A stretch of DNA of 64,000 nucleotides, taken from the NCBI GenBank assembly GCA_032622095.1, contig CP136064.1, positions 173,856,310-173,920,309 on the forward strand, in the 5' to 3' direction. A model generated the notes under the pieces. It worked only from the letters and a program-made list of their open reading frames with translations. It ran no database searches and was not told the origin of the DNA. The stretch is from Siphonodentalium dalli (taxonomy: Eukaryota; Mollusca; Scaphopoda; Gadilida; Siphonodentaliidae). A program made the translations under genes and the position numbers. Positions 1 through 64,000 of the stretch are shown here, piece after piece; positions within the stretch are counted from its first letter, which is position 1; the number at the start of each line of letters is the position of its first letter.

Positions 1-159
1 CAAATGCTGCCGAATCCAGGGGATGTAGTGACAGCAGGTCCTCGTCTCCGTACAGCACCGTCCATCCAGGAGATGGAGAAAAGGGGCAAGCATCCCGACT
101 ACGTCACCTGGTTTGACGAGGCACAAATTCCGGAGCCTCAGAAAGGAAACTATAAGTCT
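1..159 (+). other. Possible 3' part of an unrecognised coding exon
   Basis: An open frame from the window edge (first Met at base 4) ends at a consensus GTAAGT donor at 160-165 and would leave the exon in phase 0. The peptide is hydrophilic, rich in Pro, Glu and Lys, and includes KRGKHPDYVTWFDEAQIPEP. I do not recognise a family. Local base composition is more GC-rich than the flanking DNA, which is the other hint of coding. It could equally be a chance open frame in an old repeat; the part upstream of base 1 would decide. Confidence 0.2.
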
Positions 160-165
160 GTAAGT

Positions 166-2499
166 TCTGGCCTAGGAGCCGAAAAAAGGCCAGGATCCAT
201 ACAAATCAAGGCCACACTGGTGGATTAAAGAACACAGGTGAATAAGAGGGATACATGCCCGCCCCAAACCGAGAGGGACGGATGCCGGAAAAGAACTGAC
301 GAATGGAGGACCCCTGGAATGGAAGCAGTGGCAGGTGACACATTGAACTGCGAGGCAGGCAATGTGTCGACAGCACCGGGCCTTGCAAGCTTTACGGACC
401 ACCGATGTTGTGGTAGCTATGGCAAGTGGCCGGCTGGTGCAGCGATGGAAGGAACCCGGATGCACCGGAGGCAGGACCAGCGGTAGCTGCGACTGAACGA
501 CCATCGCTGCCCTTCTCTGCGTAGGCTGAGGAATCCGCAACCCAGAGGGAGGAGGCATGTCCAGTAACCGACTCTAACTCCATGTTGATGGAGGAAGCAG
601 GAGAAGGTGCCACATCAGTAGAGGTGCCACGATTATTGAGTTTGATAATCGATCGTCAATAAGAGATTATAATCGTACCTAATAGCAATAACAGTGGAAG
701 TATTCCATAATATGGCCTAGTGGCTGGATGTTGTTTTTTTTTTATGTGAATAATGTGCACCAAAACCACCGGTAATGACTAATGAGCACAATGTTTTACA
801 AGGACCCAAAGAGTAACCATTTCATATCATCAAATGAACTGCCCACTGTTTGCAACAGATATTAGTAGCACTCATGTTGTCGGAATCTCTTTGATGCACG
901 ATCAAAGGTCGTTAACCTGTCGGTTGTAGATTAAACTATAAAACAAACAGGGTATCCAATTATACCCGGCACTTTCCGACGTCCGAAATAAATAACTCAG
1001 ATAAATCGACGCCGAAAATTGTAATTGATTATCGGCTGTATCAACGGTTCATCGATTAATCGTGGCACCCCTACCCGTCAGAGGGAAAAACATTACGAAT
1101 TTTTAATCATAAAAGCATTGAGTCTTATGTTCAATGTAGAGAGAAGAGGCAAGCCACACATTGGCTAGTTTATCTGGCATCCAGGAGTAAAAATATTGTA
1201 ACATATTCTTTCCAATTCGTTTTGATAGGAATTTTCAGTGACCAAACTCCAAACTGGAGCATAGTGTAGAAGCCAACACCCGGTGCAGGGTTAAAAAATC
1301 CCGACGAGAACCCAAATTACTCGAATGAGCATGAAGCTCCAACAAGAAAAGGCATCGTTTTTTTATGCAATTGCATTGCGAATCTTTTTATTGTCTTCCT
1401 CAAAACTGTAGACTAACATCATGTTACCTGTATCTGTAGATCAGGGTTTACGCCAGGGGGGAATTAATGAGTCCGTATTGGGGAAACATATAACGCGACG
1501 GGACGACCATAGTTCGTCCTGTCGGGCGAAAATTTTGTTATTTGACACTGAAAAGAAGCCATTTCCTTGCACCTGAGTGTCCCACAAAGCAATCCAAAGC
1601 TACGTATATTATGCAAGTCGATCATTTCCGTGGGTGCATTAATTCTGTTGATAGTATCCAAATAGTTAGTCATTTAATTACTTACGTAAGACTTCCGTCT
1701 GATTGAAGACTATAAATGAACGAGCTACGAGTTTAATACAGTGTTTACAAATTTATAACTTACAATAAGATTCCAACAGGTATATATAATGAATCTAAAC
1801 ACTAAAAAGCATCTACGCATTGACAAATAATACCTAGCAAGGAGAATTGAATAAAGTATTTCTTAGAATTTTAAGTAGCGTCAGTGAAAATGAAACTGAC
1901 AGGATATATATTCTGTCAATCGTAAAACTATTTGTGCGCAGTGAAGTCATACTGCAAGGTTTGTCTGCAGGAGATATTTATAGCGGCGAAATACGAATGG
2001 TAGCGAAATCTTTCACCCGAAACGCGTAGCTTGTTCAATAGTCTGTATTAGTCCAACAACTGATGACCGCAGCTATAGAACATAGTTTTAGCCAACGTGT
2101 TATAAACAAGACAGTCAAAGACTGTGGGGTCGCTCACCAGACTGCAAAGACTGATAAGACTGGGACTCTTGAGACCATAACAGTCAGAACTTTTCATAAT
2201 CACTTTAAAAGAAGTGGATCTAAACAGAATATGTGGCTAGAGAGGCTTCATGTTGGTCAGTGAATATCTACCTTTAAATTACCAATGGAACACTACAGAT
2301 CACCCCTATTCATATTGGTGAATATGAGATCCATTCATCTAGTAATATCAATTCACCCTCTGGGGACCTCATTTCCTAAAAATGACCCCATGAACAAATC
2401 TGAACCCCAGTCACCCAACGCCCCTCCATACCAAATACAAGAGATGGACTGTCGTCTGGTACATACCCCCTAGTGGCATACCGCCTGGTGTGGGCATAT
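166..2499. other. No recognisable gene
   Basis: Mostly AT-rich sequence with short open frames lacking any domain. Bases 166-640 are GC-richer but stop-rich in all frames. Bases 2330-2480 hold wording such as CCTCTGGGGACCTCATTT, which also occurs in the inverted repeat at 38741-39198, so old dispersed-repeat debris is present. Confidence 0.5.
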
Positions 2500-3202
2500 C
2501 TATAACTTATGACTGCTATACTCAGACAGATAGACCCAAAAATCAGCATTTTCATATAAACGAAGACGAAAAACTATAGCACAAAAAAAACAAAACAAAA
2601 CAGTTGAATATGCCATTAAATGTCCTCATATTGGTGAACATCCATACCAAATTTCATTGAGATCCCAGCACAACTGTTGAAGTTACGACATGAACAGACA
2701 CCAGACAGACCAAAAAGCCAACAATTCCAGATAAACAAAGATGTACAACTCTAGAACGGAAAATCCGAACAAAGCGATGGAACCCTCTTTTTAATGTTCT
2801 CATAGTAGTGAACATCCATACCAAATTTCATTGAGATCACAGCACAATTGTTGAAGTTACGACATGAACAGACACCAGACAGACCAAAAAGCCAACATTT
2901 CCAGATAAACAAAGATGAATAACTCTAGAATGGAAAATTTGAACAAAACGATGGAACCCTCCATTGAATGCCCTCATAGTTGTGAACATCCATACCAAAT
3001 TTCATTGATATCCCAGCACAACTGTTGAAGTTACGACATGAACAGACACCAGACAGCCCAAAAAGCCAACATTTCCAGATAAACAAAGATGAATAACTCT
3101 AGAATGGAAAATCCGAACAAAACGATGGAACCCTCTATTGAATGCCCTCATAGTAGTGAACATCCATACCAAATTCATTGAGATTCGAGCACTACTGTTC
3201 AT
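2500..3202. repeat. 174-bp tandem array, left part
   Basis: The anchor TGAACATCCATACC recurs at 2635, 2809, 2983 and 3157, a spacing of exactly 174 bases three times. Units share ACATGAACAGACACCAGACAG, AGATAAACAAAGATGAATAA and ACGATGGAACCCTC. A more diverged unit precedes the first anchor, from about 2461. The array is interrupted at 3211 by a TIR element and resumes at 4586. Minus-strand open frames here only reflect the repeat. Confidence 0.9.
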
Positions 3203-3210
3203 GTTATGAC

Positions 3211-4577
3211 TAGTCCAAGTCTTCTCGTACTAAAACTAGCTAAGATTTTGGGATGGAGAGATGCTAGTGTTTAGTCCGAGAACGCGCGCATAGCCTTCTT
3301 ATGACACGAGTTAAGCGTTAATGACCCGCTCAAATAAAACCACAATTATGTGAAATAAAATATCACAATTGCGACAATAAAAGATATTTTCCGCAGAAGA
3401 CATGCTATTTGATCTGAACCCCACATCAGTTGTGAATTGAAAGCGGTAATGTAATGCGAAAAGAGACATTTACCGCAATGTTTACAAATTTTTAAAAGTA
3501 TGCGAACTCAGTTGACCTCGCGAACTGTGTTCGGCATTTTCCGTTGAAAATATTCCGTAGATTTTCGACTGACAACGCAAATTACGATGAATTCTCCATT
3601 GTAATCGTAATTATGTGTGTTAATAAATAAAAAATAAATAGATTAATTAAACATTGAAGATAAAAATGTAATACATTAAATAAATTACGGGGAATTACAA
3701 CCCTCTCAAAGTTTAAAACAGTGTAAACACAACGAACATTAGAATAAATAATATGGTGCTACATTTCCCACATTTGGTGGACTTCAGCGAAATTAAGATA
3801 TATACTAAGCGAACAGAGCAATATACTGCTCTTGTTAAGCACACAAAAAATCAAACAAAATTTGTATAAATTTTTAACCTTAAGTTTGAAAAGTCCCACT
3901 AAAACGGAAAAACTATATTTCGAAACTGTGTGATTCGGTTCTCCGATTATTTTATCAACACAAAAGTCAAAATGCACATGGATGAAAATCACACGCATGG
4001 CAAGTCAGACACAAGAGTTCTAATTTGCTCCAATTTTGACAAGTTGCTTGCGAAAATTGTCAACAAAACTACCTTTCTGATCCTCCATTATGTCATTAAG
4101 TTTTTAGTGCGGGAATTGTTCTCAAAGCACATTGGAAACTGGACTATGCGGCGATCGGTTTTCACCATTTTGTTCGGAAAACCCCGCGCTATATATAGAA
4201 ATGGAAACTAGAATACTCAGAACAAACACCGGACAATGCCGAAGTTCTTCGGAACCTGAGTTCGGCTTTCAGTTAAGTAAACAAACAGAAAAAACAACGA
4301 TGTTTGGGGCAATCAACCGGAATATTCTATGTGTAATTTAACATTAAAGTTAGATTATTATACACCATTCTGACAATAAGATGTCACTCTTTCCGACGTA
4401 TATAGCATCATGTATTGCTTTGTTAGGTAAATCGAGTAAAATACACCACAGATTCCCGCCACAGATCCTGGGCGTAACTCGTGTCATAAGAAGGCTATGC
4501 GCGCGATCTCGGACTAAACACTAGCATCTCTCCATCCCAAAATCTTAGCTAGTTTTAGTACGAGAAGACTTGGACTA
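3211..4577. mobile_element. Non-autonomous TIR element (hAT-like, 8-bp TSD) inserted in the 174-bp array
   Basis: The ends are inverted copies of each other over about 115 bases. The left begins TAGTCCAAGTCTTCTCG and the right ends with its complement. Both arms contain GGGATGGAGAGATGCTAGTG and GCGCATAGCCTTCTTATGAC (or its complement). GTTATGAC flanks the element on both sides (3203-3210 and 4578-4585), an 8-bp target duplication as made by hAT transposases. No transposase is recognisable in the 1.37 kb. Removing the element plus one TSD restores the 174-bp phase of the array: the anchors at 3157 and 4705 become 173 bases apart. Confidence 0.88.
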
Positions 4578-4585
4578 GTTATGAC

Positions 4586-4790
4586 ATGAACAGACACCAG
4601 ATGGACAAAAAATTCAACATTTCCAGATAAACAAAGATGAATAACTCTAGAATGGAAAATCCGAACAAAACGATGGAACCCTCTATTTAATGTCCTCATA
4701 GTAGTGAACATCCATACCTAATTTCATTGAGATCCGAGCACTATTGTTCAAGTTATGACATGAACAGACATCGGACGGACGTACGGACGG
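4586..4790. repeat. 174-bp tandem array, right part
   Basis: Continuation of the array after the inserted element, with the anchor TGAACATCCATACC at 4705 and the same internal words (AGATAAACAAAGATGAATAA). It runs out into GGACGGACGTACGGACGGAC at about 4775-4795. Confidence 0.85.
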
Positions 4791-5230
4791 ACGTACAGAG
4801 GGCTCCACTATATACCCCCAAATCTCCATAGGAGATCGGGCGCATAATAAGTTATGGCCCTGGTTTCTCAACTAATCAACCTGGTGACCTCATTTGAACA
4901 AATCTGAATGGGAGTCACTTAGGGAACATCCACACCAAATATGAACCCATTAGGCCCTATAGTTCTGGAAAAAGAATTTGTTCTAAGAATTACTATGAAC
5001 GATTAGAGTTGTGGCCCTGCTTTTTCAACTAATTGACCTGATGACCTCATTTGAACAAATCTGAATGAGATTCACCTAGGGAACATTGACACCAAATATG
5101 AACCTGTTCCGTCTTATGGTTCTGGAGAAGAAGATGATTGTTGACGGATGGACGGATGGACAGACGGACGGACAGACGAGGAGTGATGACTATAGCTCCA
5201 CCGGAGACTTCGTCTCAGGTGAGCTAAAAA
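4791..5230. repeat. Dispersed repeat with GGACGGAC simple-sequence tails
   Basis: Two imperfect direct copies of a block containing ACCTCATTTGAACAAATCTGAATG occur at about 4887 and 5043, each followed by CACCAAATATGAACC. The block ends in a GGATGGACGGAT / GACGGACGGACAG tract and CTCAGGTGAGCTAAAAA. Blocks of this style are common dispersed repeats in molluscan genomes as I know them. No coding potential is seen. Confidence 0.55.
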
Positions 5231-5292
5231 TATAATTGAGTTTTTGGCGGGAAATTTGAACATGTGCGTCGTTGATTATTGTGCTTGGGGAC

Positions 5293-6264
5293 CAGTGTTC
5301 GCGCTGTCGGTAGCCAAACTAGCCAATGGCTAATCTTTTTCGAATTTGGCTAATTAAAATTTCATTTGGCTAAACTTTTGGCTAAACTTTTTTTGACCCC
5401 AAATGGAGACTGAAAGCATGAATTTTTGGCAAGTGGGTTTTCAATTCTGTGATGTGAACGATCTAGTCCGAAAACATCGTAAGTGGGAATATATCGCCGA
5501 CTGTACAAAGGGAAACCCGATCGCGGACAGTACAAAGGGAAACCCGTCACTCTGCACGAAACAGCAAAAAATCATTATTTTACATTTAATCCGATAATCC
5601 CCCATTGTCTGTCTGGTCACTCACGGGACTCCTGCACAATGCATGTTTATGATGACATTGTATTTATGACGGTCAATGTTTATGAGCACCAAGTGTAAGA
5701 CAATAGCTTAATCAGCCAAATGTGAATCACGACAGATATTTTGTGGCTATTTGTCGTCAATACCAATACATTCAAAATAATATGCATGCTTTTATGACAG
5801 ATTGTAATTTGATAATGGCGTAACAATATTAAGTTATTAGTTTCCAGATGTCACTTAAATATTTTCCCAAGGATAATTAATATTTAATGATTTAAAAAAA
5901 GATATTGATATAAAACATATTGATATAAAAATATTAATGACATTAAGAAGGACAATCCCGGGTTACCCTCCCCACAAATCACTCTTTCACATAAAGATTC
6001 AATAAATTTTTAATAAATGATATATATACAAATATTTCTAGTTCATCAAAATTAGTTAATTTATTTTGTATTTTACCTGTGTCTGTTAGATTTGACGTTT
6101 TAGTCATTAATTGTGAACCGACCAGAAAACGATGATTTAATTTGGCCATAGTTTTTTTTAATTTGGTTAAAAACATTTGGCTAAAGTTTTTTTCATTTGG
6201 CTAATAAAATTTTCATTTGGCTAAACTTTTGGCTAAAGTTTTTTTCGGTCCAGCGCGAACACTG
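5293..6264. mobile_element. Non-autonomous hAT-like element with perfect 8-bp TSD
   Basis: The terminal inverted repeats are CAGTGTTCGCGCTG and CAGCGCGAACACTG. TTGGGGAC stands immediately outside both ends (5285-5292 and 6265-6272). Inside each end are direct, not inverted, subterminal blocks built from ATTTGGCTAA, including ATTTGGCTAAACTTTTGGCT in the same orientation at both ends; these are candidate transposase-binding arrays. The 972-bp interior has no transposase. CAG-type termini with an 8-bp duplication fit the hAT superfamily. Confidence 0.9.
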
Positions 6265-6964
6265 TTGGGGACCCAGGCGGGACAACGAAACTATTATTGA
6301 CCTTACTTTGACTTTATCTCCATATTGGGGGTGGGGTGGGGGTATGTGTTCGTGTTTATCCTCCATGCATTTAATATGGCTCAAATGAATGGTGTTCTCA
6401 TGCACTATGAATTCCCGCTATAAAGACTGATTTGGGACAGGTTCCGTATTATTGTGAAATAAATCACTTTGGGATTTTGTTAAGTAAGCATGGCCATATA
6501 CGCATAATAATCAACACACGTAGAGAATCACATGTATTTTTCAGGAACTTCGCTTACCGGTACATCAAACTCAAAAACAAATGGTAATACAGCAATAAGA
6601 TAAATGATCAAAATTGAGTAGTTTCATCCACGAAAATCCTGTGCATAAAAATATCCCCGACTCAGCAATTGGGTCTTCTTTGATCCAATTATGTAATCGT
6701 ACGATAGCACGGGGTCGTAATCGTAGGATAGCACGGGGTCTTCGAGCGTGAATAGTTTCATCCATGGAATCCAGTGCACAAAAATATTCACACTCAACAG
6801 TCCGGCATTCTTTGATGTTACCGCGACATGTATTACGCTGTATCTAATGTCGCTATTTGACATGCTCTTTCTTATTGTTTTTTCGGGAGATGGACTGTGT
6901 CGATTTCATTTTGTCAATATTAATGAAAATAAGTGTAGATATATAGTCTGTTGACACAGACAAG

Positions 6965-7548
6965 CAGAGGCGGACTGGCCCATCGGGAGACCGGGAAAAT
7001 TCCGGACGTGGGCCGCCATATGTGTTGTTTAACCAGCCTAATTGGTTGCTCATAATTTTGTCATTAAATGAACTTGTCAGCATCATATAACACCACGTAA
7101 AGACCCCGTTAATCTCGAGATTTTAACTGTAACTCCCAGCTGTAAATCCCAAATAATTTCTCACGCACCCATCCCGGACCCTCCCCCAATTGAAATTTCC
7201 AACACAATAGGAACGCTTCAGTTGAGGCCAGTCTAGATGCTAGGATTAGCGATTTTCTTGTATAGTTTTCAAAATTTTCTCACCCCGGGCTGAACAACCA
7301 TGGACAGCCCGGTGTGTGCATGGTCTCTTGTCCATAGCCGTGTGCATTTGTCTGGAGTTAGACCGCTAGATGTTAGAATTTATGCAATTTTTCAGGTAAA
7401 TTATGGAATTATGCAAAAACATGTATGGTCTGATTCTGATTGAAGGGGGGGGGGGGGGGGGGGGGGGTGCAAACGGAATGTGCCTTTGGCAGATGGGCCG
7501 GTATTATATTCATTTCCCAAGCCGTTTTTTTGGCCCAGTCCGCCTCTG
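6965..7548. mobile_element. Non-autonomous hAT-like element, CAGAGGCGGACTGG family, single copy
   Basis: It begins CAGAGGCGGACTGGCC and ends GGCCCAGTCCGCCTCTG, a clean inverted repeat of the hAT CAGNGGCGGA type. AGACAAG occurs just outside both ends, though offset by three bases on the right, so the TSD is only suggestive. The interior carries a hairpin around ACCCCGGGCTGAACAACC and a 23-base poly-G run at 7445-7467. No coding sequence. The same family occurs at 27172-28394. Confidence 0.8.
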
Positions 7549-7744
7549 CTGAGACAAGACTGAAAAAGTTTTTAATAACGTCATTTATTTGTGTATGAGC
7601 GGGATTTCATGCAACGACCGACGGAAAACCCTGCTGTAGATATTACATGCAAGAACCAATTCTGGTTATAGACGCATTGGTCAAGGTGCTACAAGGGCCG
7701 AGTAACTTGATAACCATGTGGTGAATCCCTAGCCTTCTTTAACG

Positions 7745-7980
7745 TGCCCACACTGAGGTGTGTACACAGGTCTGCCATTAATGTCCACGCCTGATCGGAC
7801 AGTGTACTGCACCCACAACAACATACCTGAACAAATGTTGTAAAGGGGGAAGTCGACATTTTGCATTCAGATCTTTATTCAGCGATCTCGAATGAGACTC
7901 TTCAACCTGAAAAACTTGGTATCTGACCGAGTTCTGATTTTTGACAGAATAACCTGACCAAGTTGCGATCCCTGTTCAGC
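7745..7980. repeat. Dispersed repeat, copy A (inverted relative to 58565-58800)
   Basis: Words such as GAGTTCTGAT, GACAGAAT.ACCTGACCA, ACATACCTGAACAA.TGTTGTAA and CCGAT/CTGATCGGACA occur here and, as reverse complement, at 58565-58800. The shared block is about 230 bases with substitutions and small indels. No protein family recognised. Confidence 0.75.
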
Positions 7981-8260
7981 TACCGACTTCCGGGCATCCA
8001 TGTAACTGGACTGCTCAAGTTGACATATTAAATTGCTATGAGCACGAGGCGAGGCTAATTGCATTGATCTTTCATGACGACATGGTACATGTTCTTCCTA
8101 GATGTCGGAAGATTAAAGACAATGTCAAACATCTGTCACGGTAATCGGAACCACCAAAGAGTGACTTTGTAAATTATAACTTTCAATTCCTGGAATACTT
8201 TATTTTGAAAGTGATTCTGTATCTGCTACAGGTATATGTATTTGAGCGATGAAGTCGACT

Positions 8261-8400
8261 CCCCAGGAAACCTGGCACTGATTGAGTTAATCAGTGGCCT
8301 TTGTTTAAAAAATCAATTTTATCGCAACGACAGTCGCTGTGACAAAATTTATTTTAAACAAAGGGCACTGATTAACTCAATCAGTGCCAAGTTTCCTGGG
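8261..8400. repeat. 140-bp near-perfect hairpin (small palindromic MITE)
   Basis: The left arm starts CCCCAGGAAACCTGGCACTG and the right arm ends in TGCCAAGTTTCCTGGG, around a loop of about 35 bases near 8320-8345. Each arm also contains CACTGATTGAGTTAATCAGTG, which is itself self-complementary, so a cruciform within a cruciform is possible. No TSD is clear. Confidence 0.8.
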
Positions 8401-8542
8401 AAAAACGGATAGCTGTGTTCCAGGTTTCCTAGGCCATAATTTACACTAACTAGATATTCAGTTTGACTATTCACTATTGAAAAGAATCGAATTGACAGCA
8501 GGCATTGATATTATAGGCCCTACTCACAAAGTACTTTGAAAG

Positions 8543-10736
8543 GGGAGCGGGTCGATTCGGTCCAGGGCTCTTTCGGTCTTCGACTTTTCGGTCCAGGGCT
8601 CTTTCGGCCGGGCTCGTTCGGCCCCTATTCAATTCGGGTAATTAGGTAGTGTGGGTGTTAATTGGACGGCATGTTAATTGCCTTTGATTTGGGACCGGTC
8701 TTTTGATGACAATGGAGATTTATGTTTGTACACGTTTTATTCGCAACAATAGTAATGGGTATACACACACATAGTAATTAACACTGCAACAATTTCGAAC
8801 AATAACGTGAATATATGATGAAAGATATGAACATTTATTGATTAAAAACAAGTTAAAACAGTAAATATATACAGTTTACATGATAAAAACATCTGGTTTT
8901 ACTAACCCGAAAAGTACCGTCTATGAACCAACGCTTGGATCGTCGAAGCAAGTCAAGCTGGAATGGTGTCGAGTAAATCATGTGTCGGTGAGCGTTCGTG
9001 TTTATATCTGCTACCAGAAATTCTTCTATGTCGAGAAACTCTCTGTTGATGTCAAAGTGAATATCTGTCGGCACTGGAAGTCGTTTTTTACTGCGGTGTC
9101 GGTTGGTGATTCGTTTGGCTGTTGAGTTCTTTGGTTTAAATTGGGCCGTCGATGTGGTCACTTCATCTCTAACGATTTCTTCTACTATGTCTAAGGCAGG
9201 GCGGAACATGTCTCGGTCAGCTACTTCTTTAACTCTTGAGTATATAGTCTTCCTAATCATGAGGGATGGATCGGCTGGGTGGTTATGTTCGTGGTCATTT
9301 CGCATGTACTGTTCCCCTATCGATGTGGCAGCTGCAAGGCATGGATCCTTCCGAGCTCTGACGCTGCAACGCCAACGGATGCGTCCGTTGTTTGATGCCT
9401 TTATCCCATAAGAGTAGCCGTCGGTACACACTAACAGCGGTTGTTGTCTTTTGCTGCCCGTCGGTAAAACCTTGTACGATACAGGGACGTCCAGGACATC
9501 TTCATCTGGCAGTTCCTCGTCGTCGAGTGTGATTTCGTGCTGTTCAGGTCGGTCGTCAAAGTCGCGTCGAGTGATGTTGAAGCTGACAAGTAGATCGTCG
9601 TTGTCGGCTGTCGTTGTCTCGTTGGCTGTCTGTTGAGCGTTGTCGACGGATGTTTCATTCACTGTTTGCTGAAGGATGGTCGGTAGGGTTTCTTCCACAG
9701 TCTGTCGAAGTATCGTTTCTAAGCTGTCGTCAGTGGGTGCTGATGCGAAAGTTGAAGTGTCGTTGACAACATCCATTGGTGTTTCGTGACTGCAACAAAA
9801 GATATTATTTATAATAATGTATATTATAGAAATAAAAACGAGGAACGGATAACAAGGAACGGATAACGAGGAACGGATAACGAGGAGCGAACGAAGAAAT
9901 TGCCTATATATACCTCTCTTCTCGCAGAAATGCTGAAGCAATTGTGTCGGGGCATCTGCTGCACACAAAGTTGATTGAAGACAGCCCCTTCATGGCGTCA
10001 AAATAACTTTTCTGTGTAACGCCGGTGTTACACAATCTGTGCTGCCACTGGCCGCATCTGTCGCAGGAAAGGGCGTGTTGACGTGGTCGGACATTCTTTG
10101 TACATTGGACACATGGATACTCGATGTCAGTGCTGGTTGGTAATACTCGTAAACTGTATCGTCGGCTCATTGTTAATCAAATTGAAGAACTAATGGGATA
10201 TGGTGTTGGGGCATACACACTACCCTTAAATAGATGGAACAATGTTGTGATAGGCATGAACAAGCCTCACTTAAACAAACATGTTGTGATTGCATGAACA
10301 AGTCTCAACTCACCAGCTGAGTGATTCTCAACTCAGATCAATCACCGTTTTATCTTGTCCAAACAAACATGCCAGAAGCCGTTCTGAGTGTAAAAATGTA
10401 GATACATGTACCAATCTATATAGTAACATATATCTACAACTTTATTATCATCTTTCTCACAGACAAATCACAGGTAAGAATATTAAATCAAATCATAAGA
10501 TCAATATATATAATATAAATTAGAGCAATGCTACCGTTTTATACACTTTAATCAAAATATTAAACGCTTTATTATAATAATAAAATAACATACAAAAGAA
10601 AAATATATATAAACATCCAAATATCCTACTGATAAAAACATTTTTAGGTGAGACTGTTCGGCCCAAACCATGGGCCGAACAAGCCCGGCCGAACAAGCCC
10701 GGCCGAAACAGCCCTGGACCGAATCGACCCCGACCC
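8543..10736 (-). mobile_element. Mutator-like (MULE) element with 9-bp TSD
   Basis: The 9-mer CTTTGAAAG flanks both ends (8534-8542 and 10737-10745), a size typical of Mutator-like transposition. The termini align without gaps over about 34 bases: the left starts GGGAGCGGGTCGATTCGG and the right complement starts GGGTCGGGGTCGATTCGG. Both then run into repeated TTCGGTCCAGGGCT and CCGGGCTTGTTCGGCC-type blocks. The only gene inside is the spliced PHD-FLYWCH reading frame on the minus strand, which lacks most of the transposase core. The copy therefore looks non-autonomous although its ends are intact. Confidence 0.88.
8853..10170 (-). CDS. PHD finger-FLYWCH protein with truncated MULE transposase start (two exons)
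   Basis: Predicted as exon 1 10170-9914 and exon 2 9789-8853, with a GT donor at 9913-9912 and TTTGTTGCAG before 9789; the join keeps frame and gives 397 residues. Exon 1 encodes a PHD-like Cys/His zinc domain (CVQC, then CDRCGQWQHRLC, then CSRC). Residues 87-190 are acidic and Thr-rich. Around 200-270 is a FLYWCH-type zinc finger (YSYGIKASNNGRIRWRC ending DHEHNHP). The C-terminus reaches RWFIDGTFRVSK, the motif that holds the first catalytic Asp of MULE transposases, then stops after a few more residues. Only that first acidic residue of the DDE triad remains. FLYWCH domains bind DNA, so a DNA-binding or repressor role is inferred. A GTTAGT donor-like site beside the DGTF motif leaves room for another splice form. 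Confidence 0.7.
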
Positions 10737-12783
10737 CTTTGAAAGCCATGTCCGGTACTCACTGATTATTAGTGAGACCTAACAAATTTTCTAAATGGGA
10801 TGACGTTTACAATAATCAATTTCCGAGAGAAGCAGATGACAAAACTGAGAACAATTTAAAAATCAATTGTTTCAATTCTAATAGACCAAATACAATCGTA
10901 ATATTGGAAGTGCGGCGTATACTTCCGGTTTTTGTGGTATATGTAGCTATGGCGTCAATGACACATTTTGGGCCATTGGAGTAACCCGGTGACAATTCTA
11001 TCTAATTCAGCGCATCGAAAAACCCCTCACTACCAAATTTCAGTTCAATATTTTAAAACATGTGACAATTTTTTATATAGTAAATTATCATTGTAAATTG
11101 GTGAACCCCTTAACCTCTTCGCTTCTAAATTACATTATGACATCATGTGCTGGGCTGTTGACGTTATTGCCATTTTCCAGTGGAAAAATATAACTGGAAT
11201 ACCACAAGAACCATACAACTGATTCGTTCAGAATCGTGGAACATCATACAATGTTTGAAACTTCAAAATACAGTTATTCCGATGCACCAGTCTCTGAGTT
11301 CCAGTTAATATGAATAATGGCCTACTAGTACTGCTAGTGTGCTGAAGTAGGTCTGTAGGTACTACATACCATATAGCACATGACATGCACTTTTATGTCC
11401 GTAATAGTTACGATGTCATAGCAGCAAACAGGTTTTAAAAGGTAGTTGTACAGTTTGATTAACATGATGTGTATGTTGTCAAAATCAGCGTTCCTCTATT
11501 GTTTGGCATTAAACCAATTAAGTGTATGATGGAACAGGGCATGCCCAACTTGATAGTAATCGCCCTTCAAGCAATCAGAATCGGTTTCCAATTAACGGAT
11601 CAGTACGCTGTACATGTTGACCTCTCAGAGTGTTTGAACTCTGCAAGTAACGCCCACAAAACACATAATTTTTCACCACCTATATTCAGACATCTCTACC
11701 GTATCTCCTGAATGCCTCAACATATGGAGCTGCCCGACATGTTGTTTGATCGGAGACAACCTCGGCTACGCGGCCATGGTTTACAAGTTGAATCTGCACA
11801 TATGTCGCCTGCAGATGGATGGCGCCTTTCGGGTGACATATACTGGTATATCCGCCCCCGATTGAATGAGTTAAGGACCTAAATATATCAGATTTTGTTC
11901 CTAGCATTTGCTGATTTGGGAAATAAAAAAAAATATATATTTTTCTTGCACACATGACAGGGGGGGGGGGTGTGACTATCATGACAGTACGATCTGATGA
12001 TAACCAAGGTCCAAGTAATCTGTTGAATGGCCTAATTATCTGATTATTATCGAGGCTAATGGTGTAAAGAATATAAAGAAATAACTTTTAACACATGAGA
12101 TCAATTTCAGCTTCAACAGTTACTAGCTGGTCACTTGAACGTGGAATTTGAACAAGTGTGTACATGCCCGAACAAAAATGAACATGATTTGAAATTTTGA
12201 TCTGTTGTGACTCAATCATTGTGAGTGTTGATTATCATGAATTGATGAAACGCGTACATTTCTTCAACCAAAAATACATCTAAGATGTACTAGATATATT
12301 GTATTCAGTGTAGACAGCCAATTTTTAAATATAGGAAAGTAATATAATGGCAAATAATGCGACAAAATGTTACCAGTGAATACAGGCGAACAGGTGATTA
12401 AATTTTGTAAACAAAGATTGGGTAAATGCAAAAGTTCAATGCCAAATTGGACCCGGAACGAATATGAGTCTATTTCCGGTACATACGCTTATATTGTCAG
12501 CAGTGCTCAGTGAACGTAATGTGTCCAGTTAGGTAAACTCGGCCATTTCCGCTTCGCCGGGGAAATAAGGGAAATGGGCAAGACCCGGCAAGTCGTTGAG
12601 AATGGTGTTCCCTGGCAGCAACCACGGCTGGTTAATTAGCACGTATGTGTATTGAAAACACTTCAAGTTTACACAGGGCAACATGTTGTTGAAATCCGCA
12701 TTTCACTAACTGTTGAATAAGTAAACGTAGCCGGAAGGAAGCCATGAACTGTCTTCTAGATAATTTGCGGCATAGTCATATCA
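10737..12783. other. No gene; dispersed-repeat DNA
   Basis: No domain-bearing open frame. About 10930-11720 is a copy of a repeat also present at 16555-17070. There is a poly-G run near 11961-11970. Confidence 0.6.
10930..11797. repeat. Dispersed repeat, copy 1, with internal insertion
   Basis: Bases 10945-11105 (GGCGTCAATGACACATTTTG, CGAAAAACCCCT, CCAAATTTCAGTTC) and 11455-11795 (CAGGGCATGCCC, AAGTAACGCCCACAAA, ACAAGTTGAAT) match 16560-16735 and 16740-17070 in the same order and orientation. About 330 bases at 11115-11445 separate the two halves only in this copy. Part of that extra segment resembles 57225-57325. Small open frames here are not conserved between the two copies. Confidence 0.75.
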
Positions 12784-12868
12784 TGGGGCGAGCTGGCCCG
12801 GGGCGAGCTGGCTCGGGGCGAGCTGGCCCAGGTCGACTGGGGCGAGCTGGCCCTGGGGCGAGTGGGCC
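12784..12868. repeat. GGGGCGAGCTGGCCC minisatellite
   Basis: About five imperfect units of GGGGCGAGCTGGCCC with 1-2 spacer bases. It is very GC-rich against AT-rich surroundings and lies just before the 16-bp array. Confidence 0.85.
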
Positions 12869-12909
12869 CGTTTCCATATCATGTACCTGGATTAACGTAC
12901 GGTATCCAG

Positions 12910-13047
12910 ACGATTGGGACCTTGGACGATTGGGACCTTGGACGATTGGGACCTTAAGTTGGACGATTGGGACATCGGGACGATTGGGACCTTGGACGAT
13001 TGGGACCTCGGACGATTGGGACCTTGGGTCAAGACGATTGGGACCTT
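12910..13047 (+). repeat. 16-bp minisatellite ACGATTGGGACCTTGG, left block
   Basis: About eight units of ACGATTGGGACCTTGG, some with CTCGG in place of CTTGG, interrupted by short spacers. The same unit recurs in the opposite orientation at 14004-14137, so the two blocks form an inverted pair around 0.95 kb. Confidence 0.9.
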
Positions 13048-13163
13048 ATTCAAGTTAATTTATATGTTCCTATTAAATAACTATTACATTGGGTTAGTGT
13101 TAGTAAGTATAGACTCACAGTGAGTACAGTTTATCAATGTTTACTTAACGGCAGCCTACTTAA

Positions 13164-13748
13164 AGGGGTACTGTACGCCATTTGCATTAAATTTCCGGTG
13201 ACAACAACGATCTAATATCGATAATATATAGAAACATAAGTAATTTGAGTCGAAGATGTATTCTGTAAACGCTCAGGTTAATATGCTATCTTAAAATTTA
13301 ATAATTTAAAAGTTAATAATTTGATATAAATTGAATTTATGACAGGAGCCATAAAATGGCGTCAATTAAATTACGAATTTCCGTAATCAAAATGAAGTAA
13401 TTGAGGGATACTGGATGTTAAACCGATCGGACACACGATTGCTTAAAATATTATAATGATACGGGGAGAACACTCAAGTCACTCACTGACTAGCGACGAT
13501 ACAATAACTTAAATGATTATATGGGACTATAGTATGCATATAATATAACTTTTATTTGATTCATTTGGTTGAAAACTTTACAAAAATTACTCGACAACGA
13601 CAATTTGTATTTTTGCATTCCGGTAAATTTGTCATCCGTAACATGACTTCGTACTCAACAGACTTTCAAATAATGGAAAAATTGTTACCTTATTCTCCGA
13701 CTCGGAGACTATAGAAACCAACAACAACATTTGGCGTACAGTACCCCT
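13164..13748. mobile_element. TTAA-flanked MITE (piggyBac/Kolobok-like)
   Basis: Left terminus AGGGGTACTGTACGCCA, right terminus its near-complement TGGCGTACAGTACCCCT. TTAA is present on both sides (13160-13163 and 13749-13752). The 585-bp AT-rich interior codes for nothing recognisable. TTAA target choice is typical of piggyBac and Kolobok elements; the superfamily cannot be settled from the ends alone. Confidence 0.85.
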
Positions 13749-14003
13749 TTAAAAGTAGGTGCCGGTCGTGTTGTTATTGCTAAAAGGGATCACCGCTGAT
13801 TAATCGTCACCTTCTTAACAGTGATCAATGAGTTGGAATGAGTAGGTATCAAGTATTCGTTTGTGTTACCGAAGCTCTGTAAAAACAAGAACAGCTATAT
13901 AAGATTTCCAGATCTGAAATTATGGCATATCAAACATGTCAAACTAATATATTATATACCGTACTTATAATTTCTTATATATAACTGAAGAAATCAATTA
14001 CTC

Positions 14004-14137
14004 AAGGTCCCAATCGTCCTGACTCAAGGTCCCAATCGTCCGAGGTCCCAATCGTCCAAGGTCCCAATCGTCCGAGGTCCCAATCGTCCAAGGTCCCAAT
14101 CGTCCGAGGTCCCAATCGTCCAAGGTCCCAATCGTCT
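14004..14137 (-). repeat. 16-bp minisatellite, right block (inverted)
   Basis: About eight units of CCAATCGTCCAAGGTC, the reverse complement of the block at 12910-13047, with the same CTTGG/CTCGG variation. Paired with the left block it could fold into a large stem-loop with the TTAA MITE in the loop. Confidence 0.9.
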
Positions 14138-15120
14138 GACAGTCATATTTAGATACGAGCTGTCTCCAATCAGTAATCTGGAATCAATAATTCCTTGATC
14201 AACCTCTACAAGTTTCAGTCTGCACGAACCCCATCTCGATCTCATTTATCATGTCTTCCCTCTCGACAGATAAGAGTTCAACGGACGGACAGAATGAAAT
14301 GGCACACCATTTCCAAAAATTTCCTTGTTATACCGCATTCACAGCTTGTGGTGGTATCCTTAATAAACTTCCCGATGTGGCCTTTCAAGCTGGAGTGGCC
14401 TGATTACAATCTGTTCAACATGGGGTAGGAGTGGTGGAGTCCCAAAACCTCCAACTTTGTTCAAAATTGTTAAAGATGCATAATCCGATTAAGCGCCTCT
14501 CAGTTACTATTTATTTTGATTCGGGGGTAAAAAATATTTGATTGGAGTCGAGGAACCCACGTAGGCCTACCTATCAAAGCTCAGAGTTATTATTATATCG
14601 ATTTTTGAAATCTATTAGTTTTCACTACCGATAATTATAGTGGCCCAGTAAACAGTGGACGAGCCGACTGTCTCGGACCAAATTACGGATGAAGATGGAT
14701 AACTCTAAAATAAAGAGGCTTTCCGTTGATAATAAGGCCATATTTCGGCGAACAACATGTTGATAAATAACACGTTTCGGGCAATTTTATACTATAGTTG
14801 ACAGTGGTTACAATTATTTTTGGGCAAATAATCCATTCTGATAACTGAAGCGGCATTTCTAAAAAATGTTGTTGTTGTTGTTGTCGGAATCTGATTATAT
14901 GGGGACCATCGAATCGGATTGAGTATCTTTAATAATTTGAAAGTCCACGCCTAACAATATAAATTTGAATTTCAGACCACCATACCGATAATTCCGATAA
15001 TTCTATTTTCTTTGATTTGATTGTTGTTTTGTTATGTTTTTTTGTTTTTTGTTTTTATCAAAAGTCGATATTTTCAGGTGAAGGACTGCATTCAGTCAAA
15101 TTTTTGGACTAAAATTTCCA

Positions 15121-15230
15121 ATAAGCGCAATAAGAAAATAAGCGCAATAAGAATATTCCTTATTGTGCTTCTAAAAGCGCAATTAGATCTTCCCTTATTG
15201 CGCTTAAGTGCAATAAGGGATTCCTTATTT
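15121..15230. repeat. Cluster of GCGCAATAAGG inverted units
   Basis: AAGCGCAATAAG occurs twice in one orientation, then CCTTATTG.GCTT twice in the other, then GTGCAATAAGG once more, all within 110 bases. The set can form alternative hairpins. The origin is unknown. Confidence 0.7.
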
Positions 15231-15906
15231 ATTAAATGTCAATTTGGCTTCCCATCAATCCTCCTGTTAATATCTTATCCCGAAGCCAGTAATCACTGGT
15301 AATTTGATAATCCTCTTATTTTCCGGATCAGATAAGAAATCCCGTAATCATAGTCAAACTTCATCTCTTAAGTGGTTGTATTACTAAGAAAACAAACCTA
15401 TTAAATTAGATTAGATTTATTTTGATAGTTCAGGTTATACATGTGTACATGGATACATACCATGGGTATGTTTACAAGTTGAATCAATATAATACACAAC
15501 AGTATATATATATCGGTGGTTCTCCCTTAAACGAGCAAATTGATGTCTCGTGTACAATTGTTCCATAAAAATATGATTGTGCCACAAACAAGACCTATTG
15601 TGGCGTTCCATTTCACTGAGGAGCATGTGGCACAACGTTATGATATAACAGTATTGTAACATATCAACACATGCCTTTAGTTACATGGTCAAAACAACGA
15701 GAAAACACGAAAATAGCACTGTCTCGTCGCCTAACTGCGAAATTTCATTTTATTCATATAAAAGTTATCTTACCTCTAATTGACAAACAACGTGCACTGT
15801 TATGTTATTTCTTGGACTCTTTATCTATGAATATCATTTATGATGCACGTTTTTCGTGGTTTGATGTAAATATTGACTCTGAAACATCGAAAATCGCCTG
15901 TCTCGA

Positions 15907-16290
15907 GAAATGTCCACACCGCGACATTATTTACAATATAGGCCATCCCGGTTCCATTTTAACTAAGGGCAACAACCTACCATACGGATAAGAAAGTTTT
16001 GCCTTTTGACAATTTGTATTGAAGATTTTGGGCAATATAAAGAATCAAAACACATGAAAAATGAGACGAAAATAAGTGTACCCTCCAGCGAACCTTAATT
16101 AATGTCCACACCGCGACGCTATAAAAGGAACTAGAAAATATGTCGGGAGACTACCAAAATTGCTCAAATAGTAAACATGGGGTGAAGAATCGTGAATAAA
16201 AACGAATGGACGCCTGACATAAACAGAAATTGAAAAAAAATGAAGAAAATATCAAAATTGTCCACACCGCGACATGTCCACACCGCGACG
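15907..16290 (+). repeat. Four copies of GTCCACACCGCGAC
   Basis: The identical 14-mer GTCCACACCGCGAC appears near 15912, 16103, 16260 and 16275, all in one orientation; the last two are adjacent. It is preceded by T and followed by A or G. The word is GC-rich within AT-rich DNA, which makes four identical copies in under 400 bases unlikely by chance. A protein-binding cluster or a minisatellite remnant are both possible. Confidence 0.75.
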
Positions 16291-16554
16291 CAGAATAACG
16301 TTACAGCCAGCCACAGACACATTTCACGCTTAGCATATTTGGGTGGTTCTGTTGTAAAAGGGTCAACACGATGTACATACACATATAGTTGTTATTGGAT
16401 CGGTGGGGGGGGGGGGGTGGGGGGCTGTGAGTGAGTGGGGGGGGGGGGGTGTAATCAGAGAGAAGCAAATGACAATTTGAAAATCAATTGTTTCGGTACT
16501 TTTCAACAATCGTTCTGCCTGTGGGACGATTTCCGGCTCGTGTGCTATAGCAAA

Positions 16555-17070
16555 TTAAGGCGTCAATGACACATTTTGGGCCATCGGAATATCTCACTGA
16601 CAATTCTATCTGATTGAGCTCATCGAAAAACCCCTAAATACCAAATTTCAGTTCGATATCTTGAAACATGTAAGAGAAATCCATCGACATAGTTTTCTAT
16701 TGTAAATTCTCTTTGCAATTTGGCGAACCTTTTGAGGAACAGAGTTTGATTGACGTATGTTCACGTTATCTACATCAGAGTTCCTCGGTCGTTTGGCGTC
16801 AAACCAAGTGTACGATGGATCAGGGCATGCCCGACTTGATAGGAATACCCCTTTATGTGATCAAAATCTGTTTCCAATTATCAGATATGTACGTGTATAC
16901 GTTGACCTCTTAGAGAGTTTGAACTCTTAAGTAACGCCCACAAAGCACATCAATTTCCACCACGTATATTCAAAATTATGGCTGTATCTCATAGACGTCT
17001 CAACGTGCGAAGCTGTGCGATACGTCGTTTGGACGGATACATCATCGGCTACTCCATGATGTACAAGTTG
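16555..17070. repeat. Dispersed repeat, copy 2
   Basis: Uninterrupted copy of the repeat at 10930-11797, same orientation, about 80 percent alike by eye. Shared words include GGCGTCAATGACACATTTTG, ATCGAAAAACCCCT, CAGGGCATGCCC and AAGTAACGCCCACAAA. No conserved reading frame. Confidence 0.75.
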
Positions 17071-17811
17071 AATATATAATCATAACGATAATTCAACTAT
17101 TAAAGGGCACATGTCAACAAAGTGGCTCAATTTTGTTTGGTTTCCATTAATCATGATATTCGAATTAAACACAAGTTTTGGAGAAAGAGCGAATTTGACA
17201 ATGACGTCGCCCTGATTCAACCCAAAAACGTCATTGGCACATGCTGTAATGAACGACATTGATTGACCTTGACCGTGCCCTATAATTTTGCCAAATGTCA
17301 TTATTGTGGTCACCAATATCTGTGCTACATACTCACATAAAATTCATCAGCATGTGACATATTTAATTTTTTCAGAATTCTATGGACGAATATGTTCATT
17401 TAAGGGAGAATCACCCATATATTATAATTATAATAGTTTATATTAAATATAGATATGTTATATGTTGGGCTCTGATGAGTCAGTCAGTTAGAGTTCAGAC
17501 TGTAAATAATTGATATATAAGAGAATATATCAATTTTCTCAAGAATTAATTCATTTTATTTTCTAGAGGTTGCCGTCAGAATATAAGGTAAATTATGTGG
17601 CAGAAATCTGTATAAAAATAGAAATACTCATGTGACCTGAGACCATCAGGGATAACGCAAAAAGTTCTCTAAATGAGAACTTAATTCCATTGCGGTCCCT
17701 GGTGGCTTTCGGCACATGGGCAGTGAGTGAAGTTCGAAACTTCGGAGCACAATGTATAAAAGTATTTAAAATATAAATAAAATAAAATAAAAGCGATTTC
17801 AGAACGAGACT

Positions 17812-18064
17812 TATATGAGGCCCCCACCCCCCCCCCCCCATGGAATACGGAATACCACTTAACACAGATGGTGGAATACGGAATACCAGTTAACAGCCAT
17901 ATGGAATACATAAAGATAAATGAAAATTCCATTTTTTGGAAGGTCGGCGTACGAATACCTGTATTTTTGGAATACCGAATACCTCCTAACAGGGCCGGAA
18001 CACGGCGTACCGCATAACAGGGCATGGAATACGGCGTACGGAAAGAGGGGGTGGGGGCCTCTTA
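17812..18064. repeat. TIR-flanked block of GGAATACGGAATACC repeats
   Basis: ATGAGGCCCCCACCCCC at the left and GGGGGTGGGGGCCTCTTAT at the right are inverted copies. Between them are direct repeats of GGAATACGGAATACC followed by TTAACA or TAACAG at about 17842, 17874, 17970 and 18026. The size of about 250 bp and the termini suggest a small MITE whose interior is a minisatellite. Confidence 0.65.
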
Positions 18065-18459
18065 TATGGAGAGGAAAAGTTGATAAAATAAGTCAATACA
18101 CAAGTATCAGGTTTGGGAATCAGTCAACCAAGCATGTACTGTGGCATTACTACGGGGACCTACGCGAATTTATTAAATCTACGCCGGGACTTACGCAAAT
18201 GTCGGGACCTACTGCATAACTCGTCAGTTCTTTTAGTGTATCCCATCCGGAATTCGTTACAAATTCTCGGTCCGCGTCCAAATTGACCCATGATATTTTT
18301 TAGTTTCTGAACACTCACGTGCTGATCACATGACATTTAACATGGAGAATGAAGACTTAGAATGTTTTTATGTGGATTGATTGTAATGTTAACCAACTTA
18401 ACCATGTTATGTGGTGGTTATATTTCATTGTTCCCGTCATAATATCTAACGGCTGAACG

Positions 18460-18579
18460 ATGAGTGAGCGACAACCGCTGTTATCAGATGACGAAACAGG
18501 AGAGCGCCCTCAATCACCGGCCACGATTGAAGTGGAAGAAATAACAAATTCTGTCTCGACCAGCGAACCGAAGAATGGG
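18460..18579 (+). CDS. SLC2A: Putative first coding exon of the GLUT gene (N-terminal dileucine motif)
   Basis: ATG at 18460 opens 40 codons: MSERQPLLSDDETGERPQ and a further Ser/Thr/Glu-rich stretch ending SEPKNG, followed by a GTGCGT donor at 18580. The exon ends in phase 0, which matches the phase-0 acceptor of the sure GLUT exon at 38428; class I transporters also break just before their conserved K-x-T-G segment. ERQPLL fits the acidic dileucine sorting signal [DE]xxxL[LI], known from the N-termini of GLUT8 and GLUT12 but unusual for class I members. The link to exon 2 spans about 19.8 kb of transposon-filled intron and is inferred; another cytosolic N-terminus with a PLL motif could look the same. 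The open frame reads on to a stop at 18604 if unspliced. Confidence 0.5.
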
Positions 18580-20534
18580 GTGCGTTCCTCATTAGACATA
18601 CTATAGTAACCATCTTACCATTACCATGCGTTCACAACACATACCACAGGGGCTTGTTGATAAAATGAGTACAATATAAATAAAAAAATATGTATATTTA
18701 AACCGAGTGTGCCACTTTTAAGACTGTACGTATTACTATCAGGCCAAAACAAATTGAATGTGTGTTTCCCGTAACGAGCCCAAAAAAAATAGGGGCGGGC
18801 GATAGGCTTTTCATTTTATTTTATTTTTTCATTTTATTTTTTTATGGTCTCGTGTGGGCCATGCCTAACCACCATCAAACACCATACAATGACCCAGAGC
18901 AACCAACAAATTGGTGATAAAACTGATATATTGAGGGGAAACATATAAAACAGATTTCTATTATCTTTAAAATGCGGGGTTTTTTGCCACACTCCCACAA
19001 CATTCATGAATTATGCACATGGGAATCGACCCATGTGCGACCGCTATCGTTGAAAAGAACTTCCGGTATAGTGTCCGGTCGTAATTTGACTTTCCGTTTG
19101 AAGAGTGACGATGTGGTAGAGCCCGAAGCCGCCATCGCACGCCGCCGCCAACCATATTGGCCACAAGCCGCCGCCAGCCATATTATCTCTAACGCCAGCC
19201 ACATTTAAAAATCTACACCGCCGGAATTGTAAAATGGCTGAGCCGTGTGCATGGGCTTATATGTCAAGCACAACTGTTCTGTGAATCGCAAAGAACTAAA
19301 CCGCATTGCCTACCCAGATAGCCACCCGACGTCGGCCCAACGTCGGCCCAACGATGGCCCGACGTTGGCTGCCGATGTCGGCCCGACGGTTGGCGTGGCT
19401 ATCGGCTATGACTTCGGTCCGACGTCGGCATATGGTTGGCAGTCGACGTCATGCCGACCACCATCGGTTCGATGTCATTTGCCATCGTCGGCCCGCCTGA
19501 CGGCGTGGCTGTCGGCTATGACGTCGGCCCGACATCGGCAGCCGACGTTGACAAATGGTTGGCAGCCGACGCCATGCCGACCACAGTCGGCACGAAGGCT
19601 TTTCGTGGTCTTGATCATGCCATGCATGAATATCTACTAAATAGCTATGGCACGGGCATAGATATGGAGTAAATAATTGTGGCGTGATCCAGTTCGTGGT
19701 CATGTGAACTACTGAGCTCTATATACTATAATTGCAAACTAAACTAACAAGACTAAAACGATTGCAATTCTCTGTGAATTTCCGGTTAACCAAGAAGTCA
19801 CAAAACAAATTTTGAAATGGTTATAAATGCCAGAAGAAAAATGGCTAATTGTCAATGTTTAATCGTGTTGATATAATTATACATTACAAATCAAACAAAG
19901 CTACTGATATTGATAGGGATAATTCAAGTGAAAAATTATAGGATTGCGTATATACGACCCAGACCGCAAATCGCTGCCAACAATTTTTAATGTTAAAAAT
20001 CAACACAAAAACACGTATAACGGTATTTATTATGTATATACTTATAGTGGATCGATCAGTAGTGTTAAATATTTACACAATTGTGTCCGAAATGGTGCTT
20101 AACTTGTCTCTAATAAATCAGCCCGCACGTATATAGTTCTCTGTGAAATTCGTCAGACTTGCTTTAGACATAATGTCTGGAATTTTAAATTTTAAATTTT
20201 ATATCCCAGTGTTTCATGTACTAAGATGTTTCCGGCCTAATCTTCTTGGGTTCGATTGCCTGAAGGTCCAAAACTCTGTACCACGAAGCTCCAATACTCC
20301 GAAATTCCGATAAACTTTCCAGTTCACATCATATATATCTACGCATATATAGTCCGACCGAGAGTTCAGTCTGCATGGTGGGATTTTTCACATGCATGTA
20401 GGGACTCTGGATTCACACCTCATGTCACATATGTATACACGTGTAATGTGATATATACTCCTCTTCAGGGAACAACGTACAGAATGATAAACAGCATGCA
20501 GCACACGGAAATCTTCCACATGTATCGTGAACGA

Positions 20535-20725
20535 TTCCTAGATCATCGCAATCTGGGCTAGATTAGGTTGTTACGATTTGAACCCCGATATATGCGAAAA
20601 TCGGGACCGATTTTCAAGGTTGATCCGAGTTGAGGGACATCTCAATGTGCCATTCCGATCGATACATAGCCATTTCGATAAGAAATGAGAATTTGTTCAC
20701 ACTCACTGAAGCAAGCGCATTTGAA
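20535..20725. repeat. Dispersed repeat, inverted relative to 36195-36410
   Basis: Contains GATCATCGCAATCTGGGCTAG, TTGAGGGACATCTCAATG and GATCGATACATAGCCATTTC; the reverse complements appear, with small changes, at 36195-36410. No coding capacity. Confidence 0.75.
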
Positions 20726-21034
20726 GCAATGATTAACACTCATATACACTGGGTCCGTGTCTCCATTTAATTATCTGATACATGTATCTTGCTTCTAACA
20801 TACAATTAATTTGTCACCATCATGCAGCAAGTTTTAAGACGACCGACATTGCTCCCTTGAGACAACCATTTACAACTATGTCCCATGCACACACCAACAT
20901 CTCCATTCACAGGCGTTATACATGTATGCTGTTATTACCATATCCAACAGTGGTCCTGTAAAGATATAGAGGGAAATACTAAACACACTTGCACACTTGA
21001 AAGTACCTGATGGACCCCAATGCTGGCCAACATA

Positions 21035-21249
21035 CAGTAATGCCCTAATTATTCGACTCCTTTAACCACAGCAGAATTATGGGTAACTTTTCTGGATTTA
21101 GTCGGAAATATGGCTTGTTGCCATTTATCGGAAAGCTCTCGGGGAGAGCTTTCCTATGAATGGCAACCAGCCATATTTCCGACTAAATCCTGAAAAGTTA
21201 CCCATAATTCTGCTGTGGTTAAAGGAGTCGATTAATTAGGGCCTTACTG
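21035..21249. mobile_element. Palindromic Tc1/mariner-type MITE, copy 1
   Basis: Flanked by TA on both sides, it starts CAGTAATGCCCTAA and ends in its near-complement. Both arms carry CCACAGCAGAATTATGGGTAA and GGAAATATGGCTTGTTGCCAT, meeting at a loop around AGCTCTCGGGGAGAGCTTTC. Because the whole 215 bp is one long palindrome, it is a good hairpin-RNA source if transcribed. Related copies lie in the GLUT introns at 54092-56652. Confidence 0.9.
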
Positions 21250-23984
21250 TACCTTTCAATGTTTAAAGATATCTGATGACCTATAATACTAATATATGGC
21301 CGAGTTATCTACTGGGACAGACGGGCGGGAGGACCGATGTGGCATGTCAATAGAAACAATTGTTTTTTGCCAATAGTTTATTCGTGCAATTCATAATAGC
21401 GCTTGCTAAACGCTTTTCGCGTTTCATCATGCATATATTAATTTTTAACATGCATTTTTTTAACAAAAGAGACTGTTGCCCTAATATCCAATCCAGGAAT
21501 ATCCATGTAACGGTTATATAAATAGAATACATTACAACAATTTAAACGGACATGGCTCATTAGAACTTTTAACGTTAACTTTGTTGACGTGATTTGGAAG
21601 AAGGTGACATTATGTTGATCCATACGCCATATCAACAGTTACTGCATATGCCATGGACAATCCTGTTAATGTCAGAACTAGGTTCAATCTACATTGAATT
21701 TTCGCACATGTGTGCCCTTTATTTATACATGTACCTTGTGAGGACTAGATCGTATAACAAGGAAATTGAAGAAACTCTTCATTGATCAATGCCGAAGAAA
21801 GTTCTGGACCCAAACGTTCTCAATTATATCACTAATATTAATCTTGCTGTGGCATAAAGAGGCCGAATATAACGTTAATATTAAGCATAATGTGTAGACC
21901 TAATTGGTTGATCCCTCCAGAACTGGGCCGCGATGTAACAAAATAGAACATAATTTGGACCTTCAATTGACATTCAAGTACATTTGAGACATTACCATAC
22001 CGGTACATGTAAGTATGTACCTGACAATAGATCATAATTAATAAATACGACACCGTCGATTGCCGACGTCGTGCCGACGTCGGGTTGCCGACTGCGATGA
22101 CAATAGACCAACATTAAATAAATGTTGGCGTGTTAACATACTAAAAGTATAAAACGTAACAATCTGTTTGATACAATGAGAAACTCTATATCATAGAGAC
22201 AAATGTGGCTATATATATTAAGCTGTTTTATTTAGGGGTACCAATCAAGCCCGGAACTTCGGATGATTTCCATGAGTGTGCAATATATTTTGGAAAAATA
22301 TTAAATTTTCCTTTATTATTCCACCCTGGAAATTTATCCATGCACGCACGGTCCTCTGCGTAATCATTAACACCGATTGTGATTAATTTTCCACATCAGA
22401 GAAGAAATAATAATGTTAGGCTCCAATCAGCAACAAATTTAAAGTCGAAAATAATGTGACCGAAGCTTTCAAATTGACGCAGCAGACGAGACGTACAACG
22501 GCGTCATATTAGCGACAATGACGTTTTCGGTCGGCAATCCGTCGGCAACCGATGTTTTACCGACCAATGTATGAAAACAACAAAAATCAATTCAAAAACT
22601 ACTATAAAAGCATGGAACGTGCAATAAACCTTCAAGGGTGGAATTTATGTAGCAAAGATTAATATACGACTTCGGGCATCAATATGGTACATGATATATA
22701 AATATTCCGCGATTTATTTATCACTGGTCAGTTTCCCGTCGGCAGCCGACCATATGTCGACCTCCAGTTCTGGCGAGATCTAGTGAACGTCGGGTGCCGA
22801 CCTGTTGCCGACCATCTCTATTTCACAACGACGTTGGGCCGACGTCGCCCCGACGGACATACCGACAGTTGGGCCGACGTCTGGAACCCGACGTCGGGCC
22901 GACGTCGTTGTGCTGTCTGGGTAATATTGGCATATACTCGCGTGGACACGGCATGGTTGTTATATTATCAGAACACTGGGCCCCTTAATGTGGAATAGAC
23001 TATCCCAATGCATGCTTTCATATAACTGAATGGGCGCATCCATTCGGTATTGAAAGGGTTAAAATTATAAATTGTTTATATCGACAACACCCAGTCTCAG
23101 ACATCGCTGGCATTTGTCAATATATACACATAAGAATAGAAAATAGTTTGAAATATTATATATCATTACTATCGGGTTCATCATTCAATGATGCATGCAT
23201 ATATCGCAAGATGGCATTGATGATAGCAGTCTGAAGTCGACAGAAGTCCCAATGTAAATACTTATACCGATTAGATGGGAAACTACATAGTATATCCATG
23301 TCAGTCCTTCGTGAATTTTCGCCATAATGGAAAAGCCCAACATCAAAAGATTACGTGTGGTCTGGAATTCTACGGGTTCACCACAAACACTAAAAATAAA
23401 AACGGCGTCTATAACCGGTAACAGGGGATTAGGAACATTTCGGAAACGAAAATACGGTGAATGATAACATCTCAGCCGGTGAAGCCGCCATATTTTGTCA
23501 GCCACAAACGTCGTGACTGAGCCGGCTTAGCTAGCTAACCAGCCACGAAAATCGGTTGAGCCAGCCATGAAAACTATTTGTCGTGGCTTCTGGGTCTACG
23601 ATGTGGCTTTGCGAAAAATATATAAATATATCACAGATATCATTTATCTCGCGAGGCGAATCAGATATAAAGGAAACACGCGTACACAGTTTGGTTAACA
23701 GTGCGGTCGGTCGGTTTATAGATTGATTTTTTTTATTTAAAACCAATAAAATGAACTTGGGTCGGGGGGTTTTAAATACGGTCGGTCGGGTTACGGGAAA
23801 CACGCATTCAATTTGTTTTGGCCTTATTACTAGTATACTACTACTAGTAACCTCAAAGGTTTTTTGAAAAATCAATGGAATCTGGGAATATTTGGTCTTG
23901 TTGTTGTCTACAGGTCGACAGAAGCACCAGAAAAATAAAAAAAAATAATTTGACAGAAGTTTTTTTTTTTCAAAATTGTTGAAG

Positions 23985-24480
23985 TTCTGACAAAGGTATT
24001 TTTTGTCTGTAAAACAATCTTAAGTGTCAAAATTTCCAATGGATCTGAAAAAACATTGTAGTTTTTATGGCATATTCAAATAAGTGCCAATATAAAGGGT
24101 TATATTACATTTTATTGCTCAATGAGCATAGATTTTTATTTTTTTTATTTTCGAAGTTAGGGCATATGGTATTTTTTGTCAGTAAAACAATCCAAGTGTC
24201 AAAATTTCAAATGAATCTTGAAAAGACATTGTTGTTTTTATGACATATTCAAATGATAGTCTGCATAAAGGGTTATATCACCTTTTAATGCTCAATGAGC
24301 ACAGAATTTTATTTTTTCCAAATTTTCGAAGTTCGGTCATATGGTATTTTTTGTCTGTAAAACAACCTAAGTGTCAAAATTTAAAATGGAACTTGAGAAA
24401 ACATTGCTGTTTTCAAGGCATATTCAAATGAGAGGAAAAATAATTGGTTATTTCACCTTTTAATGTAAAATGAGCTTCAG
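23985..24480. repeat. Second tandem array, period about 174
   Basis: The anchor GGTATTTTTTGTC occurs at about 23995, 24168 and 24343, so the units are 173-175 bases. Units share TAAAACAA.C.TAAGTGTCAAAATTT, ATGGCATATTCAAAT and GCTCAATGAGCA. The sequence is unrelated by eye to the 174-bp array at 2500-4790, although the unit length is the same. Confidence 0.85.
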
Positions 24481-25834
24481 ATTTCCTTCCCTGCAGTGCT
24501 CCAACAACTTGTATGTATATATTGCCTGATCTCCAGAATATTTGATATGGGTTATACTACTCAATAAGAACAATAGACTCATCTTCTGGCATGCCCAACA
24601 TTTATACATGTACAATGTTCACCGTGTTAGTTAGAATCCTTAATTAGACCTCTGCAACTTAAAATTTTAATTCTATGATATGTTCCATCAACATGGCTAT
24701 AACAAATTCATATCAGGGTCGAAAGCTATTTTAATGGTCAACCAGAAGTGAGAAACAAATATAAATGTTTTTTGTTTGACCTAATGCATATATATATGTT
24801 TGTGGAGAATAATTGGCAAAATAGTCGACAAGGACCATAACTCCAGTAACGAAATAGGGCATAATCAAAGTTGACATGTGCTGACATACCTAGATCATGC
24901 CAAGAATCTCTATTTCCCTGGCTAACTGCCCATAGAGATCACATTCCACCAGTGGAAAACCTTGGAACGTTTTGAAGTTTTGACAGGGAACCTTATCAAG
25001 ACGAATACATAATGCAGGGAATATATTTCTTGATTATTATCCATTCCTGGTGATGTACTTCACTGTATGTGAAGGTCCCAACTCGAAATTTCTCCTGGGT
25101 AATTAATTTGATGTTTATTGCGATATCGGCTCACAAAATAAGAGAAAAGCATGCAATTTAGTGAATTTACAGAGAAGTACATTATTAAGGAACAATTAAT
25201 AACTAAGAAATATATTCTTCACGTTATTTTTCGACTTTATAAGTTTTCCTGTCAAAGCATCAAAAAGTTCCCAGGTTTTGTACTGGTGGAATATGATCTC
25301 TTCGGGTGTTAGCCAGAGTAGAGATTCATGCATGATCAACCTCCCCATAGAATCCGGCTTTAAAAAAGACATTGGATCCAAGATCCAGTTTAAGGAATAT
25401 GGGACTATTTTGGAGTAGAAAAAAATGTTGTAGGAAGTATTTTTGAGCCACTGAAGAGGGTATTTTTCTCAATACTGTAAGCCACAGAGCACACATGAGT
25501 CGATTTATATGCAATATGTATTTTGAGGCAACAATCTTGTGTTTCAATTTTGTCTCACAATACCCTTAGTTTATGGAGTGAGTAGACGTATTTGTCAAAT
25601 TCTATATATGTTCCCAGTATACCACTGCCCCATCTCATATTAGGTCATATCATAGTCAAGACATGTACATGTAGGTGAAGGTCCCATGACAGCTCGGGAA
25701 TGCATGATTTACGTAACTTTGTTGAACCAAACTTTATTTTGCATACGCTCATGGGATTTCTCCCAGATAATCAGTTCCATTTTTATTGCGCCATCGACTC
25801 AAATAATCATGCAATGTTGTGTTGGGACCAGTCA

Positions 25835-26178
25835 TCTGGCCACTATTTATATACATTTATAAAATTGGGACAGAACCTCTGGCACCTATTTACCATATTT
25901 TATAAGATGAACAGAACCTCTGGCCACTATTTACATCTTTTAAAAATTAACCAAATCTTTCGGGCATCTAATTACATAATTTTATATATGGATATACATG
26001 TAGTCTCCGCCCATTATTTACATCTTTTTAAATTTTGGACAGCATCTGGCCACTATTTAAATATTTTTTAATTCGGAAAGATACTCTGGTCACTATTTTA
26101 CATATTTAAAAATTTGGACAGAGCCTCCGGCCACTATTTACACTTTTTTCATTTTGGACAGAGCCTCCAGCCACTTAT
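25835..26178. repeat. Degenerate tandem array, unit about 45-50 bp
   Basis: About seven imperfect units built on GGACAGAGCCTCTGGCCACTATTTACAT followed by an AT-rich spacer with ATTTTTAAA. The last two units, near 26113 and 26158, are closest to each other. Open frames through it (for example 25700-26071) only reflect the repeat. Confidence 0.8.
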
Positions 26179-27171
26179 AGTATATACAAAACTTCTCATA
26201 TCGGGCTGGATGTCCGGCTCATCTGTGGCAGGCGCACTAACGGATGAATAAACAGACGAAGACCATTCGCCCCTTCACCAAATTTTTCAGGGAATAAATA
26301 CAAAAATTAGGCCATATTAGCCATGTAGTACTAGTAATTGTTTGTAATAGTAATAATTCAAACACTTGACATCAGTCTGTCAGTCATGTTACAATGTACA
26401 TCTTCCTGAGGTGGTGGTGTGTCATTTCAGGAGGCTGGGGACTGGTTGGGATTGCAAGAAGAGTGCAAATTTATGGATCACCATTACTTAAATAAGTGAC
26501 CATACTGTCTAAAAAAATAGTAAGCGGTCTATAAAGATCCCTGTTTCTGCCACTTTTTTGACCAGCAAATTTGTTTTTCCAAATAAACCTTTTTTATCTC
26601 ATCATATATTTTTTAAAAGTAAAAGATGAAAAATATAATAAGAAGATGTGTTATTTGTCTTGCGTATGAACAATGAAAATATCAAATTCACCAAGCGAGA
26701 CAGATGGCAATGACATTCAAATCAACCTACCCCATGATTGTAAACAGAAAGAAGCCATTTTGAAAATACTGTCCACGAAAATTGGTGACAACAACAAACC
26801 ACTATTACAGGGAGATGCTGATAAAATATGACCAAATGGAGTATAAGAATACTTACAATAGTAATTGAATAATATTTCCTAGTAATATATATTGTGAAAA
26901 AGGCAATGATTAATATAATAAATTGAGTTGTTAGCTGAAAAATTCTCCGAATTTGCACCTGTCCACACGAGGACCGGAAACGAGAACGCGGAAATGAGGT
27001 TGCTACTACTACTACTACTAGTCAGTAAACCTGACGTTTATAATTCGATTAGTCCTGTTACTGTGTTAGAATAGTCGGGTCCACAGGCTATGGTACATAT
27101 CTGTATCTGGACTGTAGATCATAACATGAATCTTGTGGTATAATTACCCAGTCATTTGGGTTATACATACA
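26179..27171. other. No gene recognised
   Basis: AT-rich sequence with a short CTA trinucleotide tract near 27002-27020. I see no domain, TIR or tandem structure. Confidence 0.5.
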
Positions 27172-28394
27172 CAGAGGCGGACTGGTCGATCGGGAGACCG
27201 GGAAATTTCCCAATGGGCCGGAGGCCAGAAAAATTCTGATTCCATGTGATTTTCTATCAAGCGAGAATCCGATGGGGTTTTTTTTATGGTTGGGGGGGGG
27301 GGGGGGTGTAGACATGGTTGGGCCGCCCAACCACAACTTGGGCCGCTAATGAAACCGACGTGGGCCGCCACATGTGTTGTGTAACCAGCACTCTTCTCAC
27401 ATAAATTCAAGAAGTGAATTCCATTTTACAACGGCGTCTGAGATTGTCCAGATTGTAACCATATTTGGAAACGTCAATAAACAAGAATCTGATTCGGAAA
27501 TTATTCCACATGTAAAATGTTTTACTTCGAATAATGTGTAGGCCTACTGCCAATATATATATATAAATATATATATCACACGAGAAGCGAAAAACCGGCG
27601 AGGAAAGACACCATTTAAGTTTGCGGGTTCCCCACGTGAGTATAATGTGACGTTGGGGGGGGGGGGGGCAGAGGCGGACTGGCCGATCGGGAGACCGGGA
27701 AAATTCCGGACGTGGGCCGCCACATGTGTTGTTTAACCAGCAGAACTGGCTATAATCGTAATTTTGTCATTAAATGAACTTGTCAGCATCATATAACACC
27801 ACATAAAGAAGCCGCTAATCTCGAGATTTTAACGGTAACTCCCAGCTGTAAATCCGAAAAAAATCTCACGCACCCCTCCCGGACCTTCCCCCAATTGAAA
27901 TTTACAACAAAATAGGAACGCTTCAGTTAATGCCAGTCTAGATGCTAGGATTCGCGATGTTCTATAGTTTTCAAAATTTTCTCACCCCGGGCCGAACAAC
28001 CATGAACAGCCCGGTGTGTCCTGGTCTCTTGTCCCTGGAGTTAGACCGCTAGATGTTAGAATTTATGCAATTGTTCAGGTAAAAATATCTGAATGGTCTC
28101 ATACCGGGGAATATATAGAACCATGGTTTATGAATATATATATGTAGGATATTAGGCCACAGGTGCAAACGGAATTATGCAAAAACATGTATTTGGTCTG
28201 CATCTGATTCAAGGGGGGGGGGGGGTGGAAATGAAATTACGCAAAACATGTATTTGGTCTGATTCTGATTCAAGAGGGGGGGGGGGGGGGGGGGTGCAGT
28301 TGAAATTTCCAATTTGGACCGTGGACACACCCTAACAGATGGGCCGGTATTATATTTATTTCCCGGGCCGGATTTTTGGCCCAGTCCGCCTATG
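27172..28394. mobile_element. Composite hAT-like element, CAGAGGCGGACTGG family, two left ends
   Basis: TACATACA directly flanks both outer ends (27164-27171 and 28395-28402), a perfect 8-bp TSD. The outer left end is CAGAGGCGGACTGG at 27172 and the right end is CCAGTCCGCCTATG at 28381-28394. A second complete left end, CAGAGGCGGACTGGCC, lies inside at 27669, just after a poly-G run. Bases 27669-28394 resemble the single copy at 6965-7548 throughout (hairpin ACCCCGGGCCGAACAACC, TTAGACCGCTAGATGTTAGA). Poly-G runs lie at 27292-27306, 27655-27668, 28214-28226 and 28276-28294. There is no transposase. Confidence 0.85.
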
Positions 28395-29234
28395 TACATA
28401 CACATGTACTTGACTCCCTTATGCAGCTACCGTACATGAAGGTTAGAACCACCTTAATAATATCCTGGGTACAGAATTGGTTCTACATGGCCAATCTGGG
28501 TCAGTCATGATTGTTTACCTGTCTTCAGCCAGCACACCAGCACAGCTGTTGATCAAGGGATAATGATACAATCATTGCATGACCCACGAGGTGTGACTGG
28601 ATGATTACACCAGGTCACCCTCTCTGGACTCAGTTGTCAGTTGTTGCTCAGATCTCACACAGGAAAGACCAGTCTCACAGATGAAGATTTTGGGCCGGCC
28701 CACAGCAGCAGCTCAGAATCATGGTATGTACTGTGTAATGACTGAGACTGAGACCATGGCCATGTAGACCCATATTATTCCTTGGGGGTAATAGAGGAAC
28801 CCAAAAAATACTACATTCAATGGCGCTGCGAGCCTACGAACTTGCGTGGGAAATTCCACAAAATAGTTGTGCCATATCGCATGATTTTTCTGAAATTTTC
28901 AGAAATTGCAGCTGGAAATTGGGGAAATTTTTCTCAATTGTTGCCTCAATTAATATTTGAGACAAATGTTCCAGTAATATTGATAAATATTGCGTAATGT
29001 GGCTAAATATTACACTTTATGGAATTTATTTCCATTTAACAATTATATTTGATATTTTGTTTGTGCTTTGTCATTGGAAAAAACAATATATAGACGTTTT
29101 TTTTTCTCACTGAAACAGGGTTTTGCTTACCCTTTTGTGTTGCCTGAGTTGTTCTTGGGGATTTTTTCCCTGTAGTTACCAAAGATATTTTTGGTACAAT
29201 TTTGGTAATGTGGTCCCCATCGAATGTGCACACC
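28395..29234. other. No gene recognised
   Basis: Mixed-composition DNA up to the hAT target duplication at 29227-29234. The 28782-28997 open frame has no recognisable domain. Confidence 0.5.
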
Positions 29235-32218
29235 AGGTGCGGATCCAATACATATAGATAACACGAATATACATGCACAAAAAGTTAAGATGGCGCAATC
29301 GAAAATAAAAACATTCTTCGAACCTGAAGTGAAGAAACAAAAAACAAGTGAATGCGACAAAGGTCTAACAACTAGTTCCACCGAGTATGAACCACCCGCA
29401 TCATCTATTGACGCTAGGCCTGCCAGCCCTCCATTGGTTACAAATTATGAAGCGCATTGTATCTCAGAAGACACCAAAATGAAAATCATCAATGGCAGGA
29501 TCCCTGAATCAAATTTCCCCATAGAATTTACAAAGACAAACGGAAAAAAGATGGGTTAATGAAGCGATATTGTTCATTAGATTGGTTTGCTAAATATCCC
29601 TTCCTAGGATATTCAAAACAAAAAGGTGTCTACTGCACTCCGTGTGTATTGTTCCCATCCAAGGCTCATCAGGGTTCACGTGCTTCTCTGCTAGTCAAGG
29701 CAAGGCGGCATATACAAACTGGAAGGATGCGACAGCAGATTTTTCCAACCACGCAGTACTAGAATACCATAAGGATTCCGTTGCCAAATATGAAGCATTT
29801 GTTCAAGGTTTTACCCATCCTAGTAGAACGATATCTGCCATCATAGATGACGGGATTGATAAACTGATTAAGCATAATAGACATATTCTTGAAACCATAG
29901 TGAAATGCATTGAATTTTGTGGGCGCCAAGGCATAGCACTTAGAGGGCATCGGGACGACGGGAGTCCTGATCCCGAAAACTTCTACATTGTTGGGAATTT
30001 CAAATCGCTGCTACAGCTTGTTGGTGAGATGAACCCCGAGATGAGAGACCACATTGATAAATGCAAGAAAAACGATCAATATATGTCAAAACCCGTCCAA
30101 AATGACATTCTAATTTGCATCTCGGAATATATTACCAATATAATTATCAATGAGATCAAGGCACAACCTGCAGGACCATATTTCGGCCTAATAATTGATG
30201 AAGTAACAGATTCAAGCAATTGGGAGCAGATGGGCATAGTCATTCGTTATATAAAAGAAGGGAGAGCAGTAGAGTGATTGGTGCAGTTTGTTGATTGCCA
30301 ACGAGCAACCGGGGATCTCATATCAACTGAGATTTTGAGAGTTTTGGGACAGCTCGACATCGACCCATCATTCTGCAGAAGCCAGACATATGACGGAGCT
30401 GGAGCTATGGCTGGATGCAACAATGGGCTAGCAGCAAAGTTCATCGAGAAGACTGGTAACCAAAGGGTCCCATACTTCCACTGTGCTTCTCACGAACTGA
30501 ACCTGGCCTTAACAAAGGCGTGCACTGTCCAGGAAGTGCATAACATGAACTGCACGCTGGAAAAGCTTGGCGTATTCTTCAAGTACTCTCCAAAGCGGTC
30601 ACGGGAACTTGAAAGGCAAGTCGATGTATATAACGAGTCCCATCTAAATACTAAAACGTCCAAATCCAAAGTAAAACCACTTTGTGAAACTCGATGGGTG
30701 GAACGGGATACATCACTAGAGGATTTTGTTTCTCTGTACGAGCCAATCTTGAACACCCTGGACGCCATAGGATCCAATGACGAGCTGCACTGGAATGCCA
30801 ACAGTGTTACAGATGCCAACGGACTATTTCATAATATCACAAGCAGTGGATTTATTGTTGCTTTCAAAGTTTGCCATTTCCTCCTCGGATTCACCAAGGC
30901 ACTCTCGGTTCTACTTCAAGGCACGGAAATAGATGTGGTGGTCGCCTATGACGAGATAGAACTGATATGTTCAGAAATAGAGCAAATTCGAGAGAACCAA
31001 GAGTCGGAGTTTGCGAAATTATATGTGGAAATGTCTGATATGGCTGCCATATGTGGAACCAAACTGGCTAAACCCAGAACATGCGCACGACAAACCAATC
31101 GCAGTAACGCAGGTTCCGCCTGTGATACAGTCGAGGAATACTTCAGGAATGAATGTGTTTCTACCTTTTATTGACACCATGGTCGCGGAGTTTAGGGGTC
31201 GCTTCAACAAGCTTACAAACAGCGCTATGCAGGGAGTTGATCTTATCCCCAGGTATATGGAAGACAAACTAGAACACGAGCCAGATGCTGTCGACAAAAT
31301 ACTAAGTTATTATGCTTGATATGCTTGAATCTAGTACCTTCAAACATGAACTCCGCCTATGGAGAAGACATTGGAAAACTGAGACTGAAAAGCCGAGCAC
31401 AATTCCGAGCACACTGCAGTCGATCGATAGGATACTAGTTAAATATCCAAACATAACAACAGTGCTCAGCATTCTATTGGTAACTGCATCTACTGCAGCT
31501 ACCGACGAGCGTGCAAATTCATCTCTGAAATTTGTCAAGAACAGACTCCAGAATACCATGGGTGAAGACCGACTGAATGCTCTTCTACTCATGCTCATTC
31601 ATCGAGACATTAGACTGAATTATGCTAACATTGTTGACAGATTCGCCAGGCGTCAACCAAGACGGATGCTCTTGCAACACCCACTGGCTGACTGAATCCA
31701 CACGTCGACGGCCAGAGAAACTTGTCTGTGTGCGTGCTATGAGATGCTGTGAGCATTCGATGAACTATGAAGCTTTGTAAATTTTATTATAGTATGTTTT
31801 GATAAATTGTCAAATGTTTCCCAAATCAAGCTTTGAACATTAATTGTGGGCATATACAAGAACCTCCATTCCTCTAGCCCACTGATAACTGACAATTCAT
31901 GTTTGGTGGGGCATTGTATATGTCACTCGAGTAGAGTAGAAGGGGTTTCGGTAGAACTATATGGCAAGAGCTAACTTAACATATATGCATATTTATTTAT
32001 ATAATTGCTATTGTTGCTATTGCTGGCAGCAATTTACTAATCAATTTAGAGCTCAGAGTTGAGAAAAACGCTTGTTTCTGGTGCAATGGACCCCCACCAG
32101 ACAGAGGGGGATACCCCCTCTCGCACTCTCCCCCCTCGACGCTTCGTGGCTCGGATGATGCTTCGCATCATATGGCCAATTACCGTCCCCCCCTATTCAA
32201 ATTTTATGGATCCGCCAC
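29235..32218 (+). mobile_element. hAT transposon with perfect 8-bp TSD
   Basis: TGCACACC stands on both sides (29227-29234 and 32219-32226). The left end AGGTGCGGATCCA pairs with the right end TGGATCCGCCAC, close to the hAT CAGTGGCGGATCC type; the left terminus has a small disruption. The 2.98-kb body holds one transposase reading frame on the + strand (29290-31695) broken by shifts and a stop. A GC-rich 3' segment (about 32075-32190) containing CCCCCTCTCGCACTCTCCCC lies before the right end. Confidence 0.92.
29290..31695 (+). pseudogene. Broken hAT transposase (ZMYM1/TTF-finger, DUF4371 type)
   Basis: The start at 29290 (MAQSKIKTFFEPEVKKQK) lies within the element, whereas the frame opening at 29224 begins outside it. 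In order: a basic N-terminus; a TTF-type zinc finger with YCTPCVLFPSKAHQG near 29630-29680; the DUF4371 signature GRQGIALRGHRDDG near 29920; a first acidic site in LIIDEVTDSSNWEQ near 30190-30230; TYDGAGAMAGC near 30387-30420; CETRW near 30690; and a C-terminal hAT dimerisation segment with ATDERANSSLKFVKNRLQNT near 31500-31560. Breaks: a stop and frame change near 29555, a shift near 29690, an in-frame TGA at 30275-30277, a shift near 31145 and another near 31315. Domain order and length fit a formerly complete transposase of about 800 residues. With an intact TSD but several lesions, it is a moderately old, inactive insertion. Confidence 0.88.
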
Positions 32219-33529
32219 TGCACACCGATGCATTTTTTGAAGGGAGGGGGAGGAAGTACATGTCACCTTGGGTTATCTGATTGGGATGGGGGAGTTACAG
32301 GGTTTAATCATAGACCCTACCCCGTGTTAGGGCCACAGTTGTCTGGGTCCATAAGTTTTCCTAAACAAATTAGATTAACTTCATGTAGTCCCTCAAATGG
32401 TAACTATGTTAATCTTTTGAGAGATTTACCTCATACAGATTACAATATGAATGGAGAAGCCCAGGTGAAACCAATCATGAAGTCATTTTTAGAGGGTTGA
32501 AGAATCCTTAAGTTAGAGGGTTGGAGAAGCCTCAGACTCAAATTGATATCTCAGTCTGTCAGAACAGATTGAATTGGGACCCACAAAGGGAAAACATTGA
32601 TGCAACCACCGATATGCCAGAAGATGCAAAGGAAGCACATTTTGGCTTCTCAGATGGAGATGCAGGGTGGTTACCACAAATTCCCTTAGGCCATAGTCAA
32701 CATAAGTCTGGGGGAGGGGTACACAGTAGTCTGCTCTATTTGTTGGTGCAGCCTAACATTCAGCATTCCAGGTACCTGTCCCATTTCGGGCTTTCAGATT
32801 GGCAAGCCAATTCCCCCAGGAATTCATAATCATTACCTGGTATCAAGGTAGGGCAGCCCTGGGTAGATACATGCAAGTTGTACTCATTAAACGTAGGGCA
32901 GCGCCCTGGTAATAGAGGGTCCCTACATACTATAATTACCCGGTTTCACATGGGTGTAATGCAATTATTCTTGGATCGTACAATGTAATTACTGGTAGAC
33001 CTTATTCCACAAATTTATCTGTTAAAAGCAGGAAATTTTCAGCGGGCTTGCATTTAACATATCCTAATTGATTTGGTAATTCCCATATTGTTAGAAATTG
33101 GGATAGGGTGTCGACACCCTGGGACTGGTTTTCTCACATACATGTTCTCTTATTTTATTGAAAATAAAGTCATTGGCTCATTGCCCATGTCTGTGGAATG
33201 TCTAGTGTACATGTACCAGTACATCTGATAACTACTTTGGTGGACCAAAAACTTGTTGAACCAGGAAAAGACTTGGAAGGTATATAATAATAGTCAATAT
33301 TGGAAGTCATATAGTAATAGTTAATATTGGGCATTATGAGAATTTGCCCGATGGCACTTGAATTTGATGAAATAATAAACTAACCTGCTGATAAATTTAT
33401 GCATGTTTATTTGTTTTATATTTGAACATGATACATATATAATTCACTGGCTTGGAACAAATTAAGTATCATCAACTGAACTAATATTATACCCATTATA
33501 CCCTATATGATTAAATGGAATATATATCA

Positions 33530-34625
33530 GTGGAGGGTTATGAAAATAGCTTTTCAGCCTTAGGGTGTCATGTGGGTACACCCTTCTCTAACATGTTAGT
33601 GTTCATTGTATATACAAGAACAAACTATCACATATATACAAAATAGCTTGTTCGGTTCAAAAATGGATTCAGTTTGGAATGGCATCTCCTCACCCTTTAA
33701 ACTTGTTGGATATGTAATTTGGAACGGGGAGAATCTCTTTGGTTTTTGTGTTGAAGGAGATTATATATAAGTTTCAATTGGACACTATCTAATACCAGTG
33801 TTATATTTTTAGGCCAACACAATGATAGGGATTTATAACCCTTCCCACAACAAAGTTAAAACAGTTACTTTGCATGCGGGATAAGATTGCCTGGTGTTCT
33901 TTCAAGGGGCAAGGGAGCAGAGTCCCTTTGAGTATGTATATAATATATGTAAATGTACCCAGGCAAGTTGAGGTTCCTTGTTGGAACTGTGAGGGAGCAT
34001 TCATTCCCATCTGCTCTGGTACATACAATCAAGTGGAGGTCCCTTGGTTGCTGTAATTTTTGTAAAGTTTTGTTGAGGGTGTTTGGTGCAGTATCCCACC
34101 CCTTAAAGTTTGATATTTTATTTCTTGAAATGTATTGCTCAGAGAGCTGTTGATTTTCTGTGGCCAATCATAATTGTCAGGTGTGGTCTGTGAGTAGGGT
34201 CACTGCTATGTAATATCAATTACATTCTCAGGTGGTAGACTTGAATAATAGGAAATTGTAGGGTCTTAACCCTGGTACAGTATAGTGGGTGAACAATCGG
34301 TAATAGCTAGTAATTTAATTCTGAGATCCATGTATAATCAACTCAATGGCAAAACTCAATTGTTTGATAAGTGGCATAAACTAAATTAAAATAACATACA
34401 GTATAACAGTCATTGGATCGCCGTTGGTGGAATGTGATGAAAACAGTTTGTTCAAAACTAAGGGTGCCATGTGGGTACACCCTTGTCCAACAATTTGTGT
34501 TCAATTGTATACACTGAGGAACAAGCTATCAAATTTATATCAACTTGTTCAGTTCTAACATGGATGTAGTCAATAGCACCTCATCACCGGTTAACCTGGT
34601 GGGAGATGTTTTGGAAAATAAAACA
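33530..34625 (+). repeat. Diverged direct duplication of a 200-bp block
   Basis: Bases 33530-33735 and 34420-34625 share, in order, TCATGTGGGTACACCCTT, GTGTTCA.TTGTATA, ACAAGCTATCA, CTTGTTC.GTTC, CATCTCCTCACC.GTTAAC-like words and a GATATGTAATTTGG / GATGTTTTGG end. Spacing between copies is about 890 bases. It may be a pair of solo terminal repeats or a simple segmental duplication; the 680 bases between show no coding. Confidence 0.6.
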
Positions 34626-36194
34626 TTTTAATTTTGGTGGGGGAAGGAAAGGATATAAATGTAAATGTGTGGTACCAGTAATCTAGGGCCACATGGCGTT
34701 GAGGAAATATCTAAATCACTGTGCAAACAATAAATTAATTTGAAGAATTTAACAGAAGTACCCTTGAAACAGGGTAGGATGCCCACATGTACCGTACATT
34801 CAAGTGAATACCAGAGTGACCATATAGTCCCTAAACAGTATAGGTTAATGTGTACCAATTAAGCAAGCTGGAAGGGATTGTTTCCCTCTGCTCTAGGAGT
34901 ATGTAAAAGCTAGGAAGAGGTGCCATGCTTAATGGCCCTTTCTTATTATTTTGGAAGATTTATCACTTGGTTGCTCATATGCTGACATGCCGGTCTGAAA
35001 TAGTTTATATGTCCTTAATGTTACCAAACCATGCACTCATAATTCCGTTCTCACTCAGGCAACACACAGGAAGATTTTGACAAAAAATTCACAGAGAGCA
35101 CCGGCAGATGAATCCCTCTTTAGCACAGGAGATAATATACTGTCCATTTCAAATTCAATATATATCGATAAAAAACCTAATTTTTGTAACACAATTACAT
35201 GTATTCATGTATGGACAGATCTAATGTTAATCTGCCCAAATCAATCGCATATTTGAATCCAATATCAAGTCGCCACTCTTTTCCTCTATTTAATGATAAT
35301 TAACGAAGCAACTTCGCAGTACACCAATTACGTGTGATGCTGGTTTAACCTGAACCAATCACTGATATAAACTATACTTAGTTTGTGCTTGCCAATAGGT
35401 CATCGAGTTCATTTTCAATACAAAAACTAATTTGAAATTATTGCTGAAATATAGGAAAAGAGTGGTGACTTGAATTCAAATAAGACACGCCCCTATGACC
35501 CGTACTAAATTTGTACTGTATTACACTGAACAAAAATACATCTGCACCTTAATTTACCCACGTACCATAAGATAAGATAAAATATGTTTTAATGGCCTTT
35601 GAATATAACTATTACAAGTAACAGACAAAAATACAAATAAATGACAAGTACAAGAGATAGCTTTCAGAAAAATTATGATATATCATCAATAATCTGCAGT
35701 ACAGTTGAGTTAAATGTGGAATACATGTACATATGGCAATTTATCAATATCACGGGTTTTACTGTAGATTTAGCTCTGTAAAGAGGTTGTTTGGTACTAT
35801 CAGGTGACCAAATGACAAAAAACCATTGGGGATAGTATAATGACCATTTGTTTCCATTATGGTCGCTTTAACTTGTGCATTAGGTTGATCCAATGCAATA
35901 TTGTCCATATCATACTTGCATGGAACTCTATTGACCCTGCTATTGCTACACTCATAGATTTGGTCCAATTCAAATCTGCCCTATAGTATAGGTTATATAA
36001 TGACCACTTCAAACTTTACAACCAACCCATACCTAATCCGTATTTTTATCTTGTTTCTAATAATCACAAAAATTACAAAATTATAATGTGTTAAATGCCA
36101 CATCAAAATTGCATAGCTCCTTTAAGGCTTCAGCTTATTGAAGATTTAAAGGAGTAACATTTATATATCAGAGTTATGAAGGCACAAACTCAGT

Positions 36195-36410
36195 ATGTGC
36201 TTAATTCAGTGAGCGTGAACAAGTTCTTATTTCTTATCGAAATGGCCATGTATCGATCGGAATGGAACATTGAGATGTCCCTCAACTCAGATCAAGCTTG
36301 AAAATCAGTCCCGATTTTTTTCCATGTCTGTGTTTCTCGAACAGCCTAGACAACACTGTTCAAACCCTGTGCCAAACTCATCTAGCCCAGACTGCGATAA
36401 TCGTAATTGT
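36195..36410. repeat. Dispersed repeat, second copy (inverted to 20535-20725)
   Basis: Reverse-complement match to 20535-20725 through CTTATCGAAATGGCCATGTA, GAGATGTCCCTCAACTC and CTAGCCCAGACTGCGAT. It is slightly longer here because of a short insertion around 36325-36365. Confidence 0.75.
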
Positions 36411-36717
36411 ATAAAACAATTGATACCAGGATTTCACCAGACCTGATGATGACATTTTGAAAAATTCTCTTTCAATTTGAAAAGTCAATGCAAATTTGCA
36501 TGGCATCTGGGGTAAGCATTCCGGTATTGACAGCATTCTGGACTTCTGGTGTGGACATATTAATTTTTTTTGGCTATACATGTATTTTCAAAAGTACTAG
36601 TGCTTAATATTTCCTTTGTACACATGGTTCGTTCTTCCATTTCCCTAAAGGCTAATGCAAAAATAATTCACATTTAGCAAAACTTTTGGCTAGTCACTTT
36701 TTATTTCTTACTTAGTG

Positions 36718-36951
36718 TTACTTAGTGTTGTTCCTGACATCAGGCCCTGCTTCTATTGTCAGCTCGTCTTCCATCATCTTATTTATTAATGGTGCTTTGT
36801 AATCATATCGTTTGTCACTTTTGTCAAGAAATTTGTCAATTTTGTTTTTGAAAGTGAACAGGCTTTCCGTAGAAACCATTGTTGATGGTAATTTATTCCA
36901 GTTATTTGTCACTCAGACAGGAATACAGCTACTTCTCAGTTTATTGTGACA
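36718..36951 (-). pseudogene. 3' end of a LINE-type reverse transcriptase
   Basis: The minus-strand peptide NNWNKLPSTMVSTESLFTFK, followed by NKIDKFLDK, matches the C-terminal WN-LP...V...S...FK-rLDkf signature of non-LTR retrotransposon polymerases. A stop lies just upstream and no palm-domain motif (YxDD) is found nearby, so this is a 5'-truncated remnant of about 60-75 residues, as is typical of LINE insertions. I see no clear poly-A or microsatellite tail. Confidence 0.55.
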
Positions 36952-38427
36952 AGACTGATGGTATAATGTATATGTGAGCTTTCATCCTTTAGCCATATCA
37001 AACATATATGCTCTGAGTGGTAGCAACTTCTTCTCACCTTCACACTGGATTCCCCTCAAAATTTGTTCAGCCTCAATTACATGTAGATCAAGACTAAATG
37101 CCAAACTTGGTACAAAATTTTAAAATATTGGTCAAACAATACCATTCATTATAGGAAACTCTGACAATAGTTTTATTAGTTAATGGTGTTTTATAAGGTT
37201 AGGAAAAGTTTACATAGCTATTCATCTTTGTTTCGATGTGTCCTTCCTATGCAGCAACCATACTACAATATTATTGTTCGGTGAGTGGTTTATTATTCTA
37301 TGATAAACCACAATAGAGAGGCAAGAATTATTAATAATTAACTGCTTTCTTTTGATATCAAAAGTCATTCAAGTAGTGATTGTCGAAATATAATATGCAA
37401 TGTTGCAGAAATTTATAGCATTTTTTTTGGCCTCTTGAGTTGGGAGTCTATTCATTTATTGACCCAGGAGAGCATGTTCCGGTGTGGACATCTATTGAGG
37501 GGCATAAGGGGAAGGGGTGTGGGTCGTTGCTCATCATGGCCTAAAATTCATACCGATACTTCTTCTAAAATATTTACTTATTAAATCTTTTCCAATAGGC
37601 ACTTGAAGAATACAGAGACCATGATAAATTTTGGACATTCAGATATTTTGTGGTACTACAAACTGAGGTTAATTATGCACATGTAATATCTCCACGTAAA
37701 GATTGATGACACTTATTGATCACACACATTTTGAAATCGCTGATTTCCCAATTTTTCGAATAACTAAAGATGTTTAGAAATGTTTTCAAATGCTATTTTT
37801 ACTTCAATTGTTAGTGATGATTGTCTGTGTATAGCAGTAAATTTCAGGTTGAAATATATTCAGGATAACTAAAAAAATTTAAATTGCCTTAATATTCAGA
37901 GCGAGCGCACCAAGCAGGGATGAAAAATCAGGCAATTAGTCCATTTTGGTACAATCTTAATATTTTTGGCATTTGGTAGATTTATATTTTTTTCGCATAT
38001 AATTAGCCAAAAAATAAAAGGAATCGGAGAACATTTATTTTTTCTCTCAAGTGACAACAAAAACATGTAAACAGGAATGCCATAGTTTGGCATACAACTC
38101 TTTCATGGAATCCAAATAAGCATACCCGTATCCCATTAAAATACTACATCAATTAGCTGAATTGTATGTGATCTTTTTTATCAATAAAGAATGCAATATT
38201 CTCCACATTTCCAACATGATATGAAACCTGGTATGACGAAACAGTCTGGTACACAATGACGAAACAATCTTGTACAAAATGTCCAGATGGTATGAAACGA
38301 CCATGCTACAAAGCGTCACGGTCTAGATACCTGACCATCATGAATGTTACTTAGTCAAGACTACTAGTAGATTACCTGATTTATTTAATATTGTAATAAT
38401 ATTCTATTTGACATGTCATTATTTCAG
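36952..38427. other. No gene; intron sequence before GLUT exon 2
   Basis: AT-rich. Bases 38401-38427 supply a pyrimidine-rich stretch and TTATTTCAG acceptor for the following exon. Confidence 0.5.
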
Positions 38428-38526
38428 AAGATGACTGGTAACTTGGCGTTTGCCATATTTTCCTGCGTAATTGGTTCATCCTTCCAGTTTGGCTATAACA
38501 CCGGTGTCATAAATTCACCAGAAAAT
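38428..38526 (+). CDS. SLC2A: Glucose transporter (GLUT) exon 2, TM1
   Basis: A 99-base exon between TTATTTCAG and GTGAGT, phase 0 at both ends. It encodes [20 protein letters not shown], then [13 protein letters not shown]: the cytosolic K-x-T-G entry, transmembrane helix 1 and the [11 protein letters not shown] signature shared by class I facilitative glucose transporters (GLUT1-4). These proteins move hexoses down their gradient across the plasma membrane. An ATG upstream at 38413 lies in the intron and reads through the acceptor, so it is not needed as a start. Upstream neighbour exon is probably 18460-18579; the next exon lies 15.4 kb downstream beyond two large transposons. Confidence 0.93.
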
Positions 38527-38740
38527 GTGAGTATACACACGCGCGCATGCATTTTCTGTTACTCTCGGCTACGATTACATCCATTACTCCTGTATGCAAT
38601 GTCTTTTGTTGAATAGATTGGTTCTTGGTCCAGAACTGTTAAAATCCTGTAGTGACCATCATTTGCTGATCGGTTGAGTTGCCAGGCTCACTACTAGTAT
38701 TTGTTTCCTTAAATATTGTGCACCTGGTACCTCTCTAGTG

Positions 38741-39198
38741 ACAAGCCTGAGTTTAGTGTGTCTGTCATATGCAGAATGAGATCCCTAGAGGGTGAATTTA
38801 GTGATGCTATCTGCACAGCGGGCCAGCATCACCAAGTAATGGATCTGGGGACCTCATTCTGCTTAGGTCTCAATTTCTCTGGAAAGTTTCTTTATTATCA
38901 AATTTCTATAGAAACTTCTTCACATAGATTCTATTTCTTTTTAGTTTAGTTTCTCTACATCCCCAAATTGGCATGACACATTGCATTATCGAGGTTCCCA
39001 ATGGGCTTACATCACAATATTCATCATTTGGGAACTTCAGTCTGAGTCTATGTCTCCCACATCTGATGAGGCCATGCAGAATGCGGTCCCCAGAAGGTTA
39101 ATTTTGTGATGCTAACCCACTATGCGGGATAGCGTCGCTAAATTCACCCTCTGGGGACCTCATTCTGCAAATGACAGGCACACTAAACACAGGCTTGT
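38741..39198. mobile_element. Palindromic MITE, ACAAGCCTG ends
   Basis: The left arm from ACAAGCCTGAGTTTAGTGTG through GCAGAATGAG, AGAGGGTGAATTTAG and GATGCTAT is mirrored by the right arm ending in CACTAAACACAGGCTTGT. Arm length is about 75 bases or more, and the GGGGACCTCATTCTGC word also repeats in the middle. AGTG lies outside both ends but not in register, so the TSD is uncertain. Confidence 0.75.
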
Positions 39199-39549
39199 TT
39201 AGTGAACTTTCTATATAGATTCAGAGGTACAAAATAATAATTTTGATTAAGAGAGACCAGATGATAGGAGCATTTGTCACTGGGAAGTAATTTTTTCACA
39301 ATTTGTGGAATTAAATTTGACGTGGGCTTTAAGACAAGATAAACTAAGATGATGAAACTTATTTTAGGCATCAGAAATAACCTTGACAAGACAGACAAAT
39401 AAATGTAAGAACAAATAAATAATTGAAATTACAAATTCCTCACTAAATTGCACATTACCTATCATTCAGTCTTAAGAAAATTGAAAATAGAACACACAAG
39501 CAAAATGCTAAATTTGAGTGATCAAATTATAGTTTTACGAATGACCGGA

Positions 39550-39709
39550 ACTATTCATTATGACGTTAGGATTATCCCCTCTAGCTATTAATCGACTCGC
39601 CTTGTTACGCGAAGCGTGACCAACCAATCAATTTTAACCTCACCCATGTCACGCTGAGTGAATAGAGTCCGTACCTAATCCCCTCACTTTCCTTCTGGCG
39701 GTTATCGAC
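39550..39709. repeat. DIRS inverted terminal repeat (3' side of the element)
   Basis: Reverse complement of 44483-44643 with few differences; shared words include TATTCATTATGACGTTAGGA, CGACTCGCCTTGTTACGCGA and TTCTGGCGGTTATCGAC. Outside it, bases 39506-39549 are an unpaired extension whose complement is found only in the internal complementary region. Confidence 0.92.
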
Positions 39710-39760
39710 AACCACCACAAGAAAGTTTTATTGACAAAAAGCGGGGAGGCGGGACGGGCC

Positions 39761-39860
39761 GTCATAATGAATAGTTCCGGTCATTCGTAAAACTATAATT
39801 TGATCACTCAAATTTAGCATTTTTACGTCATGACCTCCACTATTCATTATGACGTTAGGA
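39761..39860. repeat. DIRS internal complementary region
   Basis: The first about 62 bases are the reverse complement of the 39506-39567 end. The remaining about 40 are the reverse complement of the 44622-44662 end. The two halves meet at AGCATTTTTACG, which is the sequence expected when the two element ends are joined. In DIRS elements such a region templates the head-to-tail join during replication. Confidence 0.9.
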
Positions 39861-40209
39861 ATAATACAGATTCCAACAGAAACACATGGAGGTGGGATAT
39901 CCACAAGTCAACAATGTCAATAAAACTAGCAGAACTCACCCCAAAACTTGGCAAGCCATCCCTGCTAAGAACTGTATATATACATGTAGATCTTCAGTCT
40001 AAAAATTTGCGATTGCTGTCGTCCGACTGAATCCGCATTATCATAACATGAAACACAAAGCCACACTGGTCTGTCTGCTCCCATGTGGAATCACCATACT
40101 GTATATACATCCCCAAACATATAAACAACATCTTAGAGATACTTTCTCCAAATGGCGACTCGCCAGAAATATGTAGTTAAAAACATCATTGAATCTCTAC
40201 TCCGTAGAA

Positions 40210-41280
40210 TTATTGTCTCCCTGACAAAACCTCAATATTCAATGGCTTCAAATAATGTCGAATGAACGTAGAATCTTGCGTCCAATCTGCAGCCTCCAGC
40301 ACCTGCTTAAGGTTGGCACCGTTGAACAGTGCCCAAGCCGGACCCACACTGCGTGTAGAATGACCCGAAACTGCAGGAACTGGCTTATTCTTCAAATCAT
40401 AGCACAGCTTGATGCATTCCACCAACCAGTGAGATATAGTCTGACTAGAAACTGGATGGTGTGGTTTTGAATATGATAGGAATAAAGACATACTGCTGAC
40501 TGCGGAAGTTGCTTCCAAACGCAATCCTGATGTTCTCTGGATATAATGCAGAATACAATGTAGTTCTTTTAGGATCCAACTGTTCACAGTCCGGAAAGGC
40601 CGGTATAAAAATAGATTGAGAGTGATGTGCAGGCCGATCTTGCTTAGCCAGTCCAGCTCTCATAAAGGTAAGACCTTGCCGTTGAATGTTGACATATCCT
40701 TCACCCAGTTTAAGCGCTTGCAAATCACTGCAACGTCTGAAAGATGTGACCGCAATCAACAGCACCGTTTTGAACGTCACCAGTTTCAACGATGCATCCT
40801 CCAAAGGTTCAAAAGGTCTTGACTGTAAACATTCTAAAATAAGAGAAAGATCCCATGTTGGTAAAAGTTGTCTAAGAGGAGGTCGTTCATTGAACACCCC
40901 TTTGAGAAGTCGAATGATTTTGGGATGTTGACCTATGGGAAACCTATCGATGCAAGGCAAAAAAGCTGATAACATAGAGCGATATCCAGTTATCGTAGAA
41001 TATGCTAACCCTTTTTCGAACAGATCTGACAAAAAATTAGCACATTCTGTCAAAGTCGCCTTATAGGGATTAACTTGTTTTCCCAAACACCAGCTATGGA
41101 ATTGTCGAAATTTGCTAGCATAATCTTTTCTTGTTTCCTGTCGCCAGGAGTGGGACAAAAGCTGTCGAGCTCCTGACGAAAAGCCATCTGTTTCGAACTG
41201 TTGGTTGAGAGTAGCCAAGCCATCAGATTCAACATTTTGAGATTGACATGCATTATTTCCCCGTTCGCCTGTGTCAAGAG
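40210..41280 (-). pseudogene. DIRS tyrosine recombinase (one frameshift)
   Basis: The minus-strand frame enters from an overlap with the RNase H frame. The N-terminal SAM-like region (SWRQETRKDYASKFRQFHSW ... TITGYRSMLSAF) covers about 41140-40960. The catalytic part has Arg in VTSFRRCSDLQALKLGEG (near 40740). A frameshift near 40560-40590 follows. In the second frame come HPVSSQTISHWL, the HxxR box in SGHSTRSVGPAWALF (near 40340) and the tyrosine in TFIRHYLKPLN (near 40245). All recognisable catalytic residues are present, so a single shift appears to be the main lesion. The enzyme would integrate the circular DNA form. Confidence 0.88.
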
Positions 41281-43351
41281 ATTCGGACCCAGAGGTAATT
41301 TGACTGGCAAAGCTACTAGCAGATTCAACAACCGAGGATACCAACATTGATTTGGCCACCCTGGAGTGATCATTATCACGGTGCAAGGAAATCTCTCGAG
41401 ATGGCTCAGAACACGCATTATTAATGGAAATGGAGGGAATGCATATAGAAACAGATTCGTCCAAGGAATGGTTAAGGCATCCTGTGCCCATGCTAATGGA
41501 TGGGGAATCCAAGAACAAAACCGGTTGATTTGTCGGTTGTCCCATGTTGCGAACATGTCGACTGTGGGACAACCCCAAATCTGAAAAAGATTCTGGACCA
41601 CCGTTTTGTTCAGGCACCATTCGTTCTGATTGAGAGATCTCCGGCTGTAATAATCTGCTATTACATTGAGCCGACCCTGAATGTGAGCAGCTGAAATCAT
41701 TATATTGTGCTCGAGAGCCAGATGCCACAGTTTCAGTGTCAACTGACATAGTATTGGAGACTTGGTTCCTCCTTGTTTGTTTAAATACTGAACCACGGTT
41801 GAGTTGTCAAAGCGAATCAAAACATGTTTGCCGACAATCATTTGTAGAAACCGACGAAGTGACTGAATAACTGCCTCCAGCTCTAGTTGATTGATATGGC
41901 TCACTTTTTGAAAAGGAGACCACACTCCCTGAACTACGAGATTGTCTATTGTGCCTGCCCAACCATGTCGCCCGCGGCATCGGTGGTAATCGTCACTACC
42001 GGAGTTGAAATTTTCAGTGGTTGCCCTTGCGCAATATTTACATCGTTCAACCACCAATTGAGACATGCCTTCAGGTTTGTTGACCTCGGTATTATCGTCT
42101 CTAAACTCATTCGACTTGGTGACCAATTTTGCAGGAGATGCTGTTGAAGTGGGCGCATGAACAGCCGAGCATTTGGAATCACGGATATAAGCGAGGCTAT
42201 CATTCCTAGTAACAACAAAAACTGTCGCGATGTTACATTCGGTTGACTGAGCCTTAGAACCACTTGTTTTAGACCCGATAGTCTCTCTTGAGTAGGGAAT
42301 ACTGTTCCTGCTTTCAGATCGAACAGACACCCCAGATAAATGAACCGAAGGGACGGAGTTAGATTTGATTTCTCTTGATTTATCAAGAACCCCAATTCGG
42401 TCAGGGTTTGAATTACTAACGATCGATCGTTTAGCAACTGATTGTGTGACCGATTCACTACTAACCAGTCATCTAAGTAGGTTATCAGTCTTACACCGCG
42501 TTTTCTCAGCAATGCTGCTGCTACCGACGTCAGCCGTGTGAAAAAATCGAGGTGACATGGTCGGGCCGAAGCAAAGAGCACGAAATTGATAATTTTTCTT
42601 GCGAAATCGGAACCGAAAATACTTTCTGTGTGCTTTTGCAATCAAAATGTGATTGTAAGCGTCGCATAAATCCAGGGTTATTGCATGATCTCCCCGGTTT
42701 ACTAATTGGAACACTGATTTTAGAGTGTCCATTTTGAAATGTGTTTGCACGATATAACGATTCAGAAGTTTTACATTCAGAACTGGTCTGAATTTTCCGT
42801 TCTTTTTGGGGACCAGATAAATTTTGCTGTAGAACCCGTCTATTGCCAAATGATCGGGAACTTTTTCTACAATACGTTTTTGCAGAAGTTGATGTACTTC
42901 TTGCTGTACCAAATCTCCCTGGTGTGGAGGAAGATTGGTTTCCCTCACACCGGAGAATTTTGGAACAGTATGAAATTCCAGACGTAAACCCTGGGATATT
43001 ATGCTCAACACATACGGGTCGCTTGTGATTGCTTTCCAAGATGTCATAAAATGAGACAAGCGACCCCCGACCGGAATTTCTGGCATAGGATTTATTATAC
43101 TTACACGATAGTCAGAATCTCTGTCCACGTCCTCGACCACGAGGTCGGCCCCTTGAATTGGAGTTAGACCAGCCGTTGTCTCGAGATCCGGAGTGGTAAT
43201 ATCGAGATCCTTGACTTGAACTAGCTTTTGATGATCCCGCTGAGGCGCTCGAATCAAGCTTGGGGATCCAAAATTTGAACATCGCATCTCTGTTTGGAGT
43301 GAAACCACTCGACGAATGAGAATGCGAACCGAAACTAGCGCTAGCCGCCAT
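41050..43351 (-). pseudogene. DIRS reverse transcriptase-RNase H (several frameshifts)
   Basis: Probably starts at 43351 (MAASASFGSHSHSSSG) with a Ser-rich, RG-rich leader ending GRGRGQRF. A shift near 43120 leads to GGRLSHFMTSWKAITSD, then RT motifs LVPKKNGKFRPVLNVKLLN and ITLDLCDAYNHI (near 42690). A shift near 42560 leads to RLITYLDDWLVV with the YLDD active site (near 42480), then RFIYLGCLFD. A shift near 41960 leads to the RNase H and linked region: QLELEAVIQSL, LIRFDNSTVVQYLNKQGG, HIQGRLNVIADYYSR, VDMFATWDNRQ and YAFPPFPLIMRVL. The order is that of DIRS pol. It overlaps the recombinase frame, as is usual for this group. Confidence 0.9.
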
Positions 43352-43354
43352 TTT

Positions 43355-44455
43355 TTATTTCTTTATTACCGGTGGACCTGCGCTTGTTACCGTACTCGTC
43401 CTTTTACGTTCCTTTTGACTTTCCGATTCAGGCAATAGTTCGAGCATTTCTTTGCGCCTTTCTTTTCGCGATTTAAGCAATGGCTCCAAACCATTCCCAA
43501 ACACACCATCCCCGGTCAGAGGGAGATTCGCCATAGAACTCGTGGGATCACTGGTGTACCAATCAGAATCAGTCATAGCACATGTACGGTGAATAATGTG
43601 ATGAAACGCTGTCGTGCGTCCGATCTGATCCAAACCCTTAGATGTAATTTCGAAAGAGTCTTTCAAAAGAGAAATTGCCTCCGTAATGTCACAGTTATCT
43701 TTTTCCAGACAACTCAGCAGTTTCGCCAAAGATTGCTGGGTGTAGAGCTGAGCTATAATAGCAACTCGACCTGCTTGTTGGCCCTTGTAAGCTATTTCTT
43801 CCAGCATTTTGCATGGCTGGGAATGAAGACTTGTTACTTTTTGCGTGAAGCGATTTTTGTGCAAACCCCGAGTTCCATATTTCTTGGTTATTGCTTCTAC
43901 CAATAATGGATCAAGTGGCGGAACATTCAAAAACTCTGTAGTGTCTTCGTCAATGGGTAACCGATCATAAGTGTCCTCGTTATACGAAGATAAATTTCGA
44001 GGATGGTCAGATCTGAGAGATTGCATTAACAGATCTTTTTGTGCTTGGTCAATGTGAAGCCCCATCTTTTCAACAGGCACCGCTATTTGGAAACTGGTTT
44101 CCCCAAAAATCTCAGATAATGATTTTCGAACAGTGGATTTTGCGGTGTCAGCATCACTGCACATGTCCTCCGAATCATCCGATGATAAATTATTTGCATG
44201 TATACTAATTTCGTCCCCTCTTTGTGAGGATACTGGGGAATCATCGGTTTTATGTTCAGATCGCGTTTGCTGTGCGTCTGACAATAAAGTGACCAGTTGA
44301 TCTAATTGACCCTTCATTGTAGAGAAATTTTGCATCATATCCACCTGGATTTTGTCACACCTGTCCTCCACCAAATCCAAACGAGATTTCTTCTTCTTTC
44401 CTTTGCCCTTACCCGGGCTATTAGTCGTAATACAGGAATTTTCTGTGTCCGACAT
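43355..44455 (-). CDS. DIRS gag-like ORF1
   Basis: An uninterrupted frame of 366 codons whose ATG is 27 bases inside the terminal repeat boundary at 44483. The N-terminus is Lys-rich (GKGKGKKKKSRLDL), followed by a probable coiled coil (VEDRCDKIQVDMMQNFSTMK), an acidic Ser/Asp-rich stretch and a helical C-terminal half ending in basic ERRKEMLELLPESESQKERK. No zinc knuckle is visible. Position and composition, not sequence identity, identify it as the structural protein. It stops four bases before the likely pol start at 43351. This is the only undamaged ORF in the element. Confidence 0.75.
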   Translation of the reverse strand: MSDTENSCITTNSPGKGKGKKKKSRLDLVEDRCDKIQVDMMQNFSTMKGQLDQLVTLLSDAQQTRSEHKTDDSPVSSQRGDEISIHANNLSSDDSEDMCSDADTAKSTVRKSLSEIFGETSFQIAVPVEKMGLHIDQAQKDLLMQSLRSDHPRNLSSYNEDTYDRLPIDEDTTEFLNVPPLDPLLVEAITKKYGTRGLHKNRFTQKVTSLHSQPCKMLEEIAYKGQQAGRVAIIAQLYTQQSLAKLLSCLEKDNCDITEAISLLKDSFEITSKGLDQIGRTTAFHHIIHRTCAMTDSDWYTSDPTSSMANLPLTGDGVFGNGLEPLLKSRKERRKEMLELLPESESQKERKRTSTVTSAGPPVIKK

Positions 44456-44482
44456 AATGTGGTAACAAGATTAAACACCTCT

Positions 44483-44643
44483 GTCGATAACCGCCAGAAA
44501 TGGAAGTGAGGGGATTAGGGACGGACTCTATTCACTCAGCGTGACTTGGGTGAGGTTAAAATTGATTGGTTGGTCACGCTTCGCGTAACAAGGCGAGTCG
44601 ATTAATAGCTAGAGGGGATAATCCTAACGTCATAATGAATAGT
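44483..44643. repeat. DIRS inverted terminal repeat (5' side of the element)
   Basis: Partner of 39550-39709. The outer extension 44644-44662 (AGGTCATGACGTAAAA) has its complement only in the internal complementary region. The promoter for the minus-strand transcript should lie in this repeat. Confidence 0.92.
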
Positions 44644-44662
44644 GGAGGTCATGACGTAAAAA

Positions 44663-47178
44663 CAATAACTTGGCGGTGGGTATGCTGTTTAAATAATCAC
44701 CTCTGTCAAAAATCGCCATAAACAGAAAGAATAGTAAAATATAGACATACCTTGTTCTTACACCAATCAGAAATATGGCATAAAAAGTATGTTATTGTCA
44801 ATGGCATTTGAACAAAACTATATATATGTTAATATTCATTCTGTTGATGGCGATTTGAACAAATATGAATATTTCTGCAACGGACGCTGCCCGGGCCTTT
44901 AAAAGGAGTCTGACAAAGACAGGACAATACAAAAGACAATTATAAACATGAAATATAAAACATGCTAAGGCCAAAAAAAAAAAACATGTCTGTTTCCGAT
45001 TTCTTGAGCAAAAAAATCCAGGTAGGCAGGTAGGTAAATTATTTTTTATTGGGGATTTTTTTTTTTTCTTCAAAATCCATCCAAATAAAGTTTTGTTGCA
45101 TCTATAATGCACCATATTCTAAAAGCAAGATTAAAGTTGGTATTCTCAAAACCTTTGTATCCATTTGCTGAAGTCTCTGACAGAAAACTACCTTTATATC
45201 TGACAATATACCCAATTCTATCTAGATATAAATAATGATACCCGTGCCATCATCTTGACATCGCATTTTCACCTGGCCGTGCGACTCTCAGAATAAACGG
45301 AAAGCTACAGGTCAACAATCTGAAAGTTTTATTACTTTAAACATATTTTAATGTATCTAGAAAATATACATAGGGATCGGGGCACAAGTTACAAAACTTA
45401 CAAACTTGCCCCTCTCCTAATACAATCATGGAACATACATAAAAATAGATAGCAGATATAGCACAAAGTGTTTATAAAGAATAGTGCAGAGTGTGTGTGC
45501 TGAAGATGTCAGGTTTTCATCTGTATTCCAATCTCGGTTATGAAGAAAAGCCTAGAATTCAGTGAGTTTGAAAGATGAAGGGCGAGATTTACCATGTTAT
45601 CATACATGGGTTTGTTCAAAACGCTTTGTTTTAGCTATATAAGATTGAGTAATGCGAAAAAGAGTAGTGTTCTTGTGGTTTGATATACCTTTAAAAAGTT
45701 TATTGCCCCGTGGTCGCCACGATTAATTAAACTGAGCATTATGTAACCACGAATGGTTGTTCCATCTGGTGACATCGTACTATATACAATACGTGACGTA
45801 TCTCAATGACAGCACGTGCATGCCGCCAAATATAAAACACGAGTAGGCCTACAACGCACATGCATGCACACGATTATAATATAATTACGTTTCTCTGTTG
45901 AATATCTATTTTTGTAATACACCTAATATTAAGGCTTGTCGTTGGTAATGGTATGTGCATGTATGATTTATATAATGGCACAATGTTTGTAAAAGACCCC
46001 TCTCCTATTCCGAGTCCTTCTAATTTAACCGCCGAATCGATTCCAAAACATAGGCCCCTCGCCTCATATACAGGAGTTTTATAACGGGGTCTGCAGAATC
46101 CATGGAAGGAAATAGTTGGTAGATAATTATGCTTTTGAACCGCATTTATTCCCGTCTAACTGCTGTACATGTACCTGCCCAAAACGGCAAAAAGGTGAAA
46201 CATGCATACAAATTATGCATCAAGTTTCGATTAAATAATTAAGGCGCGTGCCAATTAAGATTGTTACAGGGTCAATGTAATACACCCTGATTTGAAAGTG
46301 AAAACCCCGCAGCGCACATGTCGGATTGCATCGCAGTATATTGTTAAACAGATCAAAGGGTGCCGCCGAGTGAATTCATGTGACGTAATTGCTGCGTCTG
46401 TGACCAGGGTAGCCATTGGTGAATAATTAGAGTATTGTTTAACTGACTCACCTGACTCACTATTGTCGCTAATTTAGTCGAGTTGTCGGGTTTCCTCGTC
46501 AATATAGTGCAGCATTTTAGTTTGTCAGACGATAAGAAATTTTCAGGTCGCACGAATATTTTCAGGTAGGTCGGGAAACCGGAAACAGACAATTTTTTTT
46601 TTGGCCTAAGACAGCTTCATGACCTGACAAGGTTAAACCAAACACATATATGTATATGCTGCCATTAACTTCGGAAAACAATTTTAGACTGTTTTGTATT
46701 TATATTTGTAACAAGTCATTATCATACGGTATATACAAAAACCCACATCAAGTTAAAATCTTTAAAATTGACACATGCTAAAATCAATTTTCGCGCTCTA
46801 TATCTCAACATGAGAAATTTAACGCGGAATAACTAAGCAAACAGTTTCCTCATAATCTTAAGGAAATATAGATGAACACTTGATTTTACGGAATGTTGTC
46901 AACCCTGTGTACTGTTCTCAAACATTTAACTTGTGGAAAATTTGAGTGTTTAAAGTTTAAGTACAGTTGTTTTTAATTTTGGTAATACTAAGAGCTTATT
47001 ATTGTGAAAAAATCTATAATGGTAACTTTTGGTGAAATTTTGTCAAGTTTTTCCCCAGAACAGGCTGAAAATAGACAATTTTATGAATTTCACTACTTTT
47101 ACATGATTTCAATATGATGTATTAGTCGGGCAGCTAGGTACACCCCCTATGGACCCCCCACAGGATTCTTCTGGACCG
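44663..47178. other. No gene recognised
   Basis: AT-rich intron DNA with poly-T and poly-A stretches around 44978 and 45058. Open frames are short and unrecognisable. Bases 47127-47178 are a direct duplicate of 47312-47369, just outside the foldback arm. Confidence 0.5.
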
Positions 47179-47369
47179 ATTTACCCTACCCCCTATAAAT
47201 CAATTTTGTTTTACTTTTCCGAAAATGTCGAAATTGAACTGCAATAGGACCTATTTTATGTTAAACTGAAAAGATGTGATGATACCATGTTGTGAGTTCG
47301 ATAGGAAATATAGTCGGGCAGCTAGGTACACCCCCTATGGACCCCCACAGGACTCTTCCGGACCGATTT
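47127..47369 (+). repeat. Short direct repeat around the left foldback tip
   Basis: TAGTCGGGCAGCTAGGTACA through GGACCGATTT (about 53 bases) occurs at 47127-47180 and again at 47312-47369. The 130 bases between them plus the second copy match the right arm as inverted sequence; the first copy has no partner there. A staggered rearrangement at the tip would produce this. Confidence 0.75.
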
Positions 47370-48270
47370 GTTTATGTACCTGGACACCTCTAGAGTAGAA
47401 TTCCGGATGTTAACAAGAAATCAACCTGGCCGCATATGACGTAATCCAAGATGGCGCCCATGAGGGTCGGAAAATTTTGCGATTTTACCCTATGTCTATT
47501 TATATGACGATTGTGGAAAACCTAATTGAGATATGAAATTGCAATGAATTGCATTTTGTTCCTTATATATTTCTACGTCAACTGATATCAAATTTGAAAA
47601 TAAAAATCCAAGATAGCCGCCATAATATGGCACAGAATTTGAAAAATTCGATTTTTTTTCCAAAATATTTTCAGAAAAAACACGAAAACCAATGATAATA
47701 TGTCACATATATTTGAACATTATGACGTTTATATGACCGCAAGTAATCCTTCAATATCATCTGACAAAACAATCTGCAATCGACAACTTAGGGTGAAACA
47801 AAATGGCCGCCATTGCAATCATCCGCAACAGTCGGTATTACCCTATGTCCAGTTATATGAAGATTGTGTGTAAGCCATTCCCTGTATTACAAGTGGTGTA
47901 TTCCTCGTACTTTTCTGGTGTCAATGATGCCAGTAAAGACCCAAAAATACCGCTATGATATGCCTTAATTTAGAGATTATGTCTGTTTTTTAACGTATTT
48001 TTGTTTATAATTATATAGTCTGGTAGCGTGGTTTACCTGATATGGAACCCGAGAGTTCTCATGACTTATTTTTGTATGTACCTGGACTCAACTAAAGTAG
48101 AACTTTGAATGTTAACCAGAATCGTCTTAGACGCACATGACTTAATCCAAAATGGCCACAGGAGGGTGAACAATTTTCGCAAATTACCCCTAAGTTTATA
48201 GTTACATGATTGGGAAAAAACTATATGAGATATTAAATTGAGGTAAATAGCGTTTTGTTCCTTATACCAT

Positions 48271-48939
48271 TCCACGTATTGTGTTATGTATTCTGTTCAG
48301 AGAGTATAAAACCCTCCTACCTACCCACACCAACGAGGAGGAATCAGGCACCAGGGCCATTGAAAATAAATCATGTCACGAATGTGTGACATTTTGTATG
48401 TACATGTTACAACAAGTAGCTCCAACCTCAACATTATTCATCATGAACAGACGCCACGAGTAGCCTATGGTAAACAAGATGGGCACCAACTCGTATTTAT
48501 TAATCCTGATATCATCGATTCAACATCTTCGTCGTCAGAGCTTTCAATGTTTACTTCGACAAGCAAATCTTGGAGAATTGATGGAAGAATGCCACATTCG
48601 GACCACAGTGTCTCTAAAATCCCTTTGTCATCGGTCCGTCCATTTTCCAATGGTGACAGAATAGTGTACTTATTCACATGACCAACAAGGGAGTTCACCC
48701 GTTTTATGTTAGGCGTCAGCGACATCTTACGTGGTGGCATTTTGGATAAGTCAAATTTTGATGACTCGGTGCCTAGTTCACCTTTACCAACCATCTATAT
48801 TAGCATCAAAGATCTCACCGTATCAACGTTCTTCGCTCTATAGGAAATCCAGGTCCATAAGGCGTCTCATTACCATGCCCGATATATGCACACCATCAAA
48901 TCTTGGTAAAAAATGAGGACTGCTGAAAGACGGCATTCA
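48271..48939. other. Foldback interior before the pol remnant, unassigned
   Basis: Open frames on both strands, the longest 48794-48465 on the minus strand with an acidic SSDDEDVES stretch. I recognise none of them and cannot say whether they are gag remains, cargo or chance. Confidence 0.4.
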
Positions 48940-51231
48940 GTACAAAACACGGAAGCTGGGAATTTGTCAAAAATGGCCTTTGGGCTCTCAGGAAGCCCTT
49001 ATACCTGGTCGAGGGTAATAAATCTGGTTTTCCAAGTCCTGAACTGGTCAGTAGCATTGTGCTATCTCGACAACGTAGTTATTGGGGGCATTTTCAGTAT
49101 CTAATCACCTCCAGAATCTCCAGGAAGTACTACAGAGATTCCGTAAATATAGCCTGAAATTAAAACCCCAAAAATGTGAGTTCTTCCAGCACAAAATCGA
49201 GTTTTCTAGGAAGAATAGTCAGTCAGGATGGGGTTAAAACTGAATGACGAGTCCCTAGAAACAGTTAAAAACTGGCCAAGCCCATCATATCAAGTACCAA
49301 TGAAGTAGAAAGCTTTTGTGGCCTGGTGATCTACCATCGGGCTTTTGTTAAAAGTTATGCCGAGGTGGCTAGACCATTATAAGCCCTCACTGGAAAACAG
49401 CCATTCATATGGGGAAGAACAGCAGGAGGCCTTTGATACACTCAAGGCCTCTGTGGGGTCTCCTCCAGTCTTGGCACTACCCAACAGTGAAGACTCCTTT
49501 GTCCTGGATTGCGATGATAGTGGGTGGGCCGTCGAGGCAGAGCTCTTGCAGATCATAGGGGATGAAGAACGAGTGGTTGCCCATGGTAGCGTTATCTTTA
49601 CCCCCCGAGCAAAGCCAGTATTGCACAATCCGGAAAGAACTCCTGGCTGTCATAAGTTTTAACCGGCAATTCCATCACTACATTTTGGGCAAGCCCTTCC
49701 TTTTAAGGACGGATCATAGCAGCCTCAAATGGTTGATGGGTGACGCCCTCTCCATAATACAAACTTACGTCACTTGCCAGCAGTATACCGCGGGCTGTGA
49801 CCTTGACAAGTTGCCATGCAAGGGCTGCAAATACTGTCAGCGTCTCCAGCGAAACTGGGCTAGATTTGAAGAGGAAGTTGATAGCATTGTGGCTTTAGCC
49901 CAGGGGTTATGGGAGTTTGTAACTTAGAATGGCCAAGTTACTCCAGCTGTCTCAATGGTAACCTCCGCTAATTACTCAGGTGTGGAATACTGGCAAGATG
50001 GATTCCAAGGGCTGCCTTGGGACACAGGAGGCGACTGGTCGGATTGCGAGCCATGTATTGTTTGTGTCTGCCCAGGCACTGGATGGATGCACTCAATATT
50101 GGACTTGCATTACCACCACATATACAAGACAAAGGTTAATATGAGACAAGATACAAGCTCAGATCCATCCCGACCTAAGCTTGGCGGGTATATGCACCCT
50201 AGTTGAACTTGAGAAACAACGTAAGGAACCGGATCTATCCCCAGTCATTGCGTGGATAGAATCCGGTCAAGAACCAACAGAGGGTGAATTATTCATCTCC
50301 ATTAAGGCCACTAAATATATCTGGATTAATCGTCAGAGATTTGTGATAGTAAATGAATTACTGTATAAGATAAAATAGAAATTGGGAGCAGGTTTTAGTC
50401 ATTCCAAGCCAATTTGCGGCTGAGATCTTGGCTATTGCTCATGATATACCCGCTTCTGGTCATCAGGGAGTGGTGCGTACCAAAGCTGGAGCCAAAAAGT
50501 ACTTCTATGCATGGAATTACTCAAGACTTTGAATCATTCATAGGGGTCTGCCCCCAATGCAATCAAGGGAAGAAACCATCGAGGCATGCAAATGGGAAAT
50601 GCAAACCATCCATGTGGGTAATCCAATGGAAAGAGTGTACCTGTATGTCCTTGGACCATTTATACTTAGTGAACAGGATGACAAATACATTCTGGTGATC
50701 ACGGATCAGTTTACTAAGTGGGTGGAGTGTATTCCCCTTCCTGCTCAGACCACAGAAACGATGGCATGTGCGGCGGTAAATGAATTCTTTGCACGCTTCG
50801 GATGCCCCTGGCAAATGTCGACGTACCAGGCCCCATGTTTTGAAAGTAAACTGTTCTGTGCGATCTGCGAGTTACTCCAGATACATAAAACCCGAACGAC
50901 CCCTTATCAACCTTCGGCAAATGGCCAGGTGGAACGTCAAAACCGGACCCTGATGAATGCGGTCCGATGATTCGCTAACAAAAACCAACGAAGCTGGGAC
51001 AAATTCCTTCCCCAAATAGCGGGCGCGCTAAGATCATCAGTGCACAGAATTACTGGCCAAACCCCAAATAAACTTATGTTGGGACGTGAAGTTAATCACC
51101 CAGTAGACTTGGTGTTTAATTTTACGAAAGAAACTCAGACTAAAACTGATACTGGTCAATACCTGAAAGACCTTGAACAAGAAATGAAGTGGGCCCATGA
51201 AATTGTCCGGGAACATTTAAAAACTACTTGA
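48940..51231 (+). pseudogene. Decayed Ty3/Gypsy pol (RT end, RNase H, integrase)
   Basis: Segments in order: the RT palm end with FGLSGSPYTWSRVIN and YLDN (near 48970-49085), where the family has YLDD; the thumb with KPQKCEFFQHKI and VSQDGVKT (49165-49235); RNase H with QQEAFDTLKASVGSPPVLAL, FVLDCDDSGWA and TDHSSLKWLMG (49425-49745); the integrase zinc-binding part with CPQCNQGKKPSRH (near 50550); and the integrase core with GPFILSEQDDKYILVITDQF (near 50655), GCPWQMSTYQAPCF, where the usual Asp is missing, and the Glu motif NGQVERQNRTL (near 50920). The C-terminal GQTPNKLMLGREVNHPVDL is at 51050-51100. Stops and shifts lie near 49102, 49255, 49330, 49640, 49925, 50377, 50520 and 50968. Neither gag, protease nor the first half of RT is recognisable. 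Clearly inactive. Confidence 0.88.
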
Positions 51232-52441
51232 AAACAATACTTAAATATTATTTATAATAGGATCTCTGTAAAGAAAACAGGCATGTTCTCTAAATTAAGG
51301 CATATCATAGCGGTCCTTTTGGGTCTTTAGTGGCATCATTGACACCAGAAAAGTACGAGGAATACACCACATGTAATACGGCGAATGGCTTACACACAAT
51401 CTTCATATAACTGGACATAGGGTAATATCGCGAAATGTACCGACTCTTGCGGGTGATCGCAATGGCGGCCATTTTGTTTTCTCCCTAAGTTGTCGATTGC
51501 AGATTGTTTTGTCAGGTGATATTGAAGGATTAGTTGCAATCATATAAACGTCATAATGTTCAAATATTTGTGACATATTATGATTGGTTTTGTGTTTTTT
51601 TTCTGAAAAAATTGTTGAAAAAAAATCGAATTTCTCAAATTCTGAGCCATATTCTGGCGGCCATCTTGGATTTTGATTTACAAATTTGACATCAGTTAAC
51701 GTAGAAATATATAAGGAACCGAATGCAATTCATTGCAATGTCATAGCTCAATTGGTTTTTCCACAATTGTCATATAAATAGACATATGGTAATATCGCGA
51801 AATGTACCGACTGTTGCGGATGATCGCACTGGCGGCCATTTTGCTTTCTCCGTGAGTTGTCGATAACAGATTTTTTTGTCAGATGATATTGAAGGATTAC
51901 TTGCGGTCAAATAAACGTCATAATATTAAAATATTTGTGACATATTATCATTGGTTTTCGTGTTTTTTCTTAATTTTGTTTTGAAAAAAAATCGAATTTT
52001 TCAAATTCTGTGCCATATTCTGGCGGCCATCTTGGATTTTGATTTTCAAATTTGATATCAGTTTACGTAGAAATATATAAGAAACAAAATGCAATTCATT
52101 ACAATGTCATATCTCAATTAGGTTTTCCACAATCGTCATATAAATAGACCGACCCTCATGGGCGCCATCTTGGATTACATCATATGCGGCCAGGTTGATT
52201 TCTTGTTAACATCCGGAATTCTACTCTAGAGGTGTCCAGGTACATAAACAAATCGGTCCGGAAGAGTCCTGTGGGGGTCCATAGGGGGTGTACCTAGCTG
52301 CCCGACTATATTTCCTATCGAACTCACAACATGGTATCATCACATCTTTTCAGTTTAACATAAAATAGGTCCTATTGCAGTTCAATTTCGACATTTTCGG
52401 AAAAGTAAAACAAAATTGATTTATAGGGGGTAGGGTAAATT

Positions 52442-53928
52442 TTTGACACATTGTTGCAGTATGGCTGGTTCCAGGTTGTGATTGTTTGGCATTGTTGTAT
52501 CAGACGATAAAATGGGAAGTTTTTAAAACTATTATATATTGTTGATCGAATCAAAATTGTTGAAATGATAATGAGTTAGAGGGCCTAACAAGTTTAAATT
52601 GTCATGAACATTTTGGGTAAAGTTTTCAAAATAGACAGGTATATCGCACCAGTTCTTGTTTTATCGTGACCGTACATATTCCTGGTCATTATAGTTGTCA
52701 AACAGATACCAATGACGCGAACATGCAGTCACAGGCCTCTATTATCTGACCACAGATGGAGAAAAAATATATGTTGAGACTCAGAGTAGTCTCTCCTACC
52801 TTTCTCAATGTTTGGACACTGTTATAACCGGATATTAGTGTCACTGTGACCGACAGGAGATGCCAGACATTTTGATATATAGAAATGAAAAATGGGGGGG
52901 GGGGGGGTACAACAAACTCCAAACTAAGAGTCTTTTGAGAATTGTCTCATGGACTATAGCTGTGGAAAGGCTTCTCCTTGTCAGCTTTCTCCATTATTTC
53001 CAACTCAGTCGGCCATCCATGTATATGTTGCATCTCGACAATGTCAACTTGTGCGCCAACTGCTTCAAATGACTCACCCGAGTAAATATGTTGTTAATAG
53101 TCAGGCAAAACTACCTTTCTGCTATCCATAGCCACGGTTGTATCTAGATACACTTCTGAAGGTGGAATTTGCTTCTAATGAAGTTTTTGTGATCATAGTT
53201 AAGATTAAAAATAATATTGGTATCATATGGAACGACGGTCTCGTCATTCAAGTTGCCAATATTTTAGTGGTTAATATTGCTGTTGTCAGAACTAGAGATC
53301 GTTCACAACAAAATCTCAATAGAGTTTGAATACCAAGTTTTTCCAATTTTTTTACTTGCATTATAGCCCTTAGTTTGTCTATTTTTATAATTTTTTTAAG
53401 CCCATTATAGCATGATAATTTGAACAAACGTCAACTGATTCCATTCATATTTGGTATGTGGATCTTCCATAACAATAGGGCCTATCTCAAAATAGATGTA
53501 TACCAGTTTGAAATTCTTTTCTGTAAGATTCACTCTTTTAGGCAGAAAAACTGGAAAAGGCAGGGCCAGGCCATCTTCGAAGTGCAACCCTTGTAACATC
53601 TCATACAGAACTGTCAACATGTTATCTTAGCAAAAACTAAAATTCTCTCCAACCCAGATATCATAAAGGGTTTATCTATCAAAGATTTCCAACTAACTAC
53701 AACATTTGAGCTATTTCAAGTATTTTCAACAATCCCACCCTCTTCAATATGCTTGAAGGTAAGTATGGTAAACTTGTAATGCCTCACACCCATTTTCTGG
53801 AAGAAATATCTTGAACATATACCAGAGTGGATAAATATCTCTCATGTGGAAATTCATGATTTAACATAATAAATTATTTAGCTCCATTGCGTTTTTCAAT
53901 TTTGAATTATCATTATTGCATATTGCAG
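52442..53928. other. No gene; end of GLUT intron 2
   Basis: AT-rich, with a 14-base poly-G run at 52894-52907. The acceptor TATTGCAG at 53921-53928 closes the intron. Confidence 0.55.
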
Positions 53929-54089
53929 ATTATCAAAAACTTCTACAATGAGACCCATTATAACAGACATGATGGATATATGTCTAATAATCAGCTTACA
54001 TTGTTATGGTCAACAACAGTTGCTGTCTTTGCTGCTGGGGGAATGGTTGGTGGCTACTTTGGAGGATATTTCGCCACAAGATGGGGAAG
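53929..54089 (+). CDS. SLC2A: Glucose transporter exon 3, exofacial loop and TM2
   Basis: 161 bases between TATTGCAG and GTATGC, entering in phase 0 and leaving two bases of an Arg codon. It encodes IIKNFYNETHYNRHDG, with an N-E-T sequon at the position glycosylated in class I transporters, then LTLLWSTTVAVFAAGGMVGG and YFGGYFATRWGR. The last is the conserved G-R-x-x-GR segment after helix 2 that begins the R-W-G-R-K loop. Helix and loop positions fit a GLUT1-4-like protein without gaps. A MITE begins immediately after the donor, within three bases of the exon edge. Confidence 0.95.
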
Positions 54090-54091
54090 GT

Positions 54092-54297
54092 ATGCACATA
54101 ATCGACTCTTTAACCACAGCAGAATTATGGGTAACTTTTCAGGATTTTGTCGGAAATATGGCTTGTTGCCATTTGTCAGAAAGCTCTCAGTGAGAGCTTT
54201 CCGATGAATGGCAACAAGCCATATTTCCGACTAAATCCTGAAAATATACCCATAATTCTGCTGTGGTTAAGGAGTCGATTATTTAGGCCATTACTGT
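54092..54297. mobile_element. Palindromic Tc1/mariner-type MITE, copy 2, abutting a splice donor
   Basis: The right end ATTACTG is followed by TA (54298-54299). The left end is trimmed: the usual CAGTAATGCCCTAAATAATC is reduced to TGCACATAATCGACTC directly behind the GTA of the exon 3 donor. The arms carry CCACAGCAGAATTATGGGTA and its complement. Confidence 0.85.
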
Positions 54298-54935
54298 AGA
54301 ACAGACCAGGAACAAACATGATGTCATTCATGTTGACAAGTCATTTCTTTGACTCTCCATATCTTGTGGAGTGAGAATTTTCAGAACACATGTAAAAAAA
54401 TCTTTTCTCTAAAACAGACGTTGCTCATTCGAACATCCAAATTATGTAATTTGGAAGGAGCCTCAAGGAGGTATAAGATAAGTTGACAAATACATGAACT
54501 ATGTTCACACCTATTATCCAGCTGTTTTCTTCAATTTTCACACATAAGTGAAACAAATTTTCTTTATTGTTACCATTACAGGAATAGACTAACACAGAAC
54601 ACTCTTTTCTGTTTCATGTCGTGATATTGGCTGTTTTTTTGTTTGGAACTCAAACATCGTGTTCAAAGTTGTATTTTGTATGACTGCAATGCGTATTTCT
54701 GGGACATATAAAGCTCATAGAAAAGTAGCTCAATAAAAAATTCAAAAGCGATTATTTATTTGGTGTATTAAAGAGCGCAAACCGCCATGTGGCTTTAAAT
54801 TACTTAGACTGTCTATCAAATTATCTTGTTTGGTTATTGAACTATCAATTTCAAGAGGTTAACTGACACATTTGTATCTGAATGGCACATTGTGTTTCAG
54901 TTGCATTAAATGTCAATACACTTTTATATCCACAG

Positions 54936-55060
54936 GAAAGGTGCAATGTTAAGAAACAATGTTCTTGCAGCAATAACAGCAGCATTGTTATTCTCCTCAA
55001 AATATGCTAAATCATACGAGATGCTGATTGTTGGAAGAGTAATGGCTGGAATAAACTGTG
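54936..55060 (+). CDS. SLC2A: Glucose transporter exon 4, TM3 and start of TM4
   Basis: 125 bases between TATCCACAG and GTGAGT. The first base completes the Arg codon from exon 3, giving RKGAMLRNNVLAAITAALLF, then SSKYAKSYEMLIVGRVMAGINCG; it ends in phase 1. It covers the basic loop after helix 2, helix 3 and the conserved YEMLI-GR...GI-CG entry to helix 4. In vertebrate class I genes, as I recall, this and the start of the following exon are one exon, so the break at INC-G appears to be an extra intron here. Confidence 0.94.
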
Positions 55061-55132
55061 GTGAGTTACGGGGTTGAACTGGAAATCCTAGTCTTTTTTT
55101 TCTTTCTGCATAATTACTTGAAAAATATTCTA

Positions 55133-55345
55133 CAGTAATGCCCTAAATAATCAACTGCTTAATCACAGCAGAATTATGAGAAATTTTTCAGGATTTAGTT
55201 GGAAATATGGCTTGCTGCCATTCATTGGAAAGCTCTCGGTGAGAGCTTTCTGATGAATGTCAACAAGCCATATTTCCGACTAAATCTTGACAAATTTCCC
55301 ATAATTCTGCTGTGGTTAAAGGGTCATATACTTTGAGCATTACTG
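55133..55345. mobile_element. Palindromic Tc1/mariner-type MITE, copy 3
   Basis: Left TA at 55131-55132 then CAGTAATGCCCTAAATAATC. The right end is ATTACTG followed by TG instead of TA. The arms and central AGCTCTCGGTGAGAGCTTTC loop match the other copies. It lies in the intron between exons 4 and 5. Confidence 0.88.
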
Positions 55346-55656
55346 TGTATTTCAATGCAGTCACGAATATTCATGATTCAACTTTTATCTCTTTATAGTC
55401 AGCTTAGTCCATAGTGTATGCAAAGAGTGTACGAAAAGCAAAAAAAAACACTGGCACCGTGGGGATCCCACTGGATAACCAGGATTCACAGTGATTCTTG
55501 ATCACCATGAACCATTGAGAATCGCTGCAAAACACTGACTACTACTTAGGATATTTTATGCCATTTCAAATTTTTATAACAGTTTTAATTATTATATTGA
55601 TAATTGTCTTGTCTTGACAAAACTTTTAATGACAACTTGATGAAAATATAGACCTA

Positions 55657-55828
55657 CAGTAATGCCCTAAATAATCGACTCCTTAACCACAGCAGAATTA
55701 TGGGTAATTTTTCAGGACTCAGTGAGAGCTTTCCAATGAATGGCAACAAGCCATATTTCCAACTAAATCCTGAAAAATTACCCATAATTCTGCTGTGGTT
55801 AAGGAGTTGATTATTTAGGGCATTACTG
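55657..55828. mobile_element. Palindromic Tc1/mariner-type MITE, copy 4 (internal deletion)
   Basis: TA on both sides (55655-55656 and 55829-55830). CAGTAATGCCCTAAATAATC starts and the complement ends it. The left arm lacks the GTCGGAAATATGGCTTGTTG segment present in the right arm, so the copy is 172 bp. Confidence 0.88.
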
Positions 55829-56471
55829 TAGGGAGAAGTGGCACTGTATGCAATGTAATTCACATTGCATACATAAAGGTTCGGGTGTTTAGGGAACTAA
55901 GAGATGACCAAAATGCTTAAGTACTAGTACATGCAAATTATGCTGCACAATATGAATCTACCAGTACAAGGTAATATGAGGAGGACGCATTATCATATAA
56001 GGAATATAGTATCGTATCTAAAAGGAGCTACGTGGGGATATGACAAGCTGATTGGTTAAATTCAGTTCAGACAAATCCATTTCTTTGGTCCGTATGTTGC
56101 ATGTTGGTCTGTATGTTGCTTCTTCGTTAAACCCTTCATTCTGGTGCATACATTGCGTTATAACGCAGAGCTTCCATTCAATAATTGCAGCTGATAAGTT
56201 CAATAATGGAATAAATACAATATTGTAAATCAATCTGTCTATCATAAATTAATTCTAATGTCAATCCTGTCAAATCCCTACAACTAACACTTTATTGACA
56301 TAAAAACAAGTTGATTTTCCTTCGCTTTGAAGACAATCGCCATCTTTTATCGATTGAAAATAAGAAACGTCATGACATACACCATATAAGGTATGCATTA
56401 CATTGAAAATAGAATCTCTCTGTTGAGTTGAGATATAATGCAACAGATGAATCGTAGCCGTCTGAACACTA

Positions 56472-56652
56472 CAGTAATGCCCTAAATAATCGACTCCTTA
56501 ACCGCAGCAGAATTATGGGTAATTTTTCATGATTTAGTCGGAAATATGAGAGCTTTCCGATGAATGGCAACAAGCCATATTTCTGAATAAATCCTGAAAA
56601 ATTACCCATAATTCTGCTGTGGTTAAGGAGTTGATTATTTAGGGCATCACTG
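56472..56652. mobile_element. Palindromic Tc1/mariner-type MITE, copy 5 (internal deletion)
   Basis: TA on both sides (56470-56471 and 56653-56654), with the usual CAGTAATGCCCTAAATAATC start. Part of the left arm between GGAAATATG and AGAGCTTTCC is missing. It sits 185 bases before the exon 5 acceptor side. Confidence 0.88.
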
Positions 56653-56836
56653 TACAACACAACAGGTGCATCATAGCCGGCTGAACATAACTTTACTGTT
56701 GGAAAGCGGGAGAATACTGTTTTCTTACTTTTTGTTGAGTGGGAATGCCATTCTACCAGATTTTTTATTGGAGAAATAACTTATTTTTAAGAATTGGCAG
56801 ACACAGTTTTAAGACTTTCATTGTGATCTGTTGTAG

Positions 56837-57007
56837 GCATTAGCACCGCTGTGGCTCCATTATATCTCTCCGAGATTGCGCCCGTACCACTGAGGGGATT
56901 AGCAGGAGTATTCAACCAGCTTTCCATAACAACTGGTATTATGGTATCTCAGTTTCTAGGTCTTGATGTAATATTGGGGACTGACACGTTGTGGCCAGTG
57001 GTGCTAG
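56837..57007 (+). CDS. SLC2A: Glucose transporter exon 5, TM4 to TM5
   Basis: 171 bases between GTTGTAG and GTAGGT, entering with two bases that complete Gly and leaving in phase 1. It encodes GISTAVAPLYLSEIAPVPLR, the family P-x-Y-x-x-E-I-(A/S)-P-x-x-x-RG signature, then GVFNQLSITTGIMVSQFLGL with the helix 5 Q-L-x-x-x-x-G-I sugar-pathway motif, and DTLWPVVLG at the entry to the next helix. Identity to class I members is clear. No continuation (the PESPR loop, QLS of helix 7) is visible downstream to 64000, so the following intron is at least 7 kb. Confidence 0.95.
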
Positions 57008-57657
57008 GTAGGTATCACATGATCACTGCCTTAATGCAGATTAACTCTCAAATTCCACTGAAACTACATTACAAAACAAAATGAACCATTGATACAAAAA
57101 TAAGACAATGCTACAAATATACTGTAACTTGAAAATGGTAGAAACATGAAATGTGGAGATTTTGTCAACTGTTAAAAGATATTTGCAATTTGTTCGTAAT
57201 TATTTCTGTCATAACTTCTTCATTGCTTAATGATGTCATGATATTGTGTGCTGTACGTACATGCCATTGATGCTATGGTAATTTTTCAGTGGAAAATATA
57301 ATAGGAATATCATGAAAAACTCTAAAACTGACTCCATGCATGTGCTACTATCATACACAATCCTTGGACATAATACACTGTATCAAATGTAGGGATACAC
57401 TGGTTGCAAGGCAAAACTTTCTGAGTCCTCAAGCTCATTATAGTCCGTGGGCCAAACAAGATATTTTTCAAGTTGGCTGCACCCCCCTCCAACAAAGGTT
57501 TCTACATATCAAATTAAAGGTCATCATATGGCGCATCAGATTTGGCTTGTTGCCCGTTTCAGAAAGTGTCCCAAAATAGATTTTTCAGGGAAGACAACTC
57601 TTGCCCCTAAAATAAAATGAAAATTTTCTTGAGATCAAGTGTCAGAGCATAAACAAA
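57008..57657 (+). other. Start of GLUT intron 5, no further gene
   Basis: GTAGGT donor at 57008. Bases about 57225-57325 resemble the segment at 11125-11215 (GATGTCATGATATTGTGTGC, TTTTTCAGTGGAAAATATA), another dispersed repeat. Confidence 0.6.
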
Positions 57658-57682
57658 ATATTTCCGCTAAAGGAAGCCGTTC

Positions 57683-57852
57683 ACACTGAACTATATGGAT
57701 ATATGTCCTGCGTTTGTAAACCATAGTAGAAAAGGGGTTAACTTTTTGTGGTCGCCTACGATCCCTCACGGCCTTCAGTGGCTTGGTCGGAATCAGTCAC
57801 GCATGCGCAGTCCCAATATAACCGATTGAATCTCGTCAGTTTATTTTCTGCT
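57683..57852. repeat. Inverted terminal repeat, left (DIRS-type element 2)
   Basis: Pairs with 61635-61804 as reverse complement with few changes. Includes ACGCATGCGCAGTCCCAATA and AAACCATAGTAGAAAAGGGG. The outer bases 57658-57682 (TTTCCGCTAAAGGAAGCCG) pair only with the internal complementary region. Confidence 0.88.
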
Positions 57853-58564
57853 ACGAAACCGAACGGAAGTCTAAAGGGAGTATTGTTCCGAATTTGTCGT
57901 TTAACAACTAGACAACAAATTCAATTTATCGATACAATAATTACTGGTCGCCTACGCGTTAGTTTTTAGAATTATTGTTTCGAATTCACGGACCGTTTCG
58001 CTTCAAACATACAATTGTCCGTGTTTTCGAACAGGCGGCGGACTTAAAAAATTTTCAAATATGAAAATCGACATTGCGCCATAATCAGCCGCCATTTCAA
58101 GGCCTTACGAGGCGCTTAGATTATTGTGAGCAATTCATCTATGTAATTATTATAGAACCTATAAGGTATGATATAATTTGTCAGATATAAAAAATGCCAC
58201 GTGATTCGCTACCGGAAGTCTCCTAATTTCGTGGGAATTTATTTACACGTGGACATTTATTTAGCAATAATTACCATCGCTACTGACGCTATCTATCATA
58301 ATGTTATGAACAACATTCTTTCTCATAATACTTTGTTGTTTTATGGTTCAATACAACTGATCCATATGTGTTGGTCACATTTGAACTTAAAGTTGATTAC
58401 ATCTTGGTTTATCAATGTAAAAACCGATACCTAAGAATAACAGTAGTGTCATTATTACTTTAATAAATTGACAGAGATTGATATTGGACAAGTGTTATAA
58501 TTCTGTTCATGGTTTGATTCTCGTAATGGAGCATCACCTTCGATGTAATAATCTCAGCCATGTG

Positions 58565-58800
58565 CTAGCGGACCGGAGATCGCACCCTGGTCAGGGTATT
58601 CTGACAGAAATCAGAACTCGGTCCGATACCAAGTTTGTCTGGCTAACAAGTCCCATTCGAGATTACTGAATAAAATCCGAATGCAAATGCCGACTTTCCC
58701 CATTACAACACTTGTTCAGGTATGTTGTCGTGGGTGCACTACGCTGTGCGATCGGGTGTGGACAATTAAAACTTAATGGCTGACCCATGTACACACCTAG
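58565..58800. repeat. Dispersed repeat, copy B (inverted relative to 7745-7980)
   Basis: Reverse-complement match to 7745-7980 through GACAGAAATCAGAACTCGG, CAACACTTGTTCAGGTATGT and GCGATCGGGTGTGGAC. It lies inside the second DIRS-type element, so the element either picked it up or was invaded by it. Confidence 0.75.
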
Positions 58801-58980
58801 GTGTGTGCATGTTACAGAACACTACTGGAGTCACTAGAACTCATCAAAACAACATGCTTTCACAAAATACTTTGTGTTTTCTGTTTCAATACTGTCACAC
58901 ATGTCTCCTATGATTTAGATGTGTTTGTCGACGCTTGAAGTTGACTACAGTTTATCAATATCAGAAAAATAACGACTGTC

Positions 58981-60250
58981 GTGGTACTAAGATTCGTTAG
59001 TGTCTTTAATTTCAGACAGGGATTGACATCTGACAGGAGTCAGAATTCTGTTGAGTACATGATTCGATTCTCGTACAGTGCTTCAACTTCACTGTCAAAT
59101 TTTGAACTGCTAGCATTTAATGATTGCAAGCATGACACTAAAATTAATCGTGATGACAGTTTCACTATTGTCTCAATTCCAGATTTTAGTTATTATTCTG
59201 AATTGTATCCAAAATTAACCCATCCTTTCAAAATTGCTGAGTTGATTCTCGACTAAATGGTGTCTCCTTCTGGAATACAAACATAATTGCTTTCCTTCCT
59301 GTGCAGGTTTACCGAAAAGAAGCGGTGGGGGCTGGGTTACTACGATTCTGGATATGGCTCTAATTGGGACACAAAATTACAAATCATGGGTGCTCCGGTT
59401 TGCATTCTCTAGAGTAAGGCAAGAAGCTTATCGTCACTCTGACGGTGTTTAATCATGGTTTCACTATCTACAAATATATTTGAAGATACTTTGGTTTAAA
59501 AAACCTTTCCCCTTCTTGATTCAATTATGAGAATAATTCCAGCCTGACAGGTATTTAGAATCGTGGTGACTTGACTCCTCCAGTTAACTGGCCCACTGTC
59601 AATAACTGGCGACCGTGGCCTGGATGACGTTCCCCAATGAATAACGATATAATAGCAGTGGTATTCCAAGACGAGGAAGGTGGGGGGAGACATTATTTAT
59701 GGCAAGTAACCATATCAAATGTGAGCTTGGTACAAGAACAGGCTGTACATCCAATACAGCATGCATTGTTCATAAAGGGCATGGTAGGTGTTTTGAAGGT
59801 ATTCATGGACTAGCTGGAGTCTCAATGAATTTTCAAATATATACGTGTCCCGACCTTTCATACCGTTGATATGGCGAATAGACTTCACACACGAATGAAG
59901 CATATTTACATGGAAAGCATTTATATTGTCACGTGTCCCACGACCACTGCCAATAGCCTTTCCGACAAGAGTCCATCAGCATGGCTCTTCATACTTCTAT
60001 TGCCCATATCAATTTGATTATCTGGCACATAGACAATAAAACAGGCAAAGACGTTTGCGCTGTCCAGCTAAGCTTTCGAGGAAGCTCATTGACCAGCATT
60101 ACCGACCTTTCCTAAGACGCAGGCAGGGGACCACCCCGTACGAGTGGATCCCATCCCCATGGCACCAGATGCCCGATTGTAAGGGCCTGAAACCATGCTG
60201 CCAAATATGCGCATTTCGGCCTATGCTGGGTTTGTCCTCTCTTCCTTAAA
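58981..60250. other. Interior of DIRS-type element 2: open frames of unknown meaning
   Basis: The + strand has an open frame at 58981-59256 (91 codons) and a Cys/Arg-rich frame at 60055-60249 containing CCQIC; the minus strand has 59693-59496. None shows a domain I know. Composition from about 59300 to 61330 is GC-richer than the flanks, which hints at former coding sequence. Confidence 0.35.
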
Positions 60251-61494
60251 CATGCCATAAGCAGGACCACTTAGGTAGGGGGAGTTCCTCTCTATCTTGG
60301 CTCTTCATATTAAAATAAAACAACATTATAAAAGGGATGTGTATCCTTTACTAGGAGGATGCTAATTTCATTCGTTTCCTTCCTAGGGGAGCCATTTTTA
60401 GAGCGGGTCCTCCCCTAGTTTGCTGCATGCTTCACACTAACTGCCTATCACACACCTAGGTCGATCTGCTGCATGTTTGGGGGGGGGGCAGAGGCTCAGA
60501 CCTGAATATTCCGTATGGTGACCGTGAACATTTACCTGTGTTCATCATCTGACTACATTGTACATCATTTGAACTGTTTTCAGTTGTAGAAGGCGCACCT
60601 TCATTTCTTAGAATCGGATCGCGGTGGGTATTCCGCTGGGAATGCAGACTGCTCTCAGGTGCCTAGTGGTCATAATGGCCTAATAATAGTAATGTGTGTG
60701 GATTTAGGCTGAACATAATACTTGTGATTGCACATTTTGCTGTCTGTCTCCATTCCAAAGGATGGTGCTCGTTGGGAAATTTCTCCAAAATTAATACTCG
60801 TACCGACACTATTGTTTGGCACCTGAGAGTAGCGGTTTGCTTTCTCATTGGATGCTCTGGTCACCTGCGGTGTTCGGCCATGCGCTCCTGATGCTCATGG
60901 CTGTTAGTCATGTTCTCTGAGGGGCTATATATATATCTTTAATGATACATTGGATTGTGCCCGGGATCTGTGGGGGCTCCCTCTGATCCGATGGCTTGAC
61001 TCGCTTATAGTTGTCTAACCCATTTGGGCTAATGGGCTCTCCATTTGATCCCTGTGCCACAGATTGGGCATCAGGTTATCTGCCATTTGCAGTTAGTTAA
61101 CTCTTAATGTGGGTTGTCTTGCCATCTTTGGAGTGGGCCTCCTCCAGTGCAGGTCGTTATGTCGCTAAGGCGGAGAGGGAGTTTAATAGTCTCCTCGCAT
61201 CTCAAATCGGCTGGATTCTTAGAACTGACGGATGAAGAACAGAGAATTGCTCGGTTCGCTCGCAATTCTGAATTGAATGGCACCACCTGGGATGTTGCTT
61301 CCAAAAACAAGGGGGGGGAGGTACATGTTTGAGCAATATAGCACTCTAATTATATGAGTTATTTCACGTAACTAATCATAACAGATTCATTAAAGAGTTC
61401 ATATTTAGGTAAAATCTGTTTTAGAAGAGTGCATTCCCTCCAAAATTTGGCTATTAACTTTATTGCTCGTGCCTCCTCCTGGGCTTGCATTCTA

Positions 61495-61594
61495 ATCCAT
61501 ATAGTTCAGTGTGAACGGCTTCCTTTAGCGGAAATATGATATTTTTTAAAATATAATATATATTTCCTTAAAGAAAGCCTGAACACTGAACTAT
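61495..61594. repeat. Internal complementary region (DIRS-type element 2)
   Basis: The first part (ATCCATATAGTTCAGTGTGA ... GCGGAAATAT) is the complement of the element's left end. The second (AATATATATTTCCTTAAAGA ... GAACTAT) is the complement of its right end. The length of 100 bases equals that in the other DIRS element. Confidence 0.85.
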
Positions 61595-61634
61595 CATTCC
61601 CAACCCCGCAACTCGCCAATCTCCTGATTGAGTT

Positions 61635-61804
61635 GAAAATAAACTGACGAGATTCAATCGGTTATATTGGGACTGCGCATGCGTGACTGATTCCGAGCAA
61701 GCCACTGAAGACCGTGAGGGATCGTAGGCGACCACAAAAAGTTAACCCCTTTTCTACTATGGTTTACAAACGCAGGACATATATCCATATAGTTCAGTGT
61801 TCGG
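61635..61804. repeat. Inverted terminal repeat, right (DIRS-type element 2)
   Basis: Partner of 57683-57852. The outer right extension 61805-61849 (CTTTCTTTAAGGAAATATAT ...) has its complement in the internal complementary region only. Confidence 0.88.
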
Positions 61805-61849
61805 CTTTCTTTAAGGAAATATATATTATATTTTTAAAAATATCATATT

Positions 61850-64000
61850 ATGGTTATAAACTGCACTATATATAGTTTATATTAATAAGAAATGATCATA
61901 AAATGACACAAGATACAAAACTATACCAATTTATGAGCTAGTTAGAAAAAATTGCGATAAATATTTTGAAATCGCGAAAAATTACTATGATTTTGAAAAA
62001 AATGGTCACATATAAATGGTTATAACTTGTGAACCACATGGGCTATTGATCCGCAACATGGCTCAAAAATTGCCCCGATGAAATATCAAAACGATTTTAA
62101 TAATGGAATGCCAAAAATATTGCTGAGGAAATGTTATATGAGCGTAAACTTAACCCCAGTTTCCCCCACCCCCTAAAATATTACTTTTGCAGAAAAACGA
62201 TTTATGTAGCTGTTTACACTTAGAATGCTGCATGTCAAGTTGGTTTTAGAAGCATAAACTGAAACAGTGTACAGAGTGATGAAGGGAATGATAAATAACG
62301 GTGTCTGAACGTGATCTGAGATTAAAATTTGAAAAAAAAATGTGAAAAATGATAATTTTTACAAATTTCTTTAAAATTTACAAAATTTTGATTAAATTTT
62401 GATAGGCTATGGTATAACCTCACGAGAACACTGGTCTAGAATTAGTAAGTTCATAAAACCTCATACGATCACCTTTCTGGCAACTATTTCGTATATTTTT
62501 CAATTTTTACTTGAATTTTTATGGAAAGATTATATACATATATATTTCAACTGAATACATATGGCTACAAAGGCTTATGAGTGAGACTTACGTTATACAG
62601 AAAGGTATTTTCTTATTTGTGCCGCGCATGTCGGGACAGTGATCACAACTGACAATAGATACGGCATTAAATACGCTCCATATTTGACAATAAGTTTAGG
62701 ATGGCATCCAAATCGGCCAACAAAATCGAAGTGTCTCACATTTTCTTTCACAAACGTGACTGAGTTCGTTATCTGGGGACAAGGGAATTGTTAATCATGA
62801 GTTCACTGGTAACCATAAACAGACATTAGAACCCTACTATTGTTTCAATTAATTTAAGCTAATGAATAATTGGTTGTCTTAAGGACTATAGATACTCATT
62901 TATTGGGGGAATACTTGATACAAGTCAGTGTATGGAAAGATTAAAACAATCATCACTATTAATGTGTGCCTTTTGGATCAGTTTAGAAAAGTAATATCAA
63001 TTTATATAATGTTTCTAAAGAAAATTGAAATTGTATGCCAAAATTACCAGCCTCCAATTTCAAGTTGCATATCTCTGATGTCTTCAGGTGAAATATTTTA
63101 TATTAAAGAAATTAGTTGTTATACGGAGGATTTTTTGTCAATAAAGAAATGACTTTTGCAGTATATAATATTGTGTTGCCAAACAGTTTTCAAGACATTC
63201 TACTACTTCCTGTTCTATAATTTGAGTATCTGTAGTCCTTAAATGTTCTCTCACTCTACTCATCCTATGAGTTGTCAAAATTTACACTATTTCGGTTATT
63301 GTAGATATTCTCACATACATCGTTACATGGTTAGTCTGCACTGAAACAAGATCATGTGTCAGATTCACATGAATCTTTGCAGCCAAAGCTCAGCTGTCAT
63401 AGTCAATCGAGAGGAAGTATAATCTGTCTGGTTTGTAGGACTCAATCAAAGAGCGACCAGTCATGGCTGTCATGACATGGTACACCAGGCTTGGGAGTTA
63501 GTATGAAGTGCCAATCACTGATATAGTTCGCACGAAGATGTTGGTGTGATTTCTTAAGGAGTATGTGGCTGCTGGAGGTAGAAGATGTGTTCCAGTGTTC
63601 GGTTATACAACACAAGAACGTGTGCATTATTTTGTCGAATAGACGACATTATGGCCCACCATAATGTAGCCCACATGCAAACTCATGGTAGGATATATAG
63701 TGTCATCGTCAACATTAATAGATTACACAAATTGATGCAAATTTAAAGTCGCATCACATTTTACTGCTTTTGACTATTAAGTCAAACGGATTCATTGTAT
63801 AGGTATTTGTGAATGTTGTAGCCTGTCAACGTGTGAATTAGAGGCAAGATTTCACACACCTCATTGGATAATACTGTCCGCTATGTCGTTCACGGAAATG
63901 ACACATGACTTATTTTTGGATTCAGTATGAAGATTATCCTAGCTCCTATTTATTGAGAAACATAACTTTCTGTTATTTCTACATGTACGTCAGTGGAATA
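61850..64000. other. No gene recognised to window end
   Basis: AT-rich presumed GLUT intron. Short open frames without domains. No transporter exon, TIR or tandem array stands out. Confidence 0.5.

Follow-up and report, generated by a model that had tools for sequence, protein, structure and literature searches.

Element A is very probably a member of a long, high-copy, non-autonomous DIRS1-like family, which we infer to be mobilized in trans. It occupies positions 57658 to 61849 of a 64,000-nt stretch of the genome of Siphonodentalium dalli (Mollusca; Scaphopoda; Gadilida; Siphonodentaliidae; assembly GCA_032622095.1, contig CP136064.1, 173,856,310 to 173,920,309, forward strand), hereafter called the window. 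The end structures of a DIRS element are kept in element A, and no recognizable genes are found there; therefore, it most likely borrows the enzymes of another element. The family probably numbers hundreds of relatives in the host genome.

Ends and internal complementary region of element A

The features of element A are as follows.

57658..61849, + strand: whole of element A, a member of a non-coding DIRS1-like family, starting with ATATTTCC and ending with ATCATATT
57658..57848, + strand: left inverted terminal repeat (ITR), from self-comparison
57658..57700, + strand: outer left end, complement of the first part of the internal complementary region (ICR), 43/43 match
57849..61494: interior, no coding capacity detected in any of the six frames, from Pfam searches and stop comparison
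58537..58816: segment of ~280 nt absent from L011, L019, L026, and L027 with nearly the same borders, from copy comparison
60970..60972: point at which ~825 nt (785-843) are missing from element A, the sequence being present in 14/14 other copies spanning the point
61495..61594, + strand: ICR, presumed template of the circle junction (halves 61495-61537 and 61533-61594), present in 16 other copies, one interrupted
61635..61822, + strand: right ITR, inverted relative to the left one, from self-comparison
61823..61849, + strand: right extension of 27 nt without counterpart in the left ITR, containing the palindrome ATATTTTTAAAAATAT

The ITRs match without gaps at 57683-57848 and 61635-61800 (166 nt, 99% complementary), and with gaps at 57658-57848 and 61822-61635 (95.8% over 191 columns). 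The ITR pair of the original prediction is thus confirmed, but its length is ~190 nt, not about 170 bp. The 100-bp internal region was predicted to join the complements of both outer ends, and it does so: within the ICR, positions 61495-61537 are complementary to the outer left end (57658-57700) at 43/43 bases, and positions 61533-61594 to the outer right end (61789-61849) at 60/62. The right extension is complemented by the ICR and not by the left ITR. The two ICR halves overlap by five bases (61533-61537; ATATT at the ends of element A), and the trinucleotide ATT is found at both ends and in the ICR as a 3-nt junction. The E-values of these repeat matches in BLAST within the window are 2e-83, 2e-22, and 5e-16. 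The junction sequence is ATATTTTTAAAAATATCATATTTCC. The intact circle-junction plan of DIRS elements that had been proposed is therefore present in element A, and it recurs in the genome copies described below.

Copies in the genome

A genome search for other copies with the termini of element A was performed. Forty places, part of 1825 first-look candidates, were scored: element A and 39 others, at 96-98% over the first 601 nt of element A. The interiors are likewise gene-free in those compared. With up to 3 mismatches, the inner-ITR pattern gives 138 matches in the genome and the circle-junction pattern gives 476, while the reversed-pattern control gives 0 in each case. The family has multiplied. 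Our left-end sample consists of 22 copies (element A and, from 20 fetched loci, 21 others). The right end is also in the data for 16 of the 22 copies including element A, and all of these 16 have an ICR and an identical ITR-ICR-ITR order. The ICR is present but interrupted in L011, and in L015 it is present with a broken right end.

Element A is thus not an isolated decayed copy, but it misses the ~825 nt listed above. Its long relatives are ~5.0 kb, and the compared copies are mostly 2-3% apart. Positions 58566-58834 of element A are repeated at 7721-7982 in the window at 80%. An array at C2:233.58-233.61 Mb at first suggested a possible rolling-circle product. The one unit fetched from it is ~9.15 kb and is composed of a 5'-truncated family copy and other sequence, and its 748-nt overlap with the next unit is 99.5% identical. 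The array is most simply explained by ordinary tandem duplication.

The interior could have a cis-acting function or work as RNA (packaging, promoter, or structured RNA), or it could be derived from host sequence. Such a role is compatible with a trans-mobilized element, and we consider it rather unlikely. In its favor, ~4.5 kb of interior is kept in the long copies, mostly at 97-99% identity. However, no Rfam family reaches its gathering score in the window (a tRNA scan of the window gives no match either), and L012, L013a, and L018 have lost most of the interior with both ends still in place, though these losses may predate or postdate their movement.

Equalization of the ITRs and insertion sites

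The distance between the left and right ITRs is 0.0135 within a copy, compared with 0.0239 between copies, and only 1 of 10000 permutations gave a value as low (permutation value 0.00025 without L013b). Private variants are common to both ITRs of one copy, and therefore the ITRs are equalized somehow; gene conversion after insertion could also be the source. Templating of the left end by the copy's own ICR is weak (permutation 0.036), and that of the right end is not significant (0.35).

All 22 copies have ATT as the left-end trinucleotide. The right-end trinucleotide follows NTN in 16/16 (ATT 6, TTT 4, ATA 2, ATC 2, GTT 1, and TTC 1). The flanks (22 left, 16 right) show no consensus outside this core. 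The two empty sites, those of L026 and L027, have no target-site duplication, and at both of them the right core equals the trinucleotide of the target, the comparison being informative at one. Together with the DIRS1-type anatomy, the lack of duplication at these two sites bears out the assignment to DIRS.

Any tyrosine recombinase could account for a short core that is not duplicated, including one acting in a Crypton-like cycle, in which a circle leaves the chromosome and re-enters it as DNA without reverse transcription. We regard such a cycle as decidedly improbable. The copy number is high, and the conserved ICR would have no evident role in simple excision. The variants shared by the two ITRs also fit a copying cycle, though gene conversion could produce them.

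Coding capacity of the interior

The coding control for the profile searches was another element in the window, which is not a partner of element A.

~39502..44671, - strand: element B, DIRS1-like, of a different family, with reverse transcriptase (RT), RNase H, and recombinase frames, ITRs, and an ICR at 39760-39863

In three frames of element B, Pfam detects RVT_1 above the cut-off, and RNase H (E 0.012-0.015) and Phage_int_SAM_4 (E 0.001) below it; an ORF in the gag position has no Pfam match. Three frames of L034, a second coding locus, give RVT_1 above the cut-off, and Phage_integrase (E 0.0054) and Dam (E 0.034) below it. With these controls positive, the six-frame Pfam search of the interior of element A detects no RT, RNase H, recombinase, or methyltransferase, and no family at all at the curated cut-off (best sub-threshold DUF3959, E 0.065, and DUF6347, E 0.16). 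The predicted absence of recognizable pol and recombinase from the 3.6-kb interior thus stands. In the interior of L017, the six-frame search gives 0 families at E<=0.1, and tblastn across the 20 fetched loci gives no match at E<=1e-3. The frames of element B, searched by tblastn against the interior of element A with composition statistics off, give best E-values of 0.022 (gag-position frame) and 0.064 (recombinase C-terminal frame). These weak matches are scattered over frames and strands and were taken as chance.

In each frame, 74-100 stops are common to >=75% of copies, and the longest gap between shared stops is 96 aa. All six frames are closed by such common stops, and therefore the ancestor of the compared copies was already gene-free. 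Protein cargo in element A, raised earlier as "unknown cargo", is not supported, the shared open stretches all being <=96 aa. Element A might still have decayed from an ordinary DIRS family with genes, the latter having mutated beyond recognition, given that coding DIRS elements are common in the S. dalli genome and that element B (~5.2 kb) is close in length to the long relatives of element A. However, so many stops shared in every frame by copies so little diverged, together with the empty profile and tblastn searches, largely refute this reading, which we consider very improbable. The probability that MITE-like inverted repeats are nested by chance is negligible: the fetched sequence is rich in inverted repeats, but the recurrence of one ITR-ICR-ITR order in all 16 two-ended copies (ICR interrupted in L011) and the near-perfect complementarity of the ICR to both outer ends refute it, the ICR being a recurrent part of the family.

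Search for an autonomous partner and proposed mobilization

The ends of element A are matched by 0/10 recombinase loci (one is element B, and some stop before the 3' end of the element) and by 0/12 further recombinase 3' regions. None of the 97 best-scoring recombinase places lies within 10 kb of the 200 family places listed, and a genome pattern in which this junction continues differently gives 0 matches. An autonomous element with A-type ends is thus not found among the best-scoring recombinase places and the matches listed. Three candidates were rejected on the alignment scores of their 3' regions with that of element A: element B (19.5; shuffled mean 16.4, maximum 28.0), L034 (26.0; mean 18.7, maximum 32.0), and L037 (22.0; mean 17.9, maximum 28.5), all three lying inside the shuffled range. 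The four loci L039-L042, which match the junction exactly but for which no A-type ITR was listed, were taken as partner candidates. They were rejected as autonomous partners, their sequence being that of a sister subfamily (92.9-94.0% to element A over 1.1-1.3 kb). Constraint on the junction cannot be read from their identity there, as an exact match was the basis of their selection. By eye, 14 coding junctions fall into two types, AATTTGAG..CTCAAATTT..ATTTTTA and TTTGGACTT..TCCAAATCT..AATTTTA, from which that of element A differs.

The predicted status of a non-autonomous passenger agrees with the lack of coding capacity and the many close copies, whereas its mobilization in trans is a deduction to which the search contributed no partner with matching ends. 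In our preferred explanation, the cis-acting parts (ITRs, right extension, ICR, and recombination core) are retained around a long gene-free interior. The element would be transcribed and copied in trans by the RT of an autonomous DIRS element. The outer ends would be restored on the ICR, which would bridge them into a circle, and a DIRS tyrosine recombinase would presumably insert the circle via crossover at the 3-nt core without target duplication. We tentatively add three points, which together are possible but somewhat doubtful: a partner so far unseen may serve, or once have served, the gene-free family with a recombinase of distinct specificity, the junction being a third type next to the two of the coding elements; the left core may be set by the circle and the right core retained from the target as NTN; and the LTR-like equalization of inverted repeats may not be explained by a simple end-restoring ICR model by itself.

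Comparison with known systems

Among LTR elements, LINEs, and DNA transposons, non-autonomous families are familiar. A LARD has a long gene-free interior between the functional ends of an LTR retrotransposon and is mobilized in trans. It differs from the family of element A in having LTRs and an integrase-made duplication, whereas the latter has DIRS ends, an ICR, and a recombinase core. The name LARD is used in PMC8498967.

The DIRS1-like plan (DIRS-1 of Dictyostelium) comprises ITRs, a right extension (27-34 nt in the table rows consulted), an ICR, and a 3-nt junction that is commonly NTT (Piednoel et al. 2011, PMC3266345). Such elements encode gag, RT/RNase H (often with a methyltransferase), and a tyrosine recombinase. 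Element A resembles it in its ITRs, 27-nt right extension, and 3'-side ICR complementing both ends, and in the junction (ATT) and the unduplicated target at both empty sites seen. Contrarily, element A and the searched copies have no detected gag, RT, RNase H, methyltransferase, or recombinase, and the right-end trinucleotide varies among copies, with ATT in only 6/16. Element B and other coding DIRS elements share with element A the order of ITR, ICR, and right-end repeat where seen, and a palindrome a few nucleotides before the core, but have the two other junction types instead of ATATTTTTAAAAATATCATATTTCC.

SIRE is described as a truncated non-autonomous form of VIPER (PMC6681497). It is likewise a non-autonomous tyrosine-recombinase retrotransposon with its ends retained. 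However, SIRE is short and made of the ends of VIPER, whose copies have split direct repeats, while the long copies of the family of element A have ~4.5 kb of interior without a match to known pol, and ITR/ICR-type ends. In the open literature searched, no gene-free family was found among DIRS elements of the ITR/ICR class; a structure-only search (ITR and ICR, no pol) could reveal such families missed by protein-based surveys. The steps of DIRS circle formation and insertion rest largely on a sequence-based model. The copies of this family are many, close, and gene-free, and the variation at their ends therefore provides a natural experiment on these steps.

Structure of element A and a coding control

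57658-61849, + strand: element A, with inverted terminal repeats (ITRs), a right extension and an internal complementary region (ICR)
39502-44671 (approximate), - strand: element B, DIRS1-like, of a different family; it has ITRs, an ICR and frames for RT, RNase H and recombinase

The left ITR of element A (57658-57848) matches the complement of 61635-61822 with 95.8% identity over 191 columns (BLAST within the window), and the inner 166 nt of the ITRs are 99% complementary. A further 27 nt (61823-61849) follow at the right end and have no equivalent on the left side. The ICR (61495-61594) lies just inward of the right ITR and consists of two halves that overlap by 5 nt, one complementary to the outer left end (43/43) and the other to the outer right end (60/62). 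Such an arrangement, with ITRs, right extension, ICR and a short circular junction, corresponds to the DIRS1 plan described in PMC3266345 and, for DIRS-1, also in PMC5633606. The terminal and internal repeats claimed in the original prediction, and its DIRS assignment, are thus borne out.

Element B is a coding DIRS located 13 kb from element A. It has ITRs of 154 nt (95%) and its own ICR, and therefore the ITR/ICR plan occurs with genes in the same window. Treated as element A was, it gives RVT_1 above the Pfam cut-off, with RNase H and integrase SAM-like sub-threshold; for another coding DIRS, L034, RVT_1 exceeds the cut-off, while Phage_integrase and Dam stay sub-threshold. The frame of element B in the gag position has no Pfam match. 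Element B has overlapping frames, with the RT match divided between two of them.

Genomic setting

Element A lies downstream of sugar-transporter exons on the + strand (Sugar_tr, E 1.8e-23), the last of which ends near 57000. Since the best-matching stretch covers the profile only as far as position 184 of 452, with nothing further found up to 64000, element A is probably located within an intron. Other frames with Pfam matches in the window are as follows.

29594-31174, + strand: two frames next to each other, of which the first matches DUF4371; perhaps a hAT-type transposase remnant
50533-50970, + strand: integrase core domain (rve) frame, perhaps an LTR element fragment
8853-9989, - strand: FLYWCH zinc finger frame, possibly a transposon gene

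Coding capacity

The longest stop-to-stop frame in the interior of element A is 103 aa. The proposed profile search, run on six frames with X at stops, gave no Pfam match at the curated cut-off (best sub-threshold: DUF3959, E 0.065; DUF6347, E 0.16), in agreement with the predicted lack of a recognisable pol or recombinase. Frames of at least 110 aa are also absent from eight of nine copies of its family (the A-family) examined (3.4-5.0 kb), the exception being L025 with two (156 and 123 aa). The copies were compared with L017 (5.0 kb; depth 10-20, median 15), to which most 250-nt blocks are 97-99% identical (92% and 91% in two). In each frame, 74-100 stops are common to no fewer than 75% of copies, and stretches free of such stops reach 96 aa at most. 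These common stops argue that the ancestor of the compared copies must already have been gene-free. The interior of L017 has no Pfam match at E<=0.1, and the frames of element B, L034 and L037 match nothing in 20 A-family loci at E<=1e-3.

Family size and copies

A search of the genome (2.23 Gb, 9 contigs) with the first 601 nt of element A, in which 40 of 1825 first-look candidates were scored, returned element A and 39 others at 96-98%; the suggested search for copies with the same termini yielded relatives, with no genes detected in the interiors compared. The best 20 of the 39 form the sample, which favours close relatives whose left end is intact. Five copies (L010, L015, L016, L017, L025) are 4.9-5.0 kb and three (L019, L023, L027) are 4.7-4.8 kb. 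About 825 nt (785-843) present in 14/14 other copies spanning that point are missing from element A; other copies have different deletions or nested insertions. A segment of about 280 nt in element A (58537-58816), absent from some copies, is perhaps a short nested repeat; 58566-58834 recurs at 7721-7982 (80%). At L009, the sequence separating two parts of an A-family copy contains a 1438-aa open frame (3249-7562 in element orientation, reverse strand).

At up to 3 mismatches, an inner-ITR pattern (49 nt, two per full copy) has 138 genome matches and a circle-junction pattern (31 nt) 476, with none for reversed-pattern controls of either; some of the junction matches at 3 mismatches may represent left ends next to a chance flank. 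The 100 junction matches listed are all exact. Of these, 97 lie on C1 and C2, two contigs that make up 512 of the 2227 Mb; a fair genome-wide estimate is therefore several hundred junctions. At least 18 of the 97 have an A-type inner ITR within 300 nt, among the 100 of 138 ITR matches listed. Four junction loci without a listed inner ITR represent a sister subfamily (92.9-94.0% to element A over 1.1-1.3 kb), in which tblastn with DIRS proteins gave no match and the longest frames are 126-160 aa. At G000:C2:233587000-233596900 (L055), a 5'-truncated copy is included in a tandem-array unit of about 9.15 kb, whose overlap with the next unit is 99.5% identical.

Equalisation of the ITRs

The inner ITRs differ by 0.0135 within a copy versus 0.0239 left-right between copies (16 copies), a value as low occurring in 1/10000 permutations. 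Without the diverged L013b, the difference is 2.13 versus 2.89 substitutions (permutation, 0.00025; 15 copies). Private variants are common to both ITRs in L013b (at least 7), L028 (at least 1) and L027 (one), as are insertions in L026 and L019; two more variants are common to unrelated copies. The smaller within-copy distance and the private variants indicate that the ITRs of a copy are equalised, either in the replication cycle or by later gene conversion. The outermost left and right sequences remain distinct and match the ICR. A comparison of 15 copies gives weak evidence that each copy's ends were templated by its own ICR for the left end (permutation, 0.036), and a non-significant result for the right (0.35).

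Insertion sites

All 22 left ends begin with (AT)ATTTCC, with ATT in 22/22, and their flanks show no consensus. The 16 right ends have ATCAT followed by ATT (6), TTT (4), ATA (2), ATC (2), GTT (1) or TTC (1), the middle T being constant (16/16).

Empty sites were sought in the window and the sampled loci, with six copies re-examined, and were seen for at least two copies, L026 and L027, each within a repeat with unoccupied copies. For L026, ATATT occurs once at the junction in at least eight alignments (all those listed), showing that duplication is absent; as ATATT is the circle's core, this site is uninformative on the core's origin. Its host is a genome copy of a roughly 200-nt inverted-repeat element, present in the window at 21032-21251, 54099-54298 and 55131-55346; the insertion site, ATATTTCC, is similar to the family's own left end. 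Only L027 is informative on the core's origin: three well-aligned repeats (four others, too gapped there, were left out) read GTTTC, GTTTC and GGTTC, against ATTTC at its right end, whose final TTC therefore comes from the target. The crossover would occur directly before the trinucleotide, the circle's ATT going to the left end and the target's NTN staying at the right. PMC3266345 describes DIRS recombination with an identical genomic trinucleotide, and at least two of its table rows have unequal termini. The A-family ends suggest that partial identity suffices for insertion.

Search for an autonomous partner

The recombinase frame of element B has 97 genome matches (93 of 1096 candidates scored). 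Neither the ITR nor the junction of element A is present in 10 of these recombinase loci, which include element B itself and two (L031, L036) whose match to it ends before its ICR. Nor are A's ends found in 12 further recombinase 3' regions (best BLAST E 0.058), two of which (L053, L054) had no ICR repeat detected by script. Among 200 listed A-family places, none of the 97 lies within 10 kb and element B alone lies within 50 kb; this test has most power on C1 and C2, which hold 22 recombinase places. By eye, at least 14 coding DIRS junctions fall into two types, in both of which a palindrome stands slightly ahead of the core; the junction of element A has its own palindrome and differs from both types in sequence. 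A genome pattern of A's 21-nt core with a different continuation, blind to core mismatches and many continuations, gave no match. The lack of matches to A's ends in these non-exhaustive searches suggests that a partner would be rare, diverged or gone.

Comparison with known systems

With a DIRS1-like plan and no detected genes, the A-family is best explained as a passenger family mobilised in trans, which we consider highly probable and which accords with the passenger originally proposed. To that view are added a high copy number, a gene-free ancestor of the sampled copies, the shortening of element A, and ends that record the mode of circle insertion. TOC1 of Chlamydomonas may be a gene-poor relative. 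No gene-free family of the ITR/ICR type was found in the open literature searched, outside which Repbase and subscription papers lie; the non-autonomous element located there is SIRE, the truncated form of VIPER (PMC6681497). Within the open literature, a gene-free ITR/ICR family therefore appears, with reserve, to be new.
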